From Ruminococcus sp. (GTDB lineage Bacteria; Bacillota; Clostridia; Oscillospirales; Ruminococcaceae): DNA of 64,000 nucleotides. The stretch spans positions 26,612-90,611 of the forward strand of contig SVNL01000001.1 in the NCBI GenBank assembly GCA_015066925.1, written 5' to 3'. The notes under the pieces are model-generated. The model worked only from the letters and a program-made list of their open reading frames with translations, did not search any database and had not been told where the DNA came from. The position numbers and the translations under genes are program-made. This document shows, piece by piece, positions 1-64,000 of the stretch. Numbering within the stretch: the stretch's first letter is position 1; every line of letters starts with the position of its first letter.

Positions 1-1297
1 TATCAAGGTGCTGTGATTTTTTTATTTCGTTATCAATATGACTTTTAAGTATATCGGCAGAAATATCACATTTTTTAACAGTTCTTGATATATATACCTC
101 ACGTTCAAGAGGACTTTCTATTTTAGCAAGTATTTTTGAAGCACGGTTAAGGAATTCGACCTGTCCCTGTTGTGTAGAGAGGTCAATACCGTTTTCACAC
201 TGATTAAGCATAAAATTATTTGCGTCAAAAGAGTCGTCAAGAAGCATACGGAATTTTGCCGCACCGAATTTTTTTATGTATTCATCAGGGTCTTTAGCGC
301 CTTCAAGGCGGATAATTCTGGTGTTTATTCCAACATTTGAGAAATGGTTTATAGCTTTTTGAGTAGCATTCTGACCTGCGGCATCGCTGTCGTAGGCGAT
401 TATTACTTCGTTCACATAATGGCTGAGAAGCCTTGCTTGTTCGGGTGTAATGGCAGTACCCAGAGTTGCGACTACATTTTCGAAGCCTGCCTGATTAATA
501 GCAATAACATCCATATATCCTTCGGCGAGAATAATTCGTTTTTCGGGCGAATTTTTTGCGAAGTTCATTGAAAAAAGGTTATTTCCCTTATCAAAAACAG
601 GAGTTTTGCTTGTATTCAGGTATTTAGGCTTGGAATCGTCGAGAACTCTTCCGCCAAAGCCGATAACATTTCCTCTAAGGTCTATGATAGGAAACATTAC
701 ACGATTACGGAAAATATCATATATTTTTCCATTCTTCTGTGATCTTGTACAAAGCCATGAATCGAATATTTCGTCGTCGTTATAGCCATTTTTCCTGAGC
801 TGAGAATAAAGCAAATCAAACGAATCGGGAGCAAAGCCAAGTCCGTATTTTTTAACCGTCTGTGGAGAGAGCTTACGCTCCGCAAAATATTTAAGACCAC
901 GTTTATCTGTGCCTTTAAGCAGATTTTTATAATAAAAATTAGCGGCAAATCTGTTGATTTCGTAAATTCTTGTTTTTCGCTGAGCATATTGGCTGTTTTT
1001 CTTATCCTCAGGCACAGTAAGTCCTGCACGTGCTGCAAGGAAATTAATTGCTTCACGAAAATCAAGATTTTCGATTTTCATAATAAACGTGATAACATCT
1101 CCGCCTGAACCGCATCCGAAGCAGTAGAAGCTCTGAGTATCGGTATAGACAGTACACGACGGTGTTTTTTCAGAATGAAAAGGGCAGGAGCAGACGAAAT
1201 TATGTCCTCGTTTTATCAGGTTAACATAAGAGCCTACAACTGCGTCAATAGGATTAGCAATTCTGAGCTGGTACAGAAATTCATCATTCTGCGTCAT
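1..1297 (-). CDS. dnaG: DNA primase DnaG (partial, C-terminus runs off the left edge)
   Basis: Reverse-strand translation starts MTQNDEFLYQLRIANPIDAVVGSYVNLIKRGHNFVCSCPFHSEKTPSC..FYCFGCGSGGDVI (CHC2-type zinc finger), followed by MFPIIDLRGNVIGFGGRVL and a Toprim region. Not in the ORF track because it is open at the window edge. Confidence 0.95.
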   Translation of the reverse strand, partial: MTQNDEFLYQLRIANPIDAVVGSYVNLIKRGHNFVCSCPFHSEKTPSCTVYTDTQSFYCFGCGSGGDVITFIMKIENLDFREAINFLAARAGLTVPEDKKNSQYAQRKTRIYEINRFAANFYYKNLLKGTDKRGLKYFAERKLSPQTVKKYGLGFAPDSFDLLYSQLRKNGYNDDEIFDSWLCTRSQKNGKIYDIFRNRVMFPIIDLRGNVIGFGGRVLDDSKPKYLNTSKTPVFDKGNNLFSMNFAKNSPEKRIILAEGYMDVIAINQAGFENVVATLGTAITPEQARLLSHYVNEVIIAYDSDAAGQNATQKAINHFSNVGINTRIIRLEGAKDPDEYIKKFGAAKFRMLLDDSFDANNFMLNQCENGIDLSTQQGQVEFLNRASKILAKIESPLEREVYISRTVKKCDISADILKSHIDNEIKKSQHLD

Positions 1298-1312
1298 AAA
1301 AACGGCCTCCGT

Positions 1313-2308
1313 TTATTTCCATGCTTTCGGAACAAAAAGTTCGGTGTAAAGGTCGATAGCATATCCGTCGGTCATACCTGAGATATAGTCGCATACGCCT
1401 CTGTCGAGGTCGGTTTTAGCGGCAACCTTTCTGTATACTTCAGGCATTTTATCAGGATTTTCCTTATAATACATATAAAGCTTTTCGATTATATACTGAA
1501 CCTTTTCCTCCTCGTATTTGGCAATCGGATTTGTATATACATTTGCAAAAAGGAAAGCTCTGAGGTCGTCATGAGCTTTTTTTATATTGTCGTGCATTTT
1601 AATCTCATAAACGCCGTTTTTGATAATTGAAGCAATAAGAGTTGTAATTCTTTTTGATTTAGTATCACCGAGGACGCTTATACAGTCAAAAGGCAGGTCT
1701 TCAGGTCTTAAAATATTGGCACGGATAGAGTCTTCGATATCGTGATTTATATATGCGATTTTATCTGAAAGACGAACTACATTTCCTTCACGTGTAGAAG
1801 AAATCTGGTTTGTGTGGCAAGCGATACCGTTTTTAACGGCATATGTAAGGTTAAGACCTTTTCCGTGTTTTTCTATATAATCAACGACTCTGACACTCTG
1901 GAGATAATGTTTGAAGCCATGGGGACAGATATCGTTAAGTATTGCTTCGCCGCAATGACCGAACGGAGCGTGTCCGAGGTCATGACCGAGAGCGATAGCT
2001 TCGGTAAGGTCCTCATTAAGCTTCAAAGCCTTTGAAATTGTTCTTGCAATCTGAGAAACCTCAAGAGTATGAGTAAGTCTTGTACGATAGTGATCGCCGA
2101 CAGGGGAGAGAAATACCTGAGTTTTACGTTTCAGGCGTCTGAAAGAATTACAATGAAGAATTCTGTCTCTGTCACGCTGAAAATCGGTACGGTAGTTACA
2201 AGGATCCTCGTAAACTACTCTTTTTGACTGTTTATGATTGGTAGAGGTACAGGCGAAATTGCTTAATGTGCCTGCTTCAATAGTTTCGAGTTGTTCTCTT
2301 ACGTTCAT
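1313..2308 (-). CDS. dgt: deoxyguanosinetriphosphate triphosphohydrolase-like HD-domain protein
   Basis: HSFRRLKRKTQVFLSP..RTRLTHTLEVSQIART..LGHDLGHAPFGHCGE motifs typical of dGTPases. Confidence 0.93.
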   Translation of the reverse strand: MNVREQLETIEAGTLSNFACTSTNHKQSKRVVYEDPCNYRTDFQRDRDRILHCNSFRRLKRKTQVFLSPVGDHYRTRLTHTLEVSQIARTISKALKLNEDLTEAIALGHDLGHAPFGHCGEAILNDICPHGFKHYLQSVRVVDYIEKHGKGLNLTYAVKNGIACHTNQISSTREGNVVRLSDKIAYINHDIEDSIRANILRPEDLPFDCISVLGDTKSKRITTLIASIIKNGVYEIKMHDNIKKAHDDLRAFLFANVYTNPIAKYEEEKVQYIIEKLYMYYKENPDKMPEVYRKVAAKTDLDRGVCDYISGMTDGYAIDLYTELFVPKAWK

Positions 2309-2415
2309 AAATACCTCCGATTTAAAATAAATACGTCTGAAAAATGCAAAAATAGCTTTTGCAGAAAGACTCTACATATATATACTCGACAAAAAACAAA
2401 ATTCCTCTATCTTTT

Positions 2416-3048
2416 TTAAAAATTTATTGAAGAAAAATCTGCAAATAAATTTTCCCCGTCATTAATTGATATATTTCCGTTGGAAATTTCGATTAATTCT
2501 GATTTAAGAGGCTGTGTCATATCATCAGTAACAAGAAGCTCAAGTTTAACGTTATCACCGAAATCGCTGTTTACTGTAATTGTTTTGAAATTCGGAAGGA
2601 CATAGCTTACTTTTCCATAAAGGTTATAGTCCATTTCGAGAAAAATTCTGCTGCAAGAGCACATATTCATAATTTTTGCACTGTCGCAGGCGATTGAGGC
2701 ACAGTGAGAATATGCTCTTACAAGACCTCCGCCACCGAGGAGTATTCCTCCGAAATATCGTGTAACGACAATGCATACGTCTACAAGACCTCTTTTTTGC
2801 AGAACGTCCAGAACGGGCATACCTGCAGTTCCTTGAGGCTCGCCGTCGTCGGAATAGCGGGAAATATTATCATTTCTGAGAATATATGCATACACGTTAT
2901 GCTTTGCTTTGCGATGCTTTGCACGAATGGAATTTATAAATTCAACTGCTTCATCGTTAGTTTTAACCGGAGCAATATAGCCGATAAATTCCGAACGTTT
3001 TTCGATGAAAGAGGCTTCTGCGGCCTCTGAAACGGTAAAGTAATTCAT
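2416..3048 (-). CDS. YigZ/IMPACT family protein
   Basis: FIGYIAPV...HNVYAYILR..RYSDDGEPQGTAGMPVLDVL...VTRYFGGILLGGGGLVRAY signature. Confidence 0.92.
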   Translation of the reverse strand: MNYFTVSEAAEASFIEKRSEFIGYIAPVKTNDEAVEFINSIRAKHRKAKHNVYAYILRNDNISRYSDDGEPQGTAGMPVLDVLQKRGLVDVCIVVTRYFGGILLGGGGLVRAYSHCASIACDSAKIMNMCSCSRIFLEMDYNLYGKVSYVLPNFKTITVNSDFGDNVKLELLVTDDMTQPLKSELIEISNGNISINDGENLFADFSSINF

Positions 3049-3066
3049 AATGACTCCTATTAAGTA

Positions 3067-3088
3067 AAAAGGCGGTCAAAGACCGCCG
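3067..3088 (-). terminator. rho-independent terminator downstream of rpmE
   Basis: GGCGGTC-AAA-GACCGCC hairpin followed on the minus strand by TTTTT. Confidence 0.8.
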
Positions 3089-3093
3089 AAAAA

Positions 3094-3315
3094 TTACTTG
3101 TCCATATTGAAACGCTTCTTGAATCTGTCAACACGTCCGCCTGTATCAACAAGCTTCTGCTTACCTGTATAGAATGGATGGCACTTTGAGCAGATTTCAA
3201 CCTTGATGTTTTCCTTTGTAGACATTGTTTCGATTACATTACCGCAGTGGCAAGTAATAGTAGTCTTCACAAAATTTGGATGGATACCCTCTTTCACGAT
3301 TGTCACCTCTTTCAA
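3094..3315 (-). CDS. rpmE: 50S ribosomal protein L31 (zinc-binding type); true start may be an internal GTG/ATG
   Basis: GIHPNF...[34 protein letters not shown]. Confidence 0.95.
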
Positions 3316-3520
3316 TTACTATTTGCAAACCATAGTAGCCCATCAATTTCCTTAGACAGTAGTACTTTCGTCATACATTTACAATAAATTATATCACATT
3401 AATTTTTAAAAGTCAAGCAAAAAACAAAAATTTATAAAATTTTGTTCAGGCTATAGAAATTTGCGATAAGATATGTTATAATAAAAAGAAGTGTTGAAAT
3501 GAAAGGAAAGCTTTGATTTT

Positions 3521-4663
3521 ATGAATGTATACCTTGATAATGCGGCTACAACAAAGCCTTGTGCGGAAGCTATTGATGCTATAAACCTTGCACTTGCTGA
3601 AAATTACGGTAATCCCTCGTCGCTTCATTCGTTTGGTCTGAAGGCACAGCTTGCGGTTGATAATGCAAGAAAAATTATTGCTTCGGCTTTATCGTGTGAG
3701 GCGGAATGTGTGTTTTTTACATCGGGGGCAACCGAGAGCAACAATATGGCAATAAGAGGTATCGTTAATGCTTACGGGAAAAGAAAACCGAAAATTATTA
3801 CTACTTCAATTGAGCACGCTTCGATAAAGGAAACTGTACTTGAGCTTGAAAATAAAGGCTTTGAGGTTGTGAGAATATCTCCCGATAAAAACGGTGAAGT
3901 AAATCCCGTTGATATTCTTAATGCGGCTGATGAAAGAACCTGCTTGATTTCTATGATGCTGGTTAATAACGAAAACGGCTTGATACTACCTGTAGAAAAA
4001 ACGTTTAAAGCAGTAAAACGAAGATTTCCCGATATAATTACTCATTGTGACTGTGTTCAGGGATTTATGAAGCTTCCTGTAAAATGCAATGAGCTTAATG
4101 CAGATTTGATTTCACTCAGTGCACATAAAATTCACGGAGCTAAGGGTGTAGGAGCTCTTTATATCCGTAAGGGCATCAGAGTTCTGCCGATAATTACAGG
4201 CGGAAAACAGGAAAAGGGAATACGTTCGGGAACGGAATCGGTTCCTCTTATTGCAGGATTTGGTGCCGCCGTTGAAAAGCTTTCCGATACTGTTAAGCAA
4301 AGATATGACAGGGTATCGGAGCTGAAAAAATTCCTCGTTGAAAAGCTTGAGGAGCTTGATGGCGGTGAAATTACATTTAATACAAGCGAAAAATGTTCCC
4401 CCTATATTATAAATGTATCCTTTGAGGGAATACGTTCGGAAATCATGCTTCATTTCCTTGAAGAAAAGGGGATTTATGTTTCAAGCGGCTCGGCTTGTTC
4501 AAAAGGAGCAAAAAGCGGAGTTCTTGAAGAGCTTGGAGTAAGCTCGAAAAATGCTGACAGTGCAATAAGAGTCAGTATAACTGCTGAAACTACAGAGGAA
4601 GAGCTTGAATTCTTCGTACAGGCTGTTTCACAGGCACAGAAAAAAATAATAAAATCAAAGTGA
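3521..4663 (+). CDS. cysteine desulfurase (NifS/IscS family)
   Basis: YLDNAATTKP, FTSGATESNN, HIEHAS-like, SAHKIHGAKGVGALY, SSGSACSKG active-site region; followed by thiI. Confidence 0.95.
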   Translation: MNVYLDNAATTKPCAEAIDAINLALAENYGNPSSLHSFGLKAQLAVDNARKIIASALSCEAECVFFTSGATESNNMAIRGIVNAYGKRKPKIITTSIEHASIKETVLELENKGFEVVRISPDKNGEVNPVDILNAADERTCLISMMLVNNENGLILPVEKTFKAVKRRFPDIITHCDCVQGFMKLPVKCNELNADLISLSAHKIHGAKGVGALYIRKGIRVLPIITGGKQEKGIRSGTESVPLIAGFGAAVEKLSDTVKQRYDRVSELKKFLVEKLEELDGGEITFNTSEKCSPYIINVSFEGIRSEIMLHFLEEKGIYVSSGSACSKGAKSGVLEELGVSSKNADSAIRVSITAETTEEELEFFVQAVSQAQKKIIKSK

Positions 4664-4688
4664 TTAAATATAAAGGAATGATATAAAT

Positions 4689-5867
4689 ATGAAAGAACTT
4701 ATTCTTGTTAAATACGGTGAGATTGCACTTAAAGGTCTGAATAAAAATACCTTTGAGGATATTATGGTGAAAAATATAAAAAGACGCCTTAAAAAGCTTG
4801 GAAGATTTAATTTTTCAAGAGCACAGTCTACATTATATATAGAGCCTGCTGACGAAACAGCTGATATAAACGGTGCTGTTGAAAAAATCAAAAAGGTTTT
4901 CGGTGTTGCCGCACTTTGCAGAGCTTGTACCTGTGAGAAGAATTTCGAGGACATCTGCGCTAAGAGTATTGAATATCTCGAAGATGTTCTTCCATATGCA
5001 AAAACCTTTAAGGTTACAGCAAAACGTGCGGACAAGGCTTTTCCAATGAAATCTCCTGAAATATGTATGGAGCTTGGCGGCGTGCTTCTGGAAAAATTTC
5101 CTAATCTTCAGGTTGACGTTAAAAATCCTGAGATTACTGTAACGGTTGAAATCCGTGATACAAACGCTTTTGTTCATGCCGAAAATATAAAAGGTGCAGG
5201 CGGACTTCCTGTCGGAAGCAGTGGCAGTGCGATGCTTCTTCTCTCGGGCGGTATAGACAGTCCTGTTGCGGGATATATGATGGCGAAAAGAGGAATACAT
5301 ATCTCTGCAATACATTATGTAAGCCCTCCTTATACATCAGAAAGAGCAAGACTCAAGGTTGAAACCTTATGTGAGAAAATTACAGATTACTGTGGTAACA
5401 TCTCATTTTTCTGCGTACCGTTCACGGAGCTTCAGGAAGCAATAAAGGAACATTGTCCAGAAGAATTCTTTACTATTATAATGAGAAGACTTATGATGGA
5501 AATTGCTCAGAGAATTTCTGAAAGAGAAGGCTGTCTTGCACTCATTACAGGTGAAAGTGTCGGTCAGGTTGCAAGTCAGACAATGGCGGCGATTGCGTGC
5601 ACTGACGCTGTTTGCAGAATTCCTGTTTTCAGACCGCTTATCGGTATGGATAAAACGGAGATAATTGAGATTTCAAGAAAAATTGATACATTTGAAACGT
5701 CTACACTTCCTTACGAGGACTGCTGTACAGTGTTTACTCCTCGTCATCCGAAGGTAAGACCACAGCTTGCTGATGTCGAAAAAGCACAGAATAGCTTCGA
5801 TTTTGAACCGCTTATCTGTAAGGCGGTTGAGAATACAGAGCTTAAAGTTTTCAGATGTGATGGTTAA
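4689..5867 (+). CDS. thiI: tRNA 4-thiouridine synthase ThiI
   Basis: N-terminal THUMP-like domain, PP-loop LLLSGGIDSPVAGYMM, SVGQVASQT, ETSTLPYEDCCTVFTPRHP. Confidence 0.96.
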   Translation: MKELILVKYGEIALKGLNKNTFEDIMVKNIKRRLKKLGRFNFSRAQSTLYIEPADETADINGAVEKIKKVFGVAALCRACTCEKNFEDICAKSIEYLEDVLPYAKTFKVTAKRADKAFPMKSPEICMELGGVLLEKFPNLQVDVKNPEITVTVEIRDTNAFVHAENIKGAGGLPVGSSGSAMLLLSGGIDSPVAGYMMAKRGIHISAIHYVSPPYTSERARLKVETLCEKITDYCGNISFFCVPFTELQEAIKEHCPEEFFTIIMRRLMMEIAQRISEREGCLALITGESVGQVASQTMAAIACTDAVCRIPVFRPLIGMDKTEIIEISRKIDTFETSTLPYEDCCTVFTPRHPKVRPQLADVEKAQNSFDFEPLICKAVENTELKVFRCDG

Positions 5868-5934
5868 AAGCAGTTAAATTTAATTACGAAAACTGTTTTT
5901 TATGACAGTTTGTTTGTAGGGTATAAACAAAAAT

Positions 5935-6483
5935 GTGATGGGAGCTTGTATGGATAATAGTCTGATTTCTGAATATGATAGCCAAAACCTTGACAAGTTG
6001 GTCAGAAATGTTGTACAATTATTAGAGCTAGGTGGGTATACTGTCTCAACAGCCGAAAGCTGTACAGGCGGTTTGCTCTCTCAGTTGATTACTTCCGTAC
6101 CGGGAGCGTCAGCTGTTTTTGAGGGCGGTTTCTGCACCTACTCAAACAGAATGAAAACAAAGCTCCTTAATGTTCCTGAGTATGAGCTTGAACATTTCGG
6201 TGCTGTAAGCAGTCAGGTTGCTTTGTCTATGGCTAAGGGCCTTAAAGCTTCTACCGGTGCTGATGTTTGCGTTTCTGTTACAGGCATTGCAGGGCCTGGA
6301 GGCGGTACTGCCGAAAAACCTGTCGGTACTGTGTGGTTTGGATTCTCCGCTTTTGGCAGAGAATTTACACGGCTTCCCGAATTATGGACGCTTGCCGATA
6401 AAAGTCGGGGTAATATCAGATTGGCTGCGGCGGCGTTTGCTTTTAGTGTTATTGAGGAAATTCTTTTGGAGGACTTTCAATGA
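5935..6483 (+). CDS. CinA C-terminal domain protein (nicotinamide-nucleotide amidase-like)
   Basis: TVSTAESCTGGLLSQLITSVPGAS..FEGGFCTYSN..TGIAGPGGGTAEKPVGTVWFG. Confidence 0.93.
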   Translation: MMGACMDNSLISEYDSQNLDKLVRNVVQLLELGGYTVSTAESCTGGLLSQLITSVPGASAVFEGGFCTYSNRMKTKLLNVPEYELEHFGAVSSQVALSMAKGLKASTGADVCVSVTGIAGPGGGTAEKPVGTVWFGFSAFGREFTRLPELWTLADKSRGNIRLAAAAFAFSVIEEILLEDFQ

Positions 6484-8033
6484 GTGAAAATGAATTGAAT
6501 AAATATAGTCCGGCTGATGAAAATGCTTCCAATGAGAATTTGTCAAGAGCTGAGAAAATACTTGCTATAAAACGTGCGATGAATCGTTCCGATAATACGG
6601 AACAGGATTTCGTGCCTGAGAATACTTCGGTTTCTGAGCCTGTGAACGTTTCAGTTTCCGATATTGTTGAAGAGTATAGCAATAAGAATTCGGCTCCCAT
6701 TGCTGAATGGGAAAGTGAGCTGGCTGAGCGAATTGCTCTGAGAGTTCAAGGCTCAAGAACAATACAGCAGGATTTAAATTCTTTGAACGCTTTTTCTACG
6801 GAAACTGACGAAATTAATAGTTCGACAGCTTCTGATGTGAATGCAAATGTAAGTGACAGTAAAGAAGATGTTGACTCTTTAAGCACTAAGGTGATGGATA
6901 ATAAGCCGATTAAGGCTGAAGCTGCTCGGATAATAAACGATAATCCCGAGGAAGCTGAAACCAAAGCTCCAACTGAACTCGAATCTTCAGTTGAATCTGA
7001 AACTACAGCTGAAACTGAAGCTGTTGAGGGAAAAAAGAAAAAGAAGTTTTCACTTAAAAAAACTCTTTTAGGATTAATTCCTCACAAAAAGGATTCACTT
7101 CCCGAAATAATAAGAAAAGTTGTTTTTCTTGTTGCACTCGTTGTTGTCGGAGTGTGTACATACCACATAAGCGATTATTTTCTCGATAACGCTCATACCA
7201 GAAAAGTCTATGACGACCTTATGGATGATTATACAACCCAGATCGTTGATAATGCTCCGCAGCCTGATGTAAATGAGGAATATTGGTCTCTGCTCAGCGG
7301 TGCGAAAAATCTTCTGGATATCAATAAGGATGTCGTTGGTGTAATTGAAATTCCGGGTGCCGATCTTTTTTATCCTGTTCTTCAGGCTGAAAACAACGAT
7401 AAGTATCTCAATATTAATATTAAGGGCGAGGAAGCTAAGGCCGGTGCCATTTTTATGGATTACCGCAACAGCTTTGATAAGGTGATAGACGGTCGTCTTT
7501 CAGAGCCGAATTCTCACAACCTTATTATTTACGGTCATAATATGGCCAACGGTGATATGTTCGGAAGCCTTAAACAGTATAGAAATAATATTCATTATTA
7601 TGGCGAAAATCCGGTTATTAATCTGAATTCAAATTACGCTTGCTATCAATATAAAATCTTTGCATTCTTTATAGTTGATGCTTTTGATACTACAGAAACC
7701 TATTTCGACTATTGGAATAAAATTAATTTCAATAATGAAGAGGAATTCTATAGCTTTGTCAATGAGGCTAAGCGCAGAACTATTCGTCTTAACGATGTCG
7801 ATGTGAAATATGGCGATGAGCTGCTTACACTTTCTACTTGTAATGGTATTTTCGGTGAGGGCAAAGGTGGCAGATTTGTCGTTCTTGCAAGAAAACTGCG
7901 TGACGGTGAGGATTTGCTTGAGGGTACTCAGAACAGTACTGCTAATCCAAATATAAAATGGCCTTCCATTTACTATAAATATAATAAGAATTCTAAGTAT
8001 GATCCTGATGCAGAGTTTGTTCCCTATGGTTGA
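6480..8033 (+). CDS. class B sortase with long acidic cytoplasmic N-terminal extension and one TM segment
   Basis: NLIIYGHNMANGDMFGSL (catalytic His), LLTLSTC (catalytic Cys), GRFVVLARKLR (Arg). Confidence 0.92.
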   Translation: MSENELNKYSPADENASNENLSRAEKILAIKRAMNRSDNTEQDFVPENTSVSEPVNVSVSDIVEEYSNKNSAPIAEWESELAERIALRVQGSRTIQQDLNSLNAFSTETDEINSSTASDVNANVSDSKEDVDSLSTKVMDNKPIKAEAARIINDNPEEAETKAPTELESSVESETTAETEAVEGKKKKKFSLKKTLLGLIPHKKDSLPEIIRKVVFLVALVVVGVCTYHISDYFLDNAHTRKVYDDLMDDYTTQIVDNAPQPDVNEEYWSLLSGAKNLLDINKDVVGVIEIPGADLFYPVLQAENNDKYLNINIKGEEAKAGAIFMDYRNSFDKVIDGRLSEPNSHNLIIYGHNMANGDMFGSLKQYRNNIHYYGENPVINLNSNYACYQYKIFAFFIVDAFDTTETYFDYWNKINFNNEEEFYSFVNEAKRRTIRLNDVDVKYGDELLTLSTCNGIFGEGKGGRFVVLARKLRDGEDLLEGTQNSTANPNIKWPSIYYKYNKNSKYDPDAEFVPYG

Positions 8034-8048
8034 TTGGCGAGGTAATAT

Positions 8049-9032
8049 ATGAATAATAAATTGAAGATTTCTATTGCAGCAGGTGCTGTGCTTCTAGCTA
8101 CAGCTGCTTCTGCATTTACTATAATGCTGACAAAGGACGATGATTCTGTCCCGACAGTCAGTGTGCTCGAGTTTTCGGAAATTCCAAAACCTGAGCCTGT
8201 GGTCGAAGAAAAAAATTGGTGGGAAGAGAGTGAATATTCGCTTTCACCAAGCGGCCTTTCAGGTCGTTCAAAAGCTTTTCTCGGCTACAATAAGGACATA
8301 ATCGGTTGGATTAAAATTGACAAAACAAATGTTAATTATCCGATAGTCCTCGATCCGGCTGCTTATGATCAAAGTGATGATGCAGCTTACAATACTTATT
8401 ATCTTGATAAGGACCTTGACGGATCTCAGAAAACTGCAGGTACTCTTTTCCTTGATTATCGTAACGTTTTCGGTGAGGTTGAGTCAGAGCAATCAGATAA
8501 TCTGATTGTTTATGGTCACAACATGCTCGATAATTCTGCTTTCGGTTCCTTGAGAAAATACAGGCAGGATTACAGTTTCTATGCTGAGAGTCCCTTGATT
8601 GAGCTTAGCTCTAATTATAGGGATTATCAATATATAATTTATGGATTCATTATTACTAGCGGTAGCTATGAAGGTACCGATTTCCGTTACTGGAATATGC
8701 AGGATTTTGAATCCGAAGAAGATTTTAACTTTTTCGTTGATAGGGTACAGAGTAAATCAATGGTCGATACCGGCGTTGATGTGAAGTACGGCGATAAGCT
8801 TCTTACTTTATCTACCTGCTACAGTTCAGGTGATAATATGAGATTTATTGTCTGCGCAAGACGTCTTAGAGATCATGAAAGCTCAATCGATACTATCGAC
8901 AGAACGGAGGCTTATTTAGAAAAAATACGTCAAGAGGAAGCGTCGAAGGCTGCGGCCGAAGCGGAGGCTGCCAGTCAGGCGGCGGAGGCTCAGAATTCTA
9001 TACAAGAACAAGAGTCTACGAACGACAATTAG
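8049..9032 (+). CDS. class B sortase, second copy
   Basis: NLIVYGHNMLDNSAFGSL, LLTLSTCYSSGDNMRFIVCARRLR. Confidence 0.92.
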   Translation: MNNKLKISIAAGAVLLATAASAFTIMLTKDDDSVPTVSVLEFSEIPKPEPVVEEKNWWEESEYSLSPSGLSGRSKAFLGYNKDIIGWIKIDKTNVNYPIVLDPAAYDQSDDAAYNTYYLDKDLDGSQKTAGTLFLDYRNVFGEVESEQSDNLIVYGHNMLDNSAFGSLRKYRQDYSFYAESPLIELSSNYRDYQYIIYGFIITSGSYEGTDFRYWNMQDFESEEDFNFFVDRVQSKSMVDTGVDVKYGDKLLTLSTCYSSGDNMRFIVCARRLRDHESSIDTIDRTEAYLEKIRQEEASKAAAEAEAASQAAEAQNSIQEQESTNDN

Positions 9033-9148
9033 GTCAGAACCTAGTAAGCCTTTCTCAGAACATATTTTAGGAAACAACAGGTTAAGTCGCTCCTTCGGTT
9101 TAACCGAGGGAAATAAAACCGATCAAAATCGGCGAGATGGAGTAATTT

Positions 9149-10336
9149 ATGAATATGCGAATACCACTAAAGAGTGTTTCGGTTATTATGGCAGCTGCGC
9201 TGTCGTATGCCGGTTTCAATGGTATTACTACTGCTGAAACTACACTCGAAGTTGCTGATCTGAGTACAGCCAACATCAGTGTTAATGAAAATACTGATGA
9301 TGATTGTGAGGTCACCGAATGGTGGAAGGCTGAAATCACAGATTATGATTCAAGTTTATCATTGATCAGTTATGAAATGACCCCTGAAGCAACTCAAACT
9401 GAAAATGAAGAATCACAGGCACAGGAAAATGTGCTTATAGATGGTGATGAAAATAACGCTGCAAGCAGTGATGAAAGTGTAAATACTGAACCAAGCTTTG
9501 TTGCGTCACCTGATACAGTTTCTCCGGGACCGGTTCAGTCAATGCCGGAACAGGAGAAGGAAGCTATCAACGCTCAGTCAGGACAGTTTGTTTTTACTAC
9601 CTATGGCTGGGGACACGGCGTTGGTATGAGCCAGAATGGTGCTAACTTCTATGCTATGTACAGTGGTTGGTCTTATCAGGACATTCTTTTCCATTATTAT
9701 CCGGGAACTTACCTTATGAATACAGGAACAGCTGATTCAGAACAGGTTACAGTTGCTGGTGTTAGTGGCGATGTATTGTCTATGGTAGCAGGCATTGTTT
9801 ATAGAGAAGTCGGTGGTTCAATGTCGACAGAGGCAATAAAGGCTCAGGCTGTTGCTGTGTATAGTTACATTAAGTACTATGGTAATGATAGTCACGATTT
9901 AAGAACTAAAGCAAATCCACCACAGAATGTTATTGATGCTTGTGCATCTGTTCTTGGTGAAGCTCTTTATTACAACGGAGATTATGCATTGACAATGTTT
10001 AGCGCATCAAGCGGTGGAACGACTGCAAACTGCTATGATGTGTTCTCAATGGATATTCCTTATCTCAGAAGTGTTACAAGCGATTATGATGCTTCTTGCG
10101 ACCCACACTACGGAACTGTGAAGTACATTTCATCTTCCGAAGTAAAGCGTCTTGTAGAAGCTCGTTACGGCATAAAACTTTCTGATGATCCGTTAAATTG
10201 GTTTAAGGTTATGGAAGGCGATAGTGGTTACATTAACAATGTATTGATTGACGGTCAGATTACTGTACGAGGTAATGACCTTAAGATCTGCTTGGGATTG
10301 AAATCACCTATGTACGACATAGCTTATGCTCAATAA
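9149..10336 (+). CDS. SpoIID/LytB-domain protein (secreted)
   Basis: TTYGWGHGVGMSQNGANFYAMYSGWSYQDILFHYYPGTYL plus IVYREVGGSMSTEAIKAQAVAVYSYIKYY; N-terminal signal-like segment. Confidence 0.9.
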   Translation: MNMRIPLKSVSVIMAAALSYAGFNGITTAETTLEVADLSTANISVNENTDDDCEVTEWWKAEITDYDSSLSLISYEMTPEATQTENEESQAQENVLIDGDENNAASSDESVNTEPSFVASPDTVSPGPVQSMPEQEKEAINAQSGQFVFTTYGWGHGVGMSQNGANFYAMYSGWSYQDILFHYYPGTYLMNTGTADSEQVTVAGVSGDVLSMVAGIVYREVGGSMSTEAIKAQAVAVYSYIKYYGNDSHDLRTKANPPQNVIDACASVLGEALYYNGDYALTMFSASSGGTTANCYDVFSMDIPYLRSVTSDYDASCDPHYGTVKYISSSEVKRLVEARYGIKLSDDPLNWFKVMEGDSGYINNVLIDGQITVRGNDLKICLGLKSPMYDIAYAQ

Positions 10337-10346
10337 TTAAATAAAT

Positions 10347-10402
10347 TAAAGCTCACAATGCTGAACTACCCCACTTGATGTTCAGAATTGTGAGCTTTTT
10401 GT
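10347..10402 (+). terminator. rho-independent terminator after the SpoIID-domain gene
   Basis: AAAGCTCACAAT(gc)TGAAC...GTTCAG(a)ATTGTGAGCTTTTTG hairpin. Confidence 0.85.
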
Positions 10403-10783
10403 TATGTGGTGAAAAATGGCAGAGAAAAGCAAAAAAATCAAATGAAGGTGAACGTTTTTTCAAAAATTATCATGTTTTAGCATAAATTTGGAATACCGAA
10501 GGCACTCGGTGGTTGAAGGTGGATTTAACGCTGAATAGGCGTTTTATTAGAATACTATGTAATCGTAATAAGATGATTGTTTGATATGTATTGCATAATA
10601 TTTCGGAAATTCACCATTTTTTACCACCGAGATGCCTTTTTTAAGATTTTGGACGAAAAAACGCTTATTTTTTGGTTTATAATGTTAAATAAGAATGTAT
10701 GTTCTTTTTGTGTAAAACGTTTTATTTGTTTTAAATCACTAAAAAAGTCGTTATAAAAAAATCAAGTTTAGTCAAATATACCA

Positions 10784-10812
10784 TTGAAAACATCTTTTCA
10801 ATCTTGTATAAT
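10784..10812 (+). promoter_or_regulatory. sigma-A type promoter of the dcw cluster (mraZ)
   Basis: TTGAAA (10784-10789), 17-nt spacer, TATAAT (10807-10812). Confidence 0.75.
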
Positions 10813-10819
10813 ATAGATA

Positions 10820-10844
10820 GGTGAAAAATGGTGAAGTAGGGGAC
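10820..10844 (+). promoter_or_regulatory. MraZ-box-like triplicate repeat
   Basis: GGTGAAAAAT GGTGAAGTAG GGGACGAAAA: G-rich heads at exact 10-bp period just downstream of the -10 box, as in published MraZ operators. Confidence 0.65.
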
Positions 10845-10888
10845 GAAAAACCAAAAATGTGTAAATTTTTAGGGAAGAAGGCGAGGAC

Positions 10889-11323
10889 ATGAAGGAAGCT
10901 GCATTGTGCGGTTCATTTGAACATTCAATTGATGCTAAAGGCAGAATGAGTTTTCCTACTAAGCTTCGTGAAGTGTTAGGCCCTGAATTTTACCTTTGTA
11001 TTGGCCATGATGACCACTTTATCGCTGTTTACTCACCTGAACAATTTGAGGAATATCAATCTAAGCTCAACTCTATCCCCGGTAAAATGGGAAGCAATCT
11101 GAGAAGAAAGCTTCTTTCATTCGCTGATAGACAGATGCCTGATAAGCAGGGTAGAATTTTAATTTCTCCTCAGCTTCGTGAATACGCTATGCTTGAAAAA
11201 GACGTAATCGTTATCGGTGCATCAAATCACGCTGAAATCTGGGATAAGAAAATGTGGGATGAATTCAATTCACAAATCAGTATTGAGGATATCGGTGCTG
11301 CTCTTGAAGAATTGGTTCTTTAA
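10889..11323 (+). CDS. mraZ: transcriptional regulator MraZ
   Basis: GSFEHSIDAKGRMSFPTKLREVLG...FADRQMPDKQGRILISPQLREYA; precedes rsmH. Confidence 0.96.
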   Translation: MKEAALCGSFEHSIDAKGRMSFPTKLREVLGPEFYLCIGHDDHFIAVYSPEQFEEYQSKLNSIPGKMGSNLRRKLLSFADRQMPDKQGRILISPQLREYAMLEKDVIVIGASNHAEIWDKKMWDEFNSQISIEDIGAALEELVL

Positions 11324-11326
11324 GAG

Positions 11327-12259
11327 GTGTGTATGGAATTTTCACATGTTTCTGTTTTGCTTAACGAAAGTGTTGATGGACTCAATATAAAGCCCGACGG
11401 TATTTATATTGACGGTACCGCAGGTGGTGCAGGTCATTCCTGCAAAATCGCAAGTAATCTTAATGAAAACGGTATGCTGATTGCTCTTGATCGTGACCCC
11501 GATGCTGTTGCTGTTGCAACAGAACGTCTTTCGGTCTATAAAAATGCAAGAGTTATTCGCAGCAATTATTCCTGTATACGCGAAGTTCTCGATGAACTTG
11601 GCATTAACAAGGTCGATGGCGTTCTTATGGATTTGGGGGTTTCTTCACATCAGCTCGATACAGGAAGCAGAGGCTTTTCTTATCACGTTGACGCTCCACT
11701 CGATATGAGAATGAGTCAGGACGGTATGAGCGCTGCCGATATTGTTAACAGTTATTCCGAAAAAGAACTTGCTAAGATTATTTTTGAATTCGGTGAAGAA
11801 AAATTTTCCCGTCAGATTGCGGCGAATATCGTCAGCAGCAGGGAAGTCGCTCCGATAAAAACAACACTGGAGCTTGCTGAAATTATCAAAAATAGTGTTC
11901 CACAAAAAGTAAGACGTGAGAAAAATCCCTGCAAAAAAACATTTCAGGCTATCAGAATTGCCGTTAACGGCGAGCTCGAACACCTTTCTAAAGGTATTGA
12001 TGAAGCTTTTTTCAGCCTGAAAAGCGGAGGACGTCTTGCTGTTATTACCTTTCATTCTCTTGAAGACAGATTGGTTAAACAGCGTTTTGCAGGTTGGTGC
12101 AAGGGTTGTACCTGTCCTCCTGATTTTCCTCAGTGCGTTTGCGGAAACAAACCTAAAGGAAAACTTGTGAACAGAAAGCCTATAGAGGCGCAAAAAGAAG
12201 AATTGGAAATTAACAACAGAAGCAGGAGTGCAAAACTGAGAATTATAGAAAGGAGCTAG
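11327..12259 (+). CDS. rsmH: 16S rRNA (cytosine-1402-N4)-methyltransferase RsmH
   Basis: HVSVLLNESVDGLNI..YIDGTAGGAGHS..GVLMDLGVSSHQLD..RGFSYHVDAPLDMRM; likely start ATG 11333. Confidence 0.97.
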   Translation: MCMEFSHVSVLLNESVDGLNIKPDGIYIDGTAGGAGHSCKIASNLNENGMLIALDRDPDAVAVATERLSVYKNARVIRSNYSCIREVLDELGINKVDGVLMDLGVSSHQLDTGSRGFSYHVDAPLDMRMSQDGMSAADIVNSYSEKELAKIIFEFGEEKFSRQIAANIVSSREVAPIKTTLELAEIIKNSVPQKVRREKNPCKKTFQAIRIAVNGELEHLSKGIDEAFFSLKSGGRLAVITFHSLEDRLVKQRFAGWCKGCTCPPDFPQCVCGNKPKGKLVNRKPIEAQKEELEINNRSRSAKLRIIERS

Positions 12260-12266
12260 GGTTGTT

Positions 12267-12755
12267 ATGACAAACAGGGATTCGGCTGCAAACAGAGCCG
12301 AACCATTCCGTAAGCCCGATTATAACGGCGAACGTAGAAAGCGTAAGTCTTATGACAGACCTGATATTGTTATGAAACAATCGGAAAGCAGAGCAGGCTC
12401 CGCCATTTCTATTTTTCTTGTAGCAGTTTTATCTGCTGCTATGCTCGGTACGGTCATTTATACTTTAGATAAAAGAAATAATTTGTATAATCAGATTATC
12501 GAGCAAACAACAAAGCTTACAGAGCTTGAGGCTGAAAACGTCAGACTGCAATCGGAGCGTGATAGCAATATGACTCTTAAAAATGTCGAGGAATATGCTG
12601 AAACTGTTCTCGGAATGCAAAAGCTGGATAAATCACAGATAGAATATATCCGCATACAGACAGATGACGTAATTAAAATTCCACAGGCCGAAGAAAACAT
12701 ATGGATAAAAATAAAGAATATGTTTAAGGATTGTGTGGAATATTTAAGAGGATAG
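12267..12755 (+). CDS. ftsL: FtsL-like cell division protein (small bitopic, coiled coil)
   Basis: Single TM followed by a leucine-zipper-like coiled coil; position between rsmH and the class B PBP. Confidence 0.75.
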   Translation: MTNRDSAANRAEPFRKPDYNGERRKRKSYDRPDIVMKQSESRAGSAISIFLVAVLSAAMLGTVIYTLDKRNNLYNQIIEQTTKLTELEAENVRLQSERDSNMTLKNVEEYAETVLGMQKLDKSQIEYIRIQTDDVIKIPQAEENIWIKIKNMFKDCVEYLRG

Positions 12756-12772
12756 TTTGTATATAAATAGAA

Positions 12773-13040
12773 CGTATACTATCCGAATTATTTTGAAGCT
12801 AACGGCTAACGCCGTAGTTATAAGTAGAACACAGGAGATACAACGAGTGGTGATTATATAGGAATCAGGAGCCGCTTTAATGAGAAACGCAATAACATTA
12901 ATGCGGTGGTTCCTTACTGTGTGTGTGGAGAGCATACAGTATTCCCTTGTCGTATCATCAGAAGAACATCAAAAAAATAAATAAGACGATGTTCACAAGG
13001 CGGGGTATCAATGTGGTTCCCTGCCTTATTCTGTTATACG
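12773..13040 (+). ncRNA. candidate structured RNA between ftsL and spoVD
   Basis: Manually found helices: 12773-12778/13035-13040; 12797-12806/12811-12819; 12837-12847/12946-12956; 12860-12882/12896-12914; 12915-12923/12933-12941; 12964-12970/12988-12994; 12997-13005/13019-13027. No convincing coding content. Confidence 0.6.
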
Positions 13041-13063
13041 GTGTTTTTGTAAAGGAGCGTCTG

Positions 13064-15394
13064 ATGAACACACCTACAAATTCAATGAAATTCAGAACTA
13101 AAATAACAATGACAGCTATTTTTGCGGTTTTATTTTCTGTTATTGTTTATCAGTTCTTTGGCATATCTGTGCTGGACAGTGAAAAATATCAGGTAATGGC
13201 TAACGATTACCATTTCGGTCCTATCACTATTTCTGCACACAGAGGTTCGATTTATGATACAAACGGTACTCCGCTTGCGAGAAGTGCCTCTGTATATAAG
13301 GTTTTCCTTGACCCTACCGCTTATCGTAAGGAGCTTGAAGCTCTTCAGAAAGAAATTGATGATTATAATGCATCAAAAAATAAGCCCGACTATAAGGCTA
13401 CCGAGGAAGAAATTTCTCTCCCCGTTACAGCTGAGGCTTATAAAATTGAAACCGTTAATTTTCTTGCTGATAAGCTTGAAATAAAAATTGACAGCGTCGA
13501 AAAGGCGATGAGCGCAAATAATCAGTACAGTATTCTGCAAAATCAGGTTGAAAAGCCTGTTGCAGATGAAATACTTGAGTATTTCGGGAAATATAATTTT
13601 AAATCTATTCATATTGAAGAGGATACAAAACGCTATTATCCACAAAATGATGTAGCCGCATCTGTTATTGGATTTACAAATTCCGATGGCGACGGTGCAT
13701 ATGGATTAGAGGCGTATTACGACGAATACCTTTCGGGTACTGACGGAAAAACAATATCCGCAAAGGATTCAAACGGACGTGAAATGCCATATAGATATGC
13801 AAAAACATATTCTCCAAAAGACGGAAATGATTTGTATCTTACAATAAATACAAAGCTTCAGTATTATCTTGAAAAGCATCTTAATGAGATGATTACTGAA
13901 TTTAATGTACAAAACCGTGCGTGTGCAATTCTTATGAATGCAAAAACAGGTGCAGTTTACGGAATGGCTTCATGTGCAAGCTATGACCTTAATAATCCTT
14001 ATGAAATTGCTGACCCTAAGGTTGCTGATGAAATAGCAAAGCTTTCGGGTGATGAGAGTAAAGAGGCTAAGGCTGTAGCAAGAGAAACTCAGTGGAAAAA
14101 TAAAGCCATATCCGAAATATATGAGCCCGGTTCGGTTTTTAAAGTTATAACAAGTGCGGCGGCTATCGAAGAAAATCTGATTAATCTCGAAACAGGTGAT
14201 AGCTTTACATGTACAGGTGCTATGGATATTCCCGGTGCTACTCATCCTATCGGCTGTCACAAGAAAACAGGACACGGTACACAGGATTTCTTTATGGCTA
14301 TAACAAATTCTTGTAACCCTGCATTTATGCAGATAGGTCAGCGTCTTGGAATAGATAAGTTCTGCTACTATTTCGAAGCGTTTGGACTTACTGAGAAGAC
14401 AGGAATTGACTTGCCGGGTGAATCAAAGTCAATTTATGTTGATAAAGAAAAAATGACAAATGTAGACCTTGCAACAAGTTCATTCGGTCAGGCAAATGCC
14501 ATTACTCCGATAGAAATGATTACAGCATATGCCGCAGTTATCAATGGAGGATATCTGCTTGAGCCTTATGTTGTAAGCAAGGTAGTTGACAGTGAAAAAA
14601 ATGTTATACTTGAAAATAAAAGAACTGTCAGAAGACAGGTAATATCAGAAGATACCTCAGCTGTTATGAGAGAAGCTCTTGAAAATGTAGTAATTTCAAA
14701 TACAGGCGGAAACGCTTACATAAAGGGCTATAGAATAGGCGGAAAATCCGGTACTTCACAGAAGCTCGGTATGACAGGCGAGGACGAGGATGCACAGGAA
14801 TACGTTGCGTCTTATGTATGCTTTGCACCTGCTGACGACCCTGAAATAATTTTACTTGTTATGGCGGATATGCCTGATAAAACCAAGGAATACTATGGTA
14901 GTAAGGTAGCTGTTCCTGCGGCTCGTGATATTATGAGCGATGTACTTGTTGAAATGGGATATTATCCCGAATATTCAGCAGAAGAGCTTGAACACAGAGA
15001 TGTTAAGGTTCCGCTTTTACAGGGAAAATCAGTATCAGACGCTTCTGCAACCGTTACAGGACTCGGACTTGAGGTTGAAATTATCGGTGAGGGTGAAAAT
15101 GTTATAGCGCAATCTCCGATTACAGGTTCAAGTATTGCAAATGACGGCTGTGTATATCTTTATACGGAAGAGAATTTTGAAACTGAATATACGCTTGTTC
15201 CTGATTTAAGAGGCGTTACGGCAAGTGAGGCGAATGAATCGCTGTCTTACAGAGGACTTAATTTCCTTGCAACAGGCTCTGCAACGAATGACTCATCGGC
15301 TACGGTTGAAAGTCAGTCTGTTGAGCCGGGACAGCAGGTTCCAAAGGGAACAGTTATTGAACTTATATTCCACGCATCAGCAGATTCGGATTAA
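13064..15394 (+). CDS. class B penicillin-binding protein (FtsI/SpoVD type) with C-terminal PASTA domains
   Basis: AHRGSIYDTNGTPLARS, EPGSVFKVITSAAA (SxxK), TNSCN, KSGTSQK (KTG-like box), two PASTA-like repeats. Start chosen at 13064 behind AAAGGAG rather than the ORF-track 12923. Confidence 0.94.
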   Translation: MNTPTNSMKFRTKITMTAIFAVLFSVIVYQFFGISVLDSEKYQVMANDYHFGPITISAHRGSIYDTNGTPLARSASVYKVFLDPTAYRKELEALQKEIDDYNASKNKPDYKATEEEISLPVTAEAYKIETVNFLADKLEIKIDSVEKAMSANNQYSILQNQVEKPVADEILEYFGKYNFKSIHIEEDTKRYYPQNDVAASVIGFTNSDGDGAYGLEAYYDEYLSGTDGKTISAKDSNGREMPYRYAKTYSPKDGNDLYLTINTKLQYYLEKHLNEMITEFNVQNRACAILMNAKTGAVYGMASCASYDLNNPYEIADPKVADEIAKLSGDESKEAKAVARETQWKNKAISEIYEPGSVFKVITSAAAIEENLINLETGDSFTCTGAMDIPGATHPIGCHKKTGHGTQDFFMAITNSCNPAFMQIGQRLGIDKFCYYFEAFGLTEKTGIDLPGESKSIYVDKEKMTNVDLATSSFGQANAITPIEMITAYAAVINGGYLLEPYVVSKVVDSEKNVILENKRTVRRQVISEDTSAVMREALENVVISNTGGNAYIKGYRIGGKSGTSQKLGMTGEDEDAQEYVASYVCFAPADDPEIILLVMADMPDKTKEYYGSKVAVPAARDIMSDVLVEMGYYPEYSAEELEHRDVKVPLLQGKSVSDASATVTGLGLEVEIIGEGENVIAQSPITGSSIANDGCVYLYTEENFETEYTLVPDLRGVTASEANESLSYRGLNFLATGSATNDSSATVESQSVEPGQQVPKGTVIELIFHASADSD

Positions 15395-15413
15395 TGTGTT
15401 TTAAGGGAGTGAA

Positions 15414-16847
15414 ATGATGAAATTATATGAACTGCTTGAAAATAATGCTAAAACAACACTTGAGAATATTGAAATAAGCTCTGTTACCGATAATACAAAA
15501 AAAGTACAGGAAGGAAGCCTGTTTGTATGTATTAAAGGCGGAAGCTTTGATGGACATAATGCTGCGGCTGAAATGCTTGAAAATGGTGCGGCGGCAGTTG
15601 TTGTCGAGCGTGATATGGGACTTGGTGACAGACAGATTATAGTCGATAATTCAAGAGATTTTTACGGTAAGCTCTGTGCGGCTTGGTTTGGTCATCCTGA
15701 AAGAAAACTGAAGCTTATCGGTGTTACGGGTACAAACGGTAAAACAACCATAACAAATGTTGTCAAGCACATTCTTACTGTGAACGGACATAAAACAGGT
15801 CTTATCGGTACAATAAGAAACGAAATCGGAGATGAAATTGTTCATACCGAAAATACAACTCCTATGGCTTATGAGCTTATGGAACTGTTTGACAAAATGG
15901 TAAAAGCAGAATGTGAATATGTGGTTATGGAGGTTTCATCATTTGCTCTTGTTCAGAAAAGAATAGGCTGTTCACATTTTGATGTTGCTCTTTTTACAAA
16001 TCTTACTCAGGACCATCTTGATTATCATAATGATATGGAGAATTATTATCAGGCGAAAAAGCTTCTTTTTGAAAAATGCGATGTTGCGATTTGCAATACC
16101 GATGATGAATACGGAAAGCGTTTGTATGATGAAATAAGCTGTGAAAAATATTCATTTGGAACAAGCAACGATTCTGATTATTACGCAAGCCGTATGAAGC
16201 TTAAAGCAAGCGGTTCAAGCTTCTGGCTTTGTTTTTCGGAAAAATCACATCTTGTAAAGTCGAAAATGCCGGGAGCATTCAATGTTTCAAATCTTACTGC
16301 GGCAATTGCTATATGCCTTAATATCGGAATAGGCATTGAAGCTGTTATAAATGCAATAGAGAATTATTGCGGAGTAAGAGGAAGATGTGAGATAATTCCT
16401 ACAGACAGAGATTTTACTGTTATATGCGATTACGCGCATACACCTGATGCAATTAAGAATATACTGAAAAGTGTCAAGGAATATACAGACGGAAAGCTTA
16501 TCTGTCTTTTTGGATGCGGCGGAAACAGAGATTCGGGTAAGCGTCCGAAAATGGCTGCGGCTGCATCGGAATATGCTGACAAACTTATTATAACTTCGGA
16601 TAACCCGAGAGATGAAGAGCCTGATGAAATTATAAAGGATATTCTTGCGGGAGTAAAAGAAAATGTTTCTTATGAAGTTATAGCTGACAGAAAGGAAGCA
16701 ATTTATTCTGCACTCAGAAATGCACATAATGGAGATGTAATTGTTCTTGCAGGCAAGGGTCATGAGGATTATCAGGTGCTTGCAGATAATGTGCATATTC
16801 ATTTTGATGAGCGTGAGATTGTAGCTGAGGGCTTAAAGCAACTTTAA
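15414..16847 (+). CDS. murE: UDP-N-acetylmuramoyl-tripeptide synthetase MurE
   Basis: GVTGTNGKTTITNVVKHIL, NTTPMAYELMELF, TSDNPRDEEPD (DNPR, meso-DAP type). Confidence 0.96.
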   Translation: MMKLYELLENNAKTTLENIEISSVTDNTKKVQEGSLFVCIKGGSFDGHNAAAEMLENGAAAVVVERDMGLGDRQIIVDNSRDFYGKLCAAWFGHPERKLKLIGVTGTNGKTTITNVVKHILTVNGHKTGLIGTIRNEIGDEIVHTENTTPMAYELMELFDKMVKAECEYVVMEVSSFALVQKRIGCSHFDVALFTNLTQDHLDYHNDMENYYQAKKLLFEKCDVAICNTDDEYGKRLYDEISCEKYSFGTSNDSDYYASRMKLKASGSSFWLCFSEKSHLVKSKMPGAFNVSNLTAAIAICLNIGIGIEAVINAIENYCGVRGRCEIIPTDRDFTVICDYAHTPDAIKNILKSVKEYTDGKLICLFGCGGNRDSGKRPKMAAAASEYADKLIITSDNPRDEEPDEIIKDILAGVKENVSYEVIADRKEAIYSALRNAHNGDVIVLAGKGHEDYQVLADNVHIHFDEREIVAEGLKQL

Positions 16848-16870
16848 TATAAAAAGATTAGGGAGATAAT

Positions 16871-18229
16871 ATGGAGAAGCTGTTATTATCAGAAATAGCA
16901 AAGGCAATAAATTCAGAGTGTTACGGCGAAGCTGAAATTACTGAGGTATGTACAGATACCAGAAGTCTGAAAAAGGGCTGTTTGTTTATAGCACTGAAAG
17001 GAGAACGCTTTGATGCACATGATTTTGTACCAAAAGCGTTTGAGCTTGGTGCAGCAGCCTGTATTACAGAAAAAGAAATTGACGGCTGTAAATGTATGGT
17101 TGTTAAGGACTGCCGTAAGGCTTTGAAGGATATTGCGCATTTATACCGCAGTAAATTCAATCCATTTCTGGTCGGAGTTACAGGAAGTGTAGGAAAAACA
17201 ACAACGAAGGAAATGATTTCGCTTGCACTTTCTTCAAAATATCCGACACTTAAAACACAGGGTAATCTTAATAATGAAATAGGACTTCCTAAAACGCTTT
17301 TCAATATTACTTCTGAACATAAAGCTGCTGTAATCGAAATGGGAATGTCGCATTTCGGTGAAATAAGCCGTCTTACGCAAACAGCAGCACCCCTTTCGGC
17401 AGGGGTTATAACAAATATCGGATTTTCGCATATTGAAAATCTGAAATCACAGGAAGGGATTTTAAAGGCAAAGCTTGAAATACTTGACGGAATGCCTGAT
17501 ACCTCTCCTCTTGTAATAAACGGTGATGACAGCTATCTTTGGAATGTCAGAAATAAGCTGCAAAATAAGGTTTATACATATGCGATAGATAATAAAGACG
17601 CTGATTTCGTAGCTGAGGATATAAACGAGCATGATGGTATAACTGAGTTTACAGCTGTATACGAAGGAAAAAAACTGCCTGTTTGCCTTACTGCTGTTGG
17701 CAGACATAACGTTATGAATGTGCTTGCGGCAATCTGTATCGGCAAAATTGCAGGTATTGAGGATGAACTTATTATTCCTTCATTTTCAAAATATGTTCCC
17801 GATGCGTTAAGACAGAATATCTCTGAAAAGAATGGTCAGACTGTTATAACAGACTGTTACAATGCAAGCCCGGATTCTATGAGAGCGTCGCTGAGCGTTC
17901 TTGGCGGAGTGGACTGCAAAGGACGTAAAATCGCTGTTCTTGGTGATATGCTTGAAATGGGAGAAATGTCTGAAAAGCTTCACAGAATGGTCGGAGAAAT
18001 GGTGCTTGACGTTAAACCGGATATGGTTTTCTGCTACGGAAAGGACTCGGAATATATTTATAAAACCGTAACAGACGGTGGAATTGCTTCGTTCTATTCC
18101 TCGGATAAGGACGAGGTTGCCGAAGCTGTTTCGGAATATGTCAGAGAGGGCGACGCTGTTTTGTTTAAAGCAAGCAGAGGAATGCGCCTTGAAGAAATAA
18201 TAAGCAAAGTTTATAATGAGGAGAACTGA
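16871..18229 (+). CDS. murF: UDP-N-acetylmuramoyl-tripeptide--D-alanyl-D-alanine ligase MurF
   Basis: GVTGSVGKTTTKEMISLAL, NNEIGLPKTLFN, VITDCYNASPDSMRASL, LGDMLEMGE. Confidence 0.96.
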   Translation: MEKLLLSEIAKAINSECYGEAEITEVCTDTRSLKKGCLFIALKGERFDAHDFVPKAFELGAAACITEKEIDGCKCMVVKDCRKALKDIAHLYRSKFNPFLVGVTGSVGKTTTKEMISLALSSKYPTLKTQGNLNNEIGLPKTLFNITSEHKAAVIEMGMSHFGEISRLTQTAAPLSAGVITNIGFSHIENLKSQEGILKAKLEILDGMPDTSPLVINGDDSYLWNVRNKLQNKVYTYAIDNKDADFVAEDINEHDGITEFTAVYEGKKLPVCLTAVGRHNVMNVLAAICIGKIAGIEDELIIPSFSKYVPDALRQNISEKNGQTVITDCYNASPDSMRASLSVLGGVDCKGRKIAVLGDMLEMGEMSEKLHRMVGEMVLDVKPDMVFCYGKDSEYIYKTVTDGGIASFYSSDKDEVAEAVSEYVREGDAVLFKASRGMRLEEIISKVYNEEN

Positions 18230-18231
18230 TT

Positions 18232-19278
18232 ATGCCGTTTTGGATTAATTTAACAGTATCAATAGCTTCAATGATAATTGCTGCAGTATCAGGTATAGGA
18301 CTTGTACCGTATCTTCACAGATTGAAATTCGGTCAGCCGATAAAAACTGAGGACGGTCCGAAATGGCACGAGAAAAAACAGGGTACTCCGACAATGGGCG
18401 GTATAATGTTTATTTTTTCAACAACAGCAGCCGCTGTAATAGGCTATTGCCTTTTCAGATGGAAATGCGGAATTGACGTTACCGATAAGGAAAACTCAAG
18501 AGCTGCTCTTACAGTTTTAAGCTGTCTTGTTTTTTCAATTTTGTTTGCGGTTTTAGGATTTGTTGATGACTTTATAAAGGTTTCAAAAAAGCATAATGAT
18601 GGACTTACTGCAATGCAGAAAATAATTTTACAGCTTTTGTTTGCAGGAGCATTTCTCGGTTCATTATATTTACTGGGAGATAAATCAACTGTAATCGACC
18701 TTGCTTTTGTAAAATTTGATTTGGGAATTTTCTATTATCCGCTTATGTTTGCGGTGATAGTTTATCTTACAAATGCAGTTAATCTTACAGACGGTGTAGA
18801 CGGTCTTTGCGGCTCTGTTACTTTTGTTGCTATGCTTGTATTTACAGTAGGCTGTGCAATACTTAAATTTACTGAGCTTTCACTCTTTACAATGGCTGTT
18901 GCGGGTGGATGTCTTGGATTTTTGCTCTGGAACTTCAATCCTGCAAAATGCTTTATGGGTGATACAGGTTCAATGTTCCTCGGAGCGTCTGTAACTGCTG
19001 TGGGAATAGTTCTTCATAAGCACGTTTTTCTTATTCTTGTTGCTATGGTCTATATTCTTGAAGCACTTTCTGTTGTTATCCAGGTTTCATATTTCAAGTA
19101 TACTGCGAAAAAGCATTTCAAGGCAACAGGTGAAAAGGGAGTAGGAAAACGTATTTTCAAGATGACTCCTATACACCATCATTTTGAAATGAGTAATTTC
19201 AGTGAATATAAAATAGTAATAACATTTTCGTTATTTGGTCTGCTTATGGGTATTCTCGGAATAATTACACTTATTTAA
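18232..19278 (+). CDS. mraY: phospho-N-acetylmuramoyl-pentapeptide transferase MraY
   Basis: KKQGTPTMGGIMFI, LGFVDDFIKV, NLTDGVDGL, GDTGSMFLGA, FKMTPIHHHFE. Confidence 0.97.
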   Translation: MPFWINLTVSIASMIIAAVSGIGLVPYLHRLKFGQPIKTEDGPKWHEKKQGTPTMGGIMFIFSTTAAAVIGYCLFRWKCGIDVTDKENSRAALTVLSCLVFSILFAVLGFVDDFIKVSKKHNDGLTAMQKIILQLLFAGAFLGSLYLLGDKSTVIDLAFVKFDLGIFYYPLMFAVIVYLTNAVNLTDGVDGLCGSVTFVAMLVFTVGCAILKFTELSLFTMAVAGGCLGFLLWNFNPAKCFMGDTGSMFLGASVTAVGIVLHKHVFLILVAMVYILEALSVVIQVSYFKYTAKKHFKATGEKGVGKRIFKMTPIHHHFEMSNFSEYKIVITFSLFGLLMGILGIITLI

Positions 19279-19383
19279 GATAACGTCTAATATGGGATGC
19301 TGACGGATATGCAAAAAAATACTGTATATTTTCTTGTGCGGTGTGCCTTAACATAATATCCATTGAAACTTCGGGAGGATTAA

Positions 19384-20658
19384 ATGGCTCAAAAACAAAT
19401 AAAAAAGAAAAAACCCGGTATTATTAAAACAATAGGAAGAGCATTTCTCGGTGATGTACGTTACGGAGAAATAAGTCTGCCTTTTTTCAGTTATGTAATG
19501 GTACTGATTGTTGTGGGAATAGTTATGATGTCCTCCGCCAGCTATGTATGGGCTAATGAGAAAGAGGGCGACGGTCTTTATTACGCAAAGAAACAGATTG
19601 CATCGGCTTTGATTGGCTTTTTTATAATGATTTTTCTTGCAGGTATGGACTATCATAACTTCAAGAAGATTAAATTTCCGTTTTTGAGAAAATTCAATAT
19701 TGCAGGAATTCTTTATGCCGTTGGTCTGATACTTCTGGTGCTTGTTCGTTTTATGGGTTCGGATGAAGGCGGTTCTATGGAAGCGAGAAGATGGCTTGTT
19801 CTCGGTCCGATTAACTTTCAGCCGTCGGAGGTAACGAAATTTACGCTTGTAATTTATTTTGCCTACCGTATGGAGAAAAAGGCTGAGGAAATGAACACGT
19901 TTAAGGGCGGTATTCTGACGTATGTCGCGCTTCTGGCACCTTATGCGCTTCTGATAGTTATTCAGCCTCATATTTCGGGCTTTATACTTATATGCGTAAT
20001 TGCCGCTTCACTTATTATATGCGGCGGGGCTAATAAATGGCAGATAATTTTGCTGGCAGTAGTCGGAATTGTTGGAATTGTATGGCTAATCAACTGGCAG
20101 GCAGGAGTTGAAGGAAGCTATGTTGCTGTAAGAATTAAGTCATGGAAAACTCCGTTTGATGACGTCTTGAATGATACATGGCAGACAGCTCATTCGCTTA
20201 TTGCAATAGGCTCGGGCGGATTATTCGGTCTTGGTCTTGGCAATTCACGTCAGAAATATCTTTATCTTCCTGAAGCTCAGAACGACTTTATTTTTCCGAT
20301 TGTTTGTGAGGAGCTTGGATTTATCGGTGCATTTGCAATAATACTTGTATTTTTCCTTCTTATCGTAGAGGGATATTCAATTGCCGCAAGATGTCAGGAT
20401 AAATTCGGAATGCTTATTGCTGTCGGTTTTACTACTCATATAGGAATTCAGTCGATACTTAATCTTGCCGTTGTAAGTAATACGATACCGAATACGGGTA
20501 TCAGTCTGCCGTTTTTCAGCTACGGCGGTACTGCACTTATAATGCAGATGGCTGAAATGGGAATTATACTCAATATCTCAAGAAAGAGATATTATCCTGA
20601 AGAGGACGAAGAACCTATAGAGAAAAATGTTGATGAAAAAGCATTGGAAAATGCTTAA
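19384..20658 (+). CDS. ftsW: FtsW/RodA/SpoVE family peptidoglycan polymerase
   Basis: RRWLVLGPINFQPSEVTKFTLVIYFA, EAQNDFIFPIVCEELGFIGA, NTGISLPFFSYGGTALIMQM. Confidence 0.95.
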   Translation: MAQKQIKKKKPGIIKTIGRAFLGDVRYGEISLPFFSYVMVLIVVGIVMMSSASYVWANEKEGDGLYYAKKQIASALIGFFIMIFLAGMDYHNFKKIKFPFLRKFNIAGILYAVGLILLVLVRFMGSDEGGSMEARRWLVLGPINFQPSEVTKFTLVIYFAYRMEKKAEEMNTFKGGILTYVALLAPYALLIVIQPHISGFILICVIAASLIICGGANKWQIILLAVVGIVGIVWLINWQAGVEGSYVAVRIKSWKTPFDDVLNDTWQTAHSLIAIGSGGLFGLGLGNSRQKYLYLPEAQNDFIFPIVCEELGFIGAFAIILVFFLLIVEGYSIAARCQDKFGMLIAVGFTTHIGIQSILNLAVVSNTIPNTGISLPFFSYGGTALIMQMAEMGIILNISRKRYYPEEDEEPIEKNVDEKALENA

Positions 20659-20702
20659 TTTATACAAAGGAGAACAGCTTTAAAGGCTGTGTTATAACTG
20701 CT

Positions 20703-21845
20703 ATGAGAGTATTACTTGCAGGCGGCGGTACAGGAGGACATATTAATCCTGCACTTGCTATTGCAGACATAATCAAAACAAAATATCCCGATGCGGAATT
20801 TCTTTTTGCCGGAACTCCAAATGGTATGGAGGCAAAGCTTGTTCCGCAGGCAGGCTATAAGCTTGAAACTATAAAAATTGCAGGCTTTCAAAGAAAAATT
20901 TCTCTTGAAAATATTAAAAGAAATGTTCAGGCAGTAGTTTATCTTGCTTCATCGGGAAAAAGAGCAACAGAAATTGTAAAGAATTTCAATCCTGATATTG
21001 CAATCGGAACAGGCGGCTATGTTGCAGGTCCTGTTATACGAAAAGCGGCAAGAATGGGTGTTCCGTCGGCTATTCACGAGCAGAATGCTTTTCCCGGAGT
21101 AACAAATAAGCTTCTTTCAAAAGAGGTTGACCACGTTATGCTTACAGTGATAGAAGCACTTGAGTATATGGAAAAGGATAAATTTGAATATACGGTAACG
21201 GGACTTCCTGTGCGCAGTGATATACTTAAAATAACAAAGGCTGAGGCAAGAAAAAAACTCGGCTTTGATGATGAAATGTGTATTCTTTCATTCGGCGGAA
21301 GCCTTGGTGCAGGCTGTATAAATGAAACAATGGCAGAAGCAATCAAGTGGCATACAAAAGAGGGGCTTAAAATCAACCATATTCACGGTTATGGCGGTAT
21401 GGGCAAGGATACTTTCCCTCAGGAGATGCAAAAGGCAGGTATAAAGCTTAAAAGCAACCGCCTTAGAATTACAGAGTATATCAATGATATGGATGTCTGT
21501 CTTGCGGCGGCTGACCTTGTAATATGCAGAGCAGGTGCTTCTACACTTGCAGAGCTTGAAGCGGCAGGAAAGGCTTCGATACTTATTCCTTCACCGATTG
21601 TTGCAGGCAATCACCAGTTCCATAATGCAAATGTACTCGGAAAAGCAGGTGCGGCAGTTGTAATTGAGCAGAAGGATGTAAGCTCGGAAAAAATAATAGG
21701 TCATATCAAGGAGCTTTATAATAATCCCGATAAGCTTTCTATTATGTCGCAAAGCTGTGCAAAGCTTGCGGTTAAGGATACGTCTGAAAGAATTCTCGGC
21801 GTTGTTGATAAGCTTTACGAAAAATCAAAAAAGAGAAAAAAGTAA
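20703..21845 (+). CDS. murG: UDP-GlcNAc transferase MurG
   Basis: LLAGGGTGGHINPALAIA, GTGGYVAGPVI, HEQNAFPGVTNK, CRAGASTLAELEAAGKASILIPSP. Confidence 0.97.
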   Translation: MRVLLAGGGTGGHINPALAIADIIKTKYPDAEFLFAGTPNGMEAKLVPQAGYKLETIKIAGFQRKISLENIKRNVQAVVYLASSGKRATEIVKNFNPDIAIGTGGYVAGPVIRKAARMGVPSAIHEQNAFPGVTNKLLSKEVDHVMLTVIEALEYMEKDKFEYTVTGLPVRSDILKITKAEARKKLGFDDEMCILSFGGSLGAGCINETMAEAIKWHTKEGLKINHIHGYGGMGKDTFPQEMQKAGIKLKSNRLRITEYINDMDVCLAAADLVICRAGASTLAELEAAGKASILIPSPIVAGNHQFHNANVLGKAGAAVVIEQKDVSSEKIIGHIKELYNNPDKLSIMSQSCAKLAVKDTSERILGVVDKLYEKSKKRKK

Positions 21846-21897
21846 CATAAAATCAATCTGTGACATAGTATGATAAAAAATACTATGAGGTGATTTT

Positions 21898-23154
21898 ATG
21901 CAGAAACTGATTGTGCAGGGCGGCACGAGGCTTAGAGGAGAAATTAACCTTCAGGGTGCCAAAAACAGTGCTCTTCCGATAATGGCGGCGTCATATCTTT
22001 GCGGCAGTAAATGTGTGCTTCATAACTGCCCGAAGCTTACGGATATATATGCGGCATCGAGAATACTTAACTATTTAGGGTGTAAATGCTCTTTTGCCGA
22101 AAATACGGTGCAGATTATGCCGACCGAAAGTGATTGCAGTTCAATTTCTGAGGAGCTTATGCAGGAGATGCGTTCGTCAATAATATTTCTCGGCGCATTG
22201 CTAGGCAGACATAAAAAATGTACAGTCAGTTATCCCGGAGGATGTAAGCTCGGTCCTCGTCCGATAGATATGCATCTATCAGCTTTCAGAAAAATGGGAG
22301 TTGATATCAATGAAAACTTCGGAAAGGTTATCTGCAATGTAAAAAAATCAGTTCATGGTGCAAGAATTTCTCTGACATTTCCGTCTGTCGGAGCTACAGA
22401 AAATATAATGCTCTGTGCAGTTCTTGCCGATGGTGAAACGATAATAAATAATGCGGCAAGAGAACCTGAAATACAAGACCTTGCACAGTTTTTAAGATGC
22501 TGTGGAGCTAAAATAAAGGGTGACGGTGAAAGCAGAATTGTCATTGAAGGCGTTAAAGCGCTCAGCGGCTGTGAGTATACAATAATGTCGGACAGAATTG
22601 CTTGTGCAACTTATCTATCTGCAATTGCAGGTGCAGGCGGTGAAGCCATAATACATAAGGCGTGTGCAAATTGCATAGAGCCGTTTGTATCACTTCTCGA
22701 CCAGACAGGGTGCAGTATCTATACGCTTGACGAGGGAATATATGTTAGAAGCGGTATGCGTATGAAGGCTATTGAAAGCTGTATAAGAACAATGCCGCAT
22801 CCGGGATTTCCGACAGACGCACAGGCTGTTCTTATGGCGGCATTGACTAAATCAGACGGAACGAGTGTTTTTGAAGAAAATATATTTGACTGCCGTTACA
22901 GGCATACCGACGCTTTGATAAAAATGGGAGCTGATATAAAGGTTCTCGGTAAAACAGCGGTTGTACAAGGGGTTGACAGGCTCTATGGTGCAAAAGTTGA
23001 GGCGACAGACCTTAGAGGCGGTGCGGCAATGGTTATTGCAGGTCTTATGGCTGAGGGAACAACCGAAGTTACAAAGATTTGCTATATAGACAGAGGATAT
23101 GAAAATATAGAAGTATATCTGCAAAAGCTTGGCGCGGATATACGACGAGAATAA
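21898..23154 (+). CDS. murA: UDP-N-acetylglucosamine 1-carboxyvinyltransferase MurA
   Basis: GGTRLRGEINLQGAKNSALPIMAA; PHPGFPTDAQAVLMA; DLRGGAAMVIAGLMAEG. Confidence 0.97.
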   Translation: MQKLIVQGGTRLRGEINLQGAKNSALPIMAASYLCGSKCVLHNCPKLTDIYAASRILNYLGCKCSFAENTVQIMPTESDCSSISEELMQEMRSSIIFLGALLGRHKKCTVSYPGGCKLGPRPIDMHLSAFRKMGVDINENFGKVICNVKKSVHGARISLTFPSVGATENIMLCAVLADGETIINNAAREPEIQDLAQFLRCCGAKIKGDGESRIVIEGVKALSGCEYTIMSDRIACATYLSAIAGAGGEAIIHKACANCIEPFVSLLDQTGCSIYTLDEGIYVRSGMRMKAIESCIRTMPHPGFPTDAQAVLMAALTKSDGTSVFEENIFDCRYRHTDALIKMGADIKVLGKTAVVQGVDRLYGAKVEATDLRGGAAMVIAGLMAEGTTEVTKICYIDRGYENIEVYLQKLGADIRRE

Positions 23155-23179
23155 AAATACAAGAGGTTCAGATTTTTGT

Positions 23180-24181
23180 ATGAAAGATGTTAAAAAAACA
23201 AGTGTAGAAAGAGAAAACAGCAGCAAACGTATGAGAAGACGAAAAAGAAATATGCATTTGTATGTATTCGTCGTGTTTGTTATTGTAATTTGTATCGGAT
23301 TAACAGTAAGTTATACGTTTTTGTTTAATATAAACGAAATAAAGGTTTCGGGTGAGGCAAGCGAGTATACCGCTGAGGAGATAGCGACTGCTTCGGGAAT
23401 AAAAATGGGCGATAACCTTTTACGAATAAAATGTGATGAAGCTGAAAAAAGAATTCTCAGTGAGCTTCTTTATATTGAAACGGCAGAGGTAGACAGAAAG
23501 TTTCCGTTCTCTCTTGAAATAACAGTTACAAAGTGTATTCCGGGCTTTAATGTTTCGTACGAAATGGGAACTCTTCTTGTAAGTCAGCAGGGAAAGGTTC
23601 TGGAAAATAACGGATATATAACAGAAGGACTTCCCGTTTTTATCGGATATGCACCGGTAACTACAACGGCAGGTCAGAAGCTGAAATCTGAAGAAGAACA
23701 GAAACAAAGAGTTTATGAGGAGTTTGTAAAGATTATACTTGCAAATCCCGATAATAAAATAGTAAGCGTTGATATGACGGATAAACATGAAATTGTTGTT
23801 ACTTATTCAAATGAAATTGTTTTCAAAATGGGTAACTGGAATGATATACCGTATAAGCTCTCACTTGCGGATACCGTAATGGAGAAGGTGGGCAATGAAA
23901 AGGGATATATTTCAATGATTGGCTCAAATCAGTGCTCGTTCAGAAAAACGGAGGATACAGGATTTGAAAGTGTAATTTCTCCTGAACCGATTAATCCGAC
24001 CGAAAGCAATGAGAATAATCAAGATGATGACGATGAAAATAACCAGATTACACCGGAGCCTGACAATAATGAAACCGTAACAACAACCTATGTTGATGAG
24101 GAGGAAGAGATGTTCAGAGAGCATGACGAGATGAACATTACAACTACTACAACGGCAACTACAGAACCTGCGGTCGATTAA
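23180..24181 (+). CDS. ftsQ: FtsQ/DivIB-type cell division protein with acidic/Thr-rich C-terminal tail
   Basis: Basic N-terminus, single TM, FNINEIKVSGEASEYTAEEIATASGIKMGDNLLRI (POTRA); position before ftsZ. Confidence 0.85.
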   Translation: MKDVKKTSVERENSSKRMRRRKRNMHLYVFVVFVIVICIGLTVSYTFLFNINEIKVSGEASEYTAEEIATASGIKMGDNLLRIKCDEAEKRILSELLYIETAEVDRKFPFSLEITVTKCIPGFNVSYEMGTLLVSQQGKVLENNGYITEGLPVFIGYAPVTTTAGQKLKSEEEQKQRVYEEFVKIILANPDNKIVSVDMTDKHEIVVTYSNEIVFKMGNWNDIPYKLSLADTVMEKVGNEKGYISMIGSNQCSFRKTEDTGFESVISPEPINPTESNENNQDDDDENNQITPEPDNNETVTTTYVDEEEEMFREHDEMNITTTTTATTEPAVD

Positions 24182-24382
24182 TTTACTGTTCATATTGCAT
24201 ATAAATGTTAAAAAAATTAGTTCAATTAAACGAAATATTGTGAAATCAATAAAAATTAAAAAAAAATCGATAAGATACTTGAAAAATACTAAATTATATG
24301 TTAAAATAGTTAGTGTATTTTAGAATGTTATTATTGTAATTTGTTAAATAACTAAGGAATAAAAATTAGGAGGACTAAATAA

Positions 24383-25501
24383 ATGGCTGATTTTATTTTA
24401 GAGGAAACACTAGAGCCTGATGTAAATATAAAGGTTATCGGTGTTGGCGGCGGCGGCGGAAACGCCCTCAATTGTATGGTTGATTCAGGTGTAAATGACA
24501 TTGAATATATTGCTGTTAATACAGACGCAAAGGCACTTAACAAGTCTAAGGCTACAACAAGAATTCCAATCGGTGCTAAGCTCACAAAGGGCAGAGGTGC
24601 AGGAAATAAGCCTGAGGTAGGTAAACGCTCTGCTGAAGAAAACAGAGATGAAATCGAAACACACCTTAAAGGTGCTGATATGGTTTTCATTACTGCCGGT
24701 ATGGGCGGCGGTACAGGTACAGGTGCTGCTCCTGTTGTTGCTAAAATTGCGCAGGAAATGGGTATCCTTACTGTTGCTGTTGTTACAAAGCCTTTCCTCT
24801 TTGAAAGAGAACAGAAAATGATTCAGGCTGAAAAAGGTATCGCTGAACTCAGAAAGTATGTTGACTCTTTGATTGTTATTCCTAACGAAAAGCTTCTCGT
24901 TGGTCTTGATAAGCCACTTACAATGCTCCAGTCATTCGCTCTTTCTGATGATATTCTTAAAACTGGTGTAAAGAGTATTTCTGACCTTATTGTTGAAGAA
25001 GGCTATATCAACCTTGACTTCGCTGACGTTTCAACAATTATGAAGGGTGCAGGCTATGCTCATATGGCTATCGGTCATGGTGCAGGTAAGGATAAGGCTC
25101 AGCAGGCTGCTGAAGCTGTTATCAAGAGCCCACTTCTCGAAACATCTATTGCAGGTGCAAAAAGACTCCTTATCAATATCGCAATGTCAGAGGATATTCT
25201 TTCTTCAGATGTTGATACTGCTACAAAGATGATTACAGATCAGGCTTCTGATAATGTTGAATTTATCTTCGGTACTGCATTTAAGGAAGATATGCAGGAC
25301 GAAATGATTATTACTGTTATTGCTGCAGGCTTTGATGATCCTTCTGAAGCTCCTGTTGAAGAAAAGAGTGAAGAGGAAGAAGACGACGAAATCATTAAGA
25401 TTGATAATCCTCTTATTGATGAGCTCGGTCTTGGCGAAAAGACATCTTCATCATCTCAGGATGACGACCTCGAAGCAATCTTCAAAATGCTCGGAAACTG
25501 A
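24383..25501 (+). CDS. ftsZ: cell division GTPase FtsZ
   Basis: GVGGGGGNALNCMVDSGV, AGMGGGTGTGAAPVVAKIAQE, strong AGGAGG RBS. Confidence 0.98.
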   Translation: MADFILEETLEPDVNIKVIGVGGGGGNALNCMVDSGVNDIEYIAVNTDAKALNKSKATTRIPIGAKLTKGRGAGNKPEVGKRSAEENRDEIETHLKGADMVFITAGMGGGTGTGAAPVVAKIAQEMGILTVAVVTKPFLFEREQKMIQAEKGIAELRKYVDSLIVIPNEKLLVGLDKPLTMLQSFALSDDILKTGVKSISDLIVEEGYINLDFADVSTIMKGAGYAHMAIGHGAGKDKAQQAAEAVIKSPLLETSIAGAKRLLINIAMSEDILSSDVDTATKMITDQASDNVEFIFGTAFKEDMQDEMIITVIAAGFDDPSEAPVEEKSEEEEDDEIIKIDNPLIDELGLGEKTSSSSQDDDLEAIFKMLGN

Positions 25502-25529
25502 TTACATATCGCTTAATCAGTATTAATAA

Positions 25530-25577
25530 TGCTTATTTCCGCTTCTGATTTAAATGCGTCAGAGGCGGTTTTGTTTT
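25530..25577 (+). terminator. terminator downstream of ftsZ
   Basis: CCGC-t-TCTGA...TCAGA-g-GCGG-TTTTGTTTT hairpin. Confidence 0.75.
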
Positions 25578-25821
25578 GGAATTTTTTGTTTTTTTTATAT
25601 AAAATAAATTACCTTATGATAATTCTTTTATACAAATATAAATACAAATTAATGCTTGCATCAGATTTAGTTTAGTATAAAATGCACTAAATTAAATGAA
25701 TAATTTCTACAAAAAAGAAGTTGAAAATTAAAAATAAAAATGTTATAATTATATATAAGGTGTGAACTCACTTTGGAATACTTTATTCTGCAATATCGTT
25801 TTGCAGGGATTGGAGCGTATT

Positions 25822-27240
25822 ATGGATGAACCGGTTGTATTAAGAACCGCAAAAGTTGGCGGATTTGTAAAAGATGATGTATTACAGTACGTTGATGAGT
25901 TAAATTCAAAGAATGTTGCCTTAGAAGAACAGATAAAGGCCTTGCAGGAAGCCGGACCTGCTGATCCTCAGGAAATTGCAAAGTATAGATCACAGATCGA
26001 TAATCTTCAGGATAAACTTAATGCGGCAAATAATTCTCTAAGAACTATTAAATCTGAGAATGAAACAATAAAGAAACAGCATGAGTCTGATACGGCTCTC
26101 ATTAATCAGCTTAAATCACAGTCAGGTCAGGGTGCGGCAGCAGCAAATTCTGCTCAGGCAGCTGAGCTTAATAGTGCAAAAACTGCTCTCGTAAAGGCTA
26201 AGACTGAAATTGATAAGCTCAAGGCAAGCCTTGAAGCAGCTGAACAGAAAGCTAAAAATGCTGCTCCTGCTGATACATCAGCTAAGGACGCTGAAATTGC
26301 AGAAGCTAAAAAACAGCTCGCTGATAAAACAAATGAGCTTAATACTGTGAATAATGAACTTAACAGCAAGGTTAAGGAATTAGACGAAAAGTCAAAGCTC
26401 GTTGACGAGAAGGATAAAGAAATCCGTAAGCTTCAGGATGAAATCGAAGAGCTGAAGGAAAATGTGGATTCAGCTGCTATTCCATCAAGCTTCGATATGG
26501 GTGCTCTCTTTACAGAGGCACAGATGACAGCTAAGAAAATTACTATTGAAGCAAAAAATGCTGCTGATAAGGTGGTTAAGGAAGCACAGGCTCAGGCTAA
26601 GCAGATTGTTGATGACGCTAATGCAGAGGCTGAAAAGACTATTACTGCAGCTAATATTACTGCTGAAAATTGCATTAAGGATGCTAATGAACAGGCTAAG
26701 CTTACTGTTCTTGACGCTAATACTCGTGCCGAAAAGGTAAACGAAATGGCTGATACAGTAAAGGCAATGCTTGTAAACGAAATTAATGGTATAGATACTA
26801 AGTTTGACGAGGTTTCAGGTCTTATTCAGAAGCTTGCAACACAGGCTGCCGATAGAATGGGTGAGGCTAAGAATATCATTGACGAAGCTAAAAAGAGCGT
26901 TACTGATATTCCTGAGATTAAAAAGGCAGAGCCTCCACAGGAAGCAGTTTTCGATAAGCCTGCTGTAATGCCTGAACCTGCTAAGGTTCCTGAAAAGAAG
27001 CCTGTTCAGAATACAAGCTTTAACAGCTTCAATTCTCAGTCTGCTAATAACTCAAGCTTCAATAGCTATAACTCTCAGCCTGTTAAGAATGTAAATGAAC
27101 AGCAGAGCCAGCCGAAGCCTTATACACATCAGGATAAAAATTCTAAAAAGGCTGCTGATTTTAATTTCGATATGTCCGAATTACTTAAAGCTGCCGAGGA
27201 AGAAGCTTCTAAGGAAGAGGCTCTTGCTGTAGAAGAGTAA
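25822..27240 (+). CDS. DivIVA-like long coiled-coil protein
   Basis: N-terminal VGGFVKDDVLQYVDELNSKN resembles DivIVA N-terminal boxes; long Ala/Lys/Glu coiled coil; Asn/Ser/Gln-rich tail. Start chosen at 25822 ATG. Confidence 0.65.
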   Translation: MDEPVVLRTAKVGGFVKDDVLQYVDELNSKNVALEEQIKALQEAGPADPQEIAKYRSQIDNLQDKLNAANNSLRTIKSENETIKKQHESDTALINQLKSQSGQGAAAANSAQAAELNSAKTALVKAKTEIDKLKASLEAAEQKAKNAAPADTSAKDAEIAEAKKQLADKTNELNTVNNELNSKVKELDEKSKLVDEKDKEIRKLQDEIEELKENVDSAAIPSSFDMGALFTEAQMTAKKITIEAKNAADKVVKEAQAQAKQIVDDANAEAEKTITAANITAENCIKDANEQAKLTVLDANTRAEKVNEMADTVKAMLVNEINGIDTKFDEVSGLIQKLATQAADRMGEAKNIIDEAKKSVTDIPEIKKAEPPQEAVFDKPAVMPEPAKVPEKKPVQNTSFNSFNSQSANNSSFNSYNSQPVKNVNEQQSQPKPYTHQDKNSKKAADFNFDMSELLKAAEEEASKEEALAVEE

Positions 27241-27262
27241 AAAATTAATATTTGTAAAATAT

Positions 27263-27296
27263 ATGCAGAGTCCCGTTTTAACGGGATTTCTGCATT
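27263..27296 (+). terminator. hairpin terminator
   Basis: GCAGAGTCCCGTTTTAACGGGATTTCTGC hairpin between genes. Confidence 0.55.
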
Positions 27297-27313
27297 ATCT
27301 TTGAGGTGGTCTT

Positions 27314-27868
27314 TTGTCTGTAGTTAAACTAAATGTTAAACAGCTTCGAGATGCTGCTGTTAATTTGAAAATTGGTGATAAGGTTCTTCTCACTGGATAT
27401 GTATATACTTCACGAGATGCCGCACATAAAAGAATTAAGGCTCTTATTGACAGCGGTGAAACGCTTCCGTATGAACTTAAAGACGCTGTAATTTATTATG
27501 CAGGTCCTACTCCTGCACCCGAGGGTAAGCCAATCGGTTCCTGCGGGCCTACAACTTCAAGCCGTATGGACGTTTTTGCTCCTGAATTCCTTGATAAAGG
27601 TCTTATAGCTATGATAGGAAAGGGCGAGCGTAATCAGGCTGTACGTGATGCGATTGTGCGAAATAAAGCTGTTTATTTCTGCTTCGTTGGCGGTGCAGGT
27701 GCGCTGGCTGCTAAGTGTATCAAAAGCTGTGAGGTTATTGCTTTTGAGGACCTTGGATGCGAATCTGTAAAAAGACTTTATATCGAAGAACTACCGCTAA
27801 TCGTTGCTAATGATTGCACCGGTGGCGATATATTCTCAGAGGGACGTGCTGAGTATTTTTCTGAATAA
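27314..27868 (+). CDS. Fe-S type fumarate/tartrate hydro-lyase beta subunit (TTG start)
   Basis: GKVLLTGYVYTSRDAAHKRI, YYAGPTPAPEGKPIGSCGPTTSSRMD motifs. Confidence 0.9.
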   Translation: MSVVKLNVKQLRDAAVNLKIGDKVLLTGYVYTSRDAAHKRIKALIDSGETLPYELKDAVIYYAGPTPAPEGKPIGSCGPTTSSRMDVFAPEFLDKGLIAMIGKGERNQAVRDAIVRNKAVYFCFVGGAGALAAKCIKSCEVIAFEDLGCESVKRLYIEELPLIVANDCTGGDIFSEGRAEYFSE

Positions 27869-27958
27869 GTCCTATGTCTAAAGTGACAAAAATTTTTACT
27901 GTAAATTGGTGGAAATGATGTTTTTTGGCTTCATAGTTGAAAAAATGTTAAGGATTTA

Positions 27959-27987
27959 TTGACAAAGCAAAAAAAAAGCTATATAAT
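27959..27987 (+). promoter_or_regulatory. consensus sigma-A promoter upstream of sigH
   Basis: TTGACA (27959-27964), 17-nt spacer, TATAAT (27982-27987). Confidence 0.8.
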
Positions 27988-28020
27988 ATACAATATAGTA
28001 TTTACATTCAGAGTGATTGG

Positions 28021-28623
28021 GTGAATAAATTGCTTGAATTGGATTTTGATGAAAATGTTCTTGATAAATTAAGTGATGAACAGCTCGTTCTTGTAGCTCG
28101 CTCAGATAAGCGTGCTGAGGCACTTGTCATTTCTCGTTATCTGAAAATTATCTGGAATAAATCTGAAACATATGCAAATTCACTTATTGATAATGAGGAC
28201 CTCGTACAGGAAGGCTTGTTAGGCCTTATGAGTGCTATTGCCGCTTATAAGCCTGAGAAGAATATAAAGTTTTCTACGTTTGCAGGCGTTTGTATCGCCA
28301 ATCGTATGAAAACTCTTGTTGCAAAAGCAAATAAGGTCGATTCTCCTGTCGAAAATATTGAGGAACTCTCTGTTTTACAGGGTATTTCATTTTCTGAAAC
28401 ACCTGAAACTATTTTTCTTTATAAAGAGTATTATTCTGATTTGTTTGATAAAATCGATTCTGTTCTTACTGAAAGAGAAAATGTTGTTTTTCAGATGTAT
28501 ATTTACGATATGTCCTATAAGGATATTGCGGAAAAGCTGAAGATTACTGAAAAGTCTGTGGATAATGCTATACAAAGAGCCAGACGAAAAATTAAACTTC
28601 TAATGAAAGCGTCTGAAAAATGA
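28021..28623 (+). CDS. RNA polymerase sigma factor, SigH-like (GTG start)
   Basis: Region 2 DLVQEGLLGLMSAIAAYKPEKNIKFSTFAGVCIANRM; region 4 LTERENVVFQMYIYDMSYKDIAEKLKITEKSVDNAIQRARRKIK. Confidence 0.88.
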   Translation: MNKLLELDFDENVLDKLSDEQLVLVARSDKRAEALVISRYLKIIWNKSETYANSLIDNEDLVQEGLLGLMSAIAAYKPEKNIKFSTFAGVCIANRMKTLVAKANKVDSPVENIEELSVLQGISFSETPETIFLYKEYYSDLFDKIDSVLTERENVVFQMYIYDMSYKDIAEKLKITEKSVDNAIQRARRKIKLLMKASEK

Positions 28624-28690
28624 TGGCCGGGTAGCTTAAGTCAAGAGCGTTGTTAATCAAAGGTATTGGTGCGAATCCAATCATGGTCCA
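28624..28690 (+). ncRNA. tRNA-like sequence (degenerate tRNA-Asn-like; not a canonical tRNA)
   Basis: GTAGCTT..AGAGC D-arm-like, TTGTTAATCAA anticodon-like segment (GTT), ATTGG-TGCGAAT-CCAAT T-arm, TGGCC/GG(T)CCA acceptor-like pairing; 66 nt in total, anticodon arm shortened. Confidence 0.5.
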
Positions 28691-28715
28691 AATATATTAA
28701 GCGAGGTATTTTAAA

Positions 28716-28991
28716 ATGTACGAAGACAAGACATTAGTTTGCAAGCAGTGCGGAAGTGAATTCGTTTTCACTGCAGGCGAACAGGAATTTTATGCTGAAA
28801 AAGGATTTGTAAACGAGCCTCAGAGATGTAAGGCTTGCCGTGACGCAAGAAAGAATGCAGGTAAGGCTGATAGAGTTATGTTCACAGCAGTTTGCGCTTC
28901 ATGTGGCGGAGAAGCTAAGGTTCCTTTTGAGCCAAAGGAAGGTAGAGCTGTATATTGCAGTGATTGCTTTGCTAAAATGAACGAAGCATAA
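28716..28991 (+). CDS. zinc-ribbon domain protein (three CxxC knuckles)
   Basis: VCKQCGSEFVF..RCKACRDAR..VCASCGGEAKVPFEP..YCSDCF. Confidence 0.85.
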   Translation: MYEDKTLVCKQCGSEFVFTAGEQEFYAEKGFVNEPQRCKACRDARKNAGKADRVMFTAVCASCGGEAKVPFEPKEGRAVYCSDCFAKMNEA

Positions 28992-28998
28992 TAATGCC

Positions 28999-29036
28999 GA
29001 TTTCAAGGCACAGCATCGGCTGTGCTTTGATTTTTT
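28999..29036 (+). terminator. terminator after zinc-ribbon gene
   Basis: AAGGCACAGC-atcg-GCTGTGCTTTGATTTTTTT. Confidence 0.75.
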
Positions 29037-29227
29037 TGTACTTTTTGTATCTTTATCGTTTTTAATCATATAATTATAGTCACGTCAAAAGTTTAATCTG
29101 ACATTGACTGTTTTGAAATGCCGTGCAGATGTGTAAATACAGAGCTTTTCTCTATGCAATCGGCAGGTAATAAGCTGCAAAAAATTGTGGTTTTATGTAT
29201 GTATGTATTAATGGAAGGATGTTTTAT

Positions 29228-29431
29228 ATGATAGTAACTAAAAATACCATTATCGGTGATATTCTTGACGCAGATTTCGATGTTGCTCCATATTTTCTTG
29301 AAATAGGAATGCATTGTCTTGGATGTCCTGCATCAAGAAGCGAAACAATAGAAGAGGCGTGTGCTGTGCACGGAACAAATGCGGAAGAGCTTGTAGAAAA
29401 GCTTAATGCACATTTTGCAAAAAAGGACTAA
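29228..29431 (+). CDS. DUF1858-domain protein
   Basis: TIGDILDADFDVAPYFLEIGMHCLGCPASRSETIEEACAVHG; start at 29228 ATG. Confidence 0.88.
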   Translation: MIVTKNTIIGDILDADFDVAPYFLEIGMHCLGCPASRSETIEEACAVHGTNAEELVEKLNAHFAKKD

Positions 29432-29487
29432 TGAAAAGGCGTGCTATAGTGGCACGCTTTTCTTATAAAATATACTGAGGTGGAAAA

Positions 29488-30945
29488 ATGCTTGATAAAA
29501 GACTTGAAATGTGTGCAGAGCTGGTAGATGGCTCAGGAATAGTGTGCGATGTTGGTACAGACCATGCATATCTTGCCGCAGAGCTTATAAAAAGTGGCAA
29601 ATGTGAAAAAGTAATTGCCGCAGATATAAACGAAGGACCGCTTGAAGCTGCCGCAAAAACAGTCGAAAAATACGGGATTTCAGATAAAATAACTCTTATC
29701 CTTTCTGATGGACTTGAAAATGTACCGCTTGATAATGTAAGCGATGTAGTTATAGCAGGTATGGGTGGAGAAACTATTGCCGGTATTATCGAAAACGTTG
29801 ATATAGATAAATGTGATTTTGAAAGCATACGCTGGATTTTACAGCCTATGACAAAGCCTGAATATCTCAGAAAAAAACTATATGAGTTTGGACTGAAAAT
29901 TACTACAGAGAAAATTGCTCAGGACGGCGACAAAATGTATGTCATAATGTGTGCCGAATATAATGAGGATTTCAGATGCCTTACCGAATGTGATTCGTTA
30001 TTTGGATTTTTTGAAGACAATGACACTCTTGGTCAGAAATACAGAAAAAAAGAAGCGGAGCGTCTTGAAAAGGTTGGAGAATCTCTTGAAAAAGCAGGAA
30101 AGGTTTATGAAGCAACGCATTATAAGGCTCTTGCATATAAGCTTGAAAATGACTATAAAGAGCACGATATAAATGAGATTTATGCTTATCTGAATGAGCT
30201 ATATCCATTTAATACTCAGGAAAAGTGGGATAATTCGGGAATTATTGTCGATAACTATAAAATGACCTGCACAGGTGTTTTGCTTGCACTTGATATTACC
30301 AACAGGGTTGTCAGCGAGGCGGATAATAAGCTGGCAGACCTTATTATTTCTCATCATCCTGTGATTTTTGACCCTATAAAAAGACTTAGCTTCAGAAGTC
30401 CTGTTTATAATCTTGCCCAAAGGAATATAGCGGCTATTTGTATGCATACAAACCTCGATAAATCGCAAAACGGCACAAATGGAGTTATTCTCAGAAAGCT
30501 TTCTGAGCGTTTTGAGTTTGAGCATGAGCCTGAAATATTTGAGGATTGCGGTAATGGTACCGGATTTGGATTCGTATGCGAGCTTAAAGAAGAAATTGAC
30601 ACGCCTGATTTTGCCGCAGTTTTAAAAGAAATTTTTGGCTGTCAGACATTACGATACAACAAAAATGGAAGATACAGAATAAAGCGTTTTGCATTTTGTT
30701 CGGGATCGGGCGGCTCTATGTTCAGAGAAGCCGTTGAACGTGGCTGTCATGCGTATATAACCGGAGATATCAAGCATGACGTGTGGATAGACGCTGACTG
30801 GTATTATTTCCATTTATTCGACTGTGGACATTTTCACACAGAAAATCTTGTGCTTGAAGAGCTGAGATACGTGCTTGAAAAGAAATTCCCACAGCTTGAT
30901 GTTGAGATTTCAGAGAGATCAACTGACCCATGTGAGTACATTTAA
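29488..30945 (+). CDS. TrmK (tRNA m1A22 methyltransferase) fused to Nif3/DUF34 protein
   Basis: N-half VCDVGTDHAYLAAELI..IAGMGGETIAGII..LQPMTKPEYLRKKL (TrmK); C-half DINEIYAYLNELYPFNTQEKWDNSGI..ISHHPVIFDPIK..HTNLD..YITGDIKHDV..DCGHFHTE (Nif3/DUF34). Confidence 0.9.
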   Translation: MLDKRLEMCAELVDGSGIVCDVGTDHAYLAAELIKSGKCEKVIAADINEGPLEAAAKTVEKYGISDKITLILSDGLENVPLDNVSDVVIAGMGGETIAGIIENVDIDKCDFESIRWILQPMTKPEYLRKKLYEFGLKITTEKIAQDGDKMYVIMCAEYNEDFRCLTECDSLFGFFEDNDTLGQKYRKKEAERLEKVGESLEKAGKVYEATHYKALAYKLENDYKEHDINEIYAYLNELYPFNTQEKWDNSGIIVDNYKMTCTGVLLALDITNRVVSEADNKLADLIISHHPVIFDPIKRLSFRSPVYNLAQRNIAAICMHTNLDKSQNGTNGVILRKLSERFEFEHEPEIFEDCGNGTGFGFVCELKEEIDTPDFAAVLKEIFGCQTLRYNKNGRYRIKRFAFCSGSGGSMFREAVERGCHAYITGDIKHDVWIDADWYYFHLFDCGHFHTENLVLEELRYVLEKKFPQLDVEISERSTDPCEYI

Positions 30946-30956
30946 AAGGTGGAGCT

Positions 30957-31778
30957 ATGAATATATTTACTTGTCCCGTATGCAGTGAAATGCTGTGTAA
31001 AGAGGGGAAAAGCTATATATGTACCAATCGCCATACATTTGATATAGCAAAAAGCGGATATGTAAATCTGCTTATTTCAAAACAGCTTGGAAAGTCTGTT
31101 CACGGGGATAATAAGCTTATGGTTAAGGCAAGACGTGATTTTCTTGGGAAAGGATATTACGGAAATCTTCTTTCAGCACTTTCAGAAGCTGTATGCGAAT
31201 ATTCTGAAAACGGAAGTGTAATTCTTGATTCCGGCTGTGGAGAGGGGTACTACACCAAGGGAGTTTCCGATTATCTTAATGATAATAATATCAATGCGGA
31301 ATTTTTCGGAGTTGATATTTCAAAAACTGCACTTGAATATGCGGCAAAGCTTTTTAAGGAAGCGAATTTTGCGGTAGGAAGCGTTTTTCATCTTCCGATA
31401 GCTGATAAAAGCTGTGATGTCGTTATGACTTTGTTTGCTCCTTTTTGCAGAGAAGAATTCATCAGAGTTTTGAAAGACAGCGGAATTTTTATAATGGTAA
31501 TTCCGTCTGAAAAGCATTTATGGGGGCTTAAAAAGGCTGTTTATGATACACCGTATCTCAATGAGGTTAAGGAGTATTCCGTTGAAGGCTTTAAGCTGAT
31601 AGAAAATAAAAAAATAGCTTACGAAATAGTGCTTGAAAATAACGAGGATATTCAAAATCTCTTTTCAATGACTCCGTATTATTACCGAACAGGAAAAATT
31701 CAGCAGGAGCGTCTTGCGGCTATTGATAAGCTTCAGACAGAGATAGAATTTGAAATATTGATATATATGAAGAATTGA
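30957..31778 (+). CDS. RlmA-like 23S rRNA guanine-N1 methyltransferase family protein
   Basis: FTCPVCSEMLCKEGKSYICTNRHTFDIAKSGYVNLL (Zn-finger) and LDSGCGEGYYTKGV SAM motif. Confidence 0.88.
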   Translation: MNIFTCPVCSEMLCKEGKSYICTNRHTFDIAKSGYVNLLISKQLGKSVHGDNKLMVKARRDFLGKGYYGNLLSALSEAVCEYSENGSVILDSGCGEGYYTKGVSDYLNDNNINAEFFGVDISKTALEYAAKLFKEANFAVGSVFHLPIADKSCDVVMTLFAPFCREEFIRVLKDSGIFIMVIPSEKHLWGLKKAVYDTPYLNEVKEYSVEGFKLIENKKIAYEIVLENNEDIQNLFSMTPYYYRTGKIQQERLAAIDKLQTEIEFEILIYMKN

Positions 31779-31833
31779 ATTATAAAAATTCTGAGCTTCA
31801 AAAGCAGTAATATTATAGTAAAGGATTGATTTT

Positions 31834-33588
31834 ATGGCTTTAGACGGTGCATTTCTTTATGCGATAAAAAATGAAACAGAAAAGCTTATAGGTGGAAGAG
31901 TTGAAAAGGTTCATCAGCCTTCAAGAGAAGAAATAATTATTTCACTCCGAACAAGACAGGGAAGTCATAAGATAATGATTTCGGCAAATGCAGGAAGTGC
32001 AAGAGTACACATTACAAAGCTTACAGTAGATAATCCGAATACGCCGCCTATGTTCTGTATGCTTCTTAGAAAGCATCTTGGAAGCGGAAAGCTTATAGCT
32101 GTGCGTCAGGACGGTCTTGAACGTATACTGTTTTTGGATTTCGAGTGTGTAAACGAGCTTGGCGATGTTGTAACAATTACGCTTGCCTGTGAAATAATGG
32201 GACGCTGTTCAAATCTGATAATAATCAATCAGGACGGCAATGTAATAGACAGTATAAAGCGTGTTGACGAGGAAATGTCAAGAGAGAGAATGGTTCTTCC
32301 CGGAATGAAATACTCACTTCCGCCGAGAAGTCAAAGACTTAATTTTCTTAACGCTGAGCGTGACGAAATCGAAAACGCACTTAAAAATGTAAATGCAGGA
32401 GAGCTTTCAAAGGTTCTGATAAAAATTTTTGAAGGAATATCTCCGATACTTGCCCGTGAATGGAGCTTTTATGCAGGAAAAGGCGAGTATATTACTTCTG
32501 ATGAGATTAATCAGCAGCAGCTTGACAGACTTGTTTTTATAATAAATCTTACAGCACAGGCACTTCTTGAAAATAATTGCAAATTTACTGCTGTTATGGA
32601 TAAAGAGGAAGTGCTCAAGGATTTTTCGTTTATTCGTACAGAGCAGTTCGGAAATCTTATGATAACAAAGGAGCTTTCTTCGGCTTCAGAGCTTCTTGAT
32701 TATTTTTATGCCGAGCGTGACAGAACAGCTCGTATAAAACAAAGAGCAAACGACCTTTTCAGGCTTCTTTTAAATCTTACAGACAGAACATCAAAGAGAA
32801 TTTCAGTTCAGCGTGAAGAGCTTCTGGAATGTAAAAATAAGGATACCTTAAAGCTGTATGGAGATCTTGTTTCGGCTAATATGTACCGTATACAAAAAGG
32901 CGACTCAAAGCTTGTTGCAGAGAATTTTTATGACGAAAATAATCCACAGGTTGAGATAAAGCTTGATATAATGAAAACTCCGTCACAGAATGCACAGTAT
33001 TATTACAGCGAATACAAGAAGTCAATAACAGCAGAGCAGAAGCTTTCTGAGCAAATAGAAAAGGGTGAGGAGGAGCTTGCGTATCTTGACAGCGTTTTTG
33101 ACGCTTTGACGCGTGCCTCAACCAACAGCGATATAAGTCAGCTTCGTCTTGAATTGTCGGAGCAGGGCTATATAAAGCATAGTGTACAAAAGGGTAAGCC
33201 GCCTAAGGCTCTTCCGCCTATTGAGTATAAATCAAGTGACGGATTTTGTATACTTGTTGGAAGAAATAATAAACAGAATGACCAGCTATCGCTTAAATTT
33301 GCGGAAAAGAGTGATATCTGGCTTCATACACAGGCAATAACGGGTTCTCACGTTATAATCTGTACAGACGGTGAAACACCGCCTGATAAAACTATTGAGG
33401 AAGCAGCTGTAATTGCAGCTGTAAACAGTAAGGGTAAAGGTTCAAATGTCGTGCCGGTTGACTATTGCCTTGCACGTTATGTAAAAAAGCCGTCAGGTGC
33501 AAAGCCGGGTAAGGTTATTTTTACAAATTATCAGACGGCATTTGTAAAGCCTGATAGCGTTCTTGCGGAAAAACTGCTTGTAAAATAG
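31834..33588 (+). CDS. rqcH: Rqc2/NEMF homolog RqcH (NFACT protein)
   Basis: MALDGAFLYAIKNETEKLIGGRVEKVHQPSREEIIISLR; C-terminal NFACT-R ILVGRNNKQNDQLSLKFAEKSDIWLHTQAITGSHVII. Confidence 0.93.
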   Translation: MALDGAFLYAIKNETEKLIGGRVEKVHQPSREEIIISLRTRQGSHKIMISANAGSARVHITKLTVDNPNTPPMFCMLLRKHLGSGKLIAVRQDGLERILFLDFECVNELGDVVTITLACEIMGRCSNLIIINQDGNVIDSIKRVDEEMSRERMVLPGMKYSLPPRSQRLNFLNAERDEIENALKNVNAGELSKVLIKIFEGISPILAREWSFYAGKGEYITSDEINQQQLDRLVFIINLTAQALLENNCKFTAVMDKEEVLKDFSFIRTEQFGNLMITKELSSASELLDYFYAERDRTARIKQRANDLFRLLLNLTDRTSKRISVQREELLECKNKDTLKLYGDLVSANMYRIQKGDSKLVAENFYDENNPQVEIKLDIMKTPSQNAQYYYSEYKKSITAEQKLSEQIEKGEEELAYLDSVFDALTRASTNSDISQLRLELSEQGYIKHSVQKGKPPKALPPIEYKSSDGFCILVGRNNKQNDQLSLKFAEKSDIWLHTQAITGSHVIICTDGETPPDKTIEEAAVIAAVNSKGKGSNVVPVDYCLARYVKKPSGAKPGKVIFTNYQTAFVKPDSVLAEKLLVK

Positions 33589-33596
33589 GAGGAAGT

Positions 33597-34127
33597 ATGG
33601 CTGAAAAGCTTGGCAGAGATTTTTTTAATCGCGATTGTCTTGAGGTTGCTCCCGAGCTTGTAGGGAAAATTTTAGTCCACAGGCTTAGTGACGGTACACT
33701 TCTTCGTGTAAGAATAACTGAAACGGAGGCTTACAGGGGAGAAGAGGATAAGGCTTGTCATGCGTCAAAGGGAAGAACTCCAAGAACAGAACTGCTGTAT
33801 GGTGAAAGCGGAATAATCTATGTGTATCTTTGTTATGGAATTCATTGGCTTATGAACGTTATTACAGGTGAAAAAGATATGCCGCAGGGAGTTCTTATAA
33901 GAGCAGGCGAGGGCTTTAACGGTCCTGCAAAGCTTACAAAAAAGCTTCAGATAAATAAAGAGCACAATGGTGCTTCGATATATGAAAATGAATCAGTATG
34001 GATAGAAGATGACGGCTATAAGCCTTTGATTGAAACTGCGGCGAGAGTTGGAATTGATTATGCAGGTGAATACTGGCGGGATAAAAAATGGCGCTTCATA
34101 GACAGCGGTAAAGGTGGGGGAAAATGA
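33597..34127 (+). CDS. 3-methyladenine DNA glycosylase (AAG/Mpg family)
   Basis: LVGKILVHRLSDGTLLRVRITETEAYRGEEDKACHASKGRTPRTELLYGESGIIYVYLCYGIHWLMNVIT. Confidence 0.95.
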   Translation: MAEKLGRDFFNRDCLEVAPELVGKILVHRLSDGTLLRVRITETEAYRGEEDKACHASKGRTPRTELLYGESGIIYVYLCYGIHWLMNVITGEKDMPQGVLIRAGEGFNGPAKLTKKLQINKEHNGASIYENESVWIEDDGYKPLIETAARVGIDYAGEYWRDKKWRFIDSGKGGGK

Positions 34128-34906
34128 AAATTCTGAGTATTGGATATCATACAATACATCGTAGCGGCTACAGTGTGAATAGAGTAAATGGCTCTGAGGA
34201 CTATATGCTTATGCTTACATTCAATCCGTGTGTATTTGAATTTGCGGATAAAGAGATTTATGCAGAGCCTGATTCTGTGGTTTTGTATAATAAGAATATA
34301 CCTCAGATTTTTCATTCCGATGAGCCTTATTTCGTATATGACTGGATTTGCTTCGATACAGAGGGCGACCAGGAGTTTTTGAAATCGCTTAATATTGCAG
34401 AAAATACCGTTTTAAGATATAACGATACGGAATTTATCAGCGATTTGATAAAAAATATGTACAGCGAGTTTTATTCGTGCAGTTCAAACAGAACAAAAAT
34501 GCTTGATGTCATGCTTAAAACTATTCTTATGAAGATAAGTGAAAGTACAGAGCTTACTGAAACTCAGAAACAGAATACCGATCCTCATTATAATGAGCTT
34601 CTTGAGCTTCGTGATAAAATATACAGCAATCCTCAAATAAAATGGACGGTAGAGCTTATGGCCGGCGAGGTTAAAATGTCACGCTCATATTTTCAGCATA
34701 TATACAGCGAAATTTTCGGAATATCCTGCATTTCAGACGTTATAAACTGCAAAATCGAAAAGGCAAAGGAAATTTTAAGTACCAGTCAGGCTACAATTTC
34801 ACAGGTTGCTTCAATGTGCGGATATGACAACGAGGAACATTTTATGCGCCAGTTCAAAAAAATGACAGGCGTTACACCTACTGTCTACAGAAAAAATAAT
34901 ATATAA
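34124..34906 (+). CDS. AraC-family transcriptional regulator
   Basis: C-terminal double HTH: MAGEVKMSRSYFQHIYSEIFGIS..IEKAKEILSTSQATISQVASMCGYDNEEHFMRQFKKMTGVTPTVYR; overlaps the upstream gene by 4 nt. Confidence 0.9.
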   Translation: MKILSIGYHTIHRSGYSVNRVNGSEDYMLMLTFNPCVFEFADKEIYAEPDSVVLYNKNIPQIFHSDEPYFVYDWICFDTEGDQEFLKSLNIAENTVLRYNDTEFISDLIKNMYSEFYSCSSNRTKMLDVMLKTILMKISESTELTETQKQNTDPHYNELLELRDKIYSNPQIKWTVELMAGEVKMSRSYFQHIYSEIFGISCISDVINCKIEKAKEILSTSQATISQVASMCGYDNEEHFMRQFKKMTGVTPTVYRKNNI

Positions 34907-34944
34907 TCATTTTTCGGTAAAAATCGGCATATTTATATAAACTA

Positions 34945-34973
34945 TTGACAAATTAAAACTGACAGTGTATAAT
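34945..34973 (+). promoter_or_regulatory. consensus sigma-A promoter upstream of the SAM-I riboswitch
   Basis: TTGACA (34945-34950), 17-nt spacer, TATAAT (34968-34973). Confidence 0.82.
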
Positions 34974-34996
34974 ATAAAAGTAATTTATACAATTTA

Positions 34997-35099
34997 CCTT
35001 ATCAAGAGTGGCGGAGGAACAGGTCCTGTGAAGCCCGGCAACCTGACTGTTTTTACAGGAAAGGTGCTAAATCCTGCGGTTTATCCGAAAGATGAGGAT
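34997..35099 (+). promoter_or_regulatory. SAM-I (S-box) riboswitch
   Basis: TTATCAAGAGTGGCGGAGGAACAGGTCCTGTGAAGCCCGGCAACC...AAGGTGCTAAATCCTGC...AAAGATGAGGA, matching S-box core; precedes metK. Confidence 0.95.
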
Positions 35100-35114
35100 T
35101 TTTATGCAAATCAT

Positions 35115-35143
35115 GACGTCTTTTAGGTAAGACGTCTTTTTTT
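35115..35143 (+). terminator. expression-platform terminator of the SAM-I riboswitch
   Basis: GACGTCTT-ttaggt-AAGACGTC-TTTTTTT. Confidence 0.9.
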
Positions 35144-35156
35144 ATGGAGGTTTAAA

Positions 35157-36338
35157 ATGGCTAGATGTTTATTTACTTCAGAGTCCGTAACAGAAGGACA
35201 TCCGGATAAAATCTGTGACCAGATTTCTGATGCGGTACTTGACGCAATTCTTGAAAAAGACAAGAATGCAAGAGTTGCCTGTGAAACAGCGTGTACAACA
35301 GGTATGGTTCTCTGTATGGGAGAAATAACAACCAATGCTTATGTTGATATCCAGAGTATTGCAAGAAAGGTTATTGTTGATATCGGCTACGACAGAGCAA
35401 AATATGGCTTCGACGGTCATACCTGTGCTGTTATTACTTCTATTGATGAACAGTCATCTGATATTGCTATGGGTGTTGACTCTGCTCTCGAATACAGAGA
35501 TTGCGATGAGGAAAACGATTTTGCAACAGGTGCCGGTGACCAGGGTATTATGTTCGGTTATGCCTGCAAGGAAACTCCTGAGCTTATGCCTATGCCGATT
35601 TCTCTTGCTCATAAGCTTTCTCTCAAGCTTACAGAGGTGCGTAAGAATGGTACACTTCGTTATCTGCGTCCTGACGGTAAATCTCAGGTTACTGTTGAAT
35701 ATGAAAACGGCAAGCCTGTTCGTGTAGATGCAATTGTTGTTTCTTCACAGCACGGTGCAGAGGTTTCTCTTGAAACAATCAGAGAGGATATTAAGGAATA
35801 TGTAATCAAGCCTGTTGTTCCTGCTGAGCTTATGGACGAAAATACAAAGATTTTCATTAATCCTACAGGACGTTTTGTTATCGGCGGACCACAGGGTGAC
35901 AGCGGTCTTACAGGAAGAAAAATCATCGTTGATACATACGGCGGATATTCTCGTCACGGCGGCGGTGCTTTCAGCGGTAAGGACCCAACTAAGGTTGACC
36001 GTTCAGCAGCTTATGCGGCAAGATATATTGCAAAGAATATCGTTGCAGCTGACCTTGCAGATAAATGTGAAGTTCAGCTTGCTTATGCAATCGGTGTTGC
36101 AAAGCCTGTTTCAATTCTTATTGATACATTTGGTACAGGAAAGGTTTCTGAGGAAGCTCTTTCAGAGGCGGTTGATAAGGTGTTCGACCTCAGACCTGAA
36201 GCTATTATCAACATGCTCGACCTCAGAAAACCACAGTACAGACAGCTTGCAGCTTATGGTCATATGGGACGTGAGGACCTTAATGTAGCTTGGGAAAAGA
36301 CTGACAGAGTTGACGCTATTAAAAAAGCGCTTCAATAA
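35157..36338 (+). CDS. metK: S-adenosylmethionine synthetase
   Basis: [55 protein letters not shown]. Confidence 0.98.
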
Positions 36339-36369
36339 AATTAATCAATAACAGAATGGAGAGAGAATT

Positions 36370-36846
36370 ATGTTCAGAATTGGTCACGGTTACGATGTTC
36401 ATCGTCTTAAATTCGGCAGAAAGCTGATATTGGGCGGTGTTGATATTCCAAATGCAATGGGGCTTTTAGGTCATTCAGACGCAGATGTTGTCGTTCATGC
36501 AATTATGGACGCAATTCTCGGAGCATTGGCACTGGGTGATATCGGAAAGCATTTTCCTGATACTGATGAAAAATACAGCGGTGCAGACAGCATAAAGCTT
36601 CTTGAATGTGTTTGCAAGTTGATTGATGAAAAGGGCTATAAGGTTGGAAATATTGACGCTACAATCATTGCAGAACGTCCGAAGCTTGCAGGATATATTG
36701 ATGATATGAGAAAAAATATAGCAGATGCCTGCGGCTGTGACGTATCTCAGATAAGTGTTAAGGCTACAACAGAAGAAAAGCTCGGATTTACAGGTGAAAT
36801 GCTTGGTGTATCAGCTCACAGTGTTGCGTTGCTTATGAAAAAATAA
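36370..36846 (+). CDS. ispF: 2-C-methyl-D-erythritol 2,4-cyclodiphosphate synthase
   Basis: [44 protein letters not shown]. Confidence 0.98.
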
Positions 36847-36858
36847 TCGTAAATTTTA

Positions 36859-36899
36859 TTACCGCACGAATTTTATTTATTCGTGCGGTATTTTTTTTG
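36859..36899 (+). terminator. terminator downstream of ispF
   Basis: TACCGCACGAAT-tttattt-ATTCGTGCGGTATTTTTTTT. Confidence 0.85.
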
Positions 36900-36901
36900 C
36901 A

Positions 36902-36928
36902 AAAAAATGCCTCCCGAATGGGAGGCAG
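36902..36928 (-). terminator. terminator downstream of the GH5 gene (minus strand)
   Basis: TGCCTCCC-ATTC-GGGAGGCA-TTTTTTT on the minus strand. Confidence 0.85.
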
Positions 36929-36980
36929 AAGATAAGATAAAAATCAGTAAATATATATATGGCAGATTTGAAAAAATCAA

Positions 36981-39389
36981 TTATGCAACAGGAAGAGTAT
37001 CAATCATTTTAAGTGAATACTTCTGAATAGCGATAGCGTCCTGAACATTAAGTCCGTCGTTTCCGATAACATCAGCATTCTTAGCACCATCATCTGTAAT
37101 AGCATAAGCCTTTGGATTGATAAGATAGCACTTGACTAATACAACGTCAGCAATATCAGCTGAACCATCACAGTTAGCGTCGCCTGCTTTATAGTTTTCA
37201 GAAGTTACAGGTGGTGTTACCGGTTCTGTTGTAGGCTCTGTAGGAGTCTGAATATCACTTGATGAAGTAATTGTTATTGATGTAACCTTAACATAATCAC
37301 TTGCAGGCTTGAGCTCATTCCATGCAGAGTCAGCAGCATACCAATACTGGAGCTGAGCAGAATCTCTTGTCATAAGTTCCTGAGCGATAGCGTCGATAAT
37401 TTCCTGGTCGTCAATCGGAACAGCATTTCCGTCAGCATCAGGGTTTGTAACATCACCAACAGTTGATGGCTTAGTCATATCAATTTTGAATGTAGAACCT
37501 GATTCAGCAGCTTCCCATGAATAAGCTACCCAGTAATCAATACCGTCGTATTTTGTGTTGAAGCAAATACAACCATTTGCAAAGTTAACTTCATCTTCTG
37601 TTTCGATTGTAACATAAACAGTTTTGCCGATTGGCTGACCAAAGTTAATTGTTCCGTTAGGAAGAATTTCAGCTTCTGTTTTTTCAGGAGCTTTAAGAAG
37701 TGCAGCCTTTGTTATTTCACCGTAATCTGATGCAGGTTTAAGTTCAACCCAAGCTGAATCAGCAGCATACCAGTACTGAAGCTCAGTTTCTGTACTTGCC
37801 ATAACAGCTTCGATAAGCTGAGCAGTAACAGCTTCGTCAGTAACAGCTGTAGGATTGCCTTCTGCGTCTGTGTTTGTAGTATCCTGAACGAAAGTAGGCT
37901 TCTTCATATTAACGACTACATCGCCGTCTTCTGAAGCTTCCCACTGATATGAAATCCAATAGTCAACTTCGCCGATAGTGCTTGAGAAGCCGAGGCATCC
38001 GTTAACATAGTTTGCGCCATCCTTAACGTCAACTGTAAGCTGAACTGTATCGCCGATAGCCTGAGGGAAAGTGATTTTTCCTGTTGGGAGGATTTCACCC
38101 TCAACCTCTGTTTTTTCTTCGCCGAGGTCAGTTGGAGGAACTATGATAGTACCTTCATTGCCTGAATACTTATTAAGACCTTCAACGATTGAAGGGAATT
38201 TCCATGTGCATGTTTCTCTGTCGAGAACACCGAAGGCTTCGCCTGATGTGAAAGCATTGTTATCCCACCAGCAGCATGTAATGCCTCTTGCTCTTGCAGC
38301 AGCAATATAGTATGTAGCGTAATCTGTACGAGCCTGTAAGTTATCGCCTTTCTTTCTTGCACCGAATTCACCGATTACAACAGGAACATTTTTTGAGATG
38401 TATTTAGCATACAATGTATCCATAAGGTTATCAATTTCCTTTGAACCTGCAGAACCGATAGTAAATTCGTCAGTACTTCCTGACTCGCTCTGAGCCTGAA
38501 GTGCGAAGTTATAAGGAGTGTAAGCGTGAACTGAAAGAATAAGCTTATTCTTTGCAGTATCCTCAGGCATCTTGAAGTAGCTTGTAGTAGCACCGTCGAT
38601 TGAAGCACAGTAACCCGGAACCATAATGTAACGCTCAGCGTTATTACCGCCTGATTTACGGATTGTGTTTACAATTGTCTGGTTGAGGTCGTTAAGAGTT
38701 TCAACAGCGTCGATACACTTAGGGTCTGACATATTGAGCCACCACTCGTAAGTATCGCCGACAAGTCTTGGTTCGTTAAGACACTCGAAAATAAGCTTTT
38801 CGTCGTAATCCTTAAATCTTTCTGAGAGCTGAGTCCAGATGTTTGTAACATAAGCAGTTGAAGATTCAGCGTGAGCAGAGTCAGGATACATATACTTAAC
38901 ATCATTATCGTGGTGGATGTTAAGGATAACGTACATATCGTTAGCAAAAGCGTAATTTGCTACTTCTTCAACTCTGTCGAGCCAAGCCTTATTGATTTTT
39001 CCGTCTGAATCGAGGTGGTTGTGCCATGAAACAGGAAGACGAAGAGTCTTGAAGCCTGCGGCAGCAACAGCATCAATCATTTCTTTAGAAGTCTTGATTC
39101 CGCACCAGTATGATTCGATATCAAGGTCATTTTTATTATATCCGTCGTCATCTGTAGCGTCAAAAGTGTTACCGAGGTTAAATCCGAGAGTCATATCCGA
39201 AACGAACTTGAAAGAATCAATATCGGGAATACCCATTGAATCAATCTTAACATCAGGAACGTTATAATCGCCTGCAGCGACAGCGGTAAGTGAAGCCTGC
39301 TGATTTGGAACGGTTGTTGTGAACACAGGAACAGCCGCAAATGATAAAGCGAGAGCTGTTAATGTGCTTAAAATTCTTTTTTTAACCAT
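36981..39389 (-). CDS. secreted GH5-family endoglucanase with two tandem unidentified modules and C-terminal dockerin
   Basis: Signal peptide; GH5 motifs TLRLPVSW, FECLNEPRL, PVVIGEFGA; two about 130-aa repeats with QYWYAADSAWxELKPASDY; dockerin KAGDANCDGSADIADVVLVKCYLI...NADVIGNDGLNVQDAIAIQKYSL. Confidence 0.93.
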   Translation of the reverse strand: MVKKRILSTLTALALSFAAVPVFTTTVPNQQASLTAVAAGDYNVPDVKIDSMGIPDIDSFKFVSDMTLGFNLGNTFDATDDDGYNKNDLDIESYWCGIKTSKEMIDAVAAAGFKTLRLPVSWHNHLDSDGKINKAWLDRVEEVANYAFANDMYVILNIHHDNDVKYMYPDSAHAESSTAYVTNIWTQLSERFKDYDEKLIFECLNEPRLVGDTYEWWLNMSDPKCIDAVETLNDLNQTIVNTIRKSGGNNAERYIMVPGYCASIDGATTSYFKMPEDTAKNKLILSVHAYTPYNFALQAQSESGSTDEFTIGSAGSKEIDNLMDTLYAKYISKNVPVVIGEFGARKKGDNLQARTDYATYYIAAARARGITCCWWDNNAFTSGEAFGVLDRETCTWKFPSIVEGLNKYSGNEGTIIVPPTDLGEEKTEVEGEILPTGKITFPQAIGDTVQLTVDVKDGANYVNGCLGFSSTIGEVDYWISYQWEASEDGDVVVNMKKPTFVQDTTNTDAEGNPTAVTDEAVTAQLIEAVMASTETELQYWYAADSAWVELKPASDYGEITKAALLKAPEKTEAEILPNGTINFGQPIGKTVYVTIETEDEVNFANGCICFNTKYDGIDYWVAYSWEAAESGSTFKIDMTKPSTVGDVTNPDADGNAVPIDDQEIIDAIAQELMTRDSAQLQYWYAADSAWNELKPASDYVKVTSITITSSSDIQTPTEPTTEPVTPPVTSENYKAGDANCDGSADIADVVLVKCYLINPKAYAITDDGAKNADVIGNDGLNVQDAIAIQKYSLKMIDTLPVA

Positions 39390-39810
39390 AACTTTCTGCC
39401 TTTTTAAAAAGGCAACCTCCTATTCTGTTTTAAACTCTGTTTGCCGTTTTAGAGTATACAATTGGCGAGAGAGAAAATCGGGTTAAAAGACGACCGCTTG
39501 CCTAAAGCTTACGTCATTTTCTCAACTCTCCGAAATTAATATATCACATTATTTTAATTAAGTCAATAAGAAAATTAATTAAAAACGGATACGGCGAATT
39601 ATTTGTTATAAGTCACAAAAAGATGCGTTATTATTTGTGCATATATAAGAATACATATATACTTATTTGTGAATTATAATGATTATTATTAAAAAATGCA
39701 ACAATTACTAAGTTTGTATACGTTAACAGAAACTTAATAATTTAATTAAATTATAACATTTTTTTAACATTTTGTTTCTGAGCTGTGAAATGAAAATGAT
39801 ATTGTTTAAA

Positions 39811-40293
39811 TCAGTTTAAAATCAGAGTTCCCAGAGTAAGATAAACCGCAAAAGCTGTCCATATAATATACGGAATATTGATATAAGCGGCAGTGGGATT
39901 GATTTTTCTAAAAACTGAAAACATATACAGAATTAATCCGAGCAGTATAACAGCAATAGCAAGAGCACCTGCAACTGAGCCAAATCGGAAAAAAACTATA
40001 CTCCAGCTGAAATTAAATAAAAGCTGAATTACATAGACTGTGAGAGCTTTTTTCTTTTCAAAGTCTTCTGCATCGGAGCAATAGATTAAATATGCTGAAA
40101 CACCCATAAGCGCATATAAAATTGCCCAGACCACAGGAAAAACTCCTGACGGCGGTGAAAGCGGAGGCCTTGCAAGCTCATTATAGGCTGAGAATGAAGC
40201 GCCCGTGATTATTCCCGACAATACACCGATTAATTCGGTTGCTGCAATAAAGATTATTAAATCTGTAATTTTACATTTTTTCATAAGTTTCAC
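39811..40293 (-). CDS. TspO/MBR family protein
   Basis: ARPPLSPPSGVFPVVWAILYALMGVSAYLI...LLFNFSWSIVFF. Confidence 0.93.
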   Translation of the reverse strand: MKLMKKCKITDLIIFIAATELIGVLSGIITGASFSAYNELARPPLSPPSGVFPVVWAILYALMGVSAYLIYCSDAEDFEKKKALTVYVIQLLFNFSWSIVFFRFGSVAGALAIAVILLGLILYMFSVFRKINPTAAYINIPYIIWTAFAVYLTLGTLILN

Positions 40294-40313
40294 CTTTCTA
40301 TCTGAGATATTTT

Positions 40314-40563
40314 ATTAATGTCTGCTCAACAACTTAAAATTGGCTTAATATAGCATATTAAAGCCATTTTTAAGTTGGCAAAGTGCAAGAAAAGATAATG
40401 GAATTGATAAATTTTCTTGCACTTTGTTTTGCCCTATAGGGCAAAATGAGCTTGACATCAATGAATGTGATGCGCAAATTCCTCATATTGTAAAGAATTT
40501 GCGCTCCCCGAATGAAGTTCGGGGCAATAACCGCCTGACGGCGGTTATTGAGGACACATTTAT
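40314..40563. repeat. multi-hairpin dispersed repeat, long form (copy 1)
   Basis: Ends share an inverted repeat ATTAATGTCTGCTC / GAGGACACATTTAT; six successive stem-loops; flanking parts nearly identical to 55292-55434. Confidence 0.85.
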
Positions 40564-40920
40564 TATTATTCAGCATCTGACAATAAAATACATAAAGGTG
40601 AAAAAATGTAAAAAAAAGACTGTTTGAAAAAACAGCCTTGTTTTTGGCTTTTATATAAAGCCGAGGGGTGGGTGTTGTTATACCCTAGAAAATAAGGTAT
40701 TGGAAGGTTTTATGTAAAGTATCGGAACGGTGATGAGAAAAACGTCCGATAACTTAACATCAGTTATCTGATTACGTTTATATTATATAATTTTTTTCTT
40801 TCTGCAACAACTCACATTCTGTTGTTTTGGTGGATAAAATGATTATTTTTATTTTGTTCTTGAAAAATCATTTTTTTAACCGATATATATAGTATAATAT
40901 TGTTTTATGGGAGGGATTAT

Positions 40921-41739
40921 ATGAATTTTTTATTCGGTACTGTAAACAGCTATGTTAAAGGTGTAGCGCTTAATAATAAATGGGAAATGAAAAAGAAAAA
41001 TAATGATTTTACTCCTGAAAAAAAGCTTACTGAAATGCAGAGAAAGAACGAACAGTTCAAGGCTTCATATAAATTGCAGAAGAAACAGGAAAAAGAGCTT
41101 ACAGATGAAATTATGGCTGATATCCATAAAAAAATCGACGCAGGAACTAAGCTCACTCCTGATGAGCTGAATTACCTTCAGTCAAAAGACCCCGTACTGT
41201 ATCAGAAAGTAAAGGATATGGAACGTGAAGTTAAGGAATATGAAGAGAAGCTTAAAAAATGTAAGACCAAAGACGAGGTAAATCGTGTTAAGATGCAGAA
41301 ATTCTCTGAGATAACCTCAGCTTTAAGTGCTGCAAAAAATGCTCCTGAGGGACAAAAGCTTGCTATGGCTCAGCATGTAATGAAGCGTCTTTCATTATTG
41401 CAGAAATCTGAGCTGAAAGTTGCAAAAAGCGGTCATTTCAATTCTTTGCCGACAGATGAAGAATACAACAAGGCTATGGCTGAATTAAAAGGTGAAAAGC
41501 TTCCCGAAACAGAAGAAAACATCAAAACAGAGGGCGGCGAAGAAATTATTGAAAAGGCTTCTGTTGAAATTAAGGAGCATGATAATTCCGAAAAAGCTGA
41601 AAAGGCTGAACCTGATACCGACAGCTATGAATTAAGAAAGGTTAAACGTTCAAGGGCGAAATCAAAATATCTTGAAACTATAAAAGAAACTCAGCCAACA
41701 ACGGTAAAAATTGTACCTGAAATCAATATAAAGGAATAA
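40921..41739 (+). CDS. hypothetical charged coiled-coil protein
   Basis: Good RBS (GGGAGGG) before ATG 40921; Lys/Glu-rich; no recognised domain. Confidence 0.75.
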   Translation: MNFLFGTVNSYVKGVALNNKWEMKKKNNDFTPEKKLTEMQRKNEQFKASYKLQKKQEKELTDEIMADIHKKIDAGTKLTPDELNYLQSKDPVLYQKVKDMEREVKEYEEKLKKCKTKDEVNRVKMQKFSEITSALSAAKNAPEGQKLAMAQHVMKRLSLLQKSELKVAKSGHFNSLPTDEEYNKAMAELKGEKLPETEENIKTEGGEEIIEKASVEIKEHDNSEKAEKAEPDTDSYELRKVKRSRAKSKYLETIKETQPTTVKIVPEINIKE

Positions 41740-41744
41740 TAATT

Positions 41745-41781
41745 AAAGCGGTTACAGTGAATTAAACTGTAACCGCTTTTG
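41745..41781. terminator. bidirectional terminator
   Basis: AAAGCGGTTACAGT-gaatta-AACTGTAACCGCTTTT between converging genes. Confidence 0.85.
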
Positions 41782-41801
41782 CGCCTGGAAAGAAAAGCTT
41801 T

Positions 41802-42737
41802 TCAGCTTACAATGCCTGAGCTTACGATACTTTCTGTAAAATATTTCTGTAGATAGCAATATAGAATAAGAAGCGGCAGAATTGAAATAAGACAGCCTGC
41901 CTGCATCCAGACAATTTGCTCTCGTGGACTTATATTGACGTTTGCATTATTGAAAAGAGCGATACTAAGCTGTGAATCAAGATTTTTCAGCATAAGTCCG
42001 ATAGTCTGATTGTTGGTGAAGAATGTAGAGCTTACATACGAGTCGTTCCAGTAAAAAACAACTGAAAACAAAAAAGCTGTTACAACAAATGAAAAGGCGT
42101 TTGGAAGCATAACTCTTATGAATGTTGAAAACGGAGAACATCCGTCCAGACAAGCGGCGTCCTCAAGCTCTCTGGGCAGACCTTTGAAAAACTGAATGAA
42201 AATCAGAATTATAAGTCCTGAGCGTATACCGTTTCCGAGCATTGCTGGAAGATACATACACGCAAATGTGTCAATCAGATTTACAGAGAAAATTCCCTTA
42301 ATTCCGAAATATCTGAACTGGGTATAAAGTGGGAGTGATATTACTTGTATTGGAACAAGAATTGTAAATATCAATATAGCAAGCAGTATTTTTTTTCCTC
42401 TGAAATTAAATCTTGCAAAGCCATAGCCCGTAACAGCACAGGAGATAACCTGAACAGCACAACAGCCTATATTGAGAACAAGAGTGTTTAAAAGAGTTTC
42501 ACCGAAGTTCATAGCCTGCATAGTTTCTTTTATGATATCCAGAGTGAAATTTCTGGGAATCCACATAACCGTAGGGTCATTCATATCACTGCGTTCTCTG
42601 AAGGAACAGCTTATCATATAAATAATTGGGTAAAGAATGATGAAGCTTAGTCCGATAAGAAGAGCATATCTGAAAAAGCGTATGAAAAAAGCGGAGATAT
42701 TTGTTTTGATACGATATTTTTTTTCTTCATCAGTCAT
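41802..42737 (-). CDS. carbohydrate ABC transporter permease (MalG-like)
   Basis: Six-TM binding-protein-dependent permease with EDAACLDGCSPFSTFIRVMLPN EAA loop. Confidence 0.92.
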   Translation of the reverse strand: MTDEEKKYRIKTNISAFFIRFFRYALLIGLSFIILYPIIYMISCSFRERSDMNDPTVMWIPRNFTLDIIKETMQAMNFGETLLNTLVLNIGCCAVQVISCAVTGYGFARFNFRGKKILLAILIFTILVPIQVISLPLYTQFRYFGIKGIFSVNLIDTFACMYLPAMLGNGIRSGLIILIFIQFFKGLPRELEDAACLDGCSPFSTFIRVMLPNAFSFVVTAFLFSVVFYWNDSYVSSTFFTNNQTIGLMLKNLDSQLSIALFNNANVNISPREQIVWMQAGCLISILPLLILYCYLQKYFTESIVSSGIVS

Positions 42738-42740
42738 AGT

Positions 42741-43643
42741 TCAGACCTCCTCATTTTCATAGTATATCATTTTTCTTGAAATGAGTGAAACGAGAGAGAT
42801 AATGATAAATACAATTGCAAAATATATCCACGCCATTGCTGCTGCAAGACCGAAATTAAGGTCGCTTCGGATTTCAAATATTCTTTTCATAACAGCGTTT
42901 GACGGATTGCTGAAAGCGTCTATAACGGTAAAAATGAAATTAGCCAGTATAAACGGACTTACATATGGGAAGGTTATTTTCCAGAAAAAATCCCATGCAC
43001 CTGCACCCTCTATTTCAGCGGCTTCTCTTGCTGATGTCGGAATATTCTGGAGTGCGGCAAGAAAAATGATAATCTGAATTCCCGAGCTCCAGACGATAGA
43101 GAAGATATTATCTGTGATGAGGATTATATAATCATTCATTTTTTCGGTAATTCCGTAGATACCGAGAAATTGCAGAAGCTCTCCGACAAGATTATTTGAA
43201 AAAAGCGTTGAAAACTGTTCGGCATGAATATTACCCGTATCAGCCATATCACCGCTTATAATGCTGTAAACGGGACCTGTTGCTATAATAACGGGAAGAA
43301 AGAAAACTGCTCTGAAAAAGGTTCTGCCTTTGAATTTATTATTGAGAATTACGGCGATAAACAGAGAAAAAATAATAATAAGCGGAGTTTTCCAAAGAGT
43401 TTCTTTAAGTGTTTTCCATAAAACAGAGCTGTATTTTCTGTCGGAAAAAAGAGCGTTGTAGTAATTTTTCATTCCCGAAAAGGATGTTACCATACTTTTA
43501 TTGCCGATATTTACATCGCTTAACGAGTAGATAAGAGATTTTACAATCGGAATGATGAAAAATATAAACGTACCGATAAGCCATAATGCTATAAAGCCAT
43601 AGCCATACAGTTGTTTTCTTTTTTCATAGCTTCTTTTTTTCAT
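42741..43643 (-). CDS. carbohydrate ABC transporter permease (UgpA/MalF-like)
   Basis: SAREAAEIEGAGAWDFFWKITFPYVSP EAA loop; start overlaps the upstream stop (TGATG). Confidence 0.92.
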   Translation of the reverse strand: MKKRSYEKRKQLYGYGFIALWLIGTFIFFIIPIVKSLIYSLSDVNIGNKSMVTSFSGMKNYYNALFSDRKYSSVLWKTLKETLWKTPLIIIFSLFIAVILNNKFKGRTFFRAVFFLPVIIATGPVYSIISGDMADTGNIHAEQFSTLFSNNLVGELLQFLGIYGITEKMNDYIILITDNIFSIVWSSGIQIIIFLAALQNIPTSAREAAEIEGAGAWDFFWKITFPYVSPFILANFIFTVIDAFSNPSNAVMKRIFEIRSDLNFGLAAAMAWIYFAIVFIIISLVSLISRKMIYYENEEV

Positions 43644-45901
43644 CAGTATGTAAAACCTCCTTTTTCGGTATAGTCGGAAAGCTCTATGATATTTCCGTTG
43701 AAATTAATCGTTTTGTTTTGAAAGTCAACAGCAATAATTGTTCCGTCTGAATAAGTGGTAATCGCAGTATTGCCCTTTTTGGTGTAATCGGAGATAACGC
43801 AGTCGCTTACGGTGGAAAGAATTTCTGAAACAAGAGCATATTGAGCCGATGCAGAAGAAGTCCAGCCGTTGTAATTTGCGTAGAAAAGTGTATCGAGTGA
43901 TGTATCGGCGATAGAAGATATATCCTCGTAAATCATATCATAGCTTAAATTGCTTCCTGACGAAACAGCACTCAGAATAAGATTTTCGGCGTCAGGAGAG
44001 CTGTTTACGGGAATTGTTGAATAGGGGATAATTCCGTGAAGAACAAGCTGGATAAACGGAATATCCTCATCGAAAATATCAAATCTGCTTGAAGAAAGAG
44101 GCAGATTTTTAATATGGCTTACATAAGGAAAAGCGTATGCATTTGCACTGTCAGCAAGAATAGAGCCTTGAAGCTTTTGGTTTAAATTATCATAACAGCT
44201 TTCGAGAATATTCATTGATTGATAGCGTGAAATATTCTTTTTGCCATAGTCACCGTAAATAGTGGAGGTCATATCACCGAGTGAAACACCGTCTATGTTT
44301 TTATCGGAATAATTTTCTGCCAGCTTTGAATATACCTCACCGAAATTTGACGGCGAAAGAAGTGACATCGGACTTTTCAGCTCATTTTTAACGCCGTATG
44401 CAAGGTCGTAGTTTATTATTCTTGAATATGAGCCTGTAATTCTTACGGTTGTATTGTTGAAGGAGTAATATCCCTCGCCCGAGTAGAAAGCCTTATTGTT
44501 AACAGACGGATACAATTCGAAATTATTATCATCTGCATACTTTTGCAAAGCCTTGAAGTCTTTTTTTCCGCCGAGTATATGAGCAGGCTTTGCCTTATAG
44601 TCAATTTTCTCCGATATTCCCGCATTAGTCCAGTTGTTGCAGGAAAGAACGATATTATCTGTTCCGGCACTTTTTAAATCAGAGAGAATTTCCTGTGTCT
44701 GCTGAAAGGTTGTCAATGATTTTTTCATGGATAGCGGAATTCCGAGAAATGATGTTTTCTTTTTTGTTCCACCATAGGTATCGACGTATAACGGAGCATA
44801 ATCAGCCTTTGTCTTTACTGTAAGATTTTCATTTTCGATAAGATGATTTCTGTAACGCTCCGCAATATCGGTATAGTCTGCATTCTCTTTTGAAATGGGA
44901 TAATACAGCAGCTCTATATCATCTGATTTTATTTTTCCGCCTTCGAAAACAGTAAGGCTGTTTCCGAGATTACCTGCCATATGGAAGGTATCGGTATCAC
45001 GAAGTATAAATGAAAAATTACAGATGTTATAATCGGTTTTGGACTGTTTTGAAACGCTTGCGTTAAGTCTTGCATTTGAGTCACCCTTTGAGGCAACGAC
45101 GAGAAGTGCATTATTTTCTTTTACTATTCCGTACATATTGAGGTAAAGCTGTTGTGTAACAGCCTCTTTGGTATTCGGTACAGCAGTTATATCAGCTCCG
45201 TATACTCTTTGTGAATATGTATCAGACGTAGTTTTTCCGTTATTGAAATTTATAAGAGCACCGCTTCCGTCGGGTATTACAAAATATCCGTTTTCATTTA
45301 CCGAGCCTGCACCGAAGCTTCCGAGCAGAGTGATTTCAACAGCAATATTTTCGGGATTATATTCCTCTATTTCAGCAGTTTTAAGACTTGCTTTAAGGTG
45401 GTCGTTTTCGAGCGTATATTCAACGGGATATCTGAAGCCTGCACTTTTAAAATCGTAGATAACTCTTATCCCGTTTTCTATGTCTGAAACAGAAATACTG
45501 CATTTTTTATCGTTTGAACGAAGTGTTTTGACGTTTCTTTCTTCAGGAATACCATAGCTTAAAATACTTGAAGAATTAAGTTGATTAATCAGCAGAGGAG
45601 TAGCTGTGGTATCTTTATTTGAGTCAATGGGTGATGACCACCATATATAGCCTGTTTGTTTATTTTCTATACCTATCATAGCTGTTTTGTCATCAATGAG
45701 CATTCGGTAAAGATTATTTTCACAGGCACATCTTATTTCGGATGAGGATGAATTTATTTCGACATAATCACTGCCGCCGACATCAGATGACGAAGCTTTT
45801 GGCTGAGAGTATGGGGTATATGTGTCATCAGCCGAAACCGAAGAAGCTGTATGGAGAAGTAAAAAAGCGGACAGGAATATAAGCGGATATTTTTTCTTCA
45901 A
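43643..45901 (-). CDS. secreted DUF5696-like protein (glycoside-hydrolase-like architecture)
   Basis: Signal peptide; beta-rich N-terminal half (NGYFVIPDGSGALINFNNGKT) then TIM-barrel-like half (IDGVSLGDMTSTIYGDYG); family assigned from remembered architecture and neighbourhood, not a search. Confidence 0.65.
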   Translation of the reverse strand: MKKKYPLIFLSAFLLLHTASSVSADDTYTPYSQPKASSSDVGGSDYVEINSSSSEIRCACENNLYRMLIDDKTAMIGIENKQTGYIWWSSPIDSNKDTTATPLLINQLNSSSILSYGIPEERNVKTLRSNDKKCSISVSDIENGIRVIYDFKSAGFRYPVEYTLENDHLKASLKTAEIEEYNPENIAVEITLLGSFGAGSVNENGYFVIPDGSGALINFNNGKTTSDTYSQRVYGADITAVPNTKEAVTQQLYLNMYGIVKENNALLVVASKGDSNARLNASVSKQSKTDYNICNFSFILRDTDTFHMAGNLGNSLTVFEGGKIKSDDIELLYYPISKENADYTDIAERYRNHLIENENLTVKTKADYAPLYVDTYGGTKKKTSFLGIPLSMKKSLTTFQQTQEILSDLKSAGTDNIVLSCNNWTNAGISEKIDYKAKPAHILGGKKDFKALQKYADDNNFELYPSVNNKAFYSGEGYYSFNNTTVRITGSYSRIINYDLAYGVKNELKSPMSLLSPSNFGEVYSKLAENYSDKNIDGVSLGDMTSTIYGDYGKKNISRYQSMNILESCYDNLNQKLQGSILADSANAYAFPYVSHIKNLPLSSSRFDIFDEDIPFIQLVLHGIIPYSTIPVNSSPDAENLILSAVSSGSNLSYDMIYEDISSIADTSLDTLFYANYNGWTSSASAQYALVSEILSTVSDCVISDYTKKGNTAITTYSDGTIIAVDFQNKTINFNGNIIELSDYTEKGGFTY

Positions 45902-45912
45902 GATTTTTCACC

Positions 45913-46542
45913 TCACACCTTTATTCTGTAAGAAAGCTCTGAAAATACAGAATAAACAAAAACATAAATCTGCTGTATAAGCGACAAGAAAAGTACAAGT
46001 AAAAAAAGAATTATAAACATTGCAATAATGGTAAGAAAAGCGGCAAAAAGAGTTTTTGCGAGCGAAAACTGATGTACGGCTTTTACTGCACTCAGAAGCA
46101 GTATTGCAGTCCAGACGGTGCCGATAATTTTAATAATGAGCATAAAAATATATTCATCTCTGACAAGAAAATGAGATAAAATAACGTTTATATAAAGCTG
46201 TGAAATATACGGAATAAGGGCATATGAGCAGTAAATCCATATTTTTTTCAGCGAGCCTTCGCCGTCAAGTATAGAGCAGACTGCAAAATTTCCGACAGAC
46301 CATACTGCAAAAAGTACAATGCTTTTTATAAAATACGGAACTATATTAAATACCTTTTCGTCAGGAAATCGGAACTGAAATCCGTATAATCTTCCGTCAG
46401 CGATAACTGCAAAGAAAAAAAGTGCAAGAATAATTACAGAAATTTTCAATGAACCGCCTTTTTTCCATCTAAGGTCTTCAAAACCCTCAAAGGCGTGAAA
46501 AACAGTATGTTTAAGCCATTGACGTTTTGTAAGATTAAGCAA
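45913..46542 (-). CDS. Yip1-like multi-TM membrane protein
   Basis: About five hydrophobic segments; Yip1-type gene neighbourhood. Confidence 0.65.
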   Translation of the reverse strand: MLNLTKRQWLKHTVFHAFEGFEDLRWKKGGSLKISVIILALFFFAVIADGRLYGFQFRFPDEKVFNIVPYFIKSIVLFAVWSVGNFAVCSILDGEGSLKKIWIYCSYALIPYISQLYINVILSHFLVRDEYIFMLIIKIIGTVWTAILLLSAVKAVHQFSLAKTLFAAFLTIIAMFIILFLLVLFLSLIQQIYVFVYSVFSELSYRIKV

Positions 46543-46547
46543 AATAA

Positions 46548-48017
46548 TCAGCTCCGTTCTTTATGTTTTTTGCGTTTGATAATAAATGATATAATTGAAA
46601 TCGTAATTACAATAACTGCGATAATTATGGTGAAATTTTCTTTAAGAAATTCATTGCGCCAGCCCTCGAAAGCCTTGTTGTAGTAGTATGAGGATTCAGC
46701 AAGCTTTGCGTATTCCATTGCACCTTTATAGTCGTTTTTTTTCAGCAGGGCAACCGATACCCCAAGATAAGCAATGCGATAATTTCCGTCACAGCGTAAA
46801 ACCTCGTACCATGGCTCAAGAGCCTCTTCATAAAAACCGTCGTTATAAAGTGAAATAGCCTTGTGAACTGTTTTGCCAAACGGTGTTTCTCTGAAAAAAG
46901 TAACAGTATTTTTCAGACCGTCAGTTACATAGAGCATATCCTCGTAAGACTCAATTGCTGTAACCTGATTGCTGAATCCGCCGACCTGTTCAGCTTTTGT
47001 GCCCATAATAAAGAGCAGGTTACATTCCTCGTCATAGCGGAAAATACGTCCTGTTGTAAGGTCGAGGCAGTTGATACAGCCGTCTGAGCTTACGTCGATA
47101 TCATTAATCATTGTGTGGTAGTATATATTTTCAGTCGAGTCGTAAACAGGTGTTATATCTCCGAAAATCACGTCCTTATCGGCGAATATATTTTTACCTG
47201 CTGAATTGAGCTTTTTAATAATATCGCAGGACTGTGTTGCTGATTGAGTACAGGTAAAGATAAAGCCTTTTTCGTCGATATCGAAATTGGTTATTGCTGA
47301 GGGAATGTTTCTTTCCTGACGAGCTTTTTTCTTTGCTGTTGTAAATAATTTTTTGACGAAGTTGTCAATTGAATTCGGCTGTGAGTCAACACGATTAGCG
47401 CCATAAAATCCGATAAATTTACCGTCTGCATCAAACATAGCCGCACCCGATGTAATATTTCCGAGAACTGCATAAATATTTCCCGCATTATCAGAAATAA
47501 CTTTAAGCGGATGAAATGAGCTCTGGGGATAGATAGCAGAATCGGGCTTTGTTATTTCTTTGATAACATTGCATTTGAAATCGCTTACAAGAATTCTTGA
47601 ATTTTCCGAATCTGCAATGTAAATAAGATTTTTTTCGGAAGAGATATAAATTCCCGTAGGCTTTGATAGCACGGTTTTACTGCCGTTTTCATAATAAAAT
47701 GTATCGTAAACATTAATAACGCTGTCAAGCTCTGAATTTAATGCAACAATACGGTTGTTGCCTGTATCGGCGATATAGATTGTTCCGTTATCTGCGGCAA
47801 AAATATCGCTTGGTGAATTGAAGTCTGATATTCCGAGAGTATTTCCCGAAACAGATTTTTCAGCGATATATCCAGCCTGTGACGGTACAGCAAAGCCGTG
47901 GCTGTCGTAATTATAAACGTCATAGGGTGAATGTGCAAAGGCTGTAAGGCAGGTTGTAAAAGAGAACAGCACAGCCATTATAATCAGAAGAGAAAAAAAT
48001 CTGAAGCATTTTTTCAT
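46548..48017 (-). CDS. membrane-anchored extracellular NHL-repeat beta-propeller with TPR-like segment
   Basis: Signal peptide; repeated SDIFAADNGTIYIADTGNNRIVALNSE / IYIADSENSRILV NHL motifs; ALEPWYEVLRCDGNYRIAYLGVSVALLKKNDYKGAMEYAKLA TPR-like; C-terminal TM plus basic tail. Confidence 0.85.
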   Translation of the reverse strand: MKKCFRFFSLLIIMAVLFSFTTCLTAFAHSPYDVYNYDSHGFAVPSQAGYIAEKSVSGNTLGISDFNSPSDIFAADNGTIYIADTGNNRIVALNSELDSVINVYDTFYYENGSKTVLSKPTGIYISSEKNLIYIADSENSRILVSDFKCNVIKEITKPDSAIYPQSSFHPLKVISDNAGNIYAVLGNITSGAAMFDADGKFIGFYGANRVDSQPNSIDNFVKKLFTTAKKKARQERNIPSAITNFDIDEKGFIFTCTQSATQSCDIIKKLNSAGKNIFADKDVIFGDITPVYDSTENIYYHTMINDIDVSSDGCINCLDLTTGRIFRYDEECNLLFIMGTKAEQVGGFSNQVTAIESYEDMLYVTDGLKNTVTFFRETPFGKTVHKAISLYNDGFYEEALEPWYEVLRCDGNYRIAYLGVSVALLKKNDYKGAMEYAKLAESSYYYNKAFEGWRNEFLKENFTIIIAVIVITISIISFIIKRKKHKERS

Positions 48018-48024
48018 AATTAAT

Positions 48025-48903
48025 TTATTCCTTTATGCCAGAATGAGCCATAGTTTCAATAACATTTTTCTGAGCTAATGTAAAGATTAATATTGGGGGA
48101 ATGAGCATGAAAACTGCGGCTGCCATTGCAACGCCCGCCCTTGAAATTCCCGAAGAAGCCGCCTGCATAACAACGGTAGGGAGTGTTTTTAACGCCTCGT
48201 CATAAACAAGCGAGCCGCCCTGAATATTCCATGCACCCTGAAATGCAAATATAACAACTGTCATAAGAGCAGGCTTTTGATTTGGTATAACAATTTTCCA
48301 GCAGATAGTAAACATTCCTGCGCCATCAACCTTAGCGGCTTCAATCATAGCGTCAGGAGTGTTAGAGATAGACTGCTTCAAAAGAAAAAGACTCATAGGC
48401 GAAGCTATTGACGGAAGAATAAGGGCATGATATGTGTTAACCATTCCAAGCTCGGAAATGATAATATACTGCATAATGTATATTACATTGCTCTGATAAA
48501 GAAGTGATACAACGATTATTGAATTAATCAGCTTATTACCCGGGAATTTGCCTTTAGCAAGAACAAAAGCCGCCATAGCCGAGAAAAAGCATTGGAAAAA
48601 AGTAACTGCACCCGTAACGAATACGCTGTTGAAAAAATAACGTGAAAACGGAACCCACATATTATTCAGCGAGTCAAACATATCACGGAAATTATCAAGC
48701 GTCGGATTAAGCGTATAGAGCTTGGGCGGAAATACAAAAAGCTCTTCAACAGGCTTTATTGACATAATAACCGCAAGATAAATCGGCATAAGCATAAAAG
48801 CACCGATAATGAAAAGTATAATGAAAATACATACAGTACCGCCGATTTTTTTACCTGCCTGTTTATTGGAGGCTTTTAATTTTTTTACATTTATATCAGT
48901 CAA
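48025..48903 (-). CDS. carbohydrate ABC transporter permease (MalG-like)
   Basis: DAMIEAAKVDGAGMFTICWKIVIPNQKPAL EAA loop; six TM. Confidence 0.92.
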   Translation of the reverse strand: MTDINVKKLKASNKQAGKKIGGTVCIFIILFIIGAFMLMPIYLAVIMSIKPVEELFVFPPKLYTLNPTLDNFRDMFDSLNNMWVPFSRYFFNSVFVTGAVTFFQCFFSAMAAFVLAKGKFPGNKLINSIIVVSLLYQSNVIYIMQYIIISELGMVNTYHALILPSIASPMSLFLLKQSISNTPDAMIEAAKVDGAGMFTICWKIVIPNQKPALMTVVIFAFQGAWNIQGGSLVYDEALKTLPTVVMQAASSGISRAGVAMAAAVFMLIPPILIFTLAQKNVIETMAHSGIKE

Positions 48904-48904
48904 A

Positions 48905-49822
48905 TCAAGTCTCCTCGTCCATATATTTTCCGAAAAATCTGCTTACAAATCTGTTAGCGATGTACATAAAAACGAATAAAATCATGCAGATAGCCGAAGC
49001 GTAGCCTACCTCGTAGCGTACCCAGCCATAGTCAAAGGCGTGAGTCATTACGGTATGAGCCTTATAGTCGGTGCTTGGGAAGCCTACAAGATTTTGTGCG
49101 ACAGTACCTGCTGCAAAAGAGCTTACAATCTGCATTACTGCGGCAAAAAGAAGTTGTGGAGCCATTGAAGGAATTGTGATGTAAATAAGCTCCTGCCAGC
49201 GTGTGCTTATACCTTCAATAGCGGCGGCCTCGTACTGAGTTTTATCAATATTCTGAAATCCGGCACGCATTGCCAGAAAGCCTGCTCCAAGACTTATCCA
49301 GAGCTGAACAACAATTACAACTCCGAGAATATAGCGTGAATCGGTAAGCCATTGAACAGGGGAAGTAATAATTCCGAGATTAATCAGCAAGGAATTAAGA
49401 TATCCGTAAGCGTCACCGCTGAAAATGAGCTGCCACATGGTATATACTCCTGCAATTGACGGAGCGTAAAAAATAATGGTGAAAACAGTTTTCAATACCG
49501 AAGGAAGCTCATTAATCATCCACGCAAGTAAAAAGCAGAGTATATAGCTTATAGGGCCGGTAACAAGAGCAAAAATCAAAGTGGTTTTAATTGAATCAAT
49601 AAAAACCTTATCAGAAAGAAAGAGGTTATAAAAATTTGAAAGTCCCACAAATTCGGCATCAACCATATTAAAATCAGTAAAAGCGATAGGAACCGATATT
49701 ATAACCGGAATTATTGTGAATACTGTAAAAAAGAGCATAAACGGTAAAAGCATAAAATAACATTCTTTATTTTTTCTTATTTGCTTGTACAAAGAATTTT
49801 TTGTGTTTTTTTTCAAATTCAT
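48905..49822 (-). CDS. carbohydrate ABC transporter permease (UgpA-like)
   Basis: TQYEAAAIEGISTRWQELIYITIPSMAPQ EAA loop; six TM. Confidence 0.92.
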   Translation of the reverse strand: MNLKKNTKNSLYKQIRKNKECYFMLLPFMLFFTVFTIIPVIISVPIAFTDFNMVDAEFVGLSNFYNLFLSDKVFIDSIKTTLIFALVTGPISYILCFLLAWMINELPSVLKTVFTIIFYAPSIAGVYTMWQLIFSGDAYGYLNSLLINLGIITSPVQWLTDSRYILGVVIVVQLWISLGAGFLAMRAGFQNIDKTQYEAAAIEGISTRWQELIYITIPSMAPQLLFAAVMQIVSSFAAGTVAQNLVGFPSTDYKAHTVMTHAFDYGWVRYEVGYASAICMILFVFMYIANRFVSRFFGKYMDEET

Positions 49823-49835
49823 AGCCTCCTTTCTG

Positions 49836-52781
49836 TTATCTTAGAGTTTTATTTTTTCTATTGATTTCCTCGTTTATATCCTTGTTGTACCATAAAAGAG
49901 TATCACGAGGATTTTCTGATTGATTTACAACCTCACGAAAGGCTGTCATAATATTTCGTGTAACAGCGTATGAAGCAGGAATTATCGGTATTTCCTTAAT
50001 TTCGTTACGCTGAAGCATAAGTCTTTCAAGCTCATTATCAGACCATGAAAGTCTGTTCAGAGCATATGTATTTGCGGTTTCAAAGCGTCCGAGAGTACCG
50101 AGAATACCTTCGTTTTGCAGTGCATATTCAGTTTGTATTTCGTCTGATGTGAACCATTTTATGAACTCCCATGCACCTTCTTTGTTTTCGGCAGAGCTGA
50201 AAATAACTGCTCCCGAGCCGTTTGAATTTACAGCATGGGATATTGTACCGTCAGCCGAAGCTGTACCCGGAACAGAAGTGAAATTCCACTGACCTTTTAT
50301 TTCGGGAGAAGCTGTTATAAGCTGATTGTAAAATGTATAATTTGAAATTACGATAGGATATTCACCTGTACGGAAGCGGCTGAAAGCGTCGTATGACTGG
50401 TTGAAGCTGTAATCGGTATAAAAATCCGTCCACATTTCAAATGCGTTTACGGCTTCGGTTGAATTGAGCGTTGAAAGAGTAAGCTCAGAGTTGTAGTAGG
50501 TGAGATTTTGCTGTAGCATAAGAAGTGCAAAGGTATGACCGCATTCGGTTGCAGGAGAAATATTTGCAGGAGGAAGAACAAGTCCGACCGACATATAGTT
50601 TCTCTGAATTGCAGGCAAAATGTCAATAAGCTCGTCCCACGTTTCAGGAGGACGTGTAATACCGAGTTCGGACAGAATATCCGTCCGATAGAACATCATT
50701 GGCCACACCTGACTTATCGGCAGTCCATAGCAGCCGTTATTGTATTGATATTGAACCGAAGCATTTTCCTGAAATCTTTCCATAACGTAATCGTAATCTT
50801 CAAATTGCGAAAGGTCGGTAAGGAGTCCTCTCGAGGCAAGATTTACGGGAAATTCACCGCCCAGAAACAATACAGCGTCGGGTTCTTTTCCTGCAAGAGC
50901 AGCTTCGACAATACCGCCGTTTACAAGATTTATTGCAACAGGAATATCATATTTTTCCATAAAATCAGCTTCCGCAAGCTGTTTTATTATCTGAGCCTGT
51001 TCACGTCCGTTATTTACCCATATTTCGATTGCTTCTTCGTCATTTATGTCTGAAAGCGTAGTGTAATCCTCGAAAAATGAGCCAATAAAGGCTTCACAGC
51101 CGAATTTGAGTGATTTTATAAATTTCTTTTCAACAGATGAAAATTTTCGGTCTGCCGAAGCAAGCTCTATATAGTCAATTTCAAGAGGCTGGTCACGGTA
51201 ATCCCTCGTCCATGCGGAAAGCGAGGTGATATTATCCTTTATTTGATAGAGGTATTCAGGTATTTTAAGCGGCTTTTCGATACATTTATCAAGAATTACC
51301 GTCATTCTTTCGATTGCCGCCGCTTCTGAACCGATTGAGCCTGATAGATTTTCGATTTCAGACTGAATATCTTTAAGCTGATTTGAAATTGCTTCAAATT
51401 CGCTTACAAGCTCAGGAATTTTTTCGTGAACATAATAATCCGTATATTTATCGGGAACAGGTCCCGTAATCATTAGAATTTTACGATAATATGTGTTAAG
51501 AGAATCAATAACATCATCAAGCCTGCGGATTGAGCCGCCTATTTCACCCGGTACAGCCTCTAAGGTTACAGAGTGATCTGAGCCTGCGGAAAGGTAAACG
51601 TATATATACTCGCCGTCCGAGGTTTTAGGAGAAACAAGATTCCAATCGGTATCATAAAAGAATTTAACCTGCTCAAGCTCATTGCACGGAACTTCACCGT
51701 CAATATAAATTCTTCTGTTTGAATAAAATCCTCTCATACTGCTCTGGCGTGATTTTATTCCTATTTTATACCAGCCGTCAGAGGCGATTCGTTCAGCGGG
51801 AATAGTCCATGTAAGACTTTGAAACGCTTTTTTCCAGTTGTCTTTTCCGATAGTGTTATACACTATCTTTCTTGGGTTTGATGGTGAAACGGTATAGTCG
51901 TTGTTGTCATAGGTTGGTGAAAGAACAGATGATGATTTGAAATCAGCATTTTCGCCCTCAAGCCTTATAATATCCGACGGAGTATTATCAACTGTCACTG
52001 ATGAATTTAACAAGGAAGCGTATTCGGAATAGCTTTTTACCTTTTGAGGATTATAGAATTTGAAGCTTTCGACAGCAAGATTTGCTTTTTCGGATTTAAA
52101 TGTAATGGTGTGGCTTCCGTTTTCGAGATAAAAAATCAAAGGCTCGTTAAAAAGACCATCGGTATCATTGAAATCAGAGCATATCCACATACCTGACTGA
52201 ACCTGTACGGGCTTAATCTGATTTTTTCTTGAGTCCTCAGAAATTTTCTGCTTGTTTACCCAGACCTTATTTAGTGTAATTCGGTTTGCGGTATCAAACG
52301 GAGCTTCACCGTCAATTTCAATTGAGAATTCAATTTCGGAATTTTTTGATACGATAGGGAAATAGGTCATATTGATACAGTAAATGCCTGTTTCGGGGAT
52401 ATTGAAATCGTAAGAGATTTCACCGTCTGAGCTTTCCCATATAAGAACATTATTTTTTATATCGTCAGCTTCACCGTATTTTCCTACTGAGAAGCTTCCG
52501 CCGTTTGTAGAAGAATAATCCGAAGCATTTATTAAGACCTCGCAATCGGGACGATTTTGCAATGAATACAAATCGAAGTAATCGCTGTAGGAGATTGACG
52601 GAGAATACGATATATCTGATAAATTATAATAATCACTTGTCATCTGTGAGAACGTTTCAAGCTTTGATGGAGTAATGGTATCGTCAGCAAAAACAGAGCT
52701 GAAAGACGCCATATGAGCAAAGCATGTAAACAAAGCTGAAACGGAAGAAATAAATTTTATAAAGGGGTGTTTTTTACTCAA
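49836..52781 (-). CDS. giant secreted solute-binding protein with N-terminal beta-sandwich modules (981 aa)
   Basis: Signal peptide; N-terminal CBM-like segments (IEIDGEAPFDTANRI..LENGSHTITFKSE); C-terminal SBP fold (DAVLFLGGEFPVNLASRGLLTDLSQF...YGLPISQVWPMMFYRTDILSELGITRPPETWDEL). Confidence 0.85.
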   Translation of the reverse strand: MSKKHPFIKFISSVSALFTCFAHMASFSSVFADDTITPSKLETFSQMTSDYYNLSDISYSPSISYSDYFDLYSLQNRPDCEVLINASDYSSTNGGSFSVGKYGEADDIKNNVLIWESSDGEISYDFNIPETGIYCINMTYFPIVSKNSEIEFSIEIDGEAPFDTANRITLNKVWVNKQKISEDSRKNQIKPVQVQSGMWICSDFNDTDGLFNEPLIFYLENGSHTITFKSEKANLAVESFKFYNPQKVKSYSEYASLLNSSVTVDNTPSDIIRLEGENADFKSSSVLSPTYDNNDYTVSPSNPRKIVYNTIGKDNWKKAFQSLTWTIPAERIASDGWYKIGIKSRQSSMRGFYSNRRIYIDGEVPCNELEQVKFFYDTDWNLVSPKTSDGEYIYVYLSAGSDHSVTLEAVPGEIGGSIRRLDDVIDSLNTYYRKILMITGPVPDKYTDYYVHEKIPELVSEFEAISNQLKDIQSEIENLSGSIGSEAAAIERMTVILDKCIEKPLKIPEYLYQIKDNITSLSAWTRDYRDQPLEIDYIELASADRKFSSVEKKFIKSLKFGCEAFIGSFFEDYTTLSDINDEEAIEIWVNNGREQAQIIKQLAEADFMEKYDIPVAINLVNGGIVEAALAGKEPDAVLFLGGEFPVNLASRGLLTDLSQFEDYDYVMERFQENASVQYQYNNGCYGLPISQVWPMMFYRTDILSELGITRPPETWDELIDILPAIQRNYMSVGLVLPPANISPATECGHTFALLMLQQNLTYYNSELTLSTLNSTEAVNAFEMWTDFYTDYSFNQSYDAFSRFRTGEYPIVISNYTFYNQLITASPEIKGQWNFTSVPGTASADGTISHAVNSNGSGAVIFSSAENKEGAWEFIKWFTSDEIQTEYALQNEGILGTLGRFETANTYALNRLSWSDNELERLMLQRNEIKEIPIIPASYAVTRNIMTAFREVVNQSENPRDTLLWYNKDINEEINRKNKTLR

Positions 52782-52981
52782 GATAAATCAGCTCCTTTTT
52801 CAAAAACAATATATTATAATTATAACAATTTCGTCAATTATTGTCAAGAAAAACGAATTCTTTATGACCTTTTTGCTAATGATTGGAAATGTTTTTGCAG
52901 ATTTAAAATCGGTAAATGAAAAAACAGCTGATTAATTGAAAATCAGCATAAATTCTGATTAGAATTATTTGAAAAAAAGAC

Positions 52982-53010
52982 TTGACAAAATGCAACAAAC
53001 AGTTTATACT
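52982..53010 (+). promoter_or_regulatory. consensus promoter with overlapping palindromic operator
   Basis: TTGACA (52982-52987), 17-nt spacer, TATACT (53005-53010); perfect palindrome CTGTATATACAG at 53009-53020. Confidence 0.75.
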
Positions 53011-53133
53011 GTATATACAGCATAATAACAGGTGAAACAGTTGATTATATGAAATAAATCTGTTATAATGATTAAGTAAAATAATGCAAAGCAATTTATA
53101 TTTTGCAGAATAATAGCTGAGAGGAGTATTAAA

Positions 53134-53874
53134 TTGGAAAACGTATTGGAAGTTAAAGGACTGTCAAAGCAGTATTCAAAGGTTCTTGCGGCAAACGATG
53201 TTAAATTTGAAATCGGAAGCGGAGAAATATTTGCACTTATAGGTCCTAACGGAGCAGGAAAAACAACAACTATCAGAATGATTTCAACGCTTATTAAGCC
53301 AACATCAGGTGATGCGATTGTCGCAGGGCACAGTGTTGTAAAGGAGCCTGAAAAGGTTCGTGAATGTATAACCTATCTGCCTGATGAAGCAGGTGCTTAT
53401 AAAAATATGAAGGGTGTTTCTTATCTTAGATTTATGGCTGGGCTTTTTACGTCTGACCTCAATCTCATTGAAGAATATGTAAAAAGAGCGTCTGAGATTT
53501 GTAAGCTCGGTGCAAGACTTGAAGATAAAATCGGTACATACAGTCGAGGTATGATTAGAAAGCTCCTTCTTGCAAGAGCTGTAATGACACGTCCGAAGCT
53601 TGCTATTTTAGACGAGCCTACAAGTGGACTTGATGTTATAAATGCAATTGAAATCAGAAAAATGATAAAGGAGCTTGCTGCAAAAGAAGGAACCTCTTTC
53701 CTTATTTCTTCACATAATATGCTCGAAATCGAATTCGTATCAAACAGAGTAGGAATAATGGCAAAAGGAAAGCTTATGACTGTTGGTATGGCAGATGAGC
53801 TTAAAGCAAAATATAACGCAGAAAATCTTGAAGAAGTATTTGAAAGGGTGGTGCTTGAAAATGAAGTTCATTAA
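53134..53874 (+). CDS. ABC transporter ATP-binding protein (NatA-like)
   Basis: Walker A GPNGAGKTTTIRM, YSRGMIRKLLLARAVM signature-like, LAILDEPTSGLD. Confidence 0.95.
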   Translation: MENVLEVKGLSKQYSKVLAANDVKFEIGSGEIFALIGPNGAGKTTTIRMISTLIKPTSGDAIVAGHSVVKEPEKVRECITYLPDEAGAYKNMKGVSYLRFMAGLFTSDLNLIEEYVKRASEICKLGARLEDKIGTYSRGMIRKLLLARAVMTRPKLAILDEPTSGLDVINAIEIRKMIKELAAKEGTSFLISSHNMLEIEFVSNRVGIMAKGKLMTVGMADELKAKYNAENLEEVFERVVLENEVH

Positions 53875-55216
53875 TCTTCTTAAAAAAGAGCTTGTTGAGC
53901 TTGTTAATAAACAAATGCTCTTAGGACTTGTAATTGCATTTTCTATTTTGTTTATTGTGGGAGAGGTTACCAACGAGGTTATCGAGGATGTACAGAGCAA
54001 TATCTATAACGTTAACATCGTAGATGAAGACGATAGCGATTTTTCACATGAAATTATAGAAAAGCTTAAAACTCTTCAAGGCAGTGAGGACGAGGACGGA
54101 ATTAAGCTTAACATAATTCCGAAAGCAGATTTGAACAAAGATAATTATTCCGCTGTTCTTGATAAGCATAAAATCGACAGTCTTATAATTATTCCGTCGG
54201 GATTTTCAAAAACAATTCTTGAAGAAAATAAAACAGCTGAGCTGAAAACTGTTTCAAGAATGAAATCAGCGTCAGCATTAAGTTCGGTTTCGTCTGATAC
54301 AAGCGGCGGAATAAATCTTATAAATGATTGCATAAAGACTAAGATAATGACCGAAAAAGGTATTGAAGCTGAGGATATTTCTGTTATTGACACACCTGTT
54401 ACAGTAAGTGATACAACAGTAGTTGACGGAAAACAGAGTGAAATATCAGCAGGTAACATAATGAGCAATATGATGACAAGAAATATGATAATTCCGATTA
54501 TTGTATTTGTTCTCGTAATCTATACATCTCAGATGATTGTAAACGCTATATCAACCGAAAAAATTGATAAAACTCTTGAAACACTTTTATCTGCTCCTGT
54601 ATCGAGAACATCTATTCTCTCATCAAAAATGCTTGCAGCAGCAATAGTTGCTCTTTTGAATGCAGTTGTTTATATGATTGGCTTCAGCAGTTTTGTAAAG
54701 GGTGCAACGGGTTCTGTTGCAGAGGGTGCTGCCAGTCAGACTGTTAATGTAGGTGAAGCTATGAAACAGCTCGGACTTACACTCTCAGCAGGCGATTATG
54801 TTCTTATCGGACTTCAGATGTTCCTTACAATTATGATTTCACTTTCAGTTTCTATCATTCTCGGAGCAATGGTAAACGACGCTAAATCTGCTCAGACAAT
54901 AATTATGCCGATAATGTTCTGTGCTATGGTTCCGTATATGATTTCAATAGTAGCTGATGTAAATACTCTTCCGACAGCTATAAAAACTGCTGTATATGCT
55001 ATTCCGTTTACTCATACATTTACTTCAATGAATAATCTTATGTTCGGTAACTACAGTCTTTTCTATATAGGCGTTGGTTATCAGGCTTTACTTTTCATTG
55101 TATGTATGTTCTGTGCGGTAAAGCTCTTCAACTCAGACAAAATCCTTACAGCCTCACTCAATTTCGGACAGAAATCAAAATTCAAAAAATCAAATAAGGC
55201 TGTTTCTGAGGAGTAA
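53861..55216 (+). CDS. ABC-2 type permease (NatB-like)
   Basis: N-terminal TM, large extracellular loop, TEKIDKTLETLLSAPVSRTSILSSKMLAA; start at ATG 53861 overlapping the ATPase gene. Confidence 0.93.
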   Translation: MKFINLLKKELVELVNKQMLLGLVIAFSILFIVGEVTNEVIEDVQSNIYNVNIVDEDDSDFSHEIIEKLKTLQGSEDEDGIKLNIIPKADLNKDNYSAVLDKHKIDSLIIIPSGFSKTILEENKTAELKTVSRMKSASALSSVSSDTSGGINLINDCIKTKIMTEKGIEAEDISVIDTPVTVSDTTVVDGKQSEISAGNIMSNMMTRNMIIPIIVFVLVIYTSQMIVNAISTEKIDKTLETLLSAPVSRTSILSSKMLAAAIVALLNAVVYMIGFSSFVKGATGSVAEGAASQTVNVGEAMKQLGLTLSAGDYVLIGLQMFLTIMISLSVSIILGAMVNDAKSAQTIIMPIMFCAMVPYMISIVADVNTLPTAIKTAVYAIPFTHTFTSMNNLMFGNYSLFYIGVGYQALLFIVCMFCAVKLFNSDKILTASLNFGQKSKFKKSNKAVSEE

Positions 55217-55246
55217 AAGAAAAAGAATATCAATATAAAATAAAAA

Positions 55247-55282
55247 TGCCTGTAGTAATTTAAGCTACGGGCATTTTTGTAT
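55247..55282 (+). terminator. terminator after ABC-2 permease
   Basis: AATGCCTGTAG...CTACGGGCATTTTTGT hairpin. Confidence 0.75.
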
Positions 55283-55287
55283 AAGGG

Positions 55288-55438
55288 GATAATTAATGTC
55301 TGCTCAACAACTTAAAAATGGCTTAATATCAATGAATGTGATGCGCAAATTTCTCATATTGTAAAGAATTTGCGCTCCCCGAATGAAGTTCAGGGCAATA
55401 ACCGCCTGACGGCGGTTATTGAGGACACATTAATTATC
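55288..55438. repeat. multi-hairpin dispersed repeat, short form (copy 2)
   Basis: Terminal inverted repeats GATAATTAATGTCTGCTC / GAGGACACATTAATTATC; matches both ends of 40314-40563 but lacks its internal block. Confidence 0.85.
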
Positions 55439-55440
55439 AA

Positions 55441-55475
55441 ATAAAATGACCGCAACGCCTGGTTACGGTCATTTT
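55441..55475. terminator. terminator (downstream of htrA on the minus strand)
   Basis: AAAATGACCG...CGGTCATTTT. Confidence 0.7.
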
Positions 55476-55499
55476 AAGGAGGATATGAAACAATTATGT

Positions 55500-56924
55500 T
55501 TATGTGTTTTCTTTTATTTCCTGGAGTACAACCTTAAAATCCATATCTTCGCCTGCACGGCTTACTGTAATGGTAACTGTATCTCCGGCCTTATATTTAT
55601 TTTTGATTTTATTCAAATCAGCGATTGATTTAACAGGCTCACCCTCAATGCCGATAATAACATCAGACTGCTTTATACCTGCTTTTTCAGCGGCACTGCC
55701 CTTTTTAATAGTGCTTACCCATATTCCCTGAGGAATATTGTAATATCTTGCATTGATTTCATCAATATCAACACCGGAAATACCTATCTGTGGTTTACCT
55801 GTAACATATCCGTAGTTGATAAGGTCGTCGATAATAATTTTTGCGTTTGTAATCGGAATTGCAAATCCAAGACCTTCAACGCTTGCAGAGGACATATAAC
55901 TTGATGACATTTTAGCTGAGTTGATACCTATAACCTGACCACTGCTATTGAGAAGCGGTCCACCGGAGTTACCTGAGTTGATAGCCGCATCAGTCTGAAT
56001 AAGAGTCATCTGTTTTTCGTTAATGGTTATTTCTCTGTTGAGAGCAGAAACGATACCTGTTGTAACAGAGCCGAAAAGGTCAAATCCGAGTGGATTTCCG
56101 ATTGCGATAACAAGCTCTCCGACCATAAGCTCTTCGCTTTGACCGAAATTTGCCGGAGTAAGATTGTTTGCATCAACCTTTAAAACAGCGATATCACTTT
56201 CAGTATCATAGCCGATTATTTTAGCTTCCTTTTCGCTTTCGTCTGAGAAAAGAACGGAAATTTCAACAGCCTTGCCGCAGTTATATTCGCTTGTATCATA
56301 AACAACGTGAGCATTTGTAATAATGTATCCGTCAGCAGTCATTACAATACCTGTACCTGTGCTTTTGATTTCATTTGTCTGAGAGCTGCCGTAATTGTCG
56401 TAGTTATCGAAGCCTCCAAATCCGCCGAAGCCTCCGAAACCTCCGAAACCAAACGAATCGTTTGTGGAGGTATATTCAAATGTTGAAGCGATACCAACAA
56501 CTGACGGCATAGCTTCTTCGACAATCATCGGTATTGATTTTGCGTCACTTCTTGCGGCAAGCTCAAGAAGACTCGGAGTATTCTTGTCAACGGAAGAGGT
56601 TTCTTTTTTTGTGCTTGCGGCTTTTGAATCAGAGGTATCATCTTTAGCCGATTGTGAATTTGAGTCTTCCTTTTCGACGAGAGAAACCGATGGATTATTT
56701 TTTTCAAAATATCTGTAGCCGATAATAGAGCCTGAGCTTACAACAGCCATACAAAGAATAAATCCGATAGCTTTAAGGAAGCCTCTTTTCTTTTTCTTAG
56801 GTTTTGTTGCAGTATTATCAGTCTGCTCAGAAAAGTTTGAAGAATAGCTGTAGGAATTTTCTACAGGTGGCTGATATTCATTTTGATTTTCGAAATTGTT
56901 GTTGAGGTCTGACATAATGTACAC
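55500..56924 (-). CDS. HtrA/DegP-type serine protease with C-terminal PDZ
   Basis: NAHVVYD, DTESDIAVLKVDA, TDAAINSGNSGGPLLNSSGQVIGIN, PDZ GIWVSTIKKGSAAEKAGIKQSDVIIGIEG; N-terminal TM. Confidence 0.95.
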   Translation of the reverse strand: MYIMSDLNNNFENQNEYQPPVENSYSYSSNFSEQTDNTATKPKKKKRGFLKAIGFILCMAVVSSGSIIGYRYFEKNNPSVSLVEKEDSNSQSAKDDTSDSKAASTKKETSSVDKNTPSLLELAARSDAKSIPMIVEEAMPSVVGIASTFEYTSTNDSFGFGGFGGFGGFGGFDNYDNYGSSQTNEIKSTGTGIVMTADGYIITNAHVVYDTSEYNCGKAVEISVLFSDESEKEAKIIGYDTESDIAVLKVDANNLTPANFGQSEELMVGELVIAIGNPLGFDLFGSVTTGIVSALNREITINEKQMTLIQTDAAINSGNSGGPLLNSSGQVIGINSAKMSSSYMSSASVEGLGFAIPITNAKIIIDDLINYGYVTGKPQIGISGVDIDEINARYYNIPQGIWVSTIKKGSAAEKAGIKQSDVIIGIEGEPVKSIADLNKIKNKYKAGDTVTITVSRAGEDMDFKVVLQEIKENT

Positions 56925-57109
56925 CCTTTCAAAAATGGATTAATAAAAATAAAGTTATTTAACCGACAAAAAGCTTTGTTGTAAGCTTCGTATGTTTTCT
57001 GTCTATGTTTATAATTATACCCCCGTATGTGATAATTTTATGATAGAGCATAGAAAAAAGGGTGTTTTTATGTTATGCAAATTATAAAAAAATGATGTGA
57101 ATTTATTAA

Positions 57110-57198
57110 AAAAGAAATAAACCACCGCACAAGAATTTCAGATATAGCTTTGCGGAAAAAATCTGCTTATGGCTTTAATATAAGCTCTGTGCGGTGGT
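57110..57198 (-). terminator. terminator downstream of ptsH (minus strand)
   Basis: ACCACCGCACA...TGTGCGGTGGT 11-bp stem, minus strand followed by TTTATTTCTTTTTT. Confidence 0.65.
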
Positions 57199-57215
57199 AG
57201 AGAAGAAGCTTATAT

Positions 57216-57473
57216 TTACAAATTCTCGTGAAGAAAGCTTTCGATTGCTTTAATAGCTTCAGCTTCATCTGAACCGTCGGCGGTAACGGTTATTTCGTCA
57301 CCGCATTTTACAGCAAGGCTCATAACCGAAAAGATTTTTTTGGCATTGGCTGTTTTGTCATTTTTTGAAACTGAAACGGCAGATGAAAACTCCGAAGCCT
57401 TTTTTACCAGTAATCCGGCAGGTCTTGCGTGTATTCCGAGGCTGTCTGTAATAGTATATTTTAATGTTTGCAT
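57216..57473 (-). CDS. ptsH: HPr-family phosphocarrier protein
   Basis: SLGIHARPAGLLVKKASEF (His15 region) and KKIFSVMSLAVKCGDEITV. Confidence 0.93.
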   Translation of the reverse strand: MQTLKYTITDSLGIHARPAGLLVKKASEFSSAVSVSKNDKTANAKKIFSVMSLAVKCGDEITVTADGSDEAEAIKAIESFLHENL

Positions 57474-57709
57474 AATTAATCTCCTATCATTAAATAAATA
57501 TATGCATTATTATAGCCGCTTTTTTATAATATATAATCGAATTATTACAATTTGTATATGCGATATGCGAAAATTTGTTTTTTTATAACAATTTACTAAA
57601 AATTTGCATATAAATTTTAGAAGAAAATTTATAAAGTATATTGCAAAAAAATAAATTTTATTGTACAATATGTAGTGATAGAATATTATCACGAAAGGTT
57701 GAAAATTTT

Positions 57710-60445
57710 ATGGCAAGAATTGAACTCGACTGGAATAAATATATAGAAAAATCAAGACAAGCCGCCGCTGAAGGTATTGTAATGCTGAAAAACGACGGTG
57801 CGCTTCCGATTGAAAAGGATAAATGTATTGCCGTATTCGGAAGAATACAGAATAATTATTATAAAAGCGGTACAGGCTCAGGCGGAATGGTTAATGTAAC
57901 AGAAGTAATCGGTATTACCGAGGGACTTAAACGCTGTGGAGCATGCCTTAATACTGAGCTTATCGACGCTTATGCCGAATGGGAAAAGGAAAATCCGTAT
58001 AATACCGGCGAGGGCTGGGGCGGTGAGCCTTGGTCACAGGAGGAAATGCCGCTTGATGATGATTTTGTTGAGCATATAGCTGAAAATTCCGATTGCGCAG
58101 TAGTTGTAATCGGACGCTCGGCTGGAGAAGAAACCGACAGCTCTGCTGTTGAAGGCTCTTATTATCTCAGCAAGCTTGAAAATGAAATGATGATGAAGGT
58201 ACGTCACGCCTTTAAAAAGATGATTGTTATTCTTAATGTCGGCGGAGTTATTGATATGAGCTTTGTCAGCGAGATTGCTCCTGACGCTGTGCTTTACGTA
58301 TGGCAGGGCGGAATGATAGGCGGTCTTGGTGCGGCTGATGTGCTTCTGGGAAAAGTAAATCCATGCGGAAAGCTTTCGGATACTATTGCAAATAAGCTTG
58401 AATATTATCCCGCAGGAAAGAATTTCGGCGACTATGTACGCAACTTCTATTGTGAGGATATCTATATCGGCTATCGCTATTTTGAAACCTTTGCCAAGAA
58501 TGAGGTGTTGTATCCATTCGGCTTCGGACTTTCTTACACTTCATTTGATATAAATGTTGTTTCAGCTTCTTCTGACAGCGAAAAAGTAAGCCTTGATGTA
58601 AGTGTTAAGAATATCGGAAAATGTTCAGGTAAGGAAGTAGTTCAGATTTATTGTGAAGCACCACAGGGCAAGCTCGGAAAACCTTCAAGAGTTCTTTGCG
58701 GATTTGAAAAAACAGATGAGCTTGATGTAAATCAGCAACAGCTTATCCATTTCGATATAAAGCTTTCGGAATTTGCTTCGTTTGACGATACAGGTGAAAC
58801 AGGTAATAAATCATGCTTCGTTCTTGAAGAGGGAAAATATAATTTCTATGTCGGAGACAATATCCGTACAGCAGAGCGTGCATATACATTTGAACTGTCT
58901 GAAACTGTTGTTACCGAAAAGCTTTCACAGGCTCTTGCTCCTGTTTTGCCATTTGACAGAATTGTAAACCGAAACGGAAGCGTGACAATAGAGAGCGTAT
59001 CAGCTGTAGAGCCTTGCGAGGATAAAAGACGTAATGAGAATATTCCTGCTGAAATCGCTCAGACGGATTATAAGGGAATAAGACTTGTTGATGTGAAAAA
59101 CGGCAAGGCTTCTATGGAAGAATTTATCGCACAGCTCAGCGATGACGACCTTTCATGCATAATAAGAGGCGAGGGAATGGGAAGTCCTAAAGTAACTGCA
59201 GGTACAGCCTCAGCATTCGGCGGAGTATCAGACGGACTTTCAGAAAAAGGAATTCCATGTGCATGCTGTGCAGACGGTCCGTCGGGAATTCGTCTTGACT
59301 GTGGAACAAAAGCGTTCAGCATACCAAACGGTACCCTTCTTGCTTGTACTTTTAATAAAAAACTTGTTGAGGAGCTTTATCAGTTTGTCGGAACAGAGGT
59401 TGCGGCAAATAATATCGAGTGTCTGCTCGGACCCGGAATGAATATCCACAGATATGTTCTTAACGGACGTAATTTCGAGTATTTCAGTGAGGACCCATAT
59501 CTTACAGGAAAAATGGCTTCTGCGGTACTCAAGGGTATGCACACAATGGGAGTTACGGGAACAATAAAGCATTTCTGCGGTAATAATCAGGAAACAAAAC
59601 GCCACGAAACAGATTCTGTAATATCCGAAAGAGCGTTGAGAGAAATATACCTCAAGGGCTTTGAAATTGCAGTCAAAGATGGCAAGGCAAGGTCTATTAT
59701 GACAACATACGGTTCTGTAAACGGACTGTGGACAGCAGGAAGCTATGACCTTGTAACAACAATCCTCAGAAAAGAATGGGGCTTTAACGGAATTGTAATG
59801 ACAGACTGGTGGGCTAGTATTAATGAACGAGGCAAACAGCCGGATAAAAGCAATTTCGCCGCAATGATAAGAGCTCAGAACGATTTGTATATGGTTTGTT
59901 CAGATAGTGCTGTAAACTCCTCTGACGACAATACTCTTTCGTCACTTGACAATGGTACTCTTACAAGAGGTGAGCTTCAGAGAAGTGCAATGAATATTTG
60001 CAGATTTCTTATGAACACTCGTGCTCTCGACAGATTGGAAAATACAGCAGATAAATTTGATGTAATTAACTGTCCTTCTTGTGATGATGATTTAAACAGC
60101 GGAGATATCGTATTCTATAAGCTTGACAAAAAGCTTACAATTCCTCTTGATAATGTTAAGGCTGAAAAAGGAAAATCCTATGCGTTTGCATTTGATATCG
60201 CAAGAGGAGGTAAATTCAGAGTAACTCTTACTGCAAAATCCGATAAGGCGGAAACAGCTCAAATGCCTGTAACATTATTTGCAATGGGTTCTATTGTTGC
60301 TAATTTCACATGGAACGGTACAGGCGGAGAATGGGTTACAAAAGAGCGTGATATATATATGTATTCCCGCTTTACAGCGTGCAGAATTTATTTCGCTCAA
60401 AGCGGACTCGAGCTTCGTGATGTAACAATTGAGTTTTTGGAATGA
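57710..60445 (+). CDS. GH3 beta-glucosidase, domain-permuted (GH3_C and Fn3-like first, GH3_N last)
   Basis: N-half EGIVMLKNDGALPI..LNVGGVIDMSF..YPFGFGLSYTSF; C-half CADGPSGIRLD, LGPGMNIHRYVLNGRNFEYFSEDPYLTGKMA, GTIKHFCGNNQE, FNGIVMTDWWAS (catalytic Asp region). Start ATG 57710. Confidence 0.94.
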   Translation: MARIELDWNKYIEKSRQAAAEGIVMLKNDGALPIEKDKCIAVFGRIQNNYYKSGTGSGGMVNVTEVIGITEGLKRCGACLNTELIDAYAEWEKENPYNTGEGWGGEPWSQEEMPLDDDFVEHIAENSDCAVVVIGRSAGEETDSSAVEGSYYLSKLENEMMMKVRHAFKKMIVILNVGGVIDMSFVSEIAPDAVLYVWQGGMIGGLGAADVLLGKVNPCGKLSDTIANKLEYYPAGKNFGDYVRNFYCEDIYIGYRYFETFAKNEVLYPFGFGLSYTSFDINVVSASSDSEKVSLDVSVKNIGKCSGKEVVQIYCEAPQGKLGKPSRVLCGFEKTDELDVNQQQLIHFDIKLSEFASFDDTGETGNKSCFVLEEGKYNFYVGDNIRTAERAYTFELSETVVTEKLSQALAPVLPFDRIVNRNGSVTIESVSAVEPCEDKRRNENIPAEIAQTDYKGIRLVDVKNGKASMEEFIAQLSDDDLSCIIRGEGMGSPKVTAGTASAFGGVSDGLSEKGIPCACCADGPSGIRLDCGTKAFSIPNGTLLACTFNKKLVEELYQFVGTEVAANNIECLLGPGMNIHRYVLNGRNFEYFSEDPYLTGKMASAVLKGMHTMGVTGTIKHFCGNNQETKRHETDSVISERALREIYLKGFEIAVKDGKARSIMTTYGSVNGLWTAGSYDLVTTILRKEWGFNGIVMTDWWASINERGKQPDKSNFAAMIRAQNDLYMVCSDSAVNSSDDNTLSSLDNGTLTRGELQRSAMNICRFLMNTRALDRLENTADKFDVINCPSCDDDLNSGDIVFYKLDKKLTIPLDNVKAEKGKSYAFAFDIARGGKFRVTLTAKSDKAETAQMPVTLFAMGSIVANFTWNGTGGEWVTKERDIYMYSRFTACRIYFAQSGLELRDVTIEFLE

Positions 60446-60499
60446 TTTGCTGTTTGTGGATGCTCAGATGTGCCACATATAACGCTATTTGAATTAATA

Positions 60500-60540
60500 A
60501 AAAGGACTGCTGAAACGTAAAAGCTTCGGCAGTCCTTATG
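60500..60540. terminator. bidirectional terminator between GH3 and propeller gene
   Basis: AAGGACTGCtGAA...TTCgGCAGTCCTT stem. Confidence 0.7.
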
Positions 60541-60541
60541 C

Positions 60542-61582
60542 TTATCTTAGATGAATTAAATCAAATATGTCGATTTCTCCGTTGCCGTCAGCATCGGCAT
60601 TATTGCATTGCTGATTTTTTTCGAGGATATAATCGCTTGCTTGTGTACTGATTTTTTTTGCATCATTTTTTGAGAAATATGATGTACCAAGCTCGTGGGT
60701 ATCCGTATTCAGCTTGCTTTGTTCATTAAGCTTTTCGCCGTCGTAGAGATAAATGTCATAATTTCCTTTTTGTGTCGAGGATATGAAAAGACGCTTATCA
60801 TCAATGGGGAATGGGTCGGAGCAGTTGAAATCCGCATTATTGAACGGCATGGGAAGAATTTCATTATTGTTTACTCTGAAAATTCCGTCGTTTCGGTTAT
60901 TTTCTGAAATCCAGCCTGAAAAATAGAATAGGTCAGCGTTTGTTATGGGATAATACTCTTGTATTCCTTTTCTGTCGTATATTTCGGAGATTTCCTTTGT
61001 TTCTTTATTCAGGGAGTAAATTCCTGAGTCTGCACCTACTCCTTTTGCGAAATATACAGTTTTTCCGTCGGCACTGTAGCATGGCATAGACTCCTCTGAA
61101 ATATCGTCGGTAAGCATTGATATTTTGCCTGTCATAAGGTCAATCTCGGCAAGATTATAGATGAAGCTGTCGAATTCATTGCTCCAGTAGCCCTGCTTGA
61201 ACACTACACTATAGCCGTCAGGAGAAAATTTCGGGTCCTCGCTGCGATAATGTCCATCATATGTAAGATTTGTGAAGCTGTTGCTTATAGTGTTATATCT
61301 GAAAATATCCCATTTATCTGCTTCCTTGTTTATAGCCATAAAAACAATATCGCTGTCGGTCGCACCGAAGTCACCATTCATAGCGTTATAAAAATTTGGG
61401 GACTCTATATTCAGCATATCGTCAGATGAATAATCATAGATTTTAAGCTTGCTGTCTGAGGCTTCATAAGAGCTGTAGCTGTGGAAAATAATTTTTCCCG
61501 AAGGCTCAAAGGCTTCTTCCGACGAGCTTGCCGCTGTGGACAAAAGCGAAATAATGCTTATTGCACATAAAATAAATTTCAT
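60542..61582 (-). CDS. secreted TolB-like beta-propeller with a single dockerin-like repeat at the C-terminus
   Basis: PD40/WD40-like repeats (DPKFSPDGYSVVFKQG, MPCYSADGKTVYFAKG); ends NNADADGNGEIDIFDLIHLR*. Start chosen at 61582 (MKFILCAISIISLLSTAA signal); the ORF-track start is further upstream. Confidence 0.82.
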   Translation of the reverse strand: MKFILCAISIISLLSTAASSSEEAFEPSGKIIFHSYSSYEASDSKLKIYDYSSDDMLNIESPNFYNAMNGDFGATDSDIVFMAINKEADKWDIFRYNTISNSFTNLTYDGHYRSEDPKFSPDGYSVVFKQGYWSNEFDSFIYNLAEIDLMTGKISMLTDDISEESMPCYSADGKTVYFAKGVGADSGIYSLNKETKEISEIYDRKGIQEYYPITNADLFYFSGWISENNRNDGIFRVNNNEILPMPFNNADFNCSDPFPIDDKRLFISSTQKGNYDIYLYDGEKLNEQSKLNTDTHELGTSYFSKNDAKKISTQASDYILEKNQQCNNADADGNGEIDIFDLIHLR

Positions 61583-61894
61583 AGCTTTTTTCCTCCTTGC
61601 TGTTTTTATCATAATTTCAGTACATGATAAATTCCTTTTAATGATAAATATTATATAATATTTCGCAACGATAATCAATAGTTTGTTGGAAAAAAAGACT
61701 AAAATTTTACATATAGTAAATTTTTTGCCTGCCTTTTATGGTGAATTTGTTTAAAAGTATGTCGAAAAAATGTAGTGGTTTATGCTATAATGCAAAATGT
61801 TATCAAAATTCGGGAATAATTCACAAAAAATATATTGAAATAATTTACTCAATGTGTTAAAATAGAATAGAATATTAAGGATAGGAGGATAATT

Positions 61895-63814
61895 ATGATT
61901 AATGACGTAAAAATTGTTGCACTATGCGCTTCAAGAATTCATGATTTGCAGAATTATGATTTTATAAACTCACTCAACGAATATTTGTGTAATCATAATT
62001 GCCGCCTTTTTGTCTATGCAATCTGTACTGAGCTTAGAATGTATGACGAAGCAACATATTGGTATAACGATATAAAACGTAATGATGCAGCTGTTTTTGA
62101 TCTTATTGATTTTGATGTGGTTGACGCTGTAATTATAATGGATGAGAAGCTCAAGTGCAGACCTGTTTCTCAGAGAATTATTGATAAAGCTAATGAAAAA
62201 AATATACCTTCTGTAATAATAGAAGGGGAATATGAAAATTGTATAAATGTTAATTTTGACCATGAATCAGGTATGAAAACCGTTATTGAGCATATCCTCT
62301 CTGACCATGGTATTACTGATGTTCATTATATGAGTGGTGCAAGAGGTAATCCGTTTGCTGAAACAAGACTCGAAATTTTTAAAGAATTGCTTCATAATCA
62401 CAATATCCCTTATGATGATAGTATGGTCAGCTATGGCGATTTCTGGGTTGATCCTACCGTCGCCGCAATGGAAAAGCTTCTTAAAAGAGATAAGCTTCCG
62501 AGAGCTATTATCTGCGCTAACGACGTTATGGCAATTACTGTATGTACTATGCTGCAAAAATCAGGATATCGTGTTCCGGAAGATGTTATTGTAACAGGAT
62601 ATGACGGCATAGATGAGGTTTATCTTTCAAATCCTAAAATCACAACCTCATCGTGCAGCTATAAAAAAATGGCTGAAACTGTTTTTGAGCTTCTTATGCA
62701 TTATTTTTCTACAGGTGAAAAAATTGAAAACAGTATTGTTTCTCCTGACTTTTTTAATTTTGATTCCTGCGGCTGTCGTTATAACTCCGAAATTGATATG
62801 AATACCTATTTTTCGAATATTAACAACAGATTTTACAGGTATCAGGACGAAATGTGCATTATGATGAATGCTTCGAATAAGATGCAGATTGTTTCTTTTG
62901 AAGAGGCTTCAAAGATATGGAAAAATGCTGTAAGGATTGATATGTGCTGTCTGATTAATAACTCATGTATTGATGATACCGTCGATCCTGCACAGGGTGA
63001 TTCAAGTAACTTTGATGATAAAATGTTTGTATTTTGTGATTATGATCAGAGTACTGAATTTCAGATTATTTCAAGAAAATGCATTGTGCCTGAGCTTGAT
63101 GAAAAATTAAAGCTTAAAATTCCGCTTATTTTCTTTGCTCTTGATTATATCAATACACCTATGGGGTATGTTTGCTTTTGTTTGTCTAATTCGAGAGTTA
63201 CAGAATATCAGAAAACAACATGGTCTGTTATGGCTTTGAATAATGCTATCGGCGGTATTCGTGACATAAGATATCAACGCCACCTTAACCAACAGGTCGA
63301 AGATATGTATAAATACGACTCACTTACAGGTCTTTATAATCGTCACGGATTTTTTAAGGTTATTTCTCGTATGGCTGAAGAAAAATGTAATTCTGACTGT
63401 ACTGTCAATTTAATTCTTCTTGACCTTGACGGACTGAAATATATCAACGATACTTTCGGTCACAAAGAAGGCGATAATGCGATAAAAATTTCTGCACATG
63501 CATTGAAGCAGGCTTGTCCGGGAGATGCTGTTTGCTCAAGATTTGGCGGAGATGAGCTTGTAGCTTGGTTCTTCGGTGAATATGACGCTGATAGTATAAA
63601 GCAAAATATTTATAAGCTGCTTGAGGCGTATAATCTTGAGTCGGATAAGAAGTATACTGTTGCCGCAAGCTTTGGTATGGTTTCTTCTGAAGATTATAAC
63701 GGAATCGATGATTTTAATAAGCTGTTTTCAGAAGCCGATAAGGTTATGTATGAGGAGAAAACAAGGCGTCAGAGAGAGGGCATTTATAAGCATTTCAGAA
63801 TCAGAAGAAAATAA
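61895..63814 (+). CDS. LacI-type periplasmic-binding-fold sensor fused to GGDEF diguanylate cyclase
   Basis: N-half LacI/PBP1-like (FDHESGMKTVIEHILSDHGITDVHYMSG..AIICANDVMAITVCTMLQKSGYRVPEDVIVTGYDG); C-half YDSLTGLYNRHGF..LLDLDGLKYINDTFGHKEGDNAI..CSRFGGDELVA; no HTH, TM or signal peptide seen. Confidence 0.92.
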   Translation: MINDVKIVALCASRIHDLQNYDFINSLNEYLCNHNCRLFVYAICTELRMYDEATYWYNDIKRNDAAVFDLIDFDVVDAVIIMDEKLKCRPVSQRIIDKANEKNIPSVIIEGEYENCINVNFDHESGMKTVIEHILSDHGITDVHYMSGARGNPFAETRLEIFKELLHNHNIPYDDSMVSYGDFWVDPTVAAMEKLLKRDKLPRAIICANDVMAITVCTMLQKSGYRVPEDVIVTGYDGIDEVYLSNPKITTSSCSYKKMAETVFELLMHYFSTGEKIENSIVSPDFFNFDSCGCRYNSEIDMNTYFSNINNRFYRYQDEMCIMMNASNKMQIVSFEEASKIWKNAVRIDMCCLINNSCIDDTVDPAQGDSSNFDDKMFVFCDYDQSTEFQIISRKCIVPELDEKLKLKIPLIFFALDYINTPMGYVCFCLSNSRVTEYQKTTWSVMALNNAIGGIRDIRYQRHLNQQVEDMYKYDSLTGLYNRHGFFKVISRMAEEKCNSDCTVNLILLDLDGLKYINDTFGHKEGDNAIKISAHALKQACPGDAVCSRFGGDELVAWFFGEYDADSIKQNIYKLLEAYNLESDKKYTVAASFGMVSSEDYNGIDDFNKLFSEADKVMYEEKTRRQREGIYKHFRIRRK

Positions 63815-63842
63815 TATTCCTTTAAAATATAGTGTTCTTATG

Positions 63843-63880
63843 TTAAACCTGAAGCGTAAGCTTTGGGTTGTTTTTTTGTA
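63843..63880 (+). terminator. terminator after the GGDEF gene
   Basis: AACCTGAAGC-gtaa-GCTTTGGGTT-GTTTTTTT (two G-U pairs). Confidence 0.7.
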
Positions 63881-63963
63881 ATGCTATAATTTATAAAAAT
63901 ATCAAAAAACTATTTCTATCAGAAAAACTGTATATTCAGCTTTGACCGTAATAATGTATTACA

Positions 63964-64000
63964 AAACTCCCGATGAGCATTTTAACTCATCGGGAGTTTT
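63964..64000. terminator. terminator at right edge
   Basis: AACTCCCGATGAG-cattttaa-CTCATCGGGAGTTTT. Confidence 0.75.

Follow-up and report, generated by a model that had tools for sequence, protein, structure and literature searches.

The eight genes on the minus strand at positions 41802-52781 of the 64,000-nt stretch of Ruminococcus DNA analysed here (the window) are a real conserved system, found in the same order in Ruminococcus, in other families and in other classes. The parts are of known kinds, and their assembly is a variant of the CUT1 importer with a conserved uncharacterised accessory module. With about even confidence, we read the operon as a surface-anchored importer of complex oligosaccharides that has two cooperating permease modules; we infer the physical complex, the direction of transport and the class of substrate. 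The source genome, whose assembly comprises 1.8 Mb and is 79% complete, belongs to the R. flavefaciens group of Ruminococcus according to its nearest named relatives.

Organization of the operon

The original prediction of a compact minus-strand operon proved right in the ORFs, their order, lengths and spacing when the coordinates and lengths of the eight co-directional ORFs were re-checked on the window. They encode, in order, a 981-aa solute-binding protein with an SBP domain and CBM35/6-like domains (SBP1, 49836..52781), the CUT1 permeases of pair 1 (permA1, 305 aa, 48905..49822; the UgpE/MalG-like permC1, 292 aa, 48025..48903), a 489-aa NHL protein with a signal peptide, an NHL propeller and a C-terminal transmembrane helix (46548..48017), a 209-aa Yip1-domain membrane protein (45913..46542), a 752-aa DUF5696 protein with a signal peptide and, in its structure model, the GH129/GH101 fold (43643..45901), and the CUT1 permeases of pair 2 (the UgpA-like permA2, 300 aa, 42741..43643; the UgpE/MalG-like permC2, 311 aa, 41802..42737). 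From SBP1 to permC2 the intergenic gaps are 13, 1, 7, 5, 11, -1 and 3 nt, the negative one being the stop/start overlap TGATG between the DUF5696 gene and permA2 at 43643. The families assigned beforehand (SBP, four BPD_transp_1 permeases, NHL repeats, Yip1 and DUF5696) were all matched in Pfam and NCBIfam; of the proposed NHL/TPR propeller, the NHL repeats were recovered, while the TPR part gave a weak match (E 0.07).

Upstream of the operon lies a motif match to a promoter, TTGACA-17-TATAAT, with all 12/12 consensus positions and a TG ahead of the -10 element (52819..52847, minus strand), and 38 nt separate its end from the start codon of SBP1. There are three exact promoters of this kind in the window against 0.07 expected, and in 66 of the 102 loci from Ruminococcus and near relatives the SBP gene is preceded by the exact promoter or by one with a single mismatch. 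Downstream, 3' of permC2, lies a strong intrinsic terminator with a near-symmetric 14-pair stem (41745..41779, minus strand), and a convergent ORF (40900-41739) sits beside it.

Conservation and genomic context of the gene cluster

About 180 neighbourhoods were compared, in which the genes were labelled with profiles grown from the proteins of the window. All eight genes stand in the order SBP1-permA1-permC1-NHL-Yip1-DUF5696-permA2-permC2 in 161 loci of Ruminococcus, other families and other classes, a number to be read as the upper count of independent cases because some loci are the same genome twice; the incomplete loci are mostly explained by contig ends or gaps in gene calling. Across the loci the median gaps between neighbours range from -4 to 17 nt. 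DUF5696 (PF18952) occurs in 87 of 89 other Ruminococcus genomes, nearly always as one copy, and in 27 of the 45 genera sampled around Ruminococcus; scores above the family cut-off were obtained in 91 of the 393 genomes sampled from the class, and in 30 of the 300 from the phylum. Of the 393 class genomes, 78 have both the N-terminal half of SBP1 and full-length DUF5696, two have the one without the other and one has the reverse (p 4e-79); one of these three exceptions is a 3.3-kb contig. Outside the genus, the median identities to the proteins of the window are 26-49%, with permA1 the highest at 49%. Conservation of the neighbourhood had been set beforehand as a test that could refute the original prediction, which withstood it, since the gene order persists throughout the class and recurs in further classes of the phylum. 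The completeness of the order in 161 loci and the presence of DUF5696 in 87 of 89 genus genomes thus establish a real conserved system; chance clustering is ruled out by the same order in these loci, and a local oddity of close relatives by the presence of the cassette in other classes.

The flanks of the operon give little indication of a cargo. No conserved glycan-degrading or catabolic neighbours were found beside it in the Ruminococcus loci compared. In other lineages the cassette is flanked by glycosidases which vary (GH95, GH26, GH16, GH10 and others); since these enzymes differ among lineages, no common substrate is visible, and the substrate probably differs between lineages too. The near-universality in the genus and the strong consensus promoter fit a housekeeping role as well as a nutritional one. 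Rather than serve nutrition, the operon might act on the envelope glycans or surface polymers of the cell itself, in recycling, sensing or assembly, with the permeases serving as signal-coupled components or assembly factors. We consider this rather improbable. The single copy per genome, the perfect promoter and the missing catabolic neighbours in Ruminococcus would suit it, as would a propeller, a Yip1 protein and a pseudo-glycosidase, all of which are unusual for sugar import; however, SBP1 has CBM35-like domains and an SBP domain of the oligosaccharide type, in other lineages glycosidases adjoin the cassette, and one genome (G099) has as many as six divergent copies of it, as in nutrient systems.

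The binding protein SBP1 and the permease pairs

SBP1 consists of a signal peptide, two CBM35/6-like beta-sandwiches (about residues 80-245 and 270-410), a helical stalk (414-530), an SBP domain (585-954) and a C-terminal helix, and the structure model (pLDDT 87.5) has the same two beta-sandwich domains, stalk and SBP domain. As in CUT1 binding proteins, residues 596-887 match SBP_bac_1/8 in Pfam (E 1e-26); the nearest relatives of the SBP domain in a PDB profile search are the oligosaccharide binders Lin1841 and CbpB. The second sandwich matches the CBM35 region of CITase (E 3e-11), and the first does so weakly. Loose lipobox matches were found in 25 of 176 SBP1 relatives, many of them spurious, and most DUF5696 relatives also have no lipobox; that SBP1 mostly lacks this means of staying on the cell counts against the reading as a surface-anchored importer.

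All four permeases match BPD_transp_1 and are of the heterodimeric MalF/UgpA plus MalG/UgpE type known from CUT1 importers (Pfam and NCBIfam), permA2 falling below Pfam's own cut-off but being UgpA-like with E 5e-17. The two pairs are divergent, permA2 being 26% identical to permA1, and permC2 sharing 21% of 174 aligned positions with permC1. The NHL protein has one C-terminal transmembrane helix (462-480) followed by a basic tail, which make up a membrane anchor. The Yip1 protein scores 42 bits against the Pfam cut-off of 28.6 and has about five hydrophobic segments; in 37 loci of other lineages it is fused with the NHL protein into one polypeptide.

Two modules and a second binding protein

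In six loci of other classes (L254, L255, L256, L262, L263 and L265), the genes for NHL, Yip1, DUF5696, permA2 and permC2 stand alone without SBP1 and pair 1. The giant SBP gene lies 3' of permC2 in L252, in L054 pair 2 precedes the SBP gene, and several lineages encode an ordinary SBP (430-500 aa) directly after permC2. The separate occurrence and the SBP behind permC2 point to two modules, module A with SBP1 and pair 1, and module B with NHL, Yip1, DUF5696, pair 2 and a binding protein of its own, SBP2. These might be two independent importers merely placed in one operon and forming no joint complex, for which the existence of module B without module A, the altered gene order in L054 and the 21-26% identity of the pairs could be cited; against this, 161 loci preserve the eight-gene order and in the class SBP1 is almost never found without DUF5696 or the reverse, so that we regard independence as quite unlikely.

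No SBP gene follows permC2 in the Ruminococcus loci. The best Ruminococcus matches to the SBP2 proteins are orphan SBPs which have no adjacent permease gene, whereas the ordinary CUT1 SBPs of these genomes, scored against the same proteins, gave no match. One such orphan is encoded in the window's own genome (L270:4881-6290), adjoining a metF-like gene pair and an epimerase gene, in a context that recurs in L268, L273 and L277; L269:4364-5797 is its paralog. A maximum-likelihood tree groups the orphans with the SBPs encoded after permC2 in L260 and L140 (support 100/98), the L140 protein being on a long branch. Of the 90 genus genomes, 87 have the orphan type and the other three are 73-74% complete; in the rest of the order, from which 59 genomes were compared, it occurs in 16 of the 34 that carry DUF5696 versus none of the 25 that do not (p 2e-5). 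Common descent and co-occurrence, as distinct from contact, thus make the orphan SBP2 a predicted, not a proven, unlinked partner of pair 2 in Ruminococcus. The earlier view that two permease pairs share one SBP therefore applies to this operon only, as pair 2 has its own SBP elsewhere, with the orphans as candidates in Ruminococcus. Ordinary CUT1 operons in the genus (L266, L267 and L271) rule out that the eight-gene operon is its sole sugar importer.

The ATP-binding subunit

There is no gene for an ATP-binding subunit within the eight-gene operon. The nearest ABC ATPase gene (53134-53874, plus strand) was rejected as the missing subunit, for it is divergent and sits with its own ABC-2 permease. 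As had been expected, the genome of the window has an orphan ATPase of the MsmX/UgpC type (381 aa, L114:9420-10565), located beside a pseudouridine-synthase-like gene; it is the one MsmX-type orphan there, and PotA is also present, in a pot operon. We infer its assignment to both permease pairs, a sharing of the kind established for MsmK in Anaerocellum bescii (PMC12838199). The absence of an ATPase gene is true of this operon but specific to the lineage: in R. albus and sister genera, two genes for LolD-type ABC ATPases, one of 225-246 aa and the other of 310-348 aa with an AbrB-like tail, lie at the operon head just before SBP1. Such a dedicated pair was sought in the window's genome (79% complete) and dismissed, the best match having 38% identity and no tailed ortholog being present.

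The DUF5696 protein has a glycosidase fold

DUF5696 is matched in Pfam with 526 bits, and its structure model has a mean pLDDT of 89. In Foldseek the model retrieves the GH129-like DagB (5opq) with E 6.9e-29 and NagBb with TM 0.75 by target, and GH101 proteins match over the whole chain too. It thus has the whole-chain fold of NagBb and EngBF (GH129/GH101 alpha-N-acetylgalactosaminidases) and DagB, made up of an N-terminal beta-sandwich, a TIM barrel and a C-terminal beta domain. At the sequence level, too, a profile of diverse DUF5696 proteins recovers DagB with E 3e-11 and NagBb with E 7e-8. It differs from these enzymes in that the identity is 12-13%, the catalytic Asp positions are not conserved and the gene is tied to ABC permeases. 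D330 of NagBb, which we take to be a catalytic residue of GH129, aligns to S430 (window numbering), a position that is Asp in 7 of 117 representatives. The expected site of D435 at the end of beta-4 (543) is Asp in 35/117; it was placed by topology, as no sequence match was found for the second half of the barrel, which makes its mapping indirect. No Asp or Glu of the barrel is invariant among the 117 representatives, and the conserved catalytic carboxylates of GH129/GH101 are therefore not found in DUF5696. In the Pfam scan the protein did not match PF11308 (GH129), and no match to PF11308 was obtained in the window's own genome, in a scan to which the control genomes gave none either; GH129 proteins for a direct alignment were not found in the phylum.

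It is nevertheless conceivable, if unlikely, that the catalytic residues have shifted and DUF5696 works outside the cell as an active alpha-glycosidase of the GH129/GH101 type, trimming side chains so that the two importers could take up the products. In DagB, a 3,6-anhydro-D-galactosidase, D435 is the only one of the two NagBb catalytic residues that is retained (PMC5698469), from which it follows that such residues can shift in a GH129-like fold, and to both DagB and NagBb the fold match is strong and the profile match significant. D551, the best-kept acid of the barrel, is conserved in 84%, and the conserved R559, N587-x-Y589, H622 and N633 could line a pocket; however, in the remainder D551 is replaced by N, A, H, F or S, and the frequencies at the D330 and beta-4 sites speak against catalysis. 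Because the catalytic Asp positions of GH129 are not conserved, a role in gripping glycan is more probable for DUF5696 than one in hydrolysis. It is most likely a non-catalytic, glycan-binding member of the GH129/GH101 fold, and we advise against classing it as GH129. The call of a GH-like protein thus stands for the fold; its proposed processing role is not supported, as the protein lacks the conserved catalytic residues of the nearest enzyme family.

Proposed mechanism

In the importer that we favour, the CBM35/6-like domains and the stalk of module A would hold SBP1 on or near an insoluble or branched glycan, and its SBP domain would pass an oligosaccharide to permease pair 1. In module B, NHL and Yip1 may form a membrane-anchored scaffold, while the secreted DUF5696 protein, most likely gripping the glycan without cleaving it, would feed pair 2, whose binding protein in Ruminococcus would be the orphan SBP2 encoded elsewhere. 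The orphan MsmX-type ATPase, common to both pairs, would power the import. Of the dedicated machine for processing and uptake of complex glycans that had been proposed, a conserved, uptake-like machine with extracellular accessories thus remains, and the processing is not supported. A further step, which we hold to be decidedly unlikely, is that NHL-Yip1-DUF5696, pair 2 and SBP2 constitute a unit, driven by ATP, which grips a long or branched glycan and feeds it to SBP1 and pair 1 within one supercomplex; if true, it would allow the import of glycans whose size or tight binding puts them beyond the reach of a single SBP-permease importer.

Comparison with known systems

Surface capture of glycans is coupled to import, with the help of accessory binding proteins, in Sus-type and Gram-positive polysaccharide-utilisation loci. 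The operon as read here would resemble them in this, but it lacks a TonB-dependent transporter and, in Ruminococcus, conserved glycosidases linked to it, and it is a general core set rather than a substrate-specific locus. Also close is the CUT1 system Athe_0595-0598 with MsmK of Anaerocellum bescii (PMC12838199), where an SBP and a UgpA/MalG-type heterodimer likewise have no ATPase gene of their own, an orphan MsmX-type ATPase is encoded elsewhere and more than one SBP serves a system. Compared with the CUT1 systems in the papers found, the operon adds a second permease pair and the CBM-bearing 981-aa SBP, and the NHL, Yip1 and DUF5696 accessories are peculiar to it. Cellulose-induced ABC operons have been reported in R. 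albus 7 (PMC4300822), the locus tags of which were not matched to the eight-gene operon. No paper describing DUF5696, or the combination of Yip1 and NHL with ABC genes, was found among the freely accessible journal papers searched.

The gene set, whose order is preserved across Bacillota, is nearly universal in the fibre-degrading Ruminococcus of the rumen and gut, and it holds three uncharacterised protein families. That the orphan SBPs serve pair 2 is a directly testable prediction. Knowing the cargo would tell how such anaerobes harvest the breakdown products of plant fibre, and would give a first function to DUF5696 and to a bacterial Yip1 protein of this kind.

Gene neighbourhood of the operon in relatives

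In R. albus and the sister genera, the operon is headed by two genes for LolD-type ABC ATPases, which lie upstream of the gene for the solute-binding protein SBP1 (neighbourhoods L131, L132, L153, L207, L209 and L222). The second ATPase of the pair carries an AbrB/MazE-like C-terminal tail, and no FtsX permease adjoins the pair in the operon-head loci examined. Beside the operon in the window, an ABC-2 exporter composed of an ATPase and a permease is encoded divergently (53134-55216, plus strand), and size-matched ORFs (about 246 and 446-477 aa) are located divergently upstream of SBP1 in many loci of the R. flavefaciens group. Shorter standalone relatives of DUF5696 (about 570 aa) occur without the permease cassette in L145, L146, L147 and L148. 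In L118, two ORFs of 263 and 498 aa on the reverse strand apparently interrupt the DUF5696 gene and may represent an insertion element.

Sensor and possible sensor proteins, glycosidases and a propeller protein

A LacI-type sugar-binding sensor domain is fused to a GGDEF diguanylate cyclase in one protein (61895-63814, plus strand). A weak SBP_bac_1 domain is present in proteins of 750-830 aa (C85 and C48 of genome G000, with equivalents in other Ruminococcus); these may serve as sensors whose input domain is of the binding-protein type.

The GH3 enzyme (57641-60445, plus strand) has its domain halves swapped, the reversed order being GH3_C (46-299), an Fn3-like domain and the GH3 N-terminal domain (481-787). 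A PD40 propeller protein (60542-61678, minus strand) ends in a lone dockerin-like calcium loop, NADADGNGEIDIFDLIHLR. Furthermore, the C-terminal stretch of the GH5 cellulase (36981-39389, minus strand) resembles a type I dockerin (GDANCDGSADIADVVLVKCYL...NVQDAIAIQKYSL) as read by eye, with no profile match behind it; this putative dockerin would fit a cellulosome-forming Ruminococcus.
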